A stretch of DNA of 64,000 nucleotides from Sphaerolaimus hirsutus (taxonomy: Eukaryota; Nematoda; Chromadorea; Monhysterida; Sphaerolaimidae). The stretch covers positions 22,349,208 through 22,413,207 of the forward strand of contig OZ038450.1 in the NCBI GenBank assembly GCA_964036195.1, given 5' to 3'. A model generated the notes under the pieces. It had not been told where the DNA came from and did not search any database. It saw only the letters and a program-made list of their open reading frames with translations. A program made the translations under genes and the position numbers. This document shows positions 1 through 64,000 of the stretch, in pieces; position 1 is the stretch's first letter, and each line of letters starts with the position of its first letter.

Positions 1-192
1 TTCACAGGATTTGAGGCTGCCGGGACCGGTCAGCCAAAAATACCTGTTGCATGAATGTAAAATGCGCGCTTGCGCGCAAACTTTTTTTCAGATTGAGACA
101 AAATCGATCTCTGAAAGTGCCGTTTCTGGCATATTTTTTTATCCGGCGCGGGGACGGGGGGGGCGCCCCCCCCTGGCTACGTCCTTCGGCTT
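1..192. repeat. Right part of a poly-G/C hAT-like non-autonomous element, cut by window edge
   Basis: The segment has a gcgcgc-type palindrome near 65-80, G and C homopolymers near 155-172, and ends in a sequence close to the terminal repeat of the five better-preserved hAT-like copies described at 3428, 5007, 15449, 18507 and 51956. The left end lies outside the window, so no TSD can be tested. Confidence 0.4.
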
Positions 193-1598
193 GTTCAATA
201 TTTTCCTTTTTTTTGTAAAATCGTGAAGAAAAATTTTTTTTAAATTTCCAGTTTCGAACCAACATGGAGCGTGACGATGGGCCGGTCGACACGCGACCAG
301 ACGCAGACAAAAAGGCAGCGCCCGATTGCGAAACTAGCTACGTGTTCGTTTTGGGCTAACTTTCGTTTTGTCACGTTTCTTTATGGAAAGTGGAAAAATT
401 CAAAATTTCGTTGTTAACGCGTACGTAAACGTACGTTTACTCGATAAACACGTATACTCGTATACTGCGTAAATACGTTTACGCCCCACCCCCCCCCCCG
501 AAAAAATACCGGCACTCACTCGCGTACGTTTTGAAAGTAGGTGAGTACAGAAAACATAATTGAGGACATTTCTTGGGGTGCCTAAAAAGCAAAAACCACT
601 CCAAGAATTAAAGTGGCCGCAAAAAGTGCATCGGAAATAATAGAAGTTGCGATAGGTAGTGAAAGCGACTATTCTCGCTTTCTATATACTTTACTTACAT
701 ATTTGGTACATATATTTGAAACGCAGAAAGTTGTACCAGCATTCGAAAGTGGATTTGAAGAATCGTTGCGTTACGGACGATTTTAATCGGAGCGAAACCA
801 CACGTGTCAAATCGGCACAAAAGACTGGAAACCTGCATGAGGTGCTGTTAGATAAAAGATGTAAACAGAAGTCTGATAGATATTGCTCGTTTTGATACAC
901 ACCTGTCATTTACGTAATCTGTATTGTTTGTGAGTGCTGGAAGTGTAGTACATCATTTTCTGCGTTCATTTCGTAAATATTTTGATGTAACATGGTCTAC
1001 ATTGAATACAATAAATGTAAATATTTATTTTTTAAATGAATGTCCACGTCTTACGATTGATTGTTGCATTAAATTCAACCCCGTATCTTATCTACCTATG
1101 TATGCTAAAACTTTGGACATAAACCGAACAATGTCGTTTTTATGCACCAGAACCAGAATTCGTCAATATGGTAATCAAAGTTCGGGCGGTGACTTTTGAT
1201 GCCGTAAACACCCTAGTCGCATTTCGACACCCGGTGAGCAAACGTTGTTGATTTGATTTAAGCCGGAACGTTTGGTTTTTGGGCTCTGAACGGGACCAGT
1301 TTTTCGGACCGGTGCCAGTATCGTAAAAAAATTCATATCGGGACCGCCCCGGTTTGGAAATTTGCCGAATTATCTGCCGGTCCCTTTAAATTCTATTGGT
1401 ATGATTTTTTTCAGATCGGCGCCACTTACTCTGGCGTCGCCCGGCGCCATGGTATCGAACTTGGCGCTGGCGCCAATGGCGCCATAGAATCTGCGTTTAA
1501 GGGTGTGTTCTCGCAACAAAACCTTGCGGCGCCTTGCTATGGCGTAGCGCAATGTGGAACCGGTGCCATTTTGGAAAATAGTTGGTTTGTTCTGTTGT
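193..1598. other. Intergenic stretch, no gene recognised
   Basis: AT-rich DNA with short open frames that show no recognisable domain. The part from about 1375 to 1560 is rich in GGCGCC-type palindromes, as in other repeats of this window. I see no exon here. The missing 5' exons of the HDHD3-like gene could lie here or further upstream, but I could not identify them. Confidence 0.5.
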
Positions 1599-1791
1599 TA
1601 TACTCGGCGGACATCACACTTAGTGTGAAAACCTACCATAACCCATCTGAATAGTGAACTAAAAATCGTACAGTTTTTTATCATAATATTTTGTTTTTAC
1701 TGTGGAATGATGATTTAGGAAATTTATCACAAGATTTTATTCATTAAATTATGGTAGTTTTCCATACTAAGTGTGCTGTCCGCCGAGTATA
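1599..1791. mobile_element. 193-bp MITE with TATACTCGGCGGAC inverted ends
   Basis: The ends are a perfect 14-bp inverted repeat (TATACTCGGCGGAC / GTCCGCCGAGTATA). TA-rich ends fit a Tc1/mariner-type element with a TA target. Two close relatives lie at 30093-30287 and 55053-55247. The interior is AT-rich and non-coding. An ATG at 1751 lies inside this element, so the open frame starting there is not the natural start of the downstream hydrolase exon. Confidence 0.75.
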
Positions 1792-2536
1792 CACAATTTC
1801 CTTTTTGACTACTTTGCTCGGCGTGTTTATTTGTTTTTTTAAATGTGTTTTAGTTTCTATTTGCGTATGCAACACCGGCTGTGTACTGCCATACAGGAAA
1901 ATTGGCCATTTTGAGCAAGAATGTCCCCCTCTTACTAGACCCCTGATTCTTATGCAATTGTGTGAATATCCACGTGATCATAAAAACATTTCTGTACACT
2001 CAGACCAACATTGGTGGCAGCATGTTTTCTCCACAACAATGTCTGAGGCTGCTCAAATGCTGGGAACCTCAATCAAAGATCCAAATGCACTTCACGCTGC
2101 ATCCGTGGACACTTTTTGGCAATACGCCAAAAGTGATGCGTGGAAAGTTTTGCCGCATGCAAAGAGCACATGCGCCAGACTGAAGGCCATGGGCTTGAAG
2201 TTGGGAATTATTTCGAACATGGATTTTAGGATGAGACAATTGCTGATCGATTTTGAGCTGCACCGATACTTTGACGTGATTTTGTTGTCTGGAGAGCTTG
2301 GTATTTGCAAACCAGATGTGCAGATATTTCACCAGGCTGCTAAGGCTCTCCAATGTATACAATTAAATGAAATGCTTCATGTTGGTGATTCTGTAAATAA
2401 GGATTATTTGGCTGCTAGAAAGGCGGGGCATTTTTCCTGTTTGATTTCAAAAGCTTCGGAAAATGTACCAGATTCTGTCGACTTGAATTTTGTGATGACT
2501 GATGTGTCCGGCGTGCCGAAGTTAGATATTGTCTGA
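1792..2536 (+). CDS. HDHD3: HDHD3-like haloacid dehalogenase hydrolase, 3' terminal exon(s)
   Basis: From about 1960 to the TGA at 2534-2536 the frame encodes the cap and C-terminal core of a HAD hydrolase resembling HDHD3. It has a QHWW segment in the cap, HAD motif II (ISNMD), motif III lysine (CKPD) and motif IV (GDSVNKDY). The N-terminal motif I (DxDxT) is not in this frame, so at least one upstream exon is missing or outside the window. The open frame continues upstream to an ATG at 1751, but its first residues are translated from a MITE, so the real exon begins after 1791; a ttttag acceptor near 1845-1850 is a candidate. HAD enzymes of this group are phosphatase-like; the substrate is not known from the sequence. 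Confidence 0.72.
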
Positions 2537-2730
2537 ATTTATGACCGATACGAAATGTTGTAATGAACTTTTCTAGATGTTTTTACTTTTCGCAACTACA
2601 ATCGCATTTTGTGTCAGCACACTGAATCAACTGGCGTGGTGCCAATTATCTGAAGTCTGAAAAATATGTCAATTTTCTTGCATTCACACTACTAATATGT
2701 TTTTGCAAATATGTGCAGTGCAGCGACAAA
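2537..2730. other. Short intergenic spacer between HDHD3-like gene and RNF113
   Basis: Fewer than 200 bases separate the hydrolase stop from the RNF113 start codon, so the RNF113 promoter must lie in or near this spacer. I see no TATA box or other clear motif. Confidence 0.4.
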
Positions 2731-11106
<8,376 letters not shown>

Positions 11107-11189
11107 TTCCCTGCGAGATTGGTGATTATTTGTAAATGACATTTTATTATTGCTGAATTGTCGTTTGTGATTTTCCGTCAGATTGTGCC

Positions 11190-11375
11190 TGCGCGCACTA
11201 GTTTCCACACGAAATTTCGAAAACTCACAGATCAGCTTAGAACGGATTTGATTTTCGGTGGCCGCCAACTACAGTTGACGGAGATTCAAAATGACTCATT
11301 GTGGAAAACTCAAACACGTATAAAGCTCATTTATGAGTTTTCTAAATTTCGTGTGAAAACTAGTGTGCGCATGGC
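11190..11375. mobile_element. Foldback MITE (CACTAGTTTTCACACGAAAT family) between RNF113 and FTSJ3
   Basis: About 185 bp almost entirely palindromic: the left arm runs from gcgcgcactagtttccacac through the TTTCGAAAACTCA motif, and the right arm is its inverse ending in gtgtgaaaactagtgtgcgc. The centre has caactacagttgacgg. Relatives: 15145-15320, 30495-30775, 57241-57440. Confidence 0.65.
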
Positions 11376-11602
11376 CATTATGTTCAATTTTCAAGGGTGT
11401 ATAAATGTATTTATATAATTTCCGTGAAGGGAATAAAATCATTAGATAATCTGTAAAATCAGCTTGAGAACACAACCATTTCACATTGTTGTAATCATAC
11501 AGTGAATATCTTACATATAGGTAATTCAATTGATTTCTCTCACGAGAAAAAAAACAACAACAAATGTCCACATGTCCAAATTCAGCCAAACCTCCAAAAA
11601 AA

Positions 11603-13515
11603 ATGGGCAAAAAGAGCAAAGTGGGCAAACAGCGGCGCGACAGATTTTACCACCTAGCCAAAGAAACTGGCTACCGATCCAGGGCCGCCTTCAAACTGGT
11701 GCAGTTGAACCGCAAGTACGACTTTCTGCAGCGCGCCAAGGTGGTCGTGGATTTGTGCGCGGCGCCAGGCGGCTGGCTGCAAGTCGCCGCGCAGAATGCT
11801 CCCGTTGGCGCCGTGCTCGTGGGTCGGTTGTCCAGCGGGCTTTAGTGTTTGTGAGTGCGAAATTAGGTTTGTCGGATCGTTGTGTATGGTTAAAGTGGCG
11901 TGTTTCTTTGAGATGTGTCTCAGTTCCACCCCTCAAATGTGCAAGCTATCAGCGGTAATTTTTCTTGGGCTGCACACTGACGATTCTGTTTAGGTGGCAG
12001 TCCCTCACCCTGTAAACTGTCAAATTTTATGCAAAATTTCGCACAAATTTGTCAAATGTTAAAAGCAGCAAAAATCGTTTCTTTTTATTGACATGTCACC
12101 TGCACCTTTGACCCTTCTCTTTAAGTTTTTTATGGTGCGGGACTGTCCCCAGCCTGCTAAATCCCTCTCACGCAGTAACGATTCTACACACCCGATTTTG
12201 CAAATGCAAACACCTTCCCCACCCTTCACACTCCACCCCGTGCCGCCCTTGTCGCAGGCGTGGACTTGGCGACGATCCGGCCGTTGCCGAACGTGATCGC
12301 GCTGCAGGGCGACATCACCCTGGAGCAGACGGGCGCGGCCGTGCGCCGCCAGCTCAACGGGCTGCTGGCCGACTGCGTGCTGCACGACGGCGCGCCCAAC
12401 GTGGGCCAGGACTGGCTGCACGACGCATTCACCCAGGGTCGGTTCTGGGGTCACGCGCGGGTGTAGTTGACAAGCCTGGAAAGTGTCAAGTCAAGTGTAA
12501 AATGTCGTGTAGAATGTCAATCAAAACGAAAAGATTTTATTATTGAAATTTCGACACTTTGACAATTGACAAATTTTATGACGTTTGTCATGAAATTTGA
12601 CACTTTACATGGCTTGGGCGGGCACAAGGCCTAGTGAAATGTCAAATGTCATTTAAAGTTGAAAATTCCCTGTAAAATGGCAAACCGAGTTCTGTAACGC
12701 TGAAAAATGAATATGATGTTGGTACTTATGATGAGATAACACATTTTACGTGAAAAAATGTTCTGCGGACAGTTGTCAATTTGCAGTTTATCTATTTACA
12801 TGTGCAAAAACTCCCGATTTAAATTCAACGAACGATCATCAATTCTGAACTCCGCCCACATCGCGCAGCTCGCCTCACTCTATCCGCGCTCAAAATGGCA
12901 GTAGGCGTTCTCAAAAAGGGCGGCTGGTTCGTGACCAAGGTGTTCCGCTCCAAGGACTACCCGGCCCTGTTGCCCGTGTTCGGCAAGCTGTTCAACAAGG
13001 TGCACGTGACCAAGCCGGCCGCGTCCAGAAACGAGTCTGCGGAGATTTTTGTCGCCTGTCAGGGATTTCTGCGACCGGACAAAATCGACCCGCAATTGTT
13101 GGATGCCAAGGTCGTATTCAGGGATGAGCAGGAAGGGGAGAAACCGAAGTACGTGTGGGTTGTGTGTTGTCTATTGTCAGCTGTTACAGCTGCAACATCT
13201 GCAAAATTGTAAAAACTGTAAAATTGTCGGTGCATTGTATGCATTTTGTAAAATTGTATTTTGACTGTGACTATGATATATAAACATTTTGAGATCCCGC
13301 CCCAAAAGTTTGGATTTTTTATTTTGTGTCATTTTCTCCAAAATCCCCCCCCCCTCCCAAACAGACTCAGTCTACTGCAGCCAGAGTCGAAGAAACAGAA
13401 GAAAGTCAAGCCGCTGGGCTACGTGGAGGGGAAAACTCTGCTGTTCGAGCGACTGAACGCGTCCGATTTTATCCGCAGCGATCAATGCGTCGCGCTGCTC
13501 GCAGAGGCGAATCAG
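11603..13515 (+). CDS. FTSJ3: FTSJ3/SPB1-type rRNA 2'-O-methyltransferase, N-terminal part only
   Basis: Four exons join in frame: 11603-11822, 12258-12437, 12869-13148 and 13365-13515, 277 codons. The start MGKK...KVGK and the [18 protein letters not shown] block are typical of FTSJ3. The SAM-binding DLCAAPGGW motif, the catalytic Asp in DGAPNVG, the Lys in TKVFRS and the Glu in NESAEIF give the K-D-K-E set of FtsJ methyltransferases. Family members methylate pre-rRNA in the nucleolus. The fourth exon begins the next conserved region ([15 protein letters not shown]) and ends at a good donor (CAG/gtgtgg), but no further exon is found before the convergent gene ending at 14057. Human FTSJ3 is several times longer. 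An upstream in-frame ATG at 11564 would add 13 residues; 11603 matches the family start. Intron 1 (11823-12257) and intron 2 (12438-12868) carry TGTCAAATGTCATG-type repeats. Confidence 0.88.
12470..12680. repeat. TGTAAAATGTCATG-type repeat in FTSJ3 intron 2
   Basis: Inverted clusters of gtgtaaaatgtc and gacatttgaca-like motifs resemble the interior of the introner-like family seen at 35477-35753 and in intron 6 of the A2/B2/C2 genes. The ends are too eroded to define a TSD. Confidence 0.35.
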
Positions 13516-13738
13516 GTGTGGGGGTGGCATTTTTTTACGTTTTGCAATTTTTTTTTGTTTGTTTTTCTCACGTTTTTGTGCGATTGCGGCTTTTTCTATT
13601 TGTAAATTAGCGCGGTATTCAATCACCTACATCAGGATTTTTTGGGTTTTCATAATCATTTCACTTGTCCAGCGCGAGCGCACGCTAGACTTTTTGATTT
13701 ACATGTAAACCAATTTGTGAGAAGTTTGATAAGTGAAA

Positions 13739-13893
13739 AGCCGCCCGGTGCACAAGTAAATACCCGGCCCGGTGCCCAAGTACGGGCACTTTACTTGGGC
13801 ACCGGGCCTTCTTGGGCACCGGGTATTACAACTTGTGCACCGGCCCTACTTGGGCACCGGGTTTACTTGTGCACCGACCCGGCCCCGATCAAA
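13739..13893. repeat. GC-rich nested foldback
   Basis: The 155-bp segment alternates GGTGCACAAGTA / TACTTGTGCACC with GGTGCCCAAGTA / TACTTGGGCACC, giving several nested stems. It is much richer in G and C than its surroundings and is non-coding. It lies just downstream of the last recognisable FTSJ3 exon. Confidence 0.55.
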
Positions 13894-14056
13894 TTATATT
13901 TATTATGTCGGGTTTATCTGATATCGCCCTAACAAATATCATCCTGCCGCGCGCATAACATTCCCACCCATCTCATTCATTCCGCGTTATTTCATTTTCA
14001 CTCCCCCCAAAAACCCCATCACAAACTTAATTTATCCATCAAAATCCAATGTCAAA

Positions 14057-16066
14057 TCACTCTGCCTGCGGCTGGTAGGGATTCATGGGGTAGTTGTTTG
14101 CGTCGCGCTGCCGCCGACGCGTTTTCGTGCCGCCTTGCGTCGCTTCGGTGGCTGTCGCCTCTGGCGGCGCGCCTGCCCCATTGGGGAAGATGTTTAGTGG
14201 GATATTTTTTGGGTTTTGAGTGTTTAATTGTGTGTGGGGGGGTTATTTCGAGAAAGGTTACATCGAATATTTTTTGAATAGAATATCGGTATCAAAAACT
14301 AGGGTTGGGACGGTACATATCGTTGAATATGGATTTTATTTATATCGAACATCGATATCGAGAATTTCGTAAAAAAAATCGATTATTGAACAACGATATG
14401 CAGGGTCTATATCGAATATCGATACTGAATATCGATCTCACAAATTTTTTTCGAATATCGATATCGAAAAGTCATATCGTGTCACCCCTATCAAGAAACC
14501 ATATATTATAGTTCAAGCGATCCCAGCATTGAACCAACGGGAAGATCTGATCCATGCAACTAGCGCATAAATGGCCGTGGTGACGCAGTTCAGCCCCACC
14601 AGAATGTGGCCCAGCGCCAGCGAATAGTTGGTCACGTTTTTATCCTCATACGTTTTCGTCCAATTGAACACGGCCATACCGGCGTTCCAACCCGCGCGCA
14701 CTCCCGTCTGTATTTTTTTGGTTTGTAAGAATTCTCAAAGCGGATGTATTTCGAGAGGGATATTTTAACCCCTCCTCATTCAGACCTTGGGGGGGGGGGG
14801 GGGGTGTAAATTTCGGGGGGGGGGGGTCGGGGTGGTTTGAGCGGGTTTAATTCGAGTAAATACGGTATTATCTATTTTCACATTGAATTGTAACGTCCAT
14901 TTCAAAAGGTCATATACTCCCGACTTTCCACTGTTTCATTGAGTACGATATGAGATGCGACCAACCAGCGAGAGGAACACGATCATGAGCACCGTGGCGG
15001 CGGTGTTGCCCAGCTGGCTGTGCGCGAAGTAGAGCACCATGTCGACGATGTAGCCGCACGAGCACAGCATCGCCCCCACCACGCCCATGGCCAGGTGCTG
15101 CGTTTGCAAAGGGGTGAATTTGCATGTGTAATACTGAGATACGCAGTAGTTTTCAACCGAAATTCAGATTCAAATCAGCTTTGAGTTTTCTATAATGAGT
15201 TATTTTGAATCTCTGTCAACTGTAGTTGACGGACACCCTATTCTTGAAAACTCAAATCGGTTCAATGCTGATTCATGAGTTTTCGAAAATTCGGGTTGAA
15301 AACTAGTGTGCGCAGGCAGATGAGAACTGCGAAATTGTTAGTCGAAAACCGGGTTATCCCATCCGCCCCCTCGCTCAACCTACCGTATCATACCAACTGT
15401 CCCCGCGAGGACAACGTAGGTCTTCGGGAGGGTCGGTAATGTTGCCTACAGGGCCGTATCCAGGGGGGGCGGGGGGGGCTGCAGCCCCCCCCTCCCGGGG
15501 TGAGACCAGAAAGTGGCCGGAGAATGCCACTTTTTCAACGTCAGCGTAAAAAAATTAAGCGCGCGAGCGCGCATTTTTCACCGGACGTTATGTATTACCA
15601 GTAGATTTGCTCCCTGTGGCCGAAATCATTATAAATACACTAAATGTGTGCTGTTTGCTGTATTTGTATGTATATTTACATACATATACAGCGATCCATG
15701 GCGCTGGCGCCGACGCCAATGGCGCCATGGCGTTGCGCCTACTAGTGGCGCCAGCGCCATGGTGCCATTCCGCCACTCTGTACGTAAAATTTTAGGGGGG
15801 GGCTGAGCCCCCCCCCCCCCCCCCCGCTCGCTGGTCTCCGTAAACAAGCAGCCCCCCCCCGCTCAAAAATCCTGGATACGTCCCTGGTTGCCTATGGTCG
15901 CAATTGTCGGCCTGGTGATTCGCATCCACGCGAAGCCGCTGCCCGGCCCGCAGGTGCCCTCGTTGATGTAGGTGCCGTACACGGCCAGGCCCATGAGCAA
16001 GCACAACAGCATGTCCACGTGCGCCAGCCCCCCGAGCAGCTTGTCGAACTCTGTGCGTCGAGCCAT
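14057..16066 (-). CDS. A1: small four-TM, synaptogyrin/MARVEL-like protein; exon 1 carries a TE
   Basis: Minus strand. Exon 1 runs from the ATG at 16066 to 15384 (donor ACG/gtaggt) and encodes TM1 plus a GTYINEG motif and a Cys-containing loop. Exon 2 is 15097-14966 (TM2 and TM3). Exon 3 begins at 14707-14700 and ends near 14571 at a CTA/gttgca donor (TM4). A last exon near 14190-14057 gives a short hydrophilic tail; one of its frames ends NNYPMNPYQPQAE, as in Tyr-rich synaptogyrin tails, but its phase to exon 3 is not resolved. Synaptogyrins are vesicle MARVEL proteins with a similar VNEG motif after TM1; the assignment rests on that motif and topology. Exon 1 is interrupted by a 438-bp hAT-like element (15449-15886) plus its 8-bp TSD; without them it is exactly 237 nt, like the B1 copy. 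The gene follows A2 by about 360 bp. Confidence 0.55.
14300..14490. mobile_element. 191-bp hAT-like MITE rich in ATCGATAT
   Basis: Ends TAGGGTTGGGACG and CGTGTCACCCCTA are inverted relatives; flanks tcaaaaac and tcaagaaa match at 6 of 8. The interior is a series of ATCGATAT palindromes. It lies in the 3' region of A1. Confidence 0.55.
15145..15320. mobile_element. Foldback MITE in intron 1 of A1
   Basis: The inverted arms begin cagtagttttcaaccgaaat and end gggttgaaaactagtgtgcg, with the family's central tcaactgtagttgacgg palindrome. No coding capacity. Confidence 0.6.
15449..15886. mobile_element. hAT-like element, family 1, copy 3, inside coding exon 1 of A1
   Basis: Ends CAGGGCCGTATCCAGG and CCTGGATACGTCCCTG; perfect 8-bp TSD gttgccta at 15441-15448 and 15887-15894. 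The orthologous empty site is present once in copy B1 (ggtaatgttgcctatcgtcg near 25380). Read on the coding (minus) strand the element offers a donor in its end (CAGGGAC/GTATCC) and, with the TSD, an acceptor (CCCTGTAG/GCAAC). Confidence 0.88.
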
Positions 16067-16427
16067 TGGCGATATTTTTGGGAAGTTCCGATTTGGATTG
16101 TTGAGGTGTTTTTGTAGCGGTTTGGTGGTTTGAGTGGGGTTATGTGCGGCTTTGGGTGGAAGGCAAATTTTTGTGTTTTTTGTGGAAGGTTGATTTTTGC
16201 GTAAGCATGATGTTTATAGTGCCTGTGGTCTTTACATTCTTTAAATGATTTTTTGTATGCAAGCGGTGCGTTTCTAACAATAACAAAGAATTAACAGATA
16301 TTTTTGGCATTCATTGATTTTCGGATCCGCCATGTCAAAGGTTTAATCAATATGTATGGTATTTATCACAAGCTTTCACTTTCCAATATCCAAAATCACA
16401 TGCACATCATTTATAATCGTTTTTGTT

Positions 16428-19400
16428 TCATTTTGTTTTCTCTGTCAACTGAGTTGACTCAGCAGTCGATTTCGAAGTTCCCGTCGCACTGTGCGGATCG
16501 CTTTTTATCAACTCCCTCTCATCTGTTTCGTTCCCTCGCGGCTGGTCGTCGAAGTTTTCATTCGTATCGAGCACCAAGTTCACATTGTTGTTCTTGTCCG
16601 AGCCTGCGGGTTTTTGAAAATTGCATCATGTTTTGCATAACAAAATTAGTTTTGATCCAAAATTGGTGGTTTTCACCTTCAACTCGACTCGGGGTCTCGA
16701 CTAGCGTTGGGAACCCGACCCGACCCGAACCGGATACCCGCAGGTTTTTTGAAGCCGAAACCCGATACCCGACCTGAACGTTTTTGTAACCGATACCCGA
16801 ACCCGAACCCGAAAATTTTGAAATTTCCAACCCTAGTCTCGTCACCCCAATCCCAATCCCGAAAATGCCCCCTTTTTCAAGTCCACATAAATCTGAGCAA
16901 CTCACAGGCTTGCTCCCAAGCTTCCACTACCGAGGGCACGTTCACTAGTGTGAGTATAAGAACGGCCGTGTGGTGCATGAAAAAGTCATTCAGTAGTTCG
17001 GGCAGGTCGTCGCGGAACTTTACGATGCGCCATACCATCGCTGCCACGTTGAGCACCACACTTAGTGCCACCTGCGTGTGGGTTTAAGTTGTGTCAAGTT
17101 GACAGTGTCAAGTGTCAACTTGACACTGTCGAGTATCAAGTTGCGTCAAGTGTAAGTGTAAGTCTTGCACTGTAAGAGTGCTTTACTTTACGCGTGTCAT
17201 CACTGCCATGTAGAAAAGTCACGGCTTGTCTAATTTGCCACTTTGCAATTATCGCCAGCAAAACAGTACCATGGTAAATAAGTAGAATCAACAGTTCGAC
17301 TTGGCACTTTGCCAACAGTTAATTGCAGCGCATGAGCTTTCACTAGACTAAAGCATCATCGTTTACTATTACACGCTTGAATGCAGAAATGGTTGCTTTT
17401 AGTGATGGAATGGCGCCATGGCGCTGGCGCCATTTGAGGGCGCCAAAGGGCGCCGCGCCATGGCGCCATTGGCGCTTGGCGCCCTTTTTCTGTGGCGCCC
17501 TTGGCGCCTGGCGCCCACATTCTGAAAGGCGCCATGGCGCCCTTGGCGCTTGGCGCCCTTTTTCCGTGGCGCCCTTGGCGCCTGGCGCCCTGTTTTAGAA
17601 GGGCGCCAAAAAGGCGCCAGCAGGGTTTCAAGGTAAGTACTGTGTAAATGAAAAAATAATGAAAAACGCATCCGTGGATGATCTAAATTTGCCAGAAAAA
17701 TGGACGAAGTGGTGTGAGTGGGTGGAAATCTTTCGTCCAACGTTTCATCAGATGTGTCTGACGGATCAGAAGACAAGAATGATGGACCGTCGAACTTGCA
17801 AAATTATAAAAAAGGATTCAAATGGCCGCAATTCCGTTTTTGACAATTTCAGGGAAACATTGATTGGAAAAGCCTATTTGACGTGAATGGATTGTAATCC
17901 AATTTCCATTGTGTTTGAATTCATGGATTTTATTGAACATTTTTTGTTGCGAGATGTGTTTTTGTTCATTACATCGTGGAGAATGCGAATTAAGACGTGA
18001 ATGCGTGTACCACGGTGCTGTAGCAACATTTAGCACATGCAGGGTGTTGTAGGCACTTATTTATCCTGGCGCCCTTGGCGCCTGGCGCCCCATTTTCCAA
18101 ATGGCGCCATGGCGCCCTTGGCGCTTGGCGCCTTCTTTCCGTGGCGCCCCTGGCGCCTGGCGCTCACTTTCCGAATGGCGCCATGGCGCCCTTGGCGCCT
18201 GGCGCCCTTTTTCTGTGGCGCCCTTGGCGCTTGGCGCCCACTTTCCGAATAGCGCCATGGCGCCCTTGGCGCCTGGCGCCATTTTTTCTGGCGCTTTTCC
18301 ATCACTAGTTGCTTTTACACCCGAAATTTCACAAGCCGATGGAAATAACCTTCCACAGTCAATCTGCATGTGAAATCTCGCGCTTTGAAAAGACGGCTAG
18401 CCGTCGTTTTTTCAACTTTGGCGCTTTGCCAGGATCGTAACTGCAGCACTGCCACCGTTTTCCCACCCTGACACTTGCAAGTTGCAACAGCAAAAGCGCC
18501 ACACCACAGGGCCGTATCCAGGGGGGGGGGGGGGCGGGGGGGGCTGCAGCCCCCCCCCCTCCCGGGGCGAGACCAGAAAGTGACCGGAAAATGCGACTTT
18601 TTTAATGTCAGCGTAAAAAATTTTGCGCGCAAGCGCGCAATCTTCAGCGCACATAAGGTATTATCATCAGATTTGCTCCATGTGACCGCAAATCAGTATA
18701 AATACACTAAATGTTGTGCTTTTTTCTGTTTTGTATGCCTATTTACATACATATACAGCGTTCCATGGCGCTGACGCCAACGCCAATGGCGCCATGGCGT
18801 GGCGCCTACTAATGGCACCAGCGCTATAGCGCCATTCTGCCACTATATAGCTAAAATTTTAAGGGGGGGGGGCTGAGCCCCCCCCCCCCTCGCCGGCCTC
18901 CGTAAACAAGCAGCCCCCCCCCGCTCAAAAATCCTGGATACGTCCCTGCCACACCATCACCAACCAGCCCCGCAGCCAGCCGAGCGGCCGCCACTCTCAG
19001 CGTGTGGTTGTCCCTGCCGCTCATGATGGCGCAGCCGCACCACGAGCCCAGCACGGTCACCGTGATGAATATGACCAGTAGCGCGTCGACACTGCCGCCC
19101 GGCAGGTAGTTGTCAGTCTAGGGGTACTCGCAGAGCCTGTAAAATGCACTGTGAAGTGTAAAATGTCAAGCGAAGTGTCAAAATTTGTGTAAAATGCCCG
19201 TATGGGGGGCAGTCCCAGACCCTGTAACAATCCCTGTAAAATGTCAAATATCATGCAAAGTGTCAAAAGTCATGTTAAATTCCCTGCAAAATGACAAACG
19301 AGTTGCCATTTTGCGGGGCATTTTACATGACTTTTGACACTTTACATGACATTTGACATTGTACACGGTCTGGGGGGACTGGCACCGGGTCTAATTTGGT

Positions 19401-22174
19401 TTGCCATTTTCCAGGGCATTTTTACACGACTTTTGGCACTCCACTTGACATTTTACATTTCACATGACAATTTACAACGTCTGAGAGTGGCACCAGGATG
19501 TAGTAGCGCACGGCGACCATGCACAGGATGTAGTGCGCGGTGCACAGCGTGGCCACCGGCGAGCACAGCAGCGCCGTGGTGATGTGTCTGCGCGTGCGCT
19601 GCTGAATCATGATTGGTGTTTGATGTGTGGTGGATAAGTCTTTTAGATGCTTTCTTTTCCTCTGTTCACTTGTGCCACACACACTGAATGTCAACTGGTG
19701 ATGAGCGGATGTCCACTGGGCCGACTGGTTTTCATTGAGATTTTAGTTGATGGGTTGCCACAAAATTCCCACAAAAAATCCACTGCAAACTTGCAAACGA
19801 ACACGGGTTCAATGTTGCGCATGATGGTGCACCTGTCGAGGGTGTACTTGAATCTGTCGCTGCCCTGACCCGTCTCCACTTTTGTGTCGTGCATGTTGTC
19901 CAGTTCCCGCCTTTTTGGGATGTATTCTTGACCCAGCGACGCCAGTGTGACGCCAACTGGGTTTTTAGGGGGGGGGGTTTAATTGAGGTAGTTGTCTAGA
20001 ATAGGGTTGGGTAAAAATGGATTTTTTTGACAGTGCAGTGTGTTGAAAAACTTTGGGTTGTGTTGTCGTTTTTTTGGCCAGGAGGCCACACCAAATTGGG
20101 CTTTTATCACAGGTCATACCATCTTATCCCAAATCACGCTCAAAATTCCAAACCCACATATTTTTATCGCCAATGTGATCCACTTGAACAGAATGTACCC
20201 AGTGAGCACCATGCACACGCTGTTCACGGCTTCATTGAACGCGTAGGGCACCATTTTTTGCGCTACTTTTCCCAGTGGGCCGCTATATTTGGTGCTATTT
20301 TCCTTGCCGGGCATGAATTTGCTGCACCAGGGCTGGCACACTGGCGCCAGGATCATTGCTGACAGGTCGCCGCTGCCGAATAGGTTCTGGATGCTGTTGA
20401 TGGACACCATTATCATCTGATGAGGGGGGTGTTTTTTACTACTGCTGAGGTTGGATGTAAACAAATTATGTCATTGGCCCGGTTATTTGAAAAAGAAAAT
20501 ATTTTTTTTATAAAAACAATATTTAAAAAAATCTATATTTTTACCATCATAACACGCACCTGGACAAACACGAGACCGGTGGCAATCATTCTGTTTTTGT
20601 TGGTCGCCCTGCGGCCGCACATTTTGACGCCCAAATGCAGAGTGATGGCTATTATGCAAGCGACGCTGCCGACTATGCCGCGTGCTGCGAAAGTTAAAAT
20701 TATTGACGCCGCGGAATTGTTTACCGTCAATAAACTCGGATTTTGGTGAACTCATAAATCGGATTTGATCCCATTTGAGTTTACCGGAATGAGGTGTCTG
20801 TTGACGAAGATTACGTAATTTCGGAAACTGATAAATACGTTTTAGGTTTTGGGGACGCATGACTATTTTTCGAACCTCGCGCTGTCACTTTCTGCTGTGC
20901 GCCGAATGGAACTCCCGCTAGGGCTACATCGTCCAATGTCTGCGTTTGTGGGGTGTCTAAATTTAAGAGTTATATGGTTTAGGGCAGGGGTTTAGTTGGG
21001 GGGGGGGGGGTTACCCCCCAAATCCGCCAGCTATCTATCTATCCCGGAGGCTCGCTCAGCTATCTATCTATCCCGGAGGCAAATTTTTTGCCTACTATCC
21101 CCTAACCCCCCCCCCCAAATCGTCCAGCTATCTATCTATCTAGAGCGATTTTTGAAAAATTTTCGCTCAAAATCGCTAATTTTCGTACCTTTTTATAGTT
21201 TTTCACCTCCAAAATCTCTAGTTCATGTTCATTATAGCCTATTTTGGCTATATATGTGCTTTTATAAGTTCTTTCAATATCGATACTTGATTCAATATCG
21301 ATACTTGATTCAATATCGATACTTGATTCAATAGCGATACTTGATTCAATATCGATACTTGATTCAATATCGATACTTGATTCAATATCGATACTTGATT
21401 CAATAGCGATACTTGATTCAATATCGATACTTGATTCAATATCGATACTTGATTCAATATCGATACTTGATTCAATATCGATACTTGATTCAATATCGAT
21501 ACTTGATTCAATATCGATACTTGATTCAATATCGATACTTGATTCAATATCGATACTTGATTCAATATCGATAATCGTAGAACAGATTTTCAGTTGACAG
21601 CCCACCAACAGTCAACCAAACAGTGTGTACAGCGCAAAAAAAACCCTCCCACCCTACCCCCACCCTACCACTTGGGACAGGTACCACGAGTTAGCGGCGA
21701 GCATGATGCACGACGCTGAAGTCAGCGCGCTGCTCATCACCGACGTGCACAGGTGCGCCGCGTGCGGCAACAGCGGCATCGTGTTGAACTGAGTCAGACT
21801 GCGTGGATGGTGCATGTTCCCAATGGAAATGCTTGTCAGTTGACTTGAGTAGGCATTCAGCAGCTTTCTTTATACTTGCGGAATTGGTGCCACTTCCAGA
21901 CCCTGTAAAATGTCATGCAAAGTGTCTAAAGTCGTGTAAATTTCCATGTAAAGTGGCAAGCTTGTCACTTTACAGACCATTTGTTCTTTAGTTTTCACAC
22001 TTTGCATGACATTTTACAGTGCATTTCACAGGGTCCAGAAGTGTCCCCAAATATCTGCCTGACTTACCACCAAGGCGTGAGCGTGAATAAGCCATTGTTC
22101 CACGTGCAAAATGCTGCCGCGGCGCCCACAAGACCGCATGTCCTCCGCGACATTCCCAAAACTTTATTCTGCAT
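16428..22174 (-). CDS. A2: nine-exon multi-pass membrane protein, cluster copy A
   Basis: Minus-strand exons: 22174-22068 (ATG), 21798-21669, 20684-20560, 20416-20158, 19956-19799, 19601-19494, 19117-18965, 17071-16906, 16603-16428 (stop), about 460 residues. Exons 4-9 and 1-2 join in phase; the exon 2-3 junction does not close, so a short exon or another splice site is missing there. Hydrophobic segments lie in exons 2, 3, 4, 6, 7 and 8; exon 5 encodes a hydrophilic loop (IPKRRELDN...) and exon 9 a polar tail ending TEKTK. I do not recognise the family; it could be a receptor, channel or transporter. Close copies are B2 and C2; D shares exons 7-9. Introns hold hAT-like elements at 16702, 17400 and 18507, nested introner-like sequence in intron 6 and a minisatellite in intron 2. 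Exon 7 reads TAG directly before its first codon, so it depends on the acceptor CCCTAG/ACTGAC. Confidence 0.68.
16702..16835. mobile_element. Short hAT-like MITE in intron 8 of A2 (ancestral insertion)
   Basis: Ends TAGCGTTGGGAA and TTTCCAACCCTA; flanks gtctcgac and gtctcgtc match at 7 of 8. The same insertion is in B2 (26221-26341) and C2 (51778-51898), so it predates the triplication. The interior repeats ACCCGAACCC/ACCCGATACCC. Confidence 0.65.
17400..18307. mobile_element. 908-bp hAT-like element with GGCGCC arrays at both ends (A2 intron 7)
   Basis: Ends TAGTGATGGAA / TTCCATCACTA with a perfect 8-bp TSD gttgcttt (17392-17399 and 18308-18315). About 230 bp at each end consist of degenerate GGCGCCATGGCGCCCTTGGC-type palindromic arrays; the 430-bp centre (17630-18060) is AT-richer and has no recognisable gene. 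Open frames through the arrays are repeat artefacts. Confidence 0.78.
18507..18948. mobile_element. hAT-like element, family 1, copy 4 (A2 intron 7, beside the exon 7 donor)
   Basis: Ends CAGGGCCGTATCCAGG and CCTGGATACGTCCCTG; perfect 8-bp TSD ccacacca (18499-18506 and 18949-18956). Empty sites are present in B2 (near 27025) and C2 (near 53020). The insertion lies 16 bp inside the intron from the exon 7 splice donor. Confidence 0.87.
19118..19493 (-). repeat. Intron 6 of A2: introner-like element with a second one nested in it
   Basis: On the coding strand the intron begins GTGCCACTCTCAGACG and ends with a GCGAGTACCCCTAG-type end. An internal second element has its own CAGACCCTGTAA ends near 19200-19230 and 19365-19385. 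The interior is TGTCAAATGTCATG-like sequence. The C2 counterpart (53188-53380) is a single clean copy. Confidence 0.55.
20710..20920. repeat. MITE-like repeat (AAACTCATAAATCGGATTTG type) in A2 intron 2
   Basis: Closely similar sequence is at 30790-31040 and 57455-57720, including the CTCGCGCTGTCAC/CTCGCGTTGTCAC segment and the CGTCCAATGTCTGCGTTTGT segment. It is shared by all three copies of the cluster, so either an old insertion or ancestral intron sequence. Confidence 0.45.
20987..21600. repeat. CAGGGGT-type hAT-like element remnant with (TATC)n boxes and minisatellite
   Basis: The left part (CAGGGG..., G/C runs, repeated cagctatctatctatcccgg) matches the elements at 24387-24505 and 49597-50128. 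It passes into an 18-bp minisatellite. I could not find the right end or a TSD. Confidence 0.45.
21273..21573. repeat. 18-bp minisatellite, about 16.7 units of TTCAATATCGATACTTGA
   Basis: Nearly perfect head-to-tail array; two units carry TAGCGAT in place of TATCGAT, spaced five units apart, which suggests multi-unit amplification. It is open in two minus-strand frames only because the unit length is a multiple of three. It lies in intron 2 of A2 and is absent from B2 and C2. Confidence 0.9.
21880..22050. repeat. Introner-family repeat in intron 1 of A2
   Basis: Begins gtgccacttccagaccctg and ends caggtccagaagtg-like (acagggtccagaagtgtccc), with inverted TGTAAAATGTCATGCAAAG / CTTTGCATGACATTTTACA arms. 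This is the same family as 35477-35753. No clear TSD. Confidence 0.5.
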
Positions 22175-23553
22175 TGTTTAGTTATTCAGAGTTGTTCGTA
22201 TAATATTAGTTGTGTTTAGTTTCCTCTAAGAAATATTTATCGATCGCTGCACATACTAATTTTGTGTGTTGGTATTTATTTGCCCATTGCAGGGGATTTT
22301 TGTAGTTCGCTTCGGGTAATGGGAACTTGTAAAATGACTGGGCTGGTAAACAACCACATGTTTTCTAGTCAAATAAAGATATGTTTTGCCGCAAAAGGTC
22401 ATGGCCGGAAAAGTTTGTGTGTTAGTTTTTCTATTTTTCTATAAAACGATGATGCATTTTGCAGAGTTGCGAAAGCGTATTTACGCTTACCCAAAATACC
22501 TGGGTAAATGGGTATTTATACTTACGCTTACGCTTACGCTTTCATAAAATACCCGTACGCTTTATTACGCTTTCGCGGCCAAAATACCCGGGTACTAAAA
22601 GCGTAAAAAAGTTTTTGACATGGTCCAATTTTATGCTTTTGTAAAAATGTGTAAAAATACAAAAAAGAAAGTGAACGAAACTGCATACCAAAAAAATGAC
22701 TGCATGTGTGCAGTAATGCACTGGAAATCGTGGCACATGAACAAATTGTGTCGCAATATGAATGTCACTTTTATACTGTGTCCTCGGGCAAAATATTTAG
22801 ATGGCTTTAGAATATAAATTTTGCGGCTGAAAATGCACGACGTCCGAGTTCGAAAATGAAGATGACATAAGTACATAGTATGTCTTACGTAATAGTAGAA
22901 ATGCAGTAAGTTTTTATGAGAATAAGGTATAAATACATCGCAAAAATCGACAGCACAAAGTCCGAGTTCGGAAATGAAGATTAATTAACTGTCGCTGTCG
23001 ATTAATTGCTATCAACATCTAAGGGCAGACTACCAAGTAGACATCCGAAAAATGTCGCTGAAAGCTTGATTTTGAACGAATTCACTGAGCAAAAACTCCC
23101 TGAAAATTTTTTACGCTTACGCTTTTAGTATCCACACTCAAAATTTGGAAAGTGTATTTACGCTTACGTTTACGCTTTCCAAAAATACCGGTATTTTAAC
23201 AACTCTGGCATTTTGACGGCGCGGCGCGCGTCCATGTGAAAACACGTGTAGCGGCTACAAAAATATTGCGTTTTGATTAAAATCTACCCATCCGGGTGTA
23301 GCTGCGCTGCGCAGTTGAGCTGTATAGTGTACTGACTGCACACTTTTCAATGAAATGTACCAAATTCCATCTGAATAAACGAACAGCCACTAAAAAATTC
23401 TCATCAGATCACATTGATCCCACTTTTGGTTAATTTGGTGCACCATTTTTAACCAGACAGTATTCGTCAAAATATGGCATTATTCATTGTATAGCAGCGT
23501 CATGTATGTCCAGTTTACCTACACATTCGCACACACCCACATATTCGCACACA
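22175..23553. other. 5' flank of A2: segmental duplicate of 31772-32640, no gene
   Basis: Apart from the insertion at 22462-23207, this flank is similar to the 5' flank of B2 (shared ttatttgcccattgc, ggtaaacaacca and gtagcggctacaaaa segments). It should hold the A2 promoter, but I see no clear TATA box or ORF. Confidence 0.45.
22462..23207. mobile_element. 746-bp hAT-like element with CAGAGTTG ends
   Basis: Ends CAGAGTTGCG and ...CAACTCTG; perfect 8-bp TSD gcattttg (22454-22461 and 23208-23215). The B-side counterpart reads tgtattttgtggg once near 32015, an approximate empty site. Subterminal regions contain ACGCTTACGCTTACGC-type direct repeats at both ends. No coding region recognised. Confidence 0.8.
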
Positions 23554-23561
23554 CCTACACA

Positions 23562-24243
23562 TAGGGTTGGAAAAAAATCAATTTTTTTCTAAATGCCTTG
23601 ATTTAAAAAAAAAAATTTAAAAAAAAAATTGATTTTTTTAAATCAGATTTTTTTAATCGTCCAAAATGGGGGTATAGTGAAAAAATATGTGTATGTTAAG
23701 TGTCAGACAATGTATAGTTATGTCTATTGTGGTCATATTATGACTGTGGAGTCATGGGATAGCGTTATAAGCAGTGATTTCTTTCAAAAATATCCATTTT
23801 TATGTCGACTTGTTACGTATATCGCCTTTTGTCGGACGTTCATGACTTCAAGTGAAGTTCAACATGGAATAGTGCTAAAATAATGTTGTAATAGAAAGCT
23901 AATACATTGACAGTGATGTTTCACACGGTAGAAGTATGTGGGAGCACATTGGCTGCATATTATATACTACACTACCATAGCACGGCTTATAATTACATGG
24001 TAACATGAATAAATGTAAGCTTTTACACTAAAAATGCCCCAAAACCCATGAAAACACCACCAATGGTAATGTGTATGAGTAATTGCGCACTTGCGCGCAA
24101 AAAAATTGCAAAATACCTAGTGCAAGTCTACCAGAAATTTTACCTTTTGATCTTTTTAAATTAAAATCAGTTTATCCCCTTTGATTTAAAAAAAAATCTT
24201 ATATTGTTTTTAAATCAGTTAAAAAAATCAAGTGCCAACCCTA
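23562..24243. mobile_element. 682-bp hAT-like element with TAGGGTTGG ends
   Basis: Ends TAGGGTTGG and CCAACCCTA; perfect 8-bp TSD cctacaca (23554-23561 and 24244-24251). Subterminal A/T-rich stretches with AAAAATCAATTTTTTT-type palindromes; a gcgcacttgcgcgc motif near 24085. The 84-codon frame at 23629-23883 has no recognisable domain. Confidence 0.8.
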
Positions 24244-24386
24244 CCTACACACATGACACGAGACACGTGATTGAATAAAAATTGTGCAAGTGTGTGTAAA
24301 TATTTTTGATTTGTTCTCATAATTCACACAAATTTCTGGTTTAAATAAATATCAGTAGAAAATGGTGTATTCATTTGTGTTTGAGT

Positions 24387-24505
24387 CAGGGGTATCGAAT
24401 GGGGGGGGTTACCCCCCCCCCAAACCGCCCAGCTATCTATCTATCCCGGAGGCCGCCCAGCTATCTGTCCAACCACTCGGAGGGTCAAAATTCAAGATAC
24501 CCCTG
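24387..24505. mobile_element. 119-bp CAGGGGTATC MITE
   Basis: Ends CAGGGGTATC / GATACCCCTG are perfect inverted 10-mers; the interior has the G-run and cagctatctatctatcccgg motif of the 49597-50128 element. Flanks do not match, so it may be a deletion derivative. Confidence 0.55.
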
Positions 24506-24623
24506 GGAAGTGGTCTAGGATAGGGTTGGCTAGAACTCTATTTTTTGACAATGCAGTGCGTTGAAAAACTTTGCGTTGTTTTCTTTGCGTTGTCGGTTTT
24601 TTTCAAGGAGGCCCCACCAAATT

Positions 24624-25178
24624 GGTTTGAGTGCCAGCAACACTGTGGGCAGCGCGGCCAGGGGCCAGTTCCGCAAATTGAGAAGTGCGACGTAAAATGG
24701 CAAATGCGAAATGCAAGGTGAGAAGTGAATTGAGAAGGAAATTGGCAAAAGCGGAGTTAAAAAATAAAAAAGTAATTTCTCTTCGCTTTTGCCATTTAAC
24801 TTCACAATTCACTTAGTTTTTGCAATTTCGCTTCGCATTTGCCATTTTACTTCTCACTTCGCAATTTGCGGAACTTGCCCCAGATACACCACACGGAAGG
24901 TGGTGTATCTTACAGAAGATACACCACACCAACTTACTTTTTCTTTTTTCTTTCTTGACGTCGCTTTTGCCAATTTACTTGCCGGATTTTCTTCTCAATT
25001 CACGTCGCATTTCCCATTTTATTTCTCACTTCTCATTTCGCGGAACTGGCACCAGGTGATGCAGCAAGGCGAAGCTGTTGTAGAGGGAAATGTCGAACAG
25101 CAGACTGATTGGGTGCGTCCAGAACTTGGCCACGCGCCAGATTATCACGCCGCTGTGAAATGCCACGAATAGTGCCGT
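24624..25178 (-). pseudogene. Exon 8-type fragment of a D-like paralogue, split by a TE
   Basis: Minus strand: from 25178 (acceptor CTCGCAG/ACG) the sequence encodes TALFVAFHSGVIIW... and continues to the LLHH segment, then is interrupted by a 389-bp insertion (24663-25051) and resumes with ALPTVLLALK. It is nearly identical to exon 8 of D (34969-35134). No other D-like exons are found nearby, so this is an isolated fragment. Confidence 0.6.
24663..25051. mobile_element. 389-bp element with GGCCAGTTCCGC ends inside the D-like exon fragment
   Basis: Ends GGCCAGTTCCGC and GCGGAACTGGCA; flanks ccagg on both sides (24658-24662 and 25052-25056), apparently a 5-bp duplication. The empty counterpart in D near 35010 reads gcggtcaggtggtgc once. 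The interior has inverted aagtgcgacgtaaaatggc-type arms. Confidence 0.6.
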
Positions 25179-25329
25179 CTGCGAGGCGATGTTTATAGAT
25201 TTTTTTCATGGAATGTACACCATTGTGATCTCGGCCCTCATTCTGACTACTGTTGCGGACGTAAAATTAAAAAAACACGAAACCTAGTCGAAAACCAGGT
25301 TATCCCATCCGCCCCCTCGCTCAACCTAC

Positions 25330-25566
25330 CGTATCATACCAACTGTCCCCGCGAGGACAACGTAGGTCTACGGGAGGGTCGGTAATGTTGCCTATCGTCG
25401 CAAATGTCGGCCTGGTGATTCGCATCCACGCGAAGCCGCTGCCCGGTCCGCAGGTGCCCTCGTTGATGTAGGTGCCGTACACGGCCAGGCCCATGAGCAA
25501 GCACAACAGCATGTCCACGTGCGCCAGCCCCCCGAGCAGCTTGTCGAACTCTGTGCGTCGAGCCAT
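25330..25566 (-). CDS. B1: exon 1 of synaptogyrin-like gene, uninterrupted
   Basis: ATG at 25566, 79 codons to a GATACG/gtaggt donor at 25330. It encodes a hydrophobic TM1 followed by the GTYINEG motif and a Cys-containing loop (DLRCPRGDSW). This is the empty-site counterpart of A1 exon 1. No matching exons 2-4 are found downstream on the minus strand before the D-like exon fragment at 25178, so B1 is probably a 5' fragment left by the duplication. Confidence 0.6.
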
Positions 25567-25918
25567 TGGCGATATTTTCAGGGAATTTACGATTAGGATA
25601 GTTGAGGGATTTTGGGGAGTTTGGCTGGTTTGCGTGGGGTTTTGTGCGGTTTTGGATGGAAGAAAATTTGTGTGTTTTTGTGGAGTGTTGATTTTTGCGA
25701 CAGCAAGGCGTTTATAGTGCCTGTGGTTTTTACATTTCTGTATGCAACCAGTGCGTTTCTAACAATAACAAGATATTGACTGACAGATATTTTTAATTCA
25801 TTCATTTTCTGATCCACCTTGTGGTATTTATATAAATCAATATTTATGGTATTTATCACAAGCTTTCTCTCTCTAATATCCCAAATCACATGCACACCAT
25901 TTATACTGTTTTTTTTAT

Positions 25919-28900
25919 TCATTTTGTTTTCTCTGAAGACTGGGTTGACTGGTCAGATTTGGTCTCTCCAGTCGATTTCGAAGTTCCCGTCGCACTGTGC
26001 GAGTCGATTTTCATCAACTCGCTCTCATTTGTATCGTTCCCTCGCGGCTGGTCGTCGAAGTTTATATTCGTATCGACCACCAAGTTCACGTTGTTGTTCT
26101 TGTCCGAGCCTGAGTTTTTTTCTAAATTTGCGCCTTTAAAAAAATAAGTTTTAAAGTGACAGAATAAGTTTAAATCGCATGTTGGTTGTTTTCACCCTCA
26201 ACTCGACTCTGGATCTCTACTAGGGTTGGGAATCCGCTCCGACCCGAACCCGCACATTGTTTGCAACCGAAACCCGATACCCGACCCGAACTTTTTTGGA
26301 ACCGATACCCGAACCGCAACTTTTTGACATTTCCAACCCTAGTCTCGTCTCCCCAATCCCTAAAAGCCCCCCCTTTTTTTAAAGCCACATAAATATGAGT
26401 AACTCACAGGCTTGCTCCCAAGCTTCCACTACCGAGGGTACGTTCACTAGTGTGAGTATGAGAACGGCCGTGTGGTGCATGAAAAAGTCATTCAGAAGTT
26501 CAGGTAAGTCGTCGCTGAACTTTACCACTCGCCATATCATGGCTGCCAGGTTGAGCACCAGACTGAGCGCCACCTGCGTGTGGGTTTAAGTTGCGTCAAG
26601 TGTCAAGTTGCGGCAATGATTCAACTTTAGCTTGGATGGTTGTCTGTTGATGCCATGTAGAAGTGCCATGGCTTGTCTAAAGTGGCACTTTTTGGTGGCT
26701 ACCAGCAAACCGAAGAATGGATATAGTCTGACTTGGCACTTTGCCACCACTTTGCACTTTGCCACCACGAACTTTCCACGATGAGGTTCACTTTACTAAA
26801 GCATCCTGGTTTATTATTACACCCTTAAGTGCATAAGTTAAGCGCTGAGTAATGGTAGTTTTGATGGACAAGTCGATGGAAAAACACCCACCATTTTCAA
26901 TCTCCATGTATAAAATTTTGCGCTTTGAAAAAAGAGCTGGCTGCCGTATTTCCACGAGGGCACGTTGCCTGGCTGCAGCACCGCCACCGTTTCCCCACCA
27001 TGACACACTGCAACAGCAAAAGCGCCACACCATCACCAACCAGCGCTGCAGCCAGCCCAGCGGCGGCCACTCTCAGCGTGTGGTTGTCCCTGCCGCTCAT
27101 GATGGCGCAGCCGCACCACGAGCCCAGCACGGTCACCGTGATGAATATGACCAGTAGCGCGTCGACACTGCCGCCCGGCAGGTAGTTGTCGTTCTGGGGG
27201 CACTATCGGACCCGGTGAAATGCCATGTAAAGTGCCAAATGTCATGTAAAGTGTCAAAAGTCATGTAAAATGCCCTGGAAAATGGCAAACTTGTTTACCA
27301 CTTTCCAGGGCATTTTACATGAATTGAGGCATCTAGTTCCGAATGTCGGTAAAGACCAAAGTGTAAAAAAATGAGTTAAGTGCGGATCTGTGATAAGTGC
27401 ACTTATTTCTTCATGATAGCAAAAGAATTTTTTCAATATCTTATACCGTTCCCGAGATATATATATGCCGATTTTTAGAAAAAAACAAAAAAAATCATCC
27501 GAAACAGGGTATCTCCACCCTCAAATTTGAAAAAATTCACTCGAAACAGGGTATCTCCAAAAAGAGCCACCAAAAATTTCACTCGAAACAGGGTATCTCC
27601 ACCAACGGAAAAAATCATCCGAATTACGGTATAGATTTGACGCAAATAGTCCAAATTCCCATACAAAACAGAAAAAATCATCCGAATTACGGTATAGAAT
27701 TCCAAACCAGTTTTTGAAAAAAATCATCCGAAACAGGGTATCTCCAAAAAAATCTTTGTCGGAAACAGGGTATCTCCAAAATGTCTTTGTCCGAAACAGG
27801 GTATCTCCACTGCTCCGGGTAAGAAATTTGCTCTCAAGTTGATCCAGCAGATGATGGGCAAGCAGAACGGCAGCACAACCGGGCCTGTTGATCCCATCGA
27901 GAAAGTGGAGATACCCTGTTTCGAGTGATTTTTTTGAAAAAAATCACTCGAAACAGGGTATCTCCACTGAATCTGCTGACCTGCTATCAATCAAATCATC
28001 ATAACTCTAGCTATATATGCCGGCCGCAGGGTTTAAAATATGGAAAATGTAGACAATTCCATAAGCTTTTCAAAAAGTCTTGGGCAAGACTTGTCACTTT
28101 AAAGTTGCTCGCTCGGGCCAACTTTGAATTTTCAAATGCAATTTTGGAAAAACCTAAAATGATGGAGATACCGACATTCGGAACTAGATGCCTCAATTTC
28201 GACACTCCACTTGACATTTTACATTTCACATGGCATTTTACAGGGTCTGAGAGTGGCACCAGGATGTAGTAGCGCACGGCGACCATGCACAGGATGTAGT
28301 GCGCGGTGCACAGCGTGGCCACCGGCGAGCACAGCAGCGCCGTGGTGATGTGTCTGCGCGTGCGCTGCTGAATCACGATTGGTGTTTGATGTGTGGTGGA
28401 TAAGGCTTTTTAGATGATTTCATTCTTCTCTGCTCATTTTTATAGTTAAAAAAGGAAAACACACCATTCCAAAAATGAGAGATTTTTTGGCGCAGTAGCT
28501 ACCTATATGTGTGCATAATCACATATTTTTTATAGTTGAATGTCATAAAATTCCCACAAAAAAGACACTCCAAAATTTAAAAACGAACACGGGTTCAATG
28601 TTGCGCATGATGGTGCACCTGTCGAGGGTGTACTTGAATCTGTCGCTGCCCTGACCAGTCTCCACCTTCGTGTCGTACATGTTGTCCAGTTCCCGCCTTT
28701 TTGGGATGTATTCTTGACCCAGCGATGCCAGTGTGACGCCGACTGGGTTTTTAGGGGGGTGGGTTAATTGAGATCTTAGTCTAGGATATGTGTTAATGCG
28801 TTATTGTGTATATTTAGGTCTAGGGATGGCAAGCACTTTTTTAGCGCTTTTTTTAAAAAGCGCCGCTTTTTTTAAAAAAAAAGCGCAAGGTCCCAGCGCT

Positions 28901-31771
28901 TTTTAAAAAAAAAAAGCGCTGGCAACATTTTTAGTACTCATGCACTAGGTATTTTACAAAAAATTTTTGCGCGCAAGCGCATAATTTCACATGCAAATTG
29001 CCATTGGTGGTTGTTTTCATTGGTTTTGTAGCATTTTAGTGGCATTGCTTCTATTCCTGCATGGTATCATGTAATAATAAGTTGAGGAGATATGTCAGTG
29101 TAGTAAATAATATCCAGCCAATGTGCTTCCACTTTTCTACAGTGTCAAACATCACTGTCATGTATTAGCCAATTTTTTATAGCCAAATTTAGGCACTATT
29201 CCATGCCTAACAACACTTGCAGTCAAGAAACATTCAAAAACAGCGATATACAGAATAAGTCGACATAAAATTGGATTTTTTTGGCAGAAATCAGCGCTTA
29301 TAATGCCATCAGATGATTACATAGCCACTCTATGGTTATATATCATCACAAGTACTGCCACTTGTCTGATATACCTGTATATATTGACTTAGGACCATAT
29401 TTGGGAGCTTTTTAGTTAACGTCTTGACAATTTTTTAAAAAAAGTGAAAAAAGCGCGTTTTTTTAAAAAAAGCGTTGTTTTTTTAAAAAAAAGCGGGGCC
29501 GTTAAAAAAAGCGCTTTTTTCCATCCCTATTTAGGTCTAGTCAAAACTTGTGATCTGATTTTTGCGCCACTGCAAATTGGAAACTTAAATATTTTTATAA
29601 AAATATCCATCTGCACGTGTGTTGAAAAACAGTTTTGTTTTCTAATCATCGACACCCTACCCTAGCCCTAGCATTGAATCCATACTCAATTGACAATTAT
29701 CAGAGGTTTCACCATCTTATCCAAAATCACATTCAAATTTCCAAACCCACATATTTTAATAGCCAATTTGATCCACTTGAACAGAATGTACCCAGTGAGC
29801 ACCATGCACACGCTGTTCACGGCTTCATTGAACGCGTAGGGCACCATTTTCTGCGCTACTTTTCCCAGTGGGCCGCTATATTTGGTGCTATTTTCCTTGC
29901 CGGGCATGAATTTGCTGCACCAGGGCTGGCACACTGGCGCCAGGATCATTGCTGACAGGTCGCCGCTGCCGAAAAGGTTCTGGATGCTGTTGATGGACAC
30001 CATTATCATCTGGGGGGGGGGGGGGTATTTGAGTGCTGCTGAGTTTTGGATGTGTCATTGGTCTGGTAATTTGAAAAGGAAAAATGTTATATAGTCTCGG
30101 CGGACATCAAACTTACCTACTATTATGGAAACCTACCATAACCCATCTGAATAATGAGCCAAAAATTTTACAGTTTTTCACCACAGTATTTCGTTTTTAT
30201 GGAATAATTAATTTAAAAACTTATCACAAGATTTTATTCATTAAATTATGGTAGGATTCTGCACACACTTTGCGGTCCGCCGAGTATATTCAAAAGCACT
30301 ACAAAAAACCTCTGCCCCATTTCGTTTTCAAAACCCAAGTAACACGCACCTGGACAAACACGAGACCGGTGGCAATCATTCTGTTTTTGTTGGTCGCCCT
30401 GCGGCCGCACATTTTGACGCCCAAATGAAGAGTAATGGCTATTATGCAAGCGATGCTGCCGACTACGCCGCGCGCTGCGAAAGTTGAAAGTTTGTATTGG
30501 CACACTATTTTCACACGAAATTTCGAAAACTCATAAATGAGCTTTGAACGTGTTTGAGTTTTCCACAATGGCCCTGCGCACACACTAGTTTTCACACGAA
30601 ATTTTCTAAACTCATAAATGAGTTTCAAACATGTTTGTGGTTTCCACAATGAGTCATTTTCAATCTCCGTCAACTGTACCTAGTTGACGGCCATCTCATT
30701 TTAGAAAACTCAAATGCGTTCTAAGCTGATTTGTGAGTTTTCGAAGTTTCGTGTGAAAACTAGTGTGCGCAGGCACATTGGTGCTGTGCACACTTGTTAC
30801 TGTCCGAAAACTCAGATTTTGGTGAACTCATAAATCGGATTTAAACGCATTTGAGTTCACGAAAATGAGGTGTCTGTCACCTACTGTTGACGAAGATTTC
30901 AGAAGTTCGGAAACTGATAAATACGTTTTAAGTTTTGGGAATTTGTGTCGATTTTTCGAACCTCGCGTTGTCACCTTCTGCTCTGTGCTGAATTGAATTC
31001 CCGTTAGATCGTCCAATGTCTGCGTTTGTGGGGTGTCTAAATTTAAAGTTGTATTTATATGTTGACCCATAACCATATTTGGGAGGTTTTAAGAAAAGGG
31101 TTTTATTTATATGAAAAACGTCTTATTTTAAAAAACTTTTCAAAAACAGGGTCGTTAAAAACAATTTTCCACCCCCCCCCCCCCCCACCCCTACCGCCTG
31201 GGACAGGTGCCACGAGTTCGCGGCGAGCATGATGCACGACGCTGAAGTCAGCGCGCTGCTCATCACCGACGTGCACAGGTGCGCCGCGTGCGGCAACAGC
31301 GGCATCGTGTTGAACTGGGTCAGCCTAATTGGATGCGGGGGGGGGGGGTGTCATTGTCTTTATAACTTGCGTAATTGGAATCTTATATTTATCTGAGTTA
31401 CCACTGGTGATGTAAAAAGCGCCAAGACTTTGCGCCAATGGCGCCACAGCAAATTGGCGCCAAGCGCCATGGCGCTTTTTATGTTGTCGCTAGCTCCAAG
31501 CGCCAGCGCCGGGCGCTTTTGATCCTGGTGCCGCCAAAAATAGCGCCGTGACGCGTCTCTTGGGCATGGTGCAAAGCGCCAACAGCGCCAGAGCAAAACG
31601 GCGCCAAGCGCCATAGCGCTTTTTGTGTTGGCGATTTTACGTCACTACTTACCACCAAGGCGTGAGCGTGAATAAGCCATTGTTCCACGTGCAAAATGCT
31701 GCCGCCGCGCCTACAAGGCCGCATGTCCTCCGCGACATTCCCAAAACTTTATTCTGCATTTTATTTTGCAT
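25919..31771 (-). CDS. B2: nine-exon multi-pass membrane protein, cluster copy B
   Basis: Minus-strand exons with the same lengths and phases as A2: 1 31771 (or in-frame ATG 31759)-31653, 2 31324-31195, 3 30474-30350, 4 30009-29751, 5 about 28755-28580, 6 28367-28260, 7 27193-27041, 8 26573-26408, 9 26109-25919. All exons are open. Exon 1 ends at TG/gtaagt and exon 2 supplies the third base to make Trp. The protein ends QSSEKTK. As in A2, the exon 2-3 junction needs an extra exon or site. Specific to B2: an 869-bp element in intron 6 (27326) and a hAT-like element in intron 4 (28821). Shared with C2: elements in introns 1 and 3. The function is unknown. Confidence 0.68.
26221..26341. mobile_element. 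Short hAT-like MITE in intron 8 of B2 (same insertion as A2 and C2)
   Basis: Ends TAGGGTTGGGAA / TTTCCAACCCTA with ACCCGA-type repeats inside, at the same intron position as 16702-16835 and 51778-51898. Confidence 0.65.
27194..28259 (-). repeat. Intron 6 of B2: introner-like element split by an 869-bp insertion
   Basis: Coding-strand start GTGCCACTCTCAGACCCTG; end ...GAGTGCCCCCAG. The TGTAAAATGCC / GGCATTTTACA arms are those of C2 intron 6. The insertion 27326-28194 separates the two halves. Confidence 0.6.
27326..28194. mobile_element. 869-bp element with 26-bp inverted ends and AATT duplication
   Basis: Both ends begin GAGGCATCTAGTTCCGAATG and continue identically for six more bases (26-bp perfect TIR). 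TSD aatt at 27322-27325 and 28195-28198; the empty site in C2 (near 53313) reads catgaatttcgacac once. The interior has many copies of CGAAACAGGGTATCTCCA, mostly + oriented with one inverted near 27906-27923, resembling the subterminal CGGTATCTCCAT next to the right end. A GC-richer coding-like segment lies at 27805-27905. I cannot place the superfamily. Confidence 0.8.
28821..29529. mobile_element. 709-bp hAT-like element with TAGGGATGGC ends (B2 intron 4)
   Basis: Ends TAGGGATGG / CCATCCCTA with perfect 8-bp TSD tttaggtc (28813-28820 and 29530-29537). The empty site is in C2 near 53935. Subterminal sequence is a set of AAAAAAGCGC / GCGCTTTTTT palindromes on both sides. No recognisable gene. 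Confidence 0.83.
30093..30287. mobile_element. MITE with CTCGGCGGAC ends in intron 3 of B2
   Basis: Relative of 1599-1791; the right end GTCCGCCGAGTATA is intact and the left end reads tagtctcggcggac. C2 has the same insertion (55053-55247) and A2 lacks it, so it entered the B/C ancestor. Confidence 0.7.
30495..30775. mobile_element. Foldback MITE cluster in intron 2 of B2
   Basis: Two partly overlapping copies of the CACTAGTTTTCACACGAAAT family, with a central gtacctagttgacgg. In C2 the same region is split by a 1.7-kb element, which makes this the empty site of 55538-57236. Confidence 0.6.
31405..31647. mobile_element. 243-bp hAT-like element whose TSD overlaps the exon 1 splice donor of B2
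   Basis: Ends TGGTGATGTAAAA / TTTTACGTCACTA; flanks gttaccac (31397-31404) and cttaccac (31648-31655), 7 of 8 matching. Read on the coding strand the second flank contains the TG/gtaag donor of exon 1. The interior carries GGCGCC-type repeats. The same insertion is at 58055-58297; A2 lacks it. Confidence 0.68.
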
Positions 31772-32640
31772 TGTTTAGTTATTCAGAGTTGTTCGTCTAA
31801 TATCAGCTGCGCATAGTTTTTTCAAAGAAATATTTATCGATCAATTTTGTGTGTTTGTATTTATTTGCCCATTGCGGGGATTTTTGTAGTTCGCTTCGGG
31901 GAATGGGTACCTGCAAAATGAAGTGGCTGGTAAACAACCAGATGTTTTTAGTCAAATGAATAGATGTTTTGCCGCAAAAGCTCATGGCCGGAAAATTTTA
32001 TATTTAACCATTATGTATTTTGTGGGCGAGCGCGTGTCCATGCACATCGAAAACACGCGTAGCGGCTACAAAAATAATGACTTTTTGATTGAAATCGATC
32101 CATCCGGGTGTAGCTGTTCGCGCAGGTGAACAGTATACTTAATTCACTGATGGCAGACCTTACAAGAAATCTACCATATTCCATCTGAATAAAAGAACAG
32201 ACACTGGTAAAATTTATCGTCGCATCACATTGCTCCCACCTTTGGTTATCGACCTAATTTGATGACAATTACAATTTTTAACGTGACCGTATTCGTAAAA
32301 ATGTGGTATTGTTCATTGTATAGCGTTATAAAAGTTTGAAACATTTAAACAGGCGTAAGTACCCAATAATTAGAAACACTAAATTAGGATAAAAATTGTG
32401 GCTGGTTGTCCGTCGAGTATACCTATATATAATACCCATTCGCGTGACATGAGACGCGTGATTGGATGAAAATAGTGCAAGGGTGTGGAAAAAATTTGAT
32501 TTGTTCTCAATTAAAATTGGATCGCTAATCCTGTCAACAAATATTCATTATTCAATCATGTTTAAATTTACATATCGATAATAACTTTATTTTCATTTCT
32601 CATTTCTGTCAACTACGGTCCCTCTGGGACAACATCATCA
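31772..32640. other. 5' flank of B2: duplicate of 22175-23553, no gene
   Basis: Shares several segments with the 5' flank of A2 and has no ORF of interest. A partial gtccgtcgagtatacc near 32408 resembles the end of the CTCGGCGGAC MITE. The promoter of B2 should be here. Confidence 0.4.
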
Positions 32641-32654
32641 TATCCATGCATCGA

Positions 32655-35600
32655 TTATCTTTCCTTCTTATCATCACCAATCAACGGTTTCGATACGCTC
32701 TCATCCGCCCCATCTATGTGCACTTCCTCAGTACTCTGCGCAGAGTGCATGTGCACTTTGCCGTGCTTTGCGCGCCTGCTGTGCATGTGCACTTTGCCGT
32801 GCTTTGCGCGCCCGCTGTGCATGTGCACTTTGCCGTGCTTTGCGCGCCCGCTGTGCATGTGCTCGGAGCGACTCGTCGAAGATTGCGTGCGCTCGTCCAT
32901 GAGCCGCTCGCGCTTGTAGTCGTGCACTGAAACATGCGCTATGAGTTTGTGCTGAAAACTGATGATTGGCGCAGGTACGGAGCAAAGCGCAATCCCCTCG
33001 CCGTTGATAATATCAATTCACCGCCAAATTTCAGGTTTAAATAAATTTAAGTAGAAATTGGTCTACCGTATTACCTCGAAATACCCCCAGGTGGTTTGTC
33101 ATTTCGCCAGCAAATTTTCAGGGGGGTTAATTCGAGGGGGTCTAATGTGCCCACACACACTAGTTTTCACCGTGACTTCGTGGGAAAACTGAATTTTTTT
33201 TCAAATGCAAATTAATGAACACGGGTGAATGATTTGATTTTATTTAAATTAGAATTTTAATTAATAAAAGTTAATATTTGAAAATTTCAAAACTAAAACA
33301 CATATAGCATACAATAAGAGTAAACTGGTGGACAATATAAATGGAAAATTCACAAAATAACATTTTAAAAATCACACAAGCAAGCGATCAGGCTGTCACT
33401 GAGTGTGAGGGTGCCCCAAAGTATATACTATATATAACCAAAGTGGCACCCCCTCAGGCCACCCTTGTTGCTGAAAATATTTTTTTTCCACTTTTTTCTG
33501 GTCAATATAAATGGAAAATCCATACAAATTTTTGTTCAGGCCAGAATTTGATTTATTTATAAAATGGGTTGGGGATGGTTTAGGCCACTGATTTTTTGGG
33601 ACATATGAGATGGTAACTTCCTGCAACTATTCCACCCCCTCACAACCGACGCAATCCTTACACCAAAATTTTGCTGAAGATCAAACCTGAAATATTTTTT
33701 TGAACAAAACATATATTGGAACTAATGTGTCTTACACAGCCCCAGGCTTATGATACAGCACATGGTGGCCAGGACTGCCTTCCTAAGTGTCATGAGCAAC
33801 ATGTGGCTGGTCCTGCACCACATTGTTGCACAAAGATTGCATTTATGGCGATCAGTGGAAATACCAGTGTTCAAAGACAGCATTTCCGTAAAAGCGTGAC
33901 CGGCCTCTGCAGCATCTGCATGCAAATCATTAAATGCTAGTGCCCATTGAATTCAGGCAACAATTATCTGTTAAACATATACCAGGGGACAACTGGAAAT
34001 GTGTCCTGTATTTTGTGGAAATGGGCCAGACAGATGAAGAGGTCATTCGCAGAAAGTGTAAATTTGTGGTTTTTGCAATCACAATCAAAATGTTTGCACT
34101 TATAAAGTTCTTAATATGTTTGAATGTCATGAAGTGGCTGATATCTGCAATTTAGGATGGATTTTTGTGAGGCAGCAGCAGTGTGGGGACAGCATTGGGT
34201 AAAAATCACCCTGCAACCTATGTGCGGCTCTGAGCGAGCCATTAGTGATTTTTTTTCCATCAAAAGACTGCCAGCACAAGCGTATCCAATGCTTGTGTTG
34301 GCAGCATGCCAAAAATGGCAGCGCGCTTTGCCGCAGCAATATTCTGTGTGGGATTCCAAAATTTTCCAATTATATTGGCCAGAAAAAAAATCGGAAAAAA
34401 TATATAGAAGGCTGTCACGGCTAACCAGGGGGGTGCTGGGGGGTGCCATTTGGGGACAATGTAAAGAAATGTTGGCCCCACATTCACACAAAATTTTAGC
34501 TAGATTGGGCTGATCATTTGCACATGAGAATATTTCGAAAATTTATGTAGTCAATTTTCCATTTAAATTGTCCACCAGTTTACGCTGAATGTCGCCATGT
34601 CGCCATTTCAGTTTTCACATCAGTCACGGTGAAAACTAGTGTGTGTAGGGCCATTATTTCGCCAGAAATTTTTTGAAATCCTACATACTCAGACGTAGAA
34701 AAATCTAACAATTACATGAACAGATGTTTATGTGTTTATATACGTATATAACATTATGCACGCATAAACCCTGCCCTAACGTCACTCAGTCATTCGTTTC
34801 AACGTGTGTTCAGCATCATACAGATCACAAACCGCAGTATTTGTCGTGTACATTCTATTTGCACACTATATGTGGGGGTATTTCGAGGGGGTGGTTTATT
34901 ATTTCCTCAGCAAAATGTTAGGGGGTATTTCGAGGGGGGGGGGTAATTCGAGGTAATACGATAGTTACCTGTGTGTTTGAGTGCCAGCAACACCGTGGGC
35001 AGCGCGGTCAGGTGGTGCAGCAAGGCGAAGCTGTCGTAGAGGGAAATGTCGAACAGCAGACTGATTGGGTGCGTCCAGAACTTGGCCACGCGCCAGATTA
35101 TCACGCCGCTGTGAAATGCCACGAATAGTGCCGTCTGCGAGGCGATGTTTATAGATTAAATTTTCATTTAAAGGAACACCATTCTGACTACTGCTGCGGA
35201 TGTGAATGTAAATAATGTACGTACGAAAGTCACATAAAATGGCGCGCTACAAAACAACTTAGGGTGGTGGTAATGGCGCCATTCTATCCCCAAAAGCGAT
35301 ATTCGATATTCGCCATCAATATTTATTTATCTTTTGCAATATTTTCACTATTCAAATGGACACGAAGAAGTGGTCAACATTGGACACAAAGTGGCGCATG
35401 TGCCCAACCAGAGCGACGGCGACCGCGGCGCCGGCCACTCTGCGCTTGAGGTTGGCCGAGCCCGTGAGCACCAGGGGGCACTCCCAGACCCTTTTAAAGA
35501 CCCTGTAAAATGCTATGTGTCATGTAAAAGACCCTGTAAAATGTCATGTGTTATGTAAAAAAACCTGTAAAGTGTCAAATGCCATGTAAAAGCCCCTGTA

Positions 35601-35924
35601 ATGTGTCATGTGTATCAAATATTTTGTTTTGGTATCCAAATCTTATGTTTTTGTATCCAAATATTATGTCAAAAGGTAAGATTTGGATAAATACACATAA
35701 CACATTACAGGGTTTTTACGGGACATTTGACACTTTACAGGGTCTGGGAGTAACACCAGGGTGGCCAGGGCCGCGCCGCTGCTCGCGACCACCGAGACGA
35801 CTGCCAGCAAAGTCCACAGGTCGATTAGGTCGGACGTGCCCACGCCCAGGTCCATGGCCACTTCCGCGTTGTTCTTGTCTGCAATGTCGCAATTCTTCGT
35901 GTTGCATTTCTCGCGGGTGGATTT
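32655..35924 (-). CDS. D: C-terminal exons of a divergent paralogue with an introner in exon 7
   Basis: Minus-strand exons: 7a 35924-35757, 7b 35480-35409, 8 35134-34969 (166 nt, as in A2/B2/C2), 9 32926-32655 (stop TAA). All join in phase. Exon 7a carries a Cys-containing segment (KCNTKNCD) then a TM segment; 7b continues the polar loop (GSANLKRRVAG); exon 8 has two hydrophobic segments around WRVAKFW; exon 9 encodes a hydrophilic tail with three 14-residue repeats (HMHSGRAKHGKV type) ending DDKKER. Exon 7 is one exon in the paralogues but is split here by a 277-bp element. Exons 1-6 are missing: upstream lies the Polinton. An in-frame TAG directly precedes exon 7a and is taken as the splice acceptor. 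The gene may be a 3' fragment left after insertion or duplication. Confidence 0.6.
33150..34650. mobile_element. 1.5-kb element with CACACACTAGTTTTCACCGT ends in intron 8 of D
   Basis: Terminal inverted repeat of about 25 bp (CACACACTAGTTTTCACCGT / ACGGTGAAAACTAGTGTGTG) plus a second inverted pair inside (GTAAACTGGTGGACAATATA near 33320 and its inverse near 34570). The ends resemble the foldback MITEs of this window, so it may be a longer relative. Frames on both strands have no recognised domain. No clean TSD. Confidence 0.55.
35477..35753 (-). mobile_element. 277-bp introner-like element splitting exon 7 of D
   Basis: Perfect 8-bp TSD caccaggg (35469-35476 and 35754-35761). Ends GGCACTCCCAGACCC and GGGTCTGGGAGTAA are inverted. 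On the coding strand a GT in the TSD gives the donor CACCCTG/GTGTTA and an AG in the element gives the acceptor CTGGGAG/TGCCCC, an intron of 276 bp (35756-35481). Splicing adds only TGCCCCCTG (three codons) and keeps the frame. A2, B2 and C2 have no intron at this position. The interior holds repeated CCCTGTAAAATGTCATGTG motifs. Confidence 0.8.
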
Positions 35925-35989
35925 CTATGTGGCAAAGCCGTTTCCGATATTCTTTTGCAAGTGGAAAAGCGTGAGCAGTCGGGTGACAA

Positions 35990-36103
35990 TCGAAACGTAA
36001 AATGCCATGCAAAGTGTCAAAAGTCATGTAAATTGCCTGTAAAATGGAAACAAGTTCGCCATTTTAGTTGGCATTTTTATTGACTTTTGACACATTGCAT
36101 GAC
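35990..36103. repeat. Introner-family remnant adjoining the Polinton
   Basis: Inverted gtaaaatgccatgcaaagtg / cattgcatgaca-like arms identify the introner family; only one end region is recognisable and the other may have been lost at the Polinton junction. Confidence 0.45.
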
Positions 36104-36214
36104 AGTAGTGAGTGCCTAGCACAAACAGCACACAAACTACACCCTTTTTTGAGAAATAGAACACACAAACCCATTTATAAAATTTTTTAAAATAATTTTT
36201 ACAAATATTACACA

Positions 36215-36318
36215 AAAGTCTTACACACAAATATTACACACAAATATTACAACATTATTACACACAAATATTACACACAAATATTACAACATTGTTACAC
36301 ACAAATATTACAACATTG
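36215..36318. promoter_or_regulatory. ACAAATATTACAC tandem repeats upstream of the polymerase gene
   Basis: At least six ACAAATATTACA units, arranged as alternating 13-mers (ACAAATATTACAC) and 24-mers ending ACATTRTTACAC, directly before the TATA box. Their position suggests a regulatory or origin role; that is inference. Confidence 0.6.
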
Positions 36319-36322
36319 GTGG

Positions 36323-36329
36323 TATAAAA
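36323..36329 (+). promoter_or_regulatory. TATA box of the Polinton polymerase gene
   Basis: TATAAAA lies 32 bp upstream of the ATG at 36361, leaving a very short leader. The next ATG upstream is out of context, supporting 36361 as the start. Confidence 0.65.
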
Positions 36330-36360
36330 GCAAAGCTTCTTTCATATTCATTAAAACGCA

Positions 36361-39300
36361 ATGGCTGAACAAATGAACTACGAGCTCGTCGATAGCACAC
36401 CACCCGAGGACAATCAACTGGACACATCATCCGATGACGAGGAATTTGATGAAAACAAGATCAAATACGATGAACAGGATGCTGTAACTCTCAACCGACA
36501 TTACGAATATCTCAAGGACAACATAGCAGAGATAGAGCATTCTGAACCTGGTTGGAAAAATTTGTTTACTATTAAAGAACCTTGGCTGGAAAAAAATGGC
36601 AAATTTTACACAAACTATTATGTATATGACGTAGAGTTTTTACCAAAACTTGAAGATCAAGTTAATGATCCCATTACATTTTTAGAATACGTTCTGGGAA
36701 AATGCATCGAGAAAGTATATTTAGATTATTTTTCAGATAAACAAGCAGAAGAAAAACAAAGAATTTTTGTTGGAATAAAAGTCATGTCAAAAAGTTTTGA
36801 CAAAGGTTACATTTTATCAAAAATCACCCATTTACAAAATGTGTCTATAGCTTCGATTTTAAATAGAGTTGAAATGATTTTTCAATCAGCTGGTACGGAG
36901 GAAGACAATCTGTTAAATGGTTTTTCTGTAAATATCACAACTGTAGAGAGAAATGAGGTAGTAGCTAAAGGATTTGACACCAGGACGAGATTATTACCAG
37001 ATATACAAAGTAGAATACGTTTTCACAGAAAAGCTATTTATAATCCGCCAAATTTAATATCAACACCCGATCAGTGCCTCGCAACATGCTTATTCATGGG
37101 AAAACAATATTTGATGTCAACAATCACAAAAAAACCAAATTTATTCAAGAGATATACTAGAAAACATAGAAAAGGTCAATATGTTACGTTAGAACGAGAT
37201 GTTGCCAGATTCGTAGAATTTGCATCAATATCATTCAATTACGATCGACAATGCAAAGATCTCTACAAAAATGTAAAAATTCTTTTAACGGCTTTACAAA
37301 AATTTCCACCAAAACACAAACAAATGATATACGAATGTAGAGTTTGGTCAATATTAGATGGTGGTATTGAGCTTGTTTTTCAGAGCACACCCAATTGTAA
37401 GAAAAAAGCATGCATTGATTTATTATATGATGATGAGAAGAAACATGTTGTCTTGGTAAAATCTATTAGCACATTAGCAAACTGTTATAGAGTAACAGAC
37501 TGTTGCAACAAAATTATTTTCAATAAACATTCCACATGCAAGTGTTCGCAATCGTCCTGTCCAATGTGTTTTGCAAAAAATATTTGCCCTATAGAAAAAG
37601 GTAAGAAAACCATAATTTGCCAAAGATGTAATAGGTCATTCTACAATAAAACTTGTTATGAAAACCACTTGGTAAACATTTATCCACATAAAAGTAATTT
37701 ACAAGTTACAAAAATAATAGATAGTACTGATGAATCTGATAACGAATGTTGTTTAAATGGACAAGAACTTGAAAAATTGAATGAAGCCTCATGCAAACCA
37801 TTAACGGTCTGCCAATGTCTTCATTTCTGTTCTATATGCAAAAAGAAAATCATTCTAAGCGAGAATCATGAAAATTGCGGTTTCACCAAATGCCAATACT
37901 GCCAAACATATGTACCCATAGAAAAGACTTTTAGAGCGCATCAATTTGAATGTTTTTTCCAGAAACCGATACCGTATGAAACTAAATACCCAGGAAAACC
38001 CTTTCAAATTATTTTTTACGACACAGAAACGTTTCAAAAACCGATTGTAGAGAAGAAAAATAAAATATTTGGAGACACCCCATCCACATCTACAGCAGGA
38101 AGTGATCATGTTTATCGTAAGATTCATGCAACTTACGCAGTCTATTGTATGAAAAGATGTAATAATTGTATATTAGAAAACCAGCCATGCTCGCAATGTG
38201 AATCATGTACTAGCTTCTTTTATGGGTTAGACGCCATAACCCAATTTTATTATTTTTTAATGGATTATAAGAAACATAACAATTTGACTGTGATTGCACA
38301 TAACCTGAGCTTTGACCTATGCGAAATTTTAGCAATTTTTTTAAAAAATGGGAAAATACCAAATTTAATTCTGTCGAATGGTAGGAGAATTTTTTACATG
38401 CGTCTCAATAGTAAAATAAGCTTTTTATGTTCCCTCAAATATTTCCCTATGAGTTTGGAACAAGTGGGCAAAGCTTTTAATTGTACAAAACTTAAAGGTA
38501 ATTTTCCACACGCCATTGTCACCGAACACAATTTAAATAGCACATATGGGGCTTTACCAGAACCAAAGTTTTTTCACGTGGACAGTATGAAGACAGATCA
38601 AAGACTAGAGTTTTTGGAATGGTATGAAAATAATAAATACAATGAGTTTAATATAAAAAATGAATGTTACCAGTATATCAAAGCTGACACGATGGTTTTA
38701 GAAGAGGCTTTTGTGAAATTTACAAAAGAAATTTTTTACACTTTTAATATAATACCTCACCTCAATTCAAAAAGCTTGAGTAGCCTCGCAAATTTTATAT
38801 GGAAAAGTCAACACGTCGACACATCAGTAATATTACACACACCACCCCGCAACAATTTCAATGTTGCCGATATGCAAAGTAAGTGGGCATTGAAGAGTAT
38901 CATAGCTATTGCTAGGTATTATGATAACAAATATATTCAATATTCTAGATCTCAAGAAGGAGAGAAAACAATTTCGTGTTACGATCCGGATGTTGGAAAT
39001 ATCAGAAATTTCAAGATAGACTGCGTTGTATACAAAGATGAAAATAAAACAGAAATAGACTTTTTACGCGAGTATTTGGGATGCAGCGTGCATGGCTGTA
39101 TCCATTGTTTCCCAAATAGGCTTGCAAAAATGAGACAATCGCATTTATCTCATGGAGAAAATTATAAAAACACTCTACACAGAATAAATTTGATTGAAAA
39201 GAATACGGGACTGCGCGTGGAAATGTGGTGGGAATGCGATATACAAAGGCTCAAAAGGGATAGCATAAGATTTGCAAAAATTTACAATGCATGCAAGGTG

Positions 39301-40845
39301 AGAGAACCATTGGATATGAGATCGGCGTACTACGGTGGTCGCACCGAGGTCTTTAGTTGTTTCGCATCAACTAACCCTGGGGGTAATTTATTTGAGGAAA
39401 ATATGCCGTCGGATTTTGACCCCGAGTACACTATCAATGCCGTTGATATATGCAGCCAATACCCAGCGACTATGAAAAAATTCCCCATGCCAATTAAAGC
39501 ACCTAGAGTTTTGACGCAAGAAGAGTTGGATTTTCTAACCGGTTATTCAAAAAAACCATTACCTTTCGCAGCAGGCGTCCTACAAGTTGAAATTTTACCA
39601 CCAAAAGATTTATTGCTACCATGCTTACCGATGAAAATAGATCAATTTTCCGTATACGCATTATGTTACACTTGCGCAAAAAAATACGCATCTGGTAAGG
39701 AAAAGTTACCTCCACCGGATGGCACTTACAAATGTACCTGCACTAACAAACAAAGAAAAATGTTTGGAACTTGGTCAGTCAATTGTTTAAATATGGCCCT
39801 CGAAAGAAATTACCAAATTATTAGAGCATACGAAGCTCTTATTTTTGACAATGTCTCCGTATGGTCACCGGAATATCCGGAGGAAGGGGTATTCAGTACA
39901 TTTATAGATAAAATATTTGCTCTAAAAGTTATGTCGGCTAAACATAATTTTAAGAATGAGCGAGAAAAGTTACAATTTTGTCAAAAATTCAATGATATAG
40001 AGAAAAGCCAGCTCGACCCAGATAAATTCCAAGAAAACCCGGCCAAAAGTAAAGTGTGTAAATTACTACTCAACAGTGCATATGGGCAATTAGGAATGAA
40101 TAGCCAGAAATCAAAGTACGTCTTTATCAAAGACCCAAACAAATTTATGACAACAGTTTTTTCACCAATGAATGAAATTGAAGAAATTTTCATCATGAAT
40201 GAGAATATAGCTAGAGTGAAGCTCAAAACTACTAATGAATTTGTGCAGAATTCCCCAAATTCATGTCTCATATTAGCTCTTTATATCACTAGCTACGCGA
40301 GATCCATGCTGCAAAGACTGCTAGAACAATTTCACTACAACCAATTGTTATATACAGACACTGATTCCTGTTATTACATTCATGATGCAAATCAAGGTGC
40401 AGAGCACATGCACCCGGACCTGAATCCGGGCATTCTAGGGGGTTTAGACAGCGACATCCCTGAAGACGACTTTATATCAGAATTTACAGCCATAGCCAAT
40501 AAGTTTTACTCACTCACGTATAGGAAAAAGGTCGATCCAAAAAATGCATATACGGTACTAAAGGCAAAAGGAGTACGTATGACAAACCATAACAAGTATT
40601 TGTTACAAAGTAACGAACTTAAAAAGCAGCTGGTATCATATTTTTCACCTTTAATTTTCTCCAACCATTATATAAATACCGTAAATCTGCAGTTTAGAAA
40701 CACACCCAGTCTGCTATCAATCACTACGGATAATATTGTTAAGAGAGTACATTTCCAACTAAAAAAAAGATATCATTATTGGCAAGACAACAAATCTTGG
40801 TCAGTACCCTGGGGATATTCTGGCAAAAAACCACACAATGGATGA
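36361..40845 (+). CDS. Polinton protein-primed family B DNA polymerase (pPolB)
   Basis: 1494 residues. The N-terminal third has no catalytic motif but has Cys/His clusters around residues 390-540 that look like zinc-binding knots. The 3'-5' exonuclease domain starts with ExoI (YDTET, D554/E556). The polymerase domain has motif A (DICSQYP, D1029), motif B (KLLLNSAYG, K1234) and motif C (YTDTDS, D1333/D1335). The large N-terminal region is usual for Polintons. By family knowledge it replicates the linear element with a protein primer and carries TPR regions between motifs A and B. The C-terminal residues overlap the ATPase start by 8 nt (ATGGATGA), which suggests compact viral-type organisation. 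No stop or frameshift is seen. Confidence 0.95.
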   Translation: MAEQMNYELVDSTPPEDNQLDTSSDDEEFDENKIKYDEQDAVTLNRHYEYLKDNIAEIEHSEPGWKNLFTIKEPWLEKNGKFYTNYYVYDVEFLPKLEDQVNDPITFLEYVLGKCIEKVYLDYFSDKQAEEKQRIFVGIKVMSKSFDKGYILSKITHLQNVSIASILNRVEMIFQSAGTEEDNLLNGFSVNITTVERNEVVAKGFDTRTRLLPDIQSRIRFHRKAIYNPPNLISTPDQCLATCLFMGKQYLMSTITKKPNLFKRYTRKHRKGQYVTLERDVARFVEFASISFNYDRQCKDLYKNVKILLTALQKFPPKHKQMIYECRVWSILDGGIELVFQSTPNCKKKACIDLLYDDEKKHVVLVKSISTLANCYRVTDCCNKIIFNKHSTCKCSQSSCPMCFAKNICPIEKGKKTIICQRCNRSFYNKTCYENHLVNIYPHKSNLQVTKIIDSTDESDNECCLNGQELEKLNEASCKPLTVCQCLHFCSICKKKIILSENHENCGFTKCQYCQTYVPIEKTFRAHQFECFFQKPIPYETKYPGKPFQIIFYDTETFQKPIVEKKNKIFGDTPSTSTAGSDHVYRKIHATYAVYCMKRCNNCILENQPCSQCESCTSFFYGLDAITQFYYFLMDYKKHNNLTVIAHNLSFDLCEILAIFLKNGKIPNLILSNGRRIFYMRLNSKISFLCSLKYFPMSLEQVGKAFNCTKLKGNFPHAIVTEHNLNSTYGALPEPKFFHVDSMKTDQRLEFLEWYENNKYNEFNIKNECYQYIKADTMVLEEAFVKFTKEIFYTFNIIPHLNSKSLSSLANFIWKSQHVDTSVILHTPPRNNFNVADMQSKWALKSIIAIARYYDNKYIQYSRSQEGEKTISCYDPDVGNIRNFKIDCVVYKDENKTEIDFLREYLGCSVHGCIHCFPNRLAKMRQSHLSHGENYKNTLHRINLIEKNTGLRVEMWWECDIQRLKRDSIRFAKIYNACKVREPLDMRSAYYGGRTEVFSCFASTNPGGNLFEENMPSDFDPEYTINAVDICSQYPATMKKFPMPIKAPRVLTQEELDFLTGYSKKPLPFAAGVLQVEILPPKDLLLPCLPMKIDQFSVYALCYTCAKKYASGKEKLPPPDGTYKCTCTNKQRKMFGTWSVNCLNMALERNYQIIRAYEALIFDNVSVWSPEYPEEGVFSTFIDKIFALKVMSAKHNFKNEREKLQFCQKFNDIEKSQLDPDKFQENPAKSKVCKLLLNSAYGQLGMNSQKSKYVFIKDPNKFMTTVFSPMNEIEEIFIMNENIARVKLKTTNEFVQNSPNSCLILALYITSYARSMLQRLLEQFHYNQLLYTDTDSCYYIHDANQGAEHMHPDLNPGILGGLDSDIPEDDFISEFTAIANKFYSLTYRKKVDPKNAYTVLKAKGVRMTNHNKYLLQSNELKKQLVSYFSPLIFSNHYINTVNLQFRNTPSLLSITTDNIVKRVHFQLKKRYHYWQDNKSWSVPWGYSGKKPHNG

Positions 40846-41593
40846 AGAATACTTTACAGAAAAAGATGTTCAATTAGCCGAATACAGTCAGTCCTATCTT
40901 ATTATAGGTCCCAGTAAATGCGGCAAAAGTTCGTGGTCATTAAAATTTTTACAATACGCATTGAGAGGATGGCTAAATCTGGATCAAATACCCGACAAAG
41001 TTCTAATATGTTCAGGCAGTAATCAACACAATCACCCCGTATATCAACAATTACAAGCAGAGTTCCCAGGCAAGGTCGAAATACTGGAACGCAACAAAGT
41101 ACCCGCGTTGTCAGCACTGGAAGACAGCGAGCTGGCGCAAATTGTTATTTATGATGATATGCAACTATTAATGCCGCCGTGGTATACCAGCCGCCTAATT
41201 ACAAATTCTGTTAGTCATTCAAAAAAATTGCTTGTACTTATACAAATTCACGACCCTTATTACAACAGTTCTCTTCGCATTTTACGTAGATGTTGCACAT
41301 TCTTGGTCCTATTTAAGTACCCAACAGAACAAGTTGTGAATTCATTAGCTTCCAGCTGGTTCGGGCAAGGTGAACAAAAGCGCAAATTTTTACTCGCATA
41401 TAGCGACGCCGTACATATACCCTATGGTTATTTAATAGTGTCTTTCCAGCACGTTTCTAACCCAATTTTCCAAGCTAGAACTAATATATTTAATGAAAAT
41501 AACGGAGACCAAATTCTGTATAATCTTTCTTCTACCTTTAACAACAATTCAACACCTAATCTGGTGACAGTTACCGATCAACGCACCCATTAA
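40838..41593 (+). CDS. Polinton FtsK/HerA-type packaging ATPase
   Basis: 251 residues. Walker A is GPSKCGKSS (residues 24-32, catalytic Lys 30); Walker B is VIYDDM (Asp 106/107). Size and motif spacing fit the A32-like genome-packaging ATPases of Polintons, adintoviruses and related double-jelly-roll viruses. By analogy it pumps DNA into the capsid. It starts inside the last codons of the polymerase gene and ends 2 nt before the next gene's start. Confidence 0.9.
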   Translation: MDEEYFTEKDVQLAEYSQSYLIIGPSKCGKSSWSLKFLQYALRGWLNLDQIPDKVLICSGSNQHNHPVYQQLQAEFPGKVEILERNKVPALSALEDSELAQIVIYDDMQLLMPPWYTSRLITNSVSHSKKLLVLIQIHDPYYNSSLRILRRCCTFLVLFKYPTEQVVNSLASSWFGQGEQKRKFLLAYSDAVHIPYGYLIVSFQHVSNPIFQARTNIFNENNGDQILYNLSSTFNNNSTPNLVTVTDQRTH

Positions 41594-41595
41594 TA

Positions 41596-41934
41596 ATGAA
41601 TAAAATAACCAGAGTACAAAAGTGCACCAAAAAATTGCATAAAGCGGCAAACATTCAAAGTGATAAAAAACTTCGAACCTATTTAAGTACTGCGAACAAG
41701 CAAGCAATTTCAGCCATTTTGGATATAGCTTTTAATATCAACTATAATAGCAGTATAAGAAAGTTACTTAACAGGTCAACAAACCGCTCACTAGATTATT
41801 TTACACCAATAATAAATCTACTATCAAATTGTAAATCCGCCAAAGGCGGCAGAAAACTTTTGATAAAGCACGCATCAATGGTATTCATCAGATTATTGAT
41901 CAAATCAGTAGCTTCCAAGATATTTAACATTTGA
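41596..41934 (+). CDS. Small basic helical protein, Polinton-associated, unknown function
   Basis: 112 residues, rich in Lys, Asn, Ser and Ile, with a predicted helical middle and a GGRKLLIKHASM segment near residue 83, followed by a hydrophobic C-terminus. Many Polintons have a small protein with a KRRKLL-GG motif near a hydrophobic tail at this place; the similarity here is only in layout. Candidate roles are a minor virion or membrane-active protein. I do not recognise a domain. Confidence 0.7.
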   Translation: MNKITRVQKCTKKLHKAANIQSDKKLRTYLSTANKQAISAILDIAFNINYNSSIRKLLNRSTNRSLDYFTPIINLLSNCKSAKGGRKLLIKHASMVFIRLLIKSVASKIFNI

Positions 41935-41941
41935 TAAAACC

Positions 41942-42958
41942 ATGGACAATCAACATCGATCTAATATAAGCGTAAAAGATTTTAAATATGTATTAAAAAA
42001 ATTTGTAGATGAACAAGGAGGAAAAGAACAGTTTCAAAAACTCATAGACGAAATACTAAAGAGCAAACAATTGACTGATGCGCAAAAATATCACCTACTT
42101 TTGGCAGCTAGAAATAAATTATCTTTAATATTGAATAACGTTAATAGTGCAGACCCCAAAAATTTACCCTTAAAAATACCATCAAACACAGTAGATCTTA
42201 GTGGTTTTGCACACTCCTTCACGCAACCCCCCAAATCAACCCCTCCCAATACTCCCCCTCCAAATTCTATCGCATCACCCGAACCTAAACATACTACCAG
42301 CCACGATACACCCAATCAAAGTCAATCTTCATTTTTCCCTGCTGAACTGTATCCAGAAGTTCAAAGACCATCATCATCATCCAAAGCAGCCACACCCAAA
42401 AATACCCCCCAACGAGAAAGCGCCGAGGTATCAGCCAACCCAAAGCGGCTGAATTTCCGACAACAACCGCAAGTGGAAAATGATGATGACGTGGACAGTG
42501 ACAGTGAGGATGATGAAGATGACGATGAAGATACCCCACCTAGATTTTTGAAAAAAGGAACACCAAAACTTCATCTTAAAGATAGCGACCCACCTATATT
42601 GATAGATAAAATGAAGGAAACACATAGAAGATTTCTGCATAGAGCGTGGGTAGATAATAAAAACCAAATCATTGACCATGGTGGAAAAGCAATCGTCAAT
42701 AATTCCAATTACTCAGATATTGTCAGATACTTGGCTCAAGTTACTTTAAAAAAACTAGGTGAAAGAGATTTTAATCGATCATTTGACCAACCACCGGGAT
42801 TCAATGAATTTTGGTACCACATAAACACGCTCCGCCAACATACTCGTGCGGATCACAGACAAAAATTAGCTGACCTCGTGGGCAAGGGTAAAAAAAGAAG
42901 GAAAAATAAACGCAAGTCAAGAAGAGCGCCATTTCACTGGCTTCAAAATAATTGGTAG
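41942..42958 (+). CDS. Pro-rich and acidic Polinton protein of unknown function
   Basis: 338 residues in three parts. Residues 1-75 are Lys-rich and helical. Residues 80-210 are low complexity: Pro/Ser/Thr-rich, then an Asp/Glu run around 187-200. Residues 215-320 look folded (TPKLHLKDSDP, then a WYHINTLRQ segment), and a Lys/Arg-rich tail ends in HWLQNNW. It sits between the small basic protein and the integrase and fits the position of a PX-type protein. Known Polinton proteins of this kind are uncharacterised; nuclear targeting by the basic tail is possible. Confidence 0.75.
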   Translation: MDNQHRSNISVKDFKYVLKKFVDEQGGKEQFQKLIDEILKSKQLTDAQKYHLLLAARNKLSLILNNVNSADPKNLPLKIPSNTVDLSGFAHSFTQPPKSTPPNTPPPNSIASPEPKHTTSHDTPNQSQSSFFPAELYPEVQRPSSSSKAATPKNTPQRESAEVSANPKRLNFRQQPQVENDDDVDSDSEDDEDDDEDTPPRFLKKGTPKLHLKDSDPPILIDKMKETHRRFLHRAWVDNKNQIIDHGGKAIVNNSNYSDIVRYLAQVTLKKLGERDFNRSFDQPPGFNEFWYHINTLRQHTRADHRQKLADLVGKGKKRRKNKRKSRRAPFHWLQNNW

Positions 42959-42960
42959 TG

Positions 42961-44013
42961 ATGACCAATAAGAAAAAGAAAGAAGCTCTATTAAAATACC
43001 TGTGGTATGGGAAATATAAAAAAGGAAAAATAACTGCAAAAAAAATCACCCAGGGGCTATTTTCCACAGTTCAAGCCCTCTACAAGGAGGCTCGTAAATA
43101 TGAGCAAGGTATAACGCAAGATTTTGTTAGGGAATGGTTAAAAAAGCAAGCTGGATATATTTTAACTAAACAAACAAAAAGATCAAAAAGAAACACGAGA
43201 CCCGTCATCAGCACGGGTATTTACGACTGTTTGAGTATAGATTTGGCATTTCTAGGACCACCAAAGACAAATTATGGGAACACAGCTGTGCTCTTAGCGG
43301 TCGATACCTTTTCGGATATGATTCATTTCCGAATATGTAAAACAAAGGCAGCACCCCACGTGACCAAAAAATTTGAAGAAATTCTTCGTGAAATTCAAGC
43401 CAGGGGTGGAAGCGTTGAGACGGTATTTTGCGATTTTGCTGCAGAATTTTTAAGCAAGGAATTTACTCATTTTTTATCAAATGAAAGAATAACTTTAACA
43501 CCCTTAGCCAGCTACCAAAAAAATTCACCAGTTGAGAAAGTAATCTCTACTATTCGTCTAAAATTGGCTCGATTTTACGCAACTACAAAACATAAAAGAT
43601 ATTATTTTGCTTTGAAATCCATTGTCGATGCTATAAATAGGACACCGCGTAAATATTTGGGTGACAAAGCACCAATTCAGTTAACTATTTTTGACGACCG
43701 TGAAATCTTCAAAAAGAGATTTCTACCAAAACTCGAACGAGGCTCTCTGAAAAACATCCCCATAAAAAAACGACCAAAGGTTAAATTCTCCATAAATGAC
43801 CCCGTAAGAGCTCGCATCCACAAAACTTTTGCAAAATCTACCGATCAGAAATTTTCTTCAAACATTTACTACATTGCAAAAATAAACAATAATTTTTGGC
43901 CATATACATATTACATTTCACAAGAGAAAAACGCATCAGACCCCAAAATTTTACCCAAAGTTTATTACGCAGAGGATTTGGTAAATGTTGAGAAAGACGC
44001 GCAAAATGAATAA
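42961..44013 (+). CDS. Polinton retroviral-like (DDE) integrase
   Basis: About 350 residues from the ATG at 42961; an upstream in-frame TTG at 42952 is less likely. The catalytic core has Asp 94 (SIDLAFLG), Asp 158 (FCDFAAEF) and Glu 192 (NSPVEK), a D-x33-E spacing typical of rve integrases. The C-terminal 90 residues (INDPVRARIH...VYYAEDLV) fit an SH3-like DNA-binding domain. By family knowledge it inserts the linear element with a 6-bp target duplication. The N-terminal part is Lys-rich. The stop overlaps the start of the next gene. Confidence 0.93.
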   Translation: MTNKKKKEALLKYLWYGKYKKGKITAKKITQGLFSTVQALYKEARKYEQGITQDFVREWLKKQAGYILTKQTKRSKRNTRPVISTGIYDCLSIDLAFLGPPKTNYGNTAVLLAVDTFSDMIHFRICKTKAAPHVTKKFEEILREIQARGGSVETVFCDFAAEFLSKEFTHFLSNERITLTPLASYQKNSPVEKVISTIRLKLARFYATTKHKRYYFALKSIVDAINRTPRKYLGDKAPIQLTIFDDREIFKKRFLPKLERGSLKNIPIKKRPKVKFSINDPVRARIHKTFAKSTDQKFSSNIYYIAKINNNFWPYTYYISQEKNASDPKILPKVYYAEDLVNVEKDAQNE

Positions 44014-44338
44014 TGATGACCAACCCAGAATTTCACCCCCTGTCACCAGAAGTAAAACTTCAATAGATAATATGGAACCTTTATTAATGTCAAATAACAG
44101 GTCAACTGTCAACTGCAACGTGAATAAAAAACTCATTGTTCAAGTCGGTGTAACAGTACTTCAATTATTAACCGTAATCATCATTTTGGTATATATTACT
44201 ACCCGTTTACCACCAAATATCATTGCTGAGAAATCTCCAGATATTTTAAGGGCTTTCTTGAGAGTTTTCGACAAAAATTCTGCACAAGAGCACGTCTACG
44301 ATTTAATTTTTGCCAATCACAAAAATTACAGCTTATAA
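44006..44338 (+). CDS. Small single-pass membrane protein, copy 1
   Basis: About 110 residues from the ATG at 44006, which overlaps the integrase stop. A polar N-terminus (NNDDQPRISPPVTRS) is followed by one hydrophobic segment around residues 45-66 (VLQLLTVIIILVYITT) and a C-terminal domain with RLPPNIIAEKSPDILR and NSAQEHVYDLIFA. The C-terminal half is repeated with few changes in the next gene. It could be a virion membrane-active or assembly factor; I do not recognise a family. Confidence 0.7.
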   Translation: MNNDDQPRISPPVTRSKTSIDNMEPLLMSNNRSTVNCNVNKKLIVQVGVTVLQLLTVIIILVYITTRLPPNIIAEKSPDILRAFLRVFDKNSAQEHVYDLIFANHKNYSL

Positions 44339-44415
44339 TGGAGCCAAAGTCCAACGAGTACCACATAGACATAATTTTAGAACCAAACAATCAACAACAA
44401 CAACAACAACAATGA
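44338..44415 (+). pseudogene. Truncated duplicate of the penton start, ending in poly-Gln
   Basis: The ATG at 44338 opens a 25-codon frame that matches the first 17 codons of the penton gene at 44582 (MEPK-NEYHID), then runs into seven CAA codons and TGA. Its stop overlaps the ATG of the second membrane-protein copy. It shows that a segment spanning membrane protein plus penton start was duplicated in tandem. Confidence 0.72.
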
Positions 44416-44582
44416 CTGTAATCGTCTTTTTGATATATATATCAATGCGAATACCACCTAAAATTATTGCAGAGAAATCTCCTGAAATATTAAGAGCCTT
44501 TTTGCGAATTTTTGACAAGAATTCTGCTCAAGAACACGTTTATGATTTAATTTTTGCTAATCAAAAAAACTATACCACATGA
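44412..44582 (+). CDS. Small single-pass membrane protein, copy 2 (tandem duplicate)
   Basis: About 56 residues from the ATG at 44412. It has a hydrophobic segment (VIVFLIYISM) and a C-terminal domain that matches copy 1 almost residue for residue (IIAEKSPEILR, NSAQEHVYDLIFA). It lacks the polar N-terminal region of copy 1. An in-frame ATG at 44310 would add 34 residues made of out-of-frame sequence and poly-Thr; the short start is favoured. The stop overlaps the penton start (ATGA). Confidence 0.65.
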   Translation: MTVIVFLIYISMRIPPKIIAEKSPEILRAFLRIFDKNSAQEHVYDLIFANQKNYTT

Positions 44583-45628
44583 TGGAGCCCAAGGCCAATG
44601 AATACCATATCGATTTGATTTTGGAACCAAACAATGATAATTGCATGGCATCTAATATGGTTTATAACTTTCCGAGCAACTTACAATTCAATTTGTCCCA
44701 AAATTGGGAAATTGCCATTACATCCTTATCTTGTTCACATTTAGACAGATCACAAAGTGTTATAGAACATCAAAATGCGCAGGATAAATATTACTTTGTA
44801 TATGATTTTAATAAAAAATTTTATCATGGAAAATTAGATTTTTCCAAGCTTTTAGTTAATGATAAATTTATAAAAATACCTACCAGTGAGCAAATTATCA
44901 GTTGCATCATGTCCGCATTCAAAAATGCAGAAGAGTGTACAAATTTACAAAGTTTGAAAGCAAAACCGCACTGGCATCATATATTTGATTCAATCTACGC
45001 ATATCAACAAGACGGGACACGACTCCACGCAACACCCACAGTTGAAGGCAGAAAAAGAAGACATACACCATTTGAAGATTTGAAACAGCATGAGGATGGA
45101 CTGTATAATGTTGCAAATTCTTTACATTTGTTCACTCAAAAAAAATTAACTCCTAATTCACCAGAAAATTCAAAAGAGGGTGGAGAAAAAGCGCATCTGG
45201 AATTTAAAAAATGTAACAAGGACGTTTATATTGCAAAAACAAATGTTTTTATGCTTATACTATCAGATCCATTGAGAAACTTGTTATCTGTGAAAAATCA
45301 TTTACTTAATGATGGCGTTCTAGTCTACCCGAGCACGGGTTTCTTTCACGGAAAACAAATGGTATATATAACCGAAGTTACATCACTTCAAAAAACTTTA
45401 TTTGGTTGCAACAAGGTTTCTTTGGCAAATATTTTCTTGGATGGTTCAAAGATCATCCAAGGTATCGATTTTAGACCTACGACCTTCAAATTTCACCCAC
45501 TAGATTCAGTCTACACCAACAGGCTACAATTTTCATTTTTCTTTGAGGACGGTTCAATTGCAATACTAAGCCCAGATACTAGAATTTTTTTATCTTTAAC
45601 TCTGAGAAAACGGCCAATATTACTCTAA
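44579..45628 (+). CDS. Polinton minor capsid (penton, single jelly-roll) protein
   Basis: 349 residues. The start MEPKANEYHIDLILEP and the FPSNLQFNLSQNWEIAITS segment fit Polinton penton proteins. It is a beta-rich protein with an internal polar insert around residues 150-200 (GRKRRH, then the SPENSKEGGEKAH loop). The first codon could be 44579 or 44582. In double-jelly-roll viruses the penton closes the capsid vertices. Position before the basic protein and the major capsid protein supports the call. Confidence 0.8.
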   Translation: MMEPKANEYHIDLILEPNNDNCMASNMVYNFPSNLQFNLSQNWEIAITSLSCSHLDRSQSVIEHQNAQDKYYFVYDFNKKFYHGKLDFSKLLVNDKFIKIPTSEQIISCIMSAFKNAEECTNLQSLKAKPHWHHIFDSIYAYQQDGTRLHATPTVEGRKRRHTPFEDLKQHEDGLYNVANSLHLFTQKKLTPNSPENSKEGGEKAHLEFKKCNKDVYIAKTNVFMLILSDPLRNLLSVKNHLLNDGVLVYPSTGFFHGKQMVYITEVTSLQKTLFGCNKVSLANIFLDGSKIIQGIDFRPTTFKFHPLDSVYTNRLQFSFFFEDGSIAILSPDTRIFLSLTLRKRPILL

Positions 45629-45631
45629 CAA

Positions 45632-46105
45632 ATGGATCACCCCGAATCTGAAAAAGAATGTGCAAAAATTCACAAATTCAATTATGGTGGAGTATATAAT
45701 ACCCCAGATGCAACATTTTATGAAAATAACATAATGAAGGCGGCTAACTTTACGGGATTAGTCGGGTTAGGTCCACCTAATATTGTCAGCACGAAATCAT
45801 TGTCTGAGCCTGTAATATCCAGCGAGAGTCAAAATGCTATAAAGTCATCAACAGAGGAAGGGGGAAAAAAGAAAAAACGGAAATATGTCAGAAAGAAGAA
45901 GAAAATTGGCAAAGGACGCAAATGGAGTGGCGGCAGAATGACAAAGGGCAAGGGTAGAAGGAAAAAAAGGCGTGGTAAAAAATCTCTACCCCCATGGCTG
46001 AAAGGTAAAGGCAAAGCAAAAAAAATAACAGGAAAAGGACGACGTAAAAAAAAGAGATCCAACAAGAAAAAGCCACCCATATCAATTCCATTTTTTCCAC
46101 GTTAG
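45632..46105 (+). CDS. Very basic Lys/Arg/Gly-rich protein, probable DNA-condensing core protein
   Basis: 157 residues. The first 70 are ordinary (a NYGGVYNTPDATFYENN segment), the rest is almost entirely Lys, Arg and Gly in runs such as KKKKRKYVRKKKK and GKGRRKKRRGKK, ending PISIPFFPR. The composition suggests a protamine-like or adenovirus core-like role, condensing DNA within the capsid. The C-terminal PFFPR could be a protease-processed or membrane-facing tail. It overlaps no neighbour and lies 108 bp before the major capsid gene. Confidence 0.72.
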   Translation: MDHPESEKECAKIHKFNYGGVYNTPDATFYENNIMKAANFTGLVGLGPPNIVSTKSLSEPVISSESQNAIKSSTEEGGKKKKRKYVRKKKKIGKGRKWSGGRMTKGKGRRKKRRGKKSLPPWLKGKGKAKKITGKGRRKKKRSNKKKPPISIPFFPR

Positions 46106-46159
46106 TTAAACCCTTCTTCTTCAAACTGAACTGCCCGGACGGATAATACGTAGTAATCC

Positions 46160-46167
46160 TATATAAG
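46160..46167 (+). promoter_or_regulatory. TATA-like box of the major capsid gene
   Basis: TATATAAG stands 46 bp upstream of the major capsid ATG at 46213, in one of the few real intergenic gaps of the element, which suggests an independent promoter for capsid expression. Confidence 0.55.
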
Positions 46168-46212
46168 CGTAGGGAAAGTAACATTTCTCCCACATTAATA
46201 ATTTTACTGAAA

Positions 46213-47652
46213 ATGGCTGCTTCTTCGGCAACAAACATTGAAGGTTCGATGGTTTTTCAACCGGAAACAACTTTGAAGCAGAAGGTAGATGTCGCATCCT
46301 CATTTGTAACATCTAAAGAAGTCGAATACTGGTCGGCACCCGTAATAGATACAACTTTTGTTCAATCCCAACTTTTTGAGGTACCCCTCACAGTACAGCA
46401 CAATGATTACAATACATCTTGGACTTGGACTATCGACACTTCCCAGTATTACATAGATTTGTCAAACATTTACGTACGCATGCTATACAAAGTTGTTCAA
46501 CAGGATGGAACAGATTTACCAGAAAATATAGATCTAGGTACTCCTCCGGTAGCAACTAGGATTACTGACAAAGTAGCTTTGATACCAGGTTTTGGTGAGA
46601 CATGTTGGCGTTCAGTAAAATTGTTTAGTAAAGATGCTTTACTTTTGGACATTAATGACAATTACGGCTATATGGCAAACATGAAACACAAATTATTGGA
46701 AAATATGGATGACATTTACAAAGAGAAAGAGACTTCCGGTTTTTATAATGAAGTGTATACCGATAAAATACAAAACCTCAATAGTGAAAGCTTCAAAAAA
46801 AGAGCCATGCAAATAGCGCGTAGTAAACAATGTGTCACCTATTCAAAATTAGCTTTGGATCTATTTTCAACCAAACCCAGATGGCCCGCGGGTTACCCGT
46901 TAACGATTGAGTTGTTGAGACATAGCGACCAATTTTGTATAGAATGCTTCAATTTACCATTATCAGAAATTGCAAAGAATTACAAAATAAAAATAATGAG
47001 AATACAATTATTCGCTTTACATCTTCAACCTAGCGCGCAATGCGCAGTTGCAGTGGAAAAATCAGCAGTCAAAAGACCATTAAAACTACATTTTCTTAAT
47101 ACCCGAGTAATTAGGGTAAATGTACCCGGCAATTTAAAACAAACGTCACAGCAAGCCATTTACTCTGGCAAGTTACCAAACTTTTGCATAGTTCAAATGA
47201 TAAGTGGAGATCGATACCTAACGCAAGATGTAAAACAAGCAAAATTTTGCTACAAACCACACAATATACAAAGAGCAGCATTGTTGTTCGGAGCAACACG
47301 GCACCCCATGGTGCCATATTACTTTGAAAGAGCTTCTGGCAGTACATCCGACATGGGCTACCCGATGGCCTTTGCGGAACTGTATCGATGTTTGAAAAAG
47401 AACTTTAATGTGCGAAATTGCCTATCGTATGATGAATTTAAGTTAAATATGTTTGCCTTAGCATTTGACCCCGTAGTATGCCCAGTAAATGCAGAAAAAA
47501 CTGATTTAATGTCAATCGGTTCATTAGGTATAGATTTCTCTTTCCACGAACCAACACCAGCAGAGGGTTTGGTTATATTGGTGTATTGTTTTTCGATCGC
47601 ATCACTTCATTTGCATCCCGATAGGACCATTTTGTCGAATGCCAATTACTAG
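46213..47652 (+). CDS. Polinton major capsid protein (double jelly-roll)
   Basis: 479 residues. Order and features fit Polinton MCPs: a conserved N-terminal segment (EYWSAPVIDTTFVQSQLFEVP), two beta-rich jelly rolls with a YDEFKLNMFALAFDPV segment towards the end, and the terminal GSLGIDFSFHEPTPAEGLVILVYC stretch that is characteristic of Polinton and related virus MCPs. It forms the pseudo-hexameric capsomers of the predicted virion. No stop or frameshift is seen. It has its own TATA-like box. Confidence 0.88.
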   Translation: MAASSATNIEGSMVFQPETTLKQKVDVASSFVTSKEVEYWSAPVIDTTFVQSQLFEVPLTVQHNDYNTSWTWTIDTSQYYIDLSNIYVRMLYKVVQQDGTDLPENIDLGTPPVATRITDKVALIPGFGETCWRSVKLFSKDALLLDINDNYGYMANMKHKLLENMDDIYKEKETSGFYNEVYTDKIQNLNSESFKKRAMQIARSKQCVTYSKLALDLFSTKPRWPAGYPLTIELLRHSDQFCIECFNLPLSEIAKNYKIKIMRIQLFALHLQPSAQCAVAVEKSAVKRPLKLHFLNTRVIRVNVPGNLKQTSQQAIYSGKLPNFCIVQMISGDRYLTQDVKQAKFCYKPHNIQRAALLFGATRHPMVPYYFERASGSTSDMGYPMAFAELYRCLKKNFNVRNCLSYDEFKLNMFALAFDPVVCPVNAEKTDLMSIGSLGIDFSFHEPTPAEGLVILVYCFSIASLHLHPDRTILSNANY

Positions 47653-47654
47653 TA

Positions 47655-47727
47655 CTTGGTTGTGGAAAGGGGCTTGGTTGTGGAAAGGGGCTTGGTTGTG
47701 GAAAGGGGTTTGGTTGTGGAAAGGGAG
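47655..47727 (+). repeat. Four 18-bp direct repeats TTGGTTGTGGAAAGGGGC
   Basis: Head-to-tail array filling the whole gap between the capsid stop (47652) and the protease ATG (47733). The last unit ends AAAGGGAGGG. It is near the 3' end of the capsid transcript and could be an upstream element for the protease gene; that is inference. Confidence 0.85.
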
Positions 47728-47732
47728 GGTTA

Positions 47733-48260
47733 ATGGATGTGACAGACATCGAAGCTATAATAAATGGCGATTCGACCCTAAGTAAAAATGGTACGGGATG
47801 CATTAATTTAAATGAATGCATCGATTTGAGTGAAGTCATTCAAGTGGGAAAGGGGAGTGTATGCTTTTTAAAATACCCTGACTTGACATGGGGTCACTTT
47901 ATATCTATATATAGGATTGCATATAATCACGTGTTTATTTTCGATTCATTGGGGCGAGAGAATTTATCTCAGAGAGTGATCAGTGATATAAAAATGCAGT
48001 TTGATCAAAACTGCATTTTTTCTTTTAATCATGTTGTAATACAGAAAAAAGCTGCTGATACATGCGGCTTATATGCCCTCATTTTTTTGAAATTGATGTG
48101 TTTGTGTAAACACATAAGAAATTTAACTACCGTATTGCAAGTTATATCATTAATTTGCAAACACAATGTAAGGTTTTTATTTTTTACTTTGTTTGATAAA
48201 CAGCTGACGACAACAAGAATGTTGTCTAAAGGTGCGAGAAATGTTATATTTGATGAATAA
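47733..48260 (+). CDS. Polinton adenain-like (Ulp1-fold) cysteine protease
   Basis: 175 residues. The catalytic residues can be placed: His 55 (WGHFIS), Asp 71 (IFDSLG), Gln 104 (VIQKK) and Cys 111 (DTCGLYAL). The order H-D-Q-C matches adenovirus protease and other maturation proteases. By family knowledge it cleaves capsid and core precursors during virion maturation. The stop codon overlaps an AATAAA signal. A strong palindrome lies in the coding sequence at 47990-48021. Confidence 0.9.
   Translation: MDVTDIEAIINGDSTLSKNGTGCINLNECIDLSEVIQVGKGSVCFLKYPDLTWGHFISIYRIAYNHVFIFDSLGRENLSQRVISDIKMQFDQNCIFSFNHVVIQKKAADTCGLYALIFLKLMCLCKHIRNLTTVLQVISLICKHNVRFLFFTLFDKQLTTTRMLSKGARNVIFDE
47990..48021. 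repeat. Hairpin within the protease coding region
   Basis: AAAAATGCAGTT and AACTGCATTTTT arms pair around a short TTGATCAA centre. The palindrome encodes the MQFDQNCIF segment between the Asp and Cys of the catalytic triad. Confidence 0.7.
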
Positions 48261-48262
48261 AC
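48257..48262 (+). terminator. Polyadenylation signal AATAAA
   Basis: AATAAA overlaps the protease stop codon and is followed by AT-rich sequence; it could serve the last transcript of the Polinton. Confidence 0.55.
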
Positions 48263-48370
48263 AATATACATATCATTCGTTTGTTCCTACTCAAATAGGT
48301 GGCAGTTGGTTTAACACTACTCTTCTCGTTCCCTCCTTCGCCTCATCCGCTGGAGGATCAATCGGATGAC

Positions 48371-48570
48371 NNNNNNNNNNNNNNNNNNNNNNNNNNNNNN
48401 NNNNNNNNNNNNNNNNNNNNNNNNNNNNNNNNNNNNNNNNNNNNNNNNNNNNNNNNNNNNNNNNNNNNNNNNNNNNNNNNNNNNNNNNNNNNNNNNNNNN
48501 NNNNNNNNNNNNNNNNNNNNNNNNNNNNNNNNNNNNNNNNNNNNNNNNNNNNNNNNNNNNNNNNNNNNNN
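48371..48570. other. Assembly gap of exactly 200 N
   Basis: The gap falls between the right side of the Polinton and exon 1 of C1. Its round size suggests a placeholder. It removes the end of C1 exon 1, all of the C1 downstream exons, and possibly the true Polinton terminus. Confidence 0.95.
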
Positions 48571-49149
48571 ACGCGAAGCCGCTGCCCGGCCCGCAGGTGC
48601 CCTCGTTGATGTAGGTGCCGTACACGGCCAGGCCCATGAGCAAGCACAACAGCATGTCCACGTGCGCCAGCCCCCCGAGCAGCTTGTCGAACTCTGTGCG
48701 TCGAGCCTAGGGTGTCAAAAAAATTTTTTTACGGAAAACGGAAAGGTAAAATTTTTTCACTTTACGGAAAACGGAAAACGGAAAGGTAAAAAAAAAATTT
48801 CTGCCAGAAAATGGAAAACGGAAAGGTAAAAAAATTTCACTCAGCGGAAAACGGAAAACGGAAAGGTAAAAAAAAATTGTTGGCCGGAAAACGGAAAAGT
48901 GAAATGCCGGAAAACGGAAAGCAAAATTTTCACGGAAACGGAAAAAAAGAAAGTGAAATTAGCACGGTAATAGACAAATTTGCAGAAGGAAAGCCTGCAT
49001 GCAGGTTTGCCTATTTGGCTTTGATTGTGGTAGCTGTACATTCTGCAACTATGGATCATGCCTGTAACTTCACTTGTAGTTCAAGCTTAACTGAACCAAC
49101 AAAAAATCATCAAAAAGTAGCCATAGTGGCCATAGGAAAGGAAACACTA

Positions 49150-50940
49150 TGACAATTTCACAGTCTAGAAGCAGTGGGAGTCACTGATGACCCCTATGCA
49201 ATTGATGACAACATTGCAGAGGAGATGATAATAAATAGCATAAAATTCAATGACAACAACAAACGATACTATATTGACTGGTCGTATAAAGAGAGTATCA
49301 GTAACCTTCCCCAGGGGAAAAGCAGAAGCCTTGGTGTGGTTTAAATCACTGATAAGAAGATTCAACAAAGATCCAAACTTATTCGAACAATACCGGAAAG
49401 TTTTGGATGACCAACTAGAAAAGGGAATAATTGAGATCTGTGACGACAAAACAGACAAGGGGATTCATTACCTGCCACACCAGCCAGTAATCACGCTGGG
49501 CAAATCGACATCATGCAGAATCGTGTACAATGGGTCGGCAGGTAAGCCCAGTTTCAACGAGTGCTTTTTTAGACGACCAATTACAACACCATTAACCAGG
49601 GGTCTCCTAGGGGGGGGGGGGCTGGGGGGGGGCTGCCCCCCCCCAAATCGGCCAGCTATCTATCTATCCCGGAGGCCGCTCAGCTATCTATCTATCCCGA
49701 GGCAAAATTTTTGGCTACTACCCCCAAAGACCCCCCCCAAATTGCTCAGCTATCTATCTATCTGGAGTGGTTTTTGAGAAATTTTGCCCCAATTTTCGCT
49801 CAAAATCACCAATTTTCACACCTTTTTATAGTTTTTCACCTTCAAAATCGTGCTTTCCGGCTATATACATGGTTACATACCTATTTTTAGCCATTTTATA
49901 CCTACTTATGGCTACTTTTAACTGATTCTTAGCGATTTTTTCCCCTTTCTGCCTTCTTAACCTTGAAAAAGCATATATATTGTGCCCCCGCCAGCCCCCC
50001 CCCCCAAGCCCCCCCCCCAGCCCCCCCCCAGCCCCCCCCCAGAAAAACTTTTCAGCTATCTATCCCTCCGAAGGAGCGATTTGCTATCTATCCAGCCCCC
50101 GCGAGGGCCAAAATCCTGGAGACCCCTGCCATTAACACTGGGCCTACTCCTGAGGTTCAGGGCAGGCAATCTAGCATTCACTTGCCGATATTGAAAAGGC
50201 ATTTTTGCAAATAGGATTGCATGACCAAGCTAGAGACTATTTACACACAATTTTTCTGGTTGAAAGATGCCTCAAAACCAGTAACTGAAAATAACTTAAT
50301 AGTACTTTGTTTTAAACGCGTACTGTTTGGACTTGTCTGCAGCCCAGCAATTTTGGGAACAGTCATAAAATACCATTTAAATGTGACAATAAACAACATG
50401 AATGAATATGAAGAAAATGAAGGGGAACAAAACCAGTTGGCGATGATAATAAACAACATTTACGTCGATAATTTCATCATGAGTGTCACAAATGTAGTTG
50501 AAGCTTTAGAACTATATTACAAAGTCAAAGCCTTATTTGACCAATGTTCTATGAACATGAGGGAATGGCTGTCAAACTCCAGATCATTCATGAATGAAAT
50601 AGCAGAAAACGACAGGAGTCCAAAGGTGAATAAAATTGTTGCAGTAATGGGCATGAAATAAAATCACCAAACGGACATGCTGGCAATATCAACACCAAAA
50701 TTGCAAATTGACAGCATCACAACACCAACCAGATGAAACTTGAATAAATTATTGGTGTCAGCATATGACCCAATTGGGTTCACAGCACCTGTTTCACTGA
50801 CCCTGAAATCCCAGTTGTCAATGCTGCTCCAAGAGACAAAAACAACACAATGGGATGAGCCAATTGAAGATAAATACAGATTGGAAAAACAATGGAAAAA
50901 TGCTAGAATACTGAAAATCGAGCCAGAAAATGGAAAAATG
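49150..50940 (+). pseudogene. Decayed BEL/Pao-like retroelement pol fragment
   Basis: Blocks in changing frames: KSLIRRFNKDPNLFEQYRKV with EKGIIE and YLPHQPVI (region before the RT palm), then RIVYNGSAGKPSFNECFF, then after the nested insertion a block starting at 50189 with ADIEKAFLQIGLHDQARDY, then FKRVLFGLVCSPAILG and IYVDNFI (the RT catalytic box, with Asn in the second Asp place), and a region with AYDPIGFTAPVSL before the RNase H area. The frameshifts and the altered box show it is dead. No LTRs are visible. Confidence 0.75.
49597..50128. mobile_element. 532-bp hAT-like element with CAGGGGTCTCC ends nested in the Pao relic
   Basis: Ends CAGGGGTCTCC / GGAGACCCCTG with perfect 8-bp TSD ccattaac (49589-49596 and 50129-50136). 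Interior: G/C homopolymers and repeated cagctatctatctatcccgg boxes on both sides, as in 20987 and 24387. Confidence 0.85.
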
Positions 50941-51493
50941 GCCTGGTAAAACGGAAACGGAAAGGTAAAAATTTTTCAGCCGGAAAACGGAAAAATGGGC
51001 CGGAAAAACGGAAACGGAAAGGTAAAAAATTTTCAGCTGCCGGAAAAACGGAAAGGTAAAAATTTTTCGGCTGCCGGAAAACGGAAAGGTAAAAAATTTT
51101 CCTGCGGAAACGGAAAACGGAAACGGAAATTTATCACACTAGTCGAGCCATTGGCGATATTTTCAGGGAATTCACGATTTGGATAGTTGAGGGATTTTGG
51201 GGAGTTTGGCTGGTTTGCGTGGGGTTTTGTGCGTTTTTGGATGGAAGCAAATTTGTGTCTTTGTGGAAGGTTGATTTTTGCGACAGCAAGGTGTTTATAG
51301 TGCCTGTGGTCTTTACATTTCTGTATACCAGTTTCTAACAATAAGAAGATATTGACTGACAGATATTTTTAATTCATTCATTTTCTGATCCACCTTGTGG
51401 TATTTGTATAAATCAATATTTATGGTATTTATCACACGCTTTCTCTCTCTAATATTCCAAATCACATGCACACCATTTATACTGTTTTTTTCC

Positions 51494-54400
51494 TCATTTT
51501 GTTTTCTCTCAAGACTGGGTTGACTGGTCAGATTTCGTCTCTCCAGTCGATTTCGAAGTTCCCGTCGCACTGTGCGAGTCGATTTTTATCAACTCGCTCT
51601 CGTTTGTTTCGTTCCTCGGCGGCTGGTCGTCGAAGTTTATATTCGTATCGACCACCAAGTTCACGTTGTTGTTCTTGTCCGAGCCTTTGAGTTTTTTTTT
51701 AAATTTGCACCTTTTTAAAAATAAGTTTTAATCCCAAGTTGGGTGTTTTCACCCTCAAGTCGATTCTGGGTCTTGACTAGGGTTGGGAATCCGCTCCGAC
51801 CCGAACCCGCACATTTTTTGCAACCGAAACCCGATACCCGACCCGAACTTTTTTGGAACCGATACCCGAACCGCAACTTTTTGACATTTCCAACCCTAGT
51901 CTCGTCTCCCCAATCCCTAAAAGCCCCCCCTTTTTCAAATCCACATAAATGTGAGCAAGGATGTATCCAGGGGGGGTGGGCGGGGGGGGGCTGCAGCCCC
52001 CCCTTCCCGGGGTGAGACCAAAAAAGTCGCGGAAAATGCGACTTTCCCCATATAATTTTTGATGTTTCTGAAAAATTTTGCGCGCATGCGCGCAATTTCT
52101 TCCCCATGCATTGTATTTTAAGCGGATCGTTCCGTTAAAACCAATATCCTTGGAAATCAACACATTTTTGCGACTTTTTGCTGTATATGTATGCATAATT
52201 ACATACATATAAAGCGGTTCCCGGCGCTGGCGCCAACGCCAACAGCGCCATGGCGTGGCGCCTATGTATGGCGCTAGCGCCAAAACGCCTTTTTGTACCT
52301 ATATCGTGAAAAATTTCAAGGGGGGGGGGGGGGCTGAGCCCCCCCCGTTCGCCGGCCCCCGTAAACAAGCAGCCCCCCCCGCTCAAAAATCCTGGATACG
52401 TCCCTGAATGTGAGCAACTCACAGGCTTGCTCCCAAGCTTCCACTACCGAGGGCACGTTCACTAGTGTCAGTATGAGAACGGCCGTGTGGTGCATGAAAA
52501 AGTCATTCAGTAGTTCGGGCAAGTCGTCGCTGAATTTTACCACTCGCCATATCATGGCTGCCAGGTTGAGCACCAGACTGAGCGCCACCTGCGTGTGGGT
52601 TTAAGTTGCGTCAAGTGTCAAGTTGCCGCAATGATTCAACTTTAGCTTGGATGGTTGTGTGTTGATGCTATGTAGAAGGGCCATGGCTTGTCTAAAGTGG
52701 CACTTTTTGGTGGCCACCAGCACACCGAAGAATGGATATTGTCTGACTTGGCACTTTGCCACCACTTTGCCTCCACGAACTTTCCACGATGAAGTTCACT
52801 ATACTAAAGCATCCTGGTTTATTATTACAGCCTTGAGTGCATAAGTTATGATGGACAAGTTGATGGAAAAACCCCCACCATATTCAATCTCCATGTATAA
52901 ATTTTTGCGCTTTGAAAAAAAGGCTGGCTGCCGTATTTCCACGATGGCACTTTGCCAAGATCCTGGCTGCAGCACCGCCACCGTTTCCCGACCATGACAC
53001 ACTGCAACAGCAAAAGCGCCACACCATCACCAACCAGCCCCGCAGCCAGCCCAGCGGCCGCCACTCTCAGCGTGTGGTTGTCCCTGCCGCTCATGATGGC
53101 GCAGCCGCACCACGAGCCCAGCACGGCCACCGTGATGAAGATAATCAGCAGCGCGTCGACACTGCCGCCCGGCAGGTAGTTGTCGTTCTGGGGGCACTCG
53201 CAAAACCTGTGAAATGCCATGTAAAGTGTCAAATGTCATGTAAAGTGTCAAAAGTCATGTAAAATGCCCTGGAAAATGGCAAACTTGTTTACCACTTTCC
53301 AGGGCATTTTACATGAATTTCGACACTCCACTTGACATTTTACATTTCACATGGCATTTTACAGGGTCTGAGAGTGGCACCAGGATGTAGTAGCGCACGG
53401 CGACCATGCACAGGATGTAGTGCGCGGTGCACAGCGTGGCCACCGGCGAGCACAGCAGCGCCGTGGTGATGTGTCTGCGCGTGCGCTGCTGAATCACGAT
53501 TGGTGTTTGATGTGTGGTGGATAAGGCTTTTTAGATGATTTCATTCTTCTCTGCTCATTTTTATAGTTAAAAAAGGAAAACACACCATTCCAAAAATGAG
53601 AGATTTTTTGGCGCAGTAGCTACCTATATGTGTGCATAATCACATATTTTTTATAGTTGAATGTCATAAAATTCCCACAAAAAAGACACTCCAAAATTTA
53701 AAAACGAACACGGGTTCAATGTTGCGCATGATGGTGCACCTGTCGAGGGTGTACTTGAACCTGTCGCTGCCCTGACCCGTCTCCACCTTCGTGTCGTGCA
53801 TGTTGTCCAGTTCCCGTCTTTTTGGGATGTATTCTTGACCCAGCGATGCCAGTGTGACGCCGACTGGGTTTTTTAGGGGGGTGGGTTAATTGAGATCGTA
53901 GTCTAGGATATGTGTTGACGCGTTATTGTGTATATTTAGGTCTAGTCAAAATTTGTGATCTGAGTTTTGCGCCACTGCAAACTGGAAACTACAATACAGG
54001 GGTGGGCATCTTCAGTTACCGCTGGAAAAACGCGATAGCTTGAGCTACGGTTGAGCTATCACAGTGAAATTTTAACACAATAGAGTAGACTCCATAGGAC
54101 ACCTATTCTGAAGTTTGCAACCCAAACGGCCACATTTTGGGTGAGTAGTGGAACACACCGTTTTTAGTGTAATTTTGTGACTAGGCGTCACCCATAGGAT
54201 AAATCGAGGGTGGCATTTGAGGGGGGGGGGGTCACCGGTCTTTGGTGTTGTCCCATTCTGTCGTACATTGGCCGATTTGGATGCCCTTTGAGTATGTTGG
54301 GGTTTGGGGTCGGGGCTACAACCAAATTCTTTGTTTTTCTCGAAAAGTCCCCCAGTCCTGAGATAACGGGGGTCAAGTCACAAAATTACACTAAAAACTG

Positions 54401-57400
54401 TGTGTTCCACAACTCACCCAAAATGTGGCCGTTTGGGTTGCAAACTTCAGAATAGGTGTCCTATGGAGTCTACTCTATTGTGCTAAAATTTCACTGCGAT
54501 AGCTCAACCGTAGCTCAAGCTATCGCGTTTTTCCAGCGGTAACTGAAAATGCCCATCCCTGTATTTTTATAAAAATATCCGTCTGCACGTGTGTCGAAAA
54601 ACAGTTTTGTTTTCTAATCATCGACACCCTACCCTAGCATTGAATCCATACTCAATTGACAATAATCAGAGGTTTCACCATTTTATACAAAATCACATTC
54701 AAATTTCCAAACCCACATATTTTAATAGCCAATTTGATCCATTTAAACAGAATGTACCCAGTGAGCACCATGCACACGCTGTTCACGGCTTCATTGAACG
54801 CGTAGGGCACCATTTTCTGCGCTACTTTTCCCAGTGGGCCGCTATACTTGGTGCTATTTTCCTTGCCGGGCATGAATTTGCTGCACCAGGGCTGGCACAC
54901 GGGCGCCAGGATCATTGCTGACAGGTCGCCGCTGCCGAAAAGGTTTTGGATGCTGTTGATGGACACCATTATCATCTGGGGGGGGGGGTATTTTAGTGCT
55001 GCTGAGTTTTGGATGTGTCATTGGTCTGGTAATTTGAAAAGGAAAAATGTTATATAGTCTCGGCGGACATCAAACTTACCTACTATGGAAACCTACCATA
55101 ACCCATCTGAATAATGAGCCAAAAATTTTACAGTTTTTCACCACAGTATTTCGTTTTTATGGAATAATTAATTTAAAAACTTATCACAAGATTTTATTCA
55201 TAAAATTATGGTAGGATTCTGCACACACTTTGCGGTCCGCCGAGTATATTCAAAAGCACTACAAAAAACCTCTGCCCCATTTCGTTTTCAAAACCCAAGT
55301 AACACGCACCTGGACAAACACGAGACCGGTGGCAATCATTCTGTTTTTGTTGGTCGCTTTGCGGCCGCACATTTTGATGCCCAAATGCAGAGTGATGGCT
55401 ATTATGCAAGCGATGCTGCCGACTACGCCGCGCGCTGCGAAAGTTGAAAGTTTGTATTGGCGCTGCGTACACTAGTTTTCATACTAAATTTTGAGAACTC
55501 ATAAATTAGCTTTGAACCTGTTTGAGTTTTCCACAATGGCGCTCCACACGGTGGTTGACGCTACTTTTTAGAAGTCGATTGAGTCAACTCAGAGTCAACT
55601 GTTTTTTTTTAGTTGACCCCAGAACCTATTTAGTTAAAAACGTGCACACTTTTTTTGTGTCAACTGAAAAATTTGGACAGTTGACAATTTTGTGAAAGTG
55701 ACAAGTCAATTAAAATGACACGCATGCGCTAAAAAGTGTACGTTTTTCATTCAGTTGACATTTCTTGATGATTACCTTTGTCAATTGGGTGATTTTATTA
55801 GGCAAAAATCAATTTTAGTTGACATTTTTGCTGCACTCAAATAACAGATTTTTGTAGTGAAAATGTCAACTAGTGAAAAGTGTGTATGTAGTGCATGCAG
55901 GTGTACGTTTTTAGTTGACATTTTCATTTTACAGAAATTCAATTGACACAAGTAGTCGCTCTTCATTGTCAACTGCCCAAAATAGTGCAAAAAAGTACGT
56001 TTTTTCGCTAGTTGACACAGCACTCGCCGACTTTCTAAAAGTACCTTTATTAATTCATTTTTAATTGAAAATGTATGAAATTTGAGACTCTGATAGAGAA
56101 AAATTTACTCCATCTTTCATAGAAGAACTTTTTGCATGAAAAATTTTAATAAAGTTTTGAAAAACATTTTTGTCCAAATTTTTTGCTTGAGTTGACATCA
56201 GGTTTTTGTACTGATCTTACGCGCACGCTCACTTGACAACCATGAATTTTTAACTTTGTCAACTTCAAAAAAAGTTTTATCACAAAACTTACTAAAAATG
56301 TAATTTGATGCTGTAGTAGTGAGGGAAAAGGTGAAAAAGTGGATAAAGACTGGTGAATGCAGACTGTCATAAATAAAATGACCAAATTGCTCAATTGACA
56401 TATCATGTGATTGTATTTGTCAAATTCATAATCTCATGCTCAACTCAGCAATTTTTCACTCATTTTCAAAAATCATTTTTGAAAGTCAAAAATGTTTCCA
56501 TTCTTAACAATTAAAAAATATATGTTTGAAAATTTTTCCTCTATCAAATGACATGTATTACACAATTTTAATTGCAGTAAAAACATAACTTTGAAATATT
56601 TATACATAGAATTTTTTAAAAATCATATATTTTGTTTCCTGTATGCATTTCTTTTTGTTCACTGATCACTATGTTCCAAATTTTTTTATCTTTCTGCTGG
56701 TACTGTTTGCAATATGATATACATTTATTGTGTTAAATGAAAAATAAATTTTGGTTTGATACAAAATAATTTTTTCATCTATCATAAAGGCATCATTCAA
56801 ACATGTTGATATATCAAAAAATTGCCCTATATTAATACTACATGAATCACCAAAACAATTTTCACACAATTACACATGTCACAAATTAAAAATTTTTCAA
56901 TGTGAAACAAGAAAATAAATTTTAAAATTATCATCCTTTACTTTAACATGAATAATCAAGTGTCGCAATATCAAATGGCTTTTGCTTAACAACATAGGAA
57001 CATTTAAATCACACAAATAGCATCAAAGAAGGCTGGGTCAACTCATTTCTGAAAATGTATTTTTTGCAGTTGACAATATCGTTTAACAATCAGACCTAAC
57101 TAACCAAAAAATAACAAAAAACAGGTTAACACATACGCAGTTGCGTAAATGTCTACTAAGAAATAGGTTGTGTCAACTAAATGGAGTTGACTCTGAGTTG
57201 ACGCTGGAATCGATGTCAACTAGCGTGTGCAGCGCCAATGGCCCTGCGCACACTAGTTTTCACACGAAATTTCCTAAACTCATAAATGAGTTTCAAACAT
57301 GTTTGAGGTTTCCACAATGAGTCATTTTCAATCTCCGTCAACTGTAGTTGACAGCCACCTCATTGTAGAAAACTCAAATGCGTTCTAAGCTGATTTGTGA

Positions 57401-58421
57401 GTTTTCGAAGTTTCGTGTGAAAACCAGTGTGCGGAGGCACATTTGTGCTGTGCGCACTTGTTTACTGTCCTAAAACTCAGATTTTGGTGAACTCATAAAT
57501 CGGATTTGAACGCATTTGAGTTCACGAAAATGAGGTGTCTGTCACCTACTGTTGACGAAGATTTCAGAAGTTCGGAAACTGATAAATACGTTTTAAGTTT
57601 TGGGAATTTGTGTCGATTTTTCGAACCTCGCGTTGTCACCTTCTGCTCTGTGCTGAATTGAATTCCCGTTAGATCGTCCAATGTCTGCGTTTGTGGGGTG
57701 TCTAAATTTAAAGTTGTATTTATATGTTGACCCATAACCATATTTGGGAGGTTTTAAGAAAAGGGTTTTATTTATACGAAAAACGTCTTATTTTAAAAAA
57801 CTTTTCAAAAACATGGTCGTTAAAAACAATTTTCCACCCCCCCCCCCCCACCCCTACCGCCTGGGACAGGTGCCACGAGTTCGCGGCGAGCATGATGCAC
57901 GACGCTGAAGTCAGCGCGCTGCTCATCACCGACGTGCACAGGTGCGCCGCGTGCGGCAACAGCGGCATCGTGTTGAACTGGGTCAGCCTGCGTGGATGCG
58001 AGGGGGGTGTCATTGTCTTTATCACGCGCGTATATCTTATATCTGAGTTACCACTGGTGATGTAAAAAGCGCCAAGACTTTGCGCCAATGGCGCCACAGC
58101 AAATTGGCGCCAAGCGCCATGGCGCTTTTTATGTTGTCGCTAGCTCCAAGCGCCAGCGCCGGGCGCTTTTGATTATGGTGCCGCCAAAAATAGCGCCGTG
58201 GCGCGTCTCTTGGGCATGGTGCAAAGCGCCAACAGCGCCAGAGCAAAATGGCGCCAAGCGCCATAGCGCTTTTTCTGTTGGCGATTTTACGTCACTACTT
58301 ACCACCAAGGCGTGAGCGTGAATAAGCCATTGTTCCATGTGCAAAATGCTGCCGCCGCGCCCACAAGGCCGCATGTCCTCAGCGACATTCCCAAAACTTT
58401 ATTCTGCATTTTATTTTGCAT
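51494..58421 (-). CDS. C2: nine-exon multi-pass membrane protein, cluster copy C
   Basis: Minus-strand exons: 1 58421 (or in-frame ATG 58409)-58303, 2 57987-57858, 3 55434-55310, 4 54975-54717, 5 about 53875-53703, 6 53488-53381, 7 53187-53035, 8 52588-52423, 9 51684-51494. Lengths and phases equal those of A2 and B2, and all exons are open. Intron 6 is a single clean introner-like element. Specific to C2: family 1 element at 51956, foldback element at 53997 (intron 4), Harbinger-like element at 55538 (intron 2). Shared with B2 only: elements at 55053 and 58055. The family is not recognised; hydrophobic segments suggest an integral membrane protein. Confidence 0.68.
51778..51898. mobile_element. 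Short hAT-like MITE in intron 8 of C2 (ancestral insertion)
   Basis: Same element and position as 16702-16835 and 26221-26341. Confidence 0.65.
51956..52406. mobile_element. hAT-like element, family 1, copy 5 (C2 intron 8, beside the exon 8 donor)
   Basis: Ends CAAGGATGTATCCAGG and CCTGGATACGTCCCTG; perfect 8-bp TSD aatgtgag (51948-51955 and 52407-52414). Empty sites in A2 (near 16890) and B2 (near 26390). It sits less than 20 bp inside the intron from the exon 8 donor. Confidence 0.86.
53188..53380 (-). repeat. Intron 6 of C2: clean introner-like element spanning the whole intron
   Basis: The intron, about 190 bp, begins GTGCCACTCTCAGACCCTG and ends CGAGTGCCCCCAG on the coding strand; these two ends are inverted relatives, and the interior is inverted TGTCAAATGTCATG sequence. 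Splicing at GTG / CCCAG, or at the inner AG before TGCCCCCAG, both keep the frame. Confidence 0.65.
53997..54561. mobile_element. 565-bp foldback element with about 180-bp inverted arms (C2 intron 4)
   Basis: Ends CAGGGGTGGGCAT / ATGCCCATCCCTG; the arms stay inverted for most of their length (CTGGAAAAACGCGATAGC / GCTATCGCGTTTTTCCAG and beyond). The B2 site lacks the element, but flanks do not show a matching duplication. Confidence 0.72.
55053..55247. mobile_element. MITE with CTCGGCGGAC ends in intron 3 of C2
   Basis: Same insertion as 30093-30287 in B2. Confidence 0.7.
55538..57236. mobile_element. 1.7-kb Harbinger-like non-autonomous element in intron 2 of C2
   Basis: Ends GGCGCTCCACACGG / GTGTGCAGCGCC; the flanks are aat on both sides (55535-55537 and 57237-57239). 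B2 near 30570 shows the empty site ccacaatggccctg. GTCAACTG/CAGTTGAC motifs are frequent inside, as in 5597-9137. No transposase is recognised. Confidence 0.76.
57241..57440. mobile_element. Foldback MITE in intron 2 of C2, split by the Harbinger-like element
   Basis: The CACTAGTTTTCACACGAAAT arm and its inverse enclose tcaactgtagttgac. The counterpart in B2 (30495-30775) is intact. Confidence 0.6.
58055..58297. mobile_element. 243-bp hAT-like element at the exon 1 donor of C2
   Basis: Same insertion as 31405-31647 in B2; ends TGGTGATGTAAAA / TTTTACGTCACTA, flanks gttaccac and cttaccac. Confidence 0.68.
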
Positions 58422-60136
58422 TGTTTAGTTATTCAGAGTTGTTCGTCTAATATCAGCTGCGCATAGTTTTTTCAAAGAAATATTTATCGATCAATTGTGA
58501 GCAAAAGTGGGTGTCCAAAAATTGTAAAATTTCAAAAATTTTAAGTATAAATGTATATATAGTTCATCTAATGAATTTATGTAGAGGGTTGTTTACACTT
58601 CCGAGCTTACAACAATTTAAACATTTCAGTTCTACTTCGACGATGGTTTTGGGCGATTCGGTGGGCGAACGTGGCGTTGACGTTTTCGGCTACGTCGCTG
58701 CGCTACGTTGGCAACGTGGCAACGTGCATTTCCGTTTTTCCGGTGCCCCATTGTGTTATGTGTGTTTTTTCTGGCCAAGGAAAGGATTGGAGGTATTGAG
58801 GATCTGACACAAAGTTGACGCTGTGATGTAAATAGTTGTTTTTATTTGTTTAGATTTTTTAATTAGGTAGTTTTTTTTTTTTAGAAAGTGAGACAAGTGA
58901 ATTGGCAACAATTTTAATTGTGACAGTTTAATTTAAAAGTAATTTTTTTTACTAGCGGTTTGGATTGCATAACAAAGTTTCAGTTATTTCCTCTAAGTAA
59001 AAAGAGTGACGCTGCAGTTACGTGTCGCAGTGCGTGAATGGTCAGTGATAACTGAGGGCACATAGGTTGAATTTTGACTACTTTCGTTGCATTTTTTTAC
59101 GTGAGGGTCGCGGCTATTGATCTAGTATGTACTGTGCATTCCTGCATTTCCGGATTGAGAAACAAAAGTTAATTTACACGCGATTTTACAAAGGTACACT
59201 GATTATAGAGGTGCGATGATGATTGGTGTTGAAAATGAGAGGTAATTAAAAGAATCGAGTCTAACTCGACAGGCATGATCGCATGTCTAAATGCCTACTC
59301 CCTTGGCTTGTTGTGAGAACAGCCCAGTCCGCCGATCTCATCGAAACAAGCACCCATACAGTGACAAGTGTACCTATTTTTGAGTGAGTTGAGCAGTTCG
59401 GTATTTTCGGGGTGTGGTTTTTGCACAGTGCGTATGGGATCAAAAAGCCGTGGCTGACTAATTAATATTCTGGTAGCAGAATGAGTGGTGTAGCAGCGAG
59501 AGTGGTCATTTTCGTGATAAGTGCCTTCGGTAGTTAATGGCTGTTGCGTTTCGGCATGTGGCAGTGGATTCACTTGAGTTTGTTTTGTTTTAGTTTTAAA
59601 CTTCAAAAAGTCATGCAATCTAAACATGCATTTAAGCTACAAAGATTGAAATTTATAAACTTTCAAGTTGCCAATCATTTGCGTTCGTATTTCTGTTAAG
59701 CGTTATACCGACTTCATATTCATTTTAACTTTAGGTTTGGTAGGGAATAGGTAAAACTCGAGTATGCTAATTTTTATTTGATTTTACGTTTGCAACTTCG
59801 CTATTTTTTATCTACCTAATCCTAGATTGATTTTTTAGTATTTCCCTTTCCCCTAGAAAACTGATAACTTGACATTTGGATATTTAGGAATTTATGCAAA
59901 TTTCGTGGTTGATCTTTATTATACAAAGAGATGAAATAATAAGCCGCTTGTTTTTCCTGTTTTTTCCCCGAATATTTTGATAAGTGTAAAGGTGATCTGA
60001 TTTGAGTGTGTATTTATTTAATCACTCTGATAGAATTTCCGCTAAGAGTCTTTAAAAAGGTACCGTAATTCATTTTTTCCTTGACAGTCAGTGTGAAAGT
60101 TAGTTTCATTCGCCTTACCGGTATCCTAATCTTATC

Positions 60137-60343
60137 ATGGATTATCCCTCTTACGACATTTTTTCATTGTGCATTAATAATACGTGTGCTTCTTACGCTT
60201 TGGATATCAACGTCATTTTCGTTTATTATACGCTCTTTTTGCTGATGGGATTGTTGTTCGCGTGTCTATTTGTTTCGCTAATTGCTGTGTGTTTCCCCGT
60301 TCGTGGAGGTGGTTTTGGGATTTCGGTAGAATTCGCTGAGTAA
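60137..60343 (+). CDS. 68-residue membrane-like ORF in the U3-like region
   Basis: Begins MDYPSYDIFSLCINNTCASY and has a strong hydrophobic segment (IFVYYTLFLLMGLLFACLF) of about 30 residues. It precedes the TATA box, so it could not be made from the LTR's own promoter. No family recognised; it may be chance. Confidence 0.3.
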   Translation: MDYPSYDIFSLCINNTCASYALDINVIFVYYTLFLLMGLLFACLFVSLIAVCFPVRGGGFGISVEFAE

Positions 60344-60662
60344 AATTTGAATCGCCCGCCATTTTTTTCGCGCTAAAACAGGTTTTTACAGTATCTCGTG
60401 TGTTTTTCCTGTTCTTTTTATTCTTGTCGCATTCGTTCATTTTTTCATTTTCTATTTTTATCCTCGCTCTTGTTCCCAACCCGATTTTTGGCGCGTGAAT
60501 TCTTTGTGTTTTTGTGTAGTTGATCGACATATCCTGTAAACTGACGCCGTGAATAATTTTAGGTATGCCTGTTTTAAAATTCCGTGTGTCTGTAAAGTCG
60601 TTTGTAAGCATGCTTCTCGTGGTATGTGGAAGTGTTGTCTGGACTTGGCTTATGTTGTTGCG

Positions 60663-60669
60663 TATAAAA
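60663..60669 (+). promoter_or_regulatory. TATA box of the LTR
   Basis: TATAAAA followed about 30 bp later by a TTCAGT initiator-like site. It marks the probable U3/R boundary. Confidence 0.55.
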
Positions 60670-60833
60670 GCGTACCGTAATTTAGAGTAGGGGTCGATTC
60701 AGTCGAAATTGCTTCGGTTTCATTTTCCTGGAGTTTTTTCGAAGGTTTTGTGCCGCTGGTTAGAAACTCGCTCTCAGTGTGTTCCCTGTGTTCTATCTAA
60801 ATGTGTGAATTCTGAGTCTAAAAATCGCCTAAA

Positions 60834-60839
60834 ATAAAA
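60834..60839 (+). terminator. AATAAA polyadenylation signal in the LTR
   Basis: AATAAA lies about 140 bp after the putative initiator, as expected for the R region of an LTR. Confidence 0.5.
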
Positions 60840-61132
60840 TCTCTTCTAAAAACTTCGGACCCCTTGGTGTAAATTAGACATTCAACTAATTGCTGGTGCG
60901 TTGATAAAAAACGCCATTCGCTAAAAAGCTAACTTAATTGACGTAGCGTACACCTGTGATATTCACTTCGGTGAATTCACCATTGTGCGTTGCGAATTCA
61001 ATCGGTAGTCGCTTTTCCGTTGCCTTACTTTGTCGCTCATCCAACGAGTAGGTGTGAGATCGGTAAAACTTGGCAGTTTGCCATAGTGGAATTTGGTTGA
61101 GTAAAAAGTAGCCGGTGAAAATTCATGACAAC

Positions 61133-61150
61133 TGGTAGCAGCGAGTGGTT
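61133..61150 (+). other. Putative primer-binding site
   Basis: TGGTAGCAGCGAGTGG begins two bases after the inferred LTR end. TGG complements the CCA end of a tRNA and TGGTRGCAG-type sites are common in LTR retroelements of animals. Confidence 0.55.
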
Positions 61151-61655
61151 TGTTTAATATTCCCAGTGAGTTCAGGCGACTGATCACCGTTTGACAATCG
61201 CTGGTGAGAACAAACGAACCACCGCCCGGCTGGAGGAACGGAAGGCTACCCGATCGACGCAACCGATAAGCACGGATATTTTTGTTTTGGGACGCGAAAC
61301 TGACGAAATTATTAGTGGGCAAAAAAGGGAAAAGCGGAAAAGTAAGAAAAAACCGAAATCGGTTCAGTTCAGTACGGACGCGCACTGTTCTGAACCGGGA
61401 ACCGCTGAGTTGAGTGACGAACCTAACGACTTTGACGTCAACTGCTGGGTGGACGCGGAAGGACCGGTCCCTGAAAGAGGTGCGGAGGAGTCATTCCCGA
61501 CCTGTGAGCAAGGCAAGCCAAGTGCGGGTGCGGAGGTGCCATTCCCGACCGTAGGGCAAAGTAAGTTAGGGCACCGAAGCGCGAGTGCCGGGTACCGAAG
61601 CGCGAGTACCCAGTCGTCGAGTGAGTGTGTGTTTTTCCGGTATTCTACCTTGAGT

Positions 61656-64000
61656 ATGGCGCATGCGAGCGGTAGTGGTGTGAACACGGGTCCCGATGTG
61701 GTGCAATTGCTGATTCAAGCGAAAAATTTGACTTTGAATCAAATCAATTCGTCGATAGTGGGGAATTCGGTTCAGGGGTCAGAATGGAACCTTAGTCAGG
61801 TTGTGACTCAAACTGTGAGTATTGCTGCTTATTTGTATAATCAGCGACCCATGAGTTCTTTGGAAAATGGGAACATGAGTGATAATGACGAAAAATTAGT
61901 GTCATTAGTAAAGTTAGGTGTTGACTGCCATAATTTGCGAAATGATGTGAGTCAAATTGCGGACGCGATTAATGCATTTGCTGAGTATATTCATTTAGAA
62001 AAGCCTGATATGCAAGCGATTAATTCTGTAATTAGCGCTGTTTCTAATTCGGGAGGGTGCTCTACCGCTACCACACCACCTATACCTGCTGTGAGTATGA
62101 TTGCTACTAGTAGGGAGGGTTATGCTGCTGCCATGACCGCGCTTACTGGACAGGTGATACCTTTTAAGGGGCGCGCTGATGATAAATTTGCTGATTGGCG
62201 TAAAAATTGGGACGCAGTTTGTGAGGCGTTGCAAATTCCGACGGATGAGCGAAAATCGCTGCTTCCGGTTTATTTGCGTGACAGCGCGCGTTCGATTTAC
62301 ATGTCGCATAAGAGTGAATTGATTAATTTAGATTATGAGGAGTTTATGGACACTTTGGAACGTTATTATACTAACCCCATTTCGGAGCATCATGCGCAAA
62401 GGGAAGTGATTAGTAGTGAGCAGGGCGAAGATGAAGATGTGTTAAATTGGTCAGTGCGGCTGGAGAAAATTATAAAACGCGCTTTCCCGAAACTTTCAAA
62501 AATTGAACGCGAAAAGATGGCTGTGGCGAAATTTGTCAGTGGATTGTATCCTGACATCCGTAGGAATGTATCTATTACTGCTGGGGCTAAGTTTCAAGAC
62601 GTGGTCAATAATGCGCGCACGCAAGAAAGTTTTCTGGAAATTGATAAGGACAAAGTGGGTGGTAAGAAAAAGTCAAAATCCAACGCTGAATTAGTTTCAG
62701 AAGCCACCAATTCGGTAATCGAGCGAATTTTTGCTTTAGGGGGTGCGGGAGCTTTCGGAAATTCCCCGCCCGTTCCGGCGGCGGCGGAAAATCCAAAGTT
62801 TGAGGAACAGCGAGTGAAATTGGAGGAACTTTCTAGGCAGTTAGAGGATAAGGATAAGCGTTTAGTTGACTTGGAAAAGCAATTGATAGGTAACAATGCT
62901 GCGAAACCAGTTTCCAAATTTAGGCCGCGTAAATTTGATGAGGGCTGTTATGAATGTGGGGCAGATGATCACTTTCGCTCTGATTGTCCTAAATTGACAG
63001 AAGAGGAAAAAGCGCGCTTTAGAAATTTTCGGCGCGGGCCGCCGCAGCGACCGATGAATAACTTCAGAGGTCCAGCGAATATGATGCGCTCTGCACAGCA
63101 ACCCGTATATTCCATGCAAGCGCCGCCTTACCTGTATTATCCCCCTCCCGCGCAAGTGTCAACTACTAGTTGGTCTCCAGTGCAACAAGTTCAATCATCG
63201 CAAATGGCCATTGCGGCCCCTCCGTCAACTGAATTGACTGCGTTAAATCCGACGCGCGTGTCTGCGAACTCAGTGAATCATGCACGCAGCGTGCAAGAAA
63301 GTAAGGAATATGTGCGCATGATTAGGGTTGTGCCGGGTCTTGAAAGTTCAGATGAGGAAGCAGAGGATCCATGCAATCCGCCTGAAATAACGCCGCAAGA
63401 ACATCAATTCATGCTCGAAAGAGAGGCTTGGATTATGCCTTGGGTTTATGCGCGTTCGTTAGATAGCATGATTTTTCGAACAAAGTGGTGGGTTCAATTG
63501 CAACACATGGGTTTGCAGGGGTTGAATATAAGCGGGTTTTGTGAGCATGCTGATGAGCATCCGCATGATGACCCTGAGGACACGTTGACGTACGTTAAGT
63601 TAGAAGCGCTGCTAGAATTGACCATGCATACATTTATGTGTGAACCGCCGGACATTAGTTTGTCGCGAACGTCATCTGACTCTGAATTGTATGTGTTGTC
63701 CGAGTATTGTGAAGCGAGTGTGCCGACTTTGTACCGAACGTGGTCGGAACCGAGTATGTTGCCCAGTGTGTTGAACCGCGTGTTTTTCCTGTGCTGTCTA
63801 TTTACGTTTTTTGCAAGTGCTGACGCCCTGGGTGTTCCAAGTGGTGGCGTTGTTAAGAAAAAAGGAGTGTCAGATGAGTGGATTTTGACCGTGCGAAATT
63901 TTCTTGAGGGATTTATCGCTGGAATGTGCACTTCCGTGTTTTTGAGATATATTCTGCCCGCTTTGTGTGAATTGGTGTTGTATTTAGTGTTCACAGTGTG
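61656..64000 (+). CDS. LTR retroelement gag protein, truncated by window end
   Basis: An uninterrupted frame of 781 codons from the ATG at 61656 to the window end. Order: a leader (residues 1-150), a capsid-like domain with TGQVIPFKGRADDKFADWRKNW and the helix-rich region to about residue 330, a Lys-rich linker and a heptad-like stretch (EEQRVKLEELSRQLEDKDKR), and a CCHC zinc knuckle (CYECGADDHFRSDCP: C-x2-C-x4-H-x4-C) near 435. Beyond it a Pro/Gln/Tyr-rich linker and about 250 residues of uncommon sequence include two hydrophobic stretches (VFFLCCLFTFFASA and the last 30 residues). The frame is also open upstream to about 61170 but without an ATG. No protease or RT is reached. The superfamily (Gypsy or other) cannot be decided. 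Confidence 0.82.
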   Translation, partial: MAHASGSGVNTGPDVVQLLIQAKNLTLNQINSSIVGNSVQGSEWNLSQVVTQTVSIAAYLYNQRPMSSLENGNMSDNDEKLVSLVKLGVDCHNLRNDVSQIADAINAFAEYIHLEKPDMQAINSVISAVSNSGGCSTATTPPIPAVSMIATSREGYAAAMTALTGQVIPFKGRADDKFADWRKNWDAVCEALQIPTDERKSLLPVYLRDSARSIYMSHKSELINLDYEEFMDTLERYYTNPISEHHAQREVISSEQGEDEDVLNWSVRLEKIIKRAFPKLSKIEREKMAVAKFVSGLYPDIRRNVSITAGAKFQDVVNNARTQESFLEIDKDKVGGKKKSKSNAELVSEATNSVIERIFALGGAGAFGNSPPVPAAAENPKFEEQRVKLEELSRQLEDKDKRLVDLEKQLIGNNAAKPVSKFRPRKFDEGCYECGADDHFRSDCPKLTEEEKARFRNFRRGPPQRPMNNFRGPANMMRSAQQPVYSMQAPPYLYYPPPAQVSTTSWSPVQQVQSSQMAIAAPPSTELTALNPTRVSANSVNHARSVQESKEYVRMIRVVPGLESSDEEAEDPCNPPEITPQEHQFMLEREAWIMPWVYARSLDSMIFRTKWWVQLQHMGLQGLNISGFCEHADEHPHDDPEDTLTYVKLEALLELTMHTFMCEPPDISLSRTSSDSELYVLSEYCEASVPTLYRTWSEPSMLPSVLNRVFFLCCLFTFFASADALGVPSGGVVKKKGVSDEWILTVRNFLEGFIAGMCTSVFLRYILPALCELVLYLVFTV

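Follow-up and report, generated by a model that had tools for sequence, protein, structure and literature searches.

The origin of new introns has long been debated, and introners are a leading answer to it. Introners have been found in 175 of 3,325 genomes and in only two groups of animals (Gozashti et al. 2022, PMC9860276). As that survey describes them in general, they are transposon-like and exonic, with inverted ends, target duplications, splice sites at or near the ends, and many similar copies, and the family that we describe here shares these features, its splice sites being predicted ones. The introners in the survey were defined on annotated introns, in part with RNA-seq, whereas the present family is known from genomic DNA alone. 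Within the survey's account of Aureococcus, the introners bring both of their splice sites with them and lengthen the protein by a constant number of codons, as the present family would; they differ in having an 8-bp duplication and 12 added nucleotides, against the 3-bp CWG and the 9 nucleotides here. Its account of Symbiodinium gives introners with inverted ends and with the 3' splice site in the element, again as proposed here; there, however, a 4-bp duplication supplies the 5' site, whereas the present family has GT as the first two bases of the element itself, beside the duplicated CWG.

A different kind of relative is NuwaI, of the PHIS superfamily, which occurs mainly in animals and duplicates the same 5'-CWG-3' target (PMC4482050); the part of that account concerned with NuwaI makes no mention of introns. 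In a limited literature search, we found no paper joining introners with CWG-duplicating NuwaI transposons. Introners are already known; the present family is, on the best reading, a large CWG-targeting one in an animal. With such a family in a chromosome-scale genome, with many near-consensus copies and well-known host genes, the birth of introns becomes directly testable, including the choice of splice sites, the cost of added codons, and the selection that improves a raw intron.

An interrupted exon in gene D

The window (the whole stretch of 64,000 nucleotides that was analyzed, from the nematode Sphaerolaimus hirsutus) holds, at 14982–58421 on the minus strand, an orphan family of genes with multiple membrane spans, laid out as tandem repeats A, B, and C. 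A composite peptide of C2 had no match at E≤10 among 5.8 billion proteins, and Pfam gave no match over its curated cut-off for composites of C1, C2, D, and the MARRTEF gene (the last combined from pieces of B3 and A3). A Polinton/Maverick-like element (36355–48260, plus strand) lies between exon 7 of D and the first exon of the MARRTEF gene. It has a DNA polymerase B frame of the protein-primed type (Pfam DNA_pol_B_2), a match to an rve integrase that falls under the cut-off, and, judged by eye, a likely packaging ATPase.

In the minus-strand gene D, the open coding exon 7 is interrupted by an insertion with inverted ends (Table 1). A sequence-only reading had said as much, and the exon is indeed open on both sides of the insertion. 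That reading had also given the element 277 bp, a perfect 8-bp target duplication, and a GT taken from the duplication, and in these particulars it needs correction. Measured from the family ends, the element has 282 bp (35475–35756); the duplication has 3 bp and reads CTG on the strand of the gene, CWG being all that recurs across the family; and the GT is the first two bases of the element itself. Eight identical bases, CACCAGGG, are present on either side; the matches beyond CTG arise where the ends of the element itself adjoin flanks that resemble them, and from chance. The RNA of the element forms a long hairpin (−112.5 kcal/mol against a shuffle mean of −59, z = −10.7).

Read unspliced, exon 7 contains four stops, and without the element, it is open and in frame. 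Removal from GT to AG would join ...ALATL to CPL and then to VLTG..., in frame, with TGC CCC CTG added, and on the sequence the proposal of in-frame splicing between the GT and an AG in the element, with three codons gained, holds up. The D donor, GTGTTA, matches a strong site at the GT and the preceding G and nowhere else. Because D is an orphan and other transposons have entered the exons of its relatives, the gene may be decaying.

Was the homologous exon continuous in A2, B2, and C2, as had been claimed? By eye, a likely counterpart, which stands in the same place ahead of a related exon 8 and has a similar hydrophobic pattern, is uninterrupted at D's site; tblastn with D exon 7 found no homologous exon in A2, B2, or C2, and the A2 exon 7 is cut by another transposon (18528–18948). 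The latter, with ends like CAGGGACGTATCCAGG ... CCTGGATACGGCCCTG, also occurs in this gene family at 51963–52406 and at 15449–15886, where it splits an A3 exon with an apparent 8-bp duplication, TAGGCAAC. A2, B2, and C2 each have a copy of the family under study ahead of the counterpart exon, where it forms the intron or part of it, at a site that differs from D's.

Searching the window with nhmmer gave eight family stretches (the B2 pieces counted as one) plus a weaker one, and all fall in genes as modeled here on unannotated DNA. One host, FTSJ3, encodes a product whose best match among solved structures is an FTSJ3 chain. The weaker stretch overlaps an element in exon 8 of B3. Between B3 and D, 25053–25228 and 35009–35187 are 94% identical, and CTG occurs twice around the B3 element and once in the empty site of D. 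The B3 element is a second MITE type, starting GTGCC and, by eye, without an AG near its right end, for which reason we do not claim it as an introner; it may be a sister family without a 3' splice site.

Table 1. Features of the gene D insertion and of its relatives in the window
Feature	Position	Strand	Remarks
Inserted element	35475..35756	-	282 bp; boundaries from family ends; hairpin-forming
Element termini	GT 35756-35755 (5'); TGCCCC 35480-35475 (3')	-	
Target duplication CTG, upstream copy	35757..35759	-	Family duplicates CWG
Target duplication CTG, downstream copy	35472..35474	-	
D exon 7, upstream part	35757..35924	-	Open frame; acceptor placed by eye
D exon 7, downstream part	35388..35480	-	Includes the TGCCCC that splicing would leave; open frame; donor placed by eye
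Proposed intron	35481..35756	-	GT 35756-35755 to AG 35482-35481; frame would be kept, adding CPL
D exon 8	34970..35136	-	Counterpart, without interruption, of the B3 exon 25053-25228
Related but distinct element, 391 bp	24662..25052	-	Starts GTGCCAGTTCC; in B3 exon 8; CTG both sides; weak nhmmer match 24632-24875, E 1.4e-5
Diverged family copy in intron before D exon 7	35983..36111	-	nhmmer with family copies, E down to 7e-16
C2 copy, whole intron before counterpart exon	53188..53380	-	GT at 53380; right triplet CAG 53190-53188
B2 copy, same intron as C2	27194..28259	-	Interrupted by other repeats
A2 copies, same intron as C2	19118..19493	-	Nested; right triplet TAG; broken by other repeats
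Family copy within longer A1 intron (intron 1)	21886..22046	-	nhmmer; follows GGTAAGT donor
Family copy within FTSJ3 intron 1	11987..12150	+	nhmmer E 5e-5
Family copies within FTSJ3 intron 2	12443..12752	+	nhmmer E down to 1.6e-7

The family across the genome

A family copy, starting with GT and set in its CWG target, reads CWG, then GTGCCACTCCCAGACCC ... GGGTCTGGGAGTGCCCC, then CWG again. The right-end motif GGCACTCCCAGACCC has 1650 exact matches in the 348-Mb genome (828 + 822), and its reversed control has none; CAGGTGCCANTCCCAGACCC has 1907 and CCWGGTGCCACTCCCAGACCC 619, each with 0 for the control. In the window, the end motif was matched six times at up to two mismatches, where 0.06 is expected; in IMG/VR, it had 0 matches. 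These matches are not due to chance.

To look at individual copies, we took 138 loci, some overlapping, around the matches listed for the first two contigs in positional order, a sample that for this reason is not random over the genome. Elements were kept if they had both ends, with at most five mismatches per end and six together; overlaps were dropped, and duplicated regions were collapsed. Two groups of adjoining or duplicated loci (L056/L057 and L053–L055) have near-identical elements and flanks, pointing to recent segmental duplication. Filtering left 117 elements of 98–475 bp, their ends uniform up to the CWG (the splice boundaries are predicted), and 114 had enough flank to be used, the other three being dropped. 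GT stands at the start in 111 of the 114; the right end has AG in 88, AC in 20, AT in 4, and AA in 2.

How long is the duplication? In 61 copies, the two flanks agree at the three CWG positions in 84, 69, and 90% and farther out in 15–33%; the next positions beyond CWG agree in 72 and 49%, one side there being the element's own base. We put the duplication at 3 bp because, in the 45 copies not picked by the CCWGG pattern, what the two flanks share is CWG. With a clean CWG on both sides (29 copies, likewise not picked by CCWGG), the middle base is the same in 23. A 5-bp CCWGG duplication was considered and rejected, since on one side its outer C and G belong to the element itself; among the 45, the outer C is on the flank in 26 and the outer G in 22.

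Orientation, frame, and host genes

Since CWG is its own reverse complement, insertion should have no preferred orientation. Likeness to coding sequence was judged by a codon score, for which 804 codons from the window served as the training set. Of the 114 empty sites, 41 are coding-like when read in the sense of the element and 5 when read in antisense (p = 4e-8); with a background of 4.7% coding-like per strand at 3000 control places, sense alone is enriched. The bias is present in loci found by the right-end pattern (15 vs. 1 of 43) and by the left-end pattern (26 vs. 4 of 71). When right flanks were shuffled among copies, the sense count averaged 24 and reached at most 33, against the 41 observed; part of the sense signal, to judge from that mean, is merely that of exonic flanks. 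With the two flanks scored separately, the frame was the same on both in 29 of 34 sense cases (p = 6e-10) and in 8 of 23 antisense cases. A test free of the codon score was weaker: open frames of at least 70 codons occurred in 63 vs. 55 of 107 (p = 0.018).

None of the 41 coding-sense copies could be read through unspliced. For 36 of them, GT and AG at the ends offer a solution that is in frame and free of stops (both ways in 18, by the internal AG only, adding 9 nt, in 14, and by the right-hand AG only, adding nothing, in 4), and for 5 there is none. Those five have AC or AT for the internal AG and a right side without CAG; at CTG or CGG sites, copies of the AC and AT types offered no simple way of splicing GT to AG in frame when their options were examined. 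The AC-type copies share the sense bias, with 8 coding in sense, so that the AG alone is not sufficient to explain the bias. The loci L018, L017, L027, L039, L052, and L102 are AC- or AT-type copies in coding sequence without a simple in-frame exit, and they perhaps use a non-standard 3' splice site or are broken alleles.

Which AG would be used depends on the flanking triplets. In copies flanked by CTG, such as that in D, an internal GGGAG is the only option, and copies flanked by CAG could be excised exactly by the right-hand AG; use of TTTTACAG, farther inside the element, would by our count put the frame out by one base. Splicing to the internal AG would give A2 a stop (TAC CCC TAG), and the right-hand TAG keeps the frame; B2 and C2 have CAG at the position of that TAG. 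Where the two triplets of a copy differ, CTG is on the left and CAG on the right in 14 copies and the reverse in 3 (p = 0.013), and among coding copies the counts are 7 and 0 (p = 0.016). If raw introns improve, this skew is a concrete and countable trace of it.

What are the host genes? Pfam found 12 families, with 14 member matches (E≤0.001), among 48 joined peptides that score best in sense: OSCP1 and CHGN twice each, and once each lipase, E1 dehydrogenase, carnitine acyltransferase, DNA primase large subunit, cullin, KxDL, 7tm_1, peroxidase, Mak10, and COMM. Not all of these matches cross the junction, that to 7tm_1 being confined to one side. Among 13 peptides scoring best in antisense there was one match, to TGS. 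Compared with solved structures, the joined peptides of PRP8 (junction IKTEDP/DLPAFY), peroxidase (GGCDGA/RVRFKPE), and lipase (TRP/VIFLQHG) align without a gap at the junction, and that of BCKDHA aligns with one single-residue gap, four residues beyond it. In PRP8 and BCKDHA, the copies interrupt conserved single exons that stay open. The two OSCP1 copies split ILEQRL/RAQN and KLYDL/MTMAC; the second, of AC type, scores 4.9, just under the threshold, and is outside the 41. The antisense copy with the TGS match (L087) has an empty site in a conserved domain of a protein that we take to be DRG-like; both inverted ends contain an inner GTAAAA, which might act as the donor there.

The sequence-only reading had proposed that spliceosomal introns can arise from this element family in this species, and orientation, reading frame, and insertions in conserved proteins strongly support that proposal, in which the splicing is predicted. 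It had looked to copies lying only between genes or within longer introns as evidence to the contrary; we find 41 of 114 in coding-like sequence in the sense orientation, the one in which the element's GT could be used for splicing, along with several window copies in longer introns. At the rate of the right-end loci (15 of 43), the 1650 right ends would correspond to several hundred introns, a figure good to an order of magnitude because the sample covers two contigs.

How such introns might be made, and other readings

We think it very probable, from the arrangement of ends, flanks, and frames, that the family is a short, palindromic, MITE-like, non-autonomous DNA transposon acting as an introner. 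The element inserts at CWG and duplicates those three bases, and since it begins with GT, the insertion yields CAG/GT or CTG/GT, resembling a 5' splice site; at the right end, most copies have an AG directly ahead of a terminal TGCCCC. Were the exon transcribed with the GT end upstream, the spliceosome would remove the element. Exit by the internal AG would add 9 nt (TGCCCC and CWG), always in frame, and exit by the AG of a right-hand CAG would add nothing; in D, with CTG on both sides, the internal AG would be expected, with Cys-Pro-Leu gained. Selection would then remove copies that cannot be spliced, leaving behind the bias in orientation and frame.

Could these instead be ordinary MITEs that land in genes and are never spliced, the coding copies being recent harmful alleles or lying in pseudogenes? 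The relatives of D are disrupted by other transposons, and many family copies lie in longer introns or in non-coding DNA (73 of the 114 are not coding-sense), all of which would fit. Such insertions into a self-complementary target should, however, show no orientation, yet the coding copies stand at 41 against 5, and the exons of PRP8 and BCKDHA that hold copies are conserved and remain open; we regard this account as unlikely. Still less credence goes to the suggestion that the elements merely sit inside older introns, whose edges they reach in the apparent exon hits. The copies in FTSJ3 introns 1 and 2 and in A1 intron 1 do fit that description, but the coding cases are open and in phase up to the CWG on both sides, and the host proteins align across the join.

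The eight identical bases around the D element could suggest a hAT-like transposon with an 8-bp duplication, within the 5–8 bp that the account in PMC4482050 gives for hAT elements. Against this, only three positions recur on both flanks in the 61 copies compared, and exon 8 of B3, set against that of D, shows a 3-bp CTG duplication for the related element, so that we give a hAT origin almost no chance. The CWG duplication suggests instead that the ancestry of the introner-like family is likely PHIS/NuwaI.

A fuller account leaves us evenly divided between belief and doubt. It holds that a NuwaI-like CWG family, whose terminal GT offers a ready 5' splice site, has made several hundred introns in an animal outside the known introner groups, one of them inside PRP8, the core protein of the spliceosome itself, and that selection moves CTG sites toward CAG, since a CAG on the right allows the element to be excised exactly.

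Apart from these elements, TGA is read as Trp in the mitochondrial COX1, and Ser is the best reading of its AGA codons, which occupy positions where serine is the norm; a tunicate host was rejected on this ground. Among the 120 matches listed for COX1, the named ones that could be placed are insects at 64–67%, and no named relative exceeds 67%. For ND1, the named matches are mostly gastropods (44–49%), with two flatworms (46 and 49%) and one nematode (47%), which taken by itself would hint at an invertebrate, perhaps a spiralian. The mitochondrial contig has 14,754 bp.
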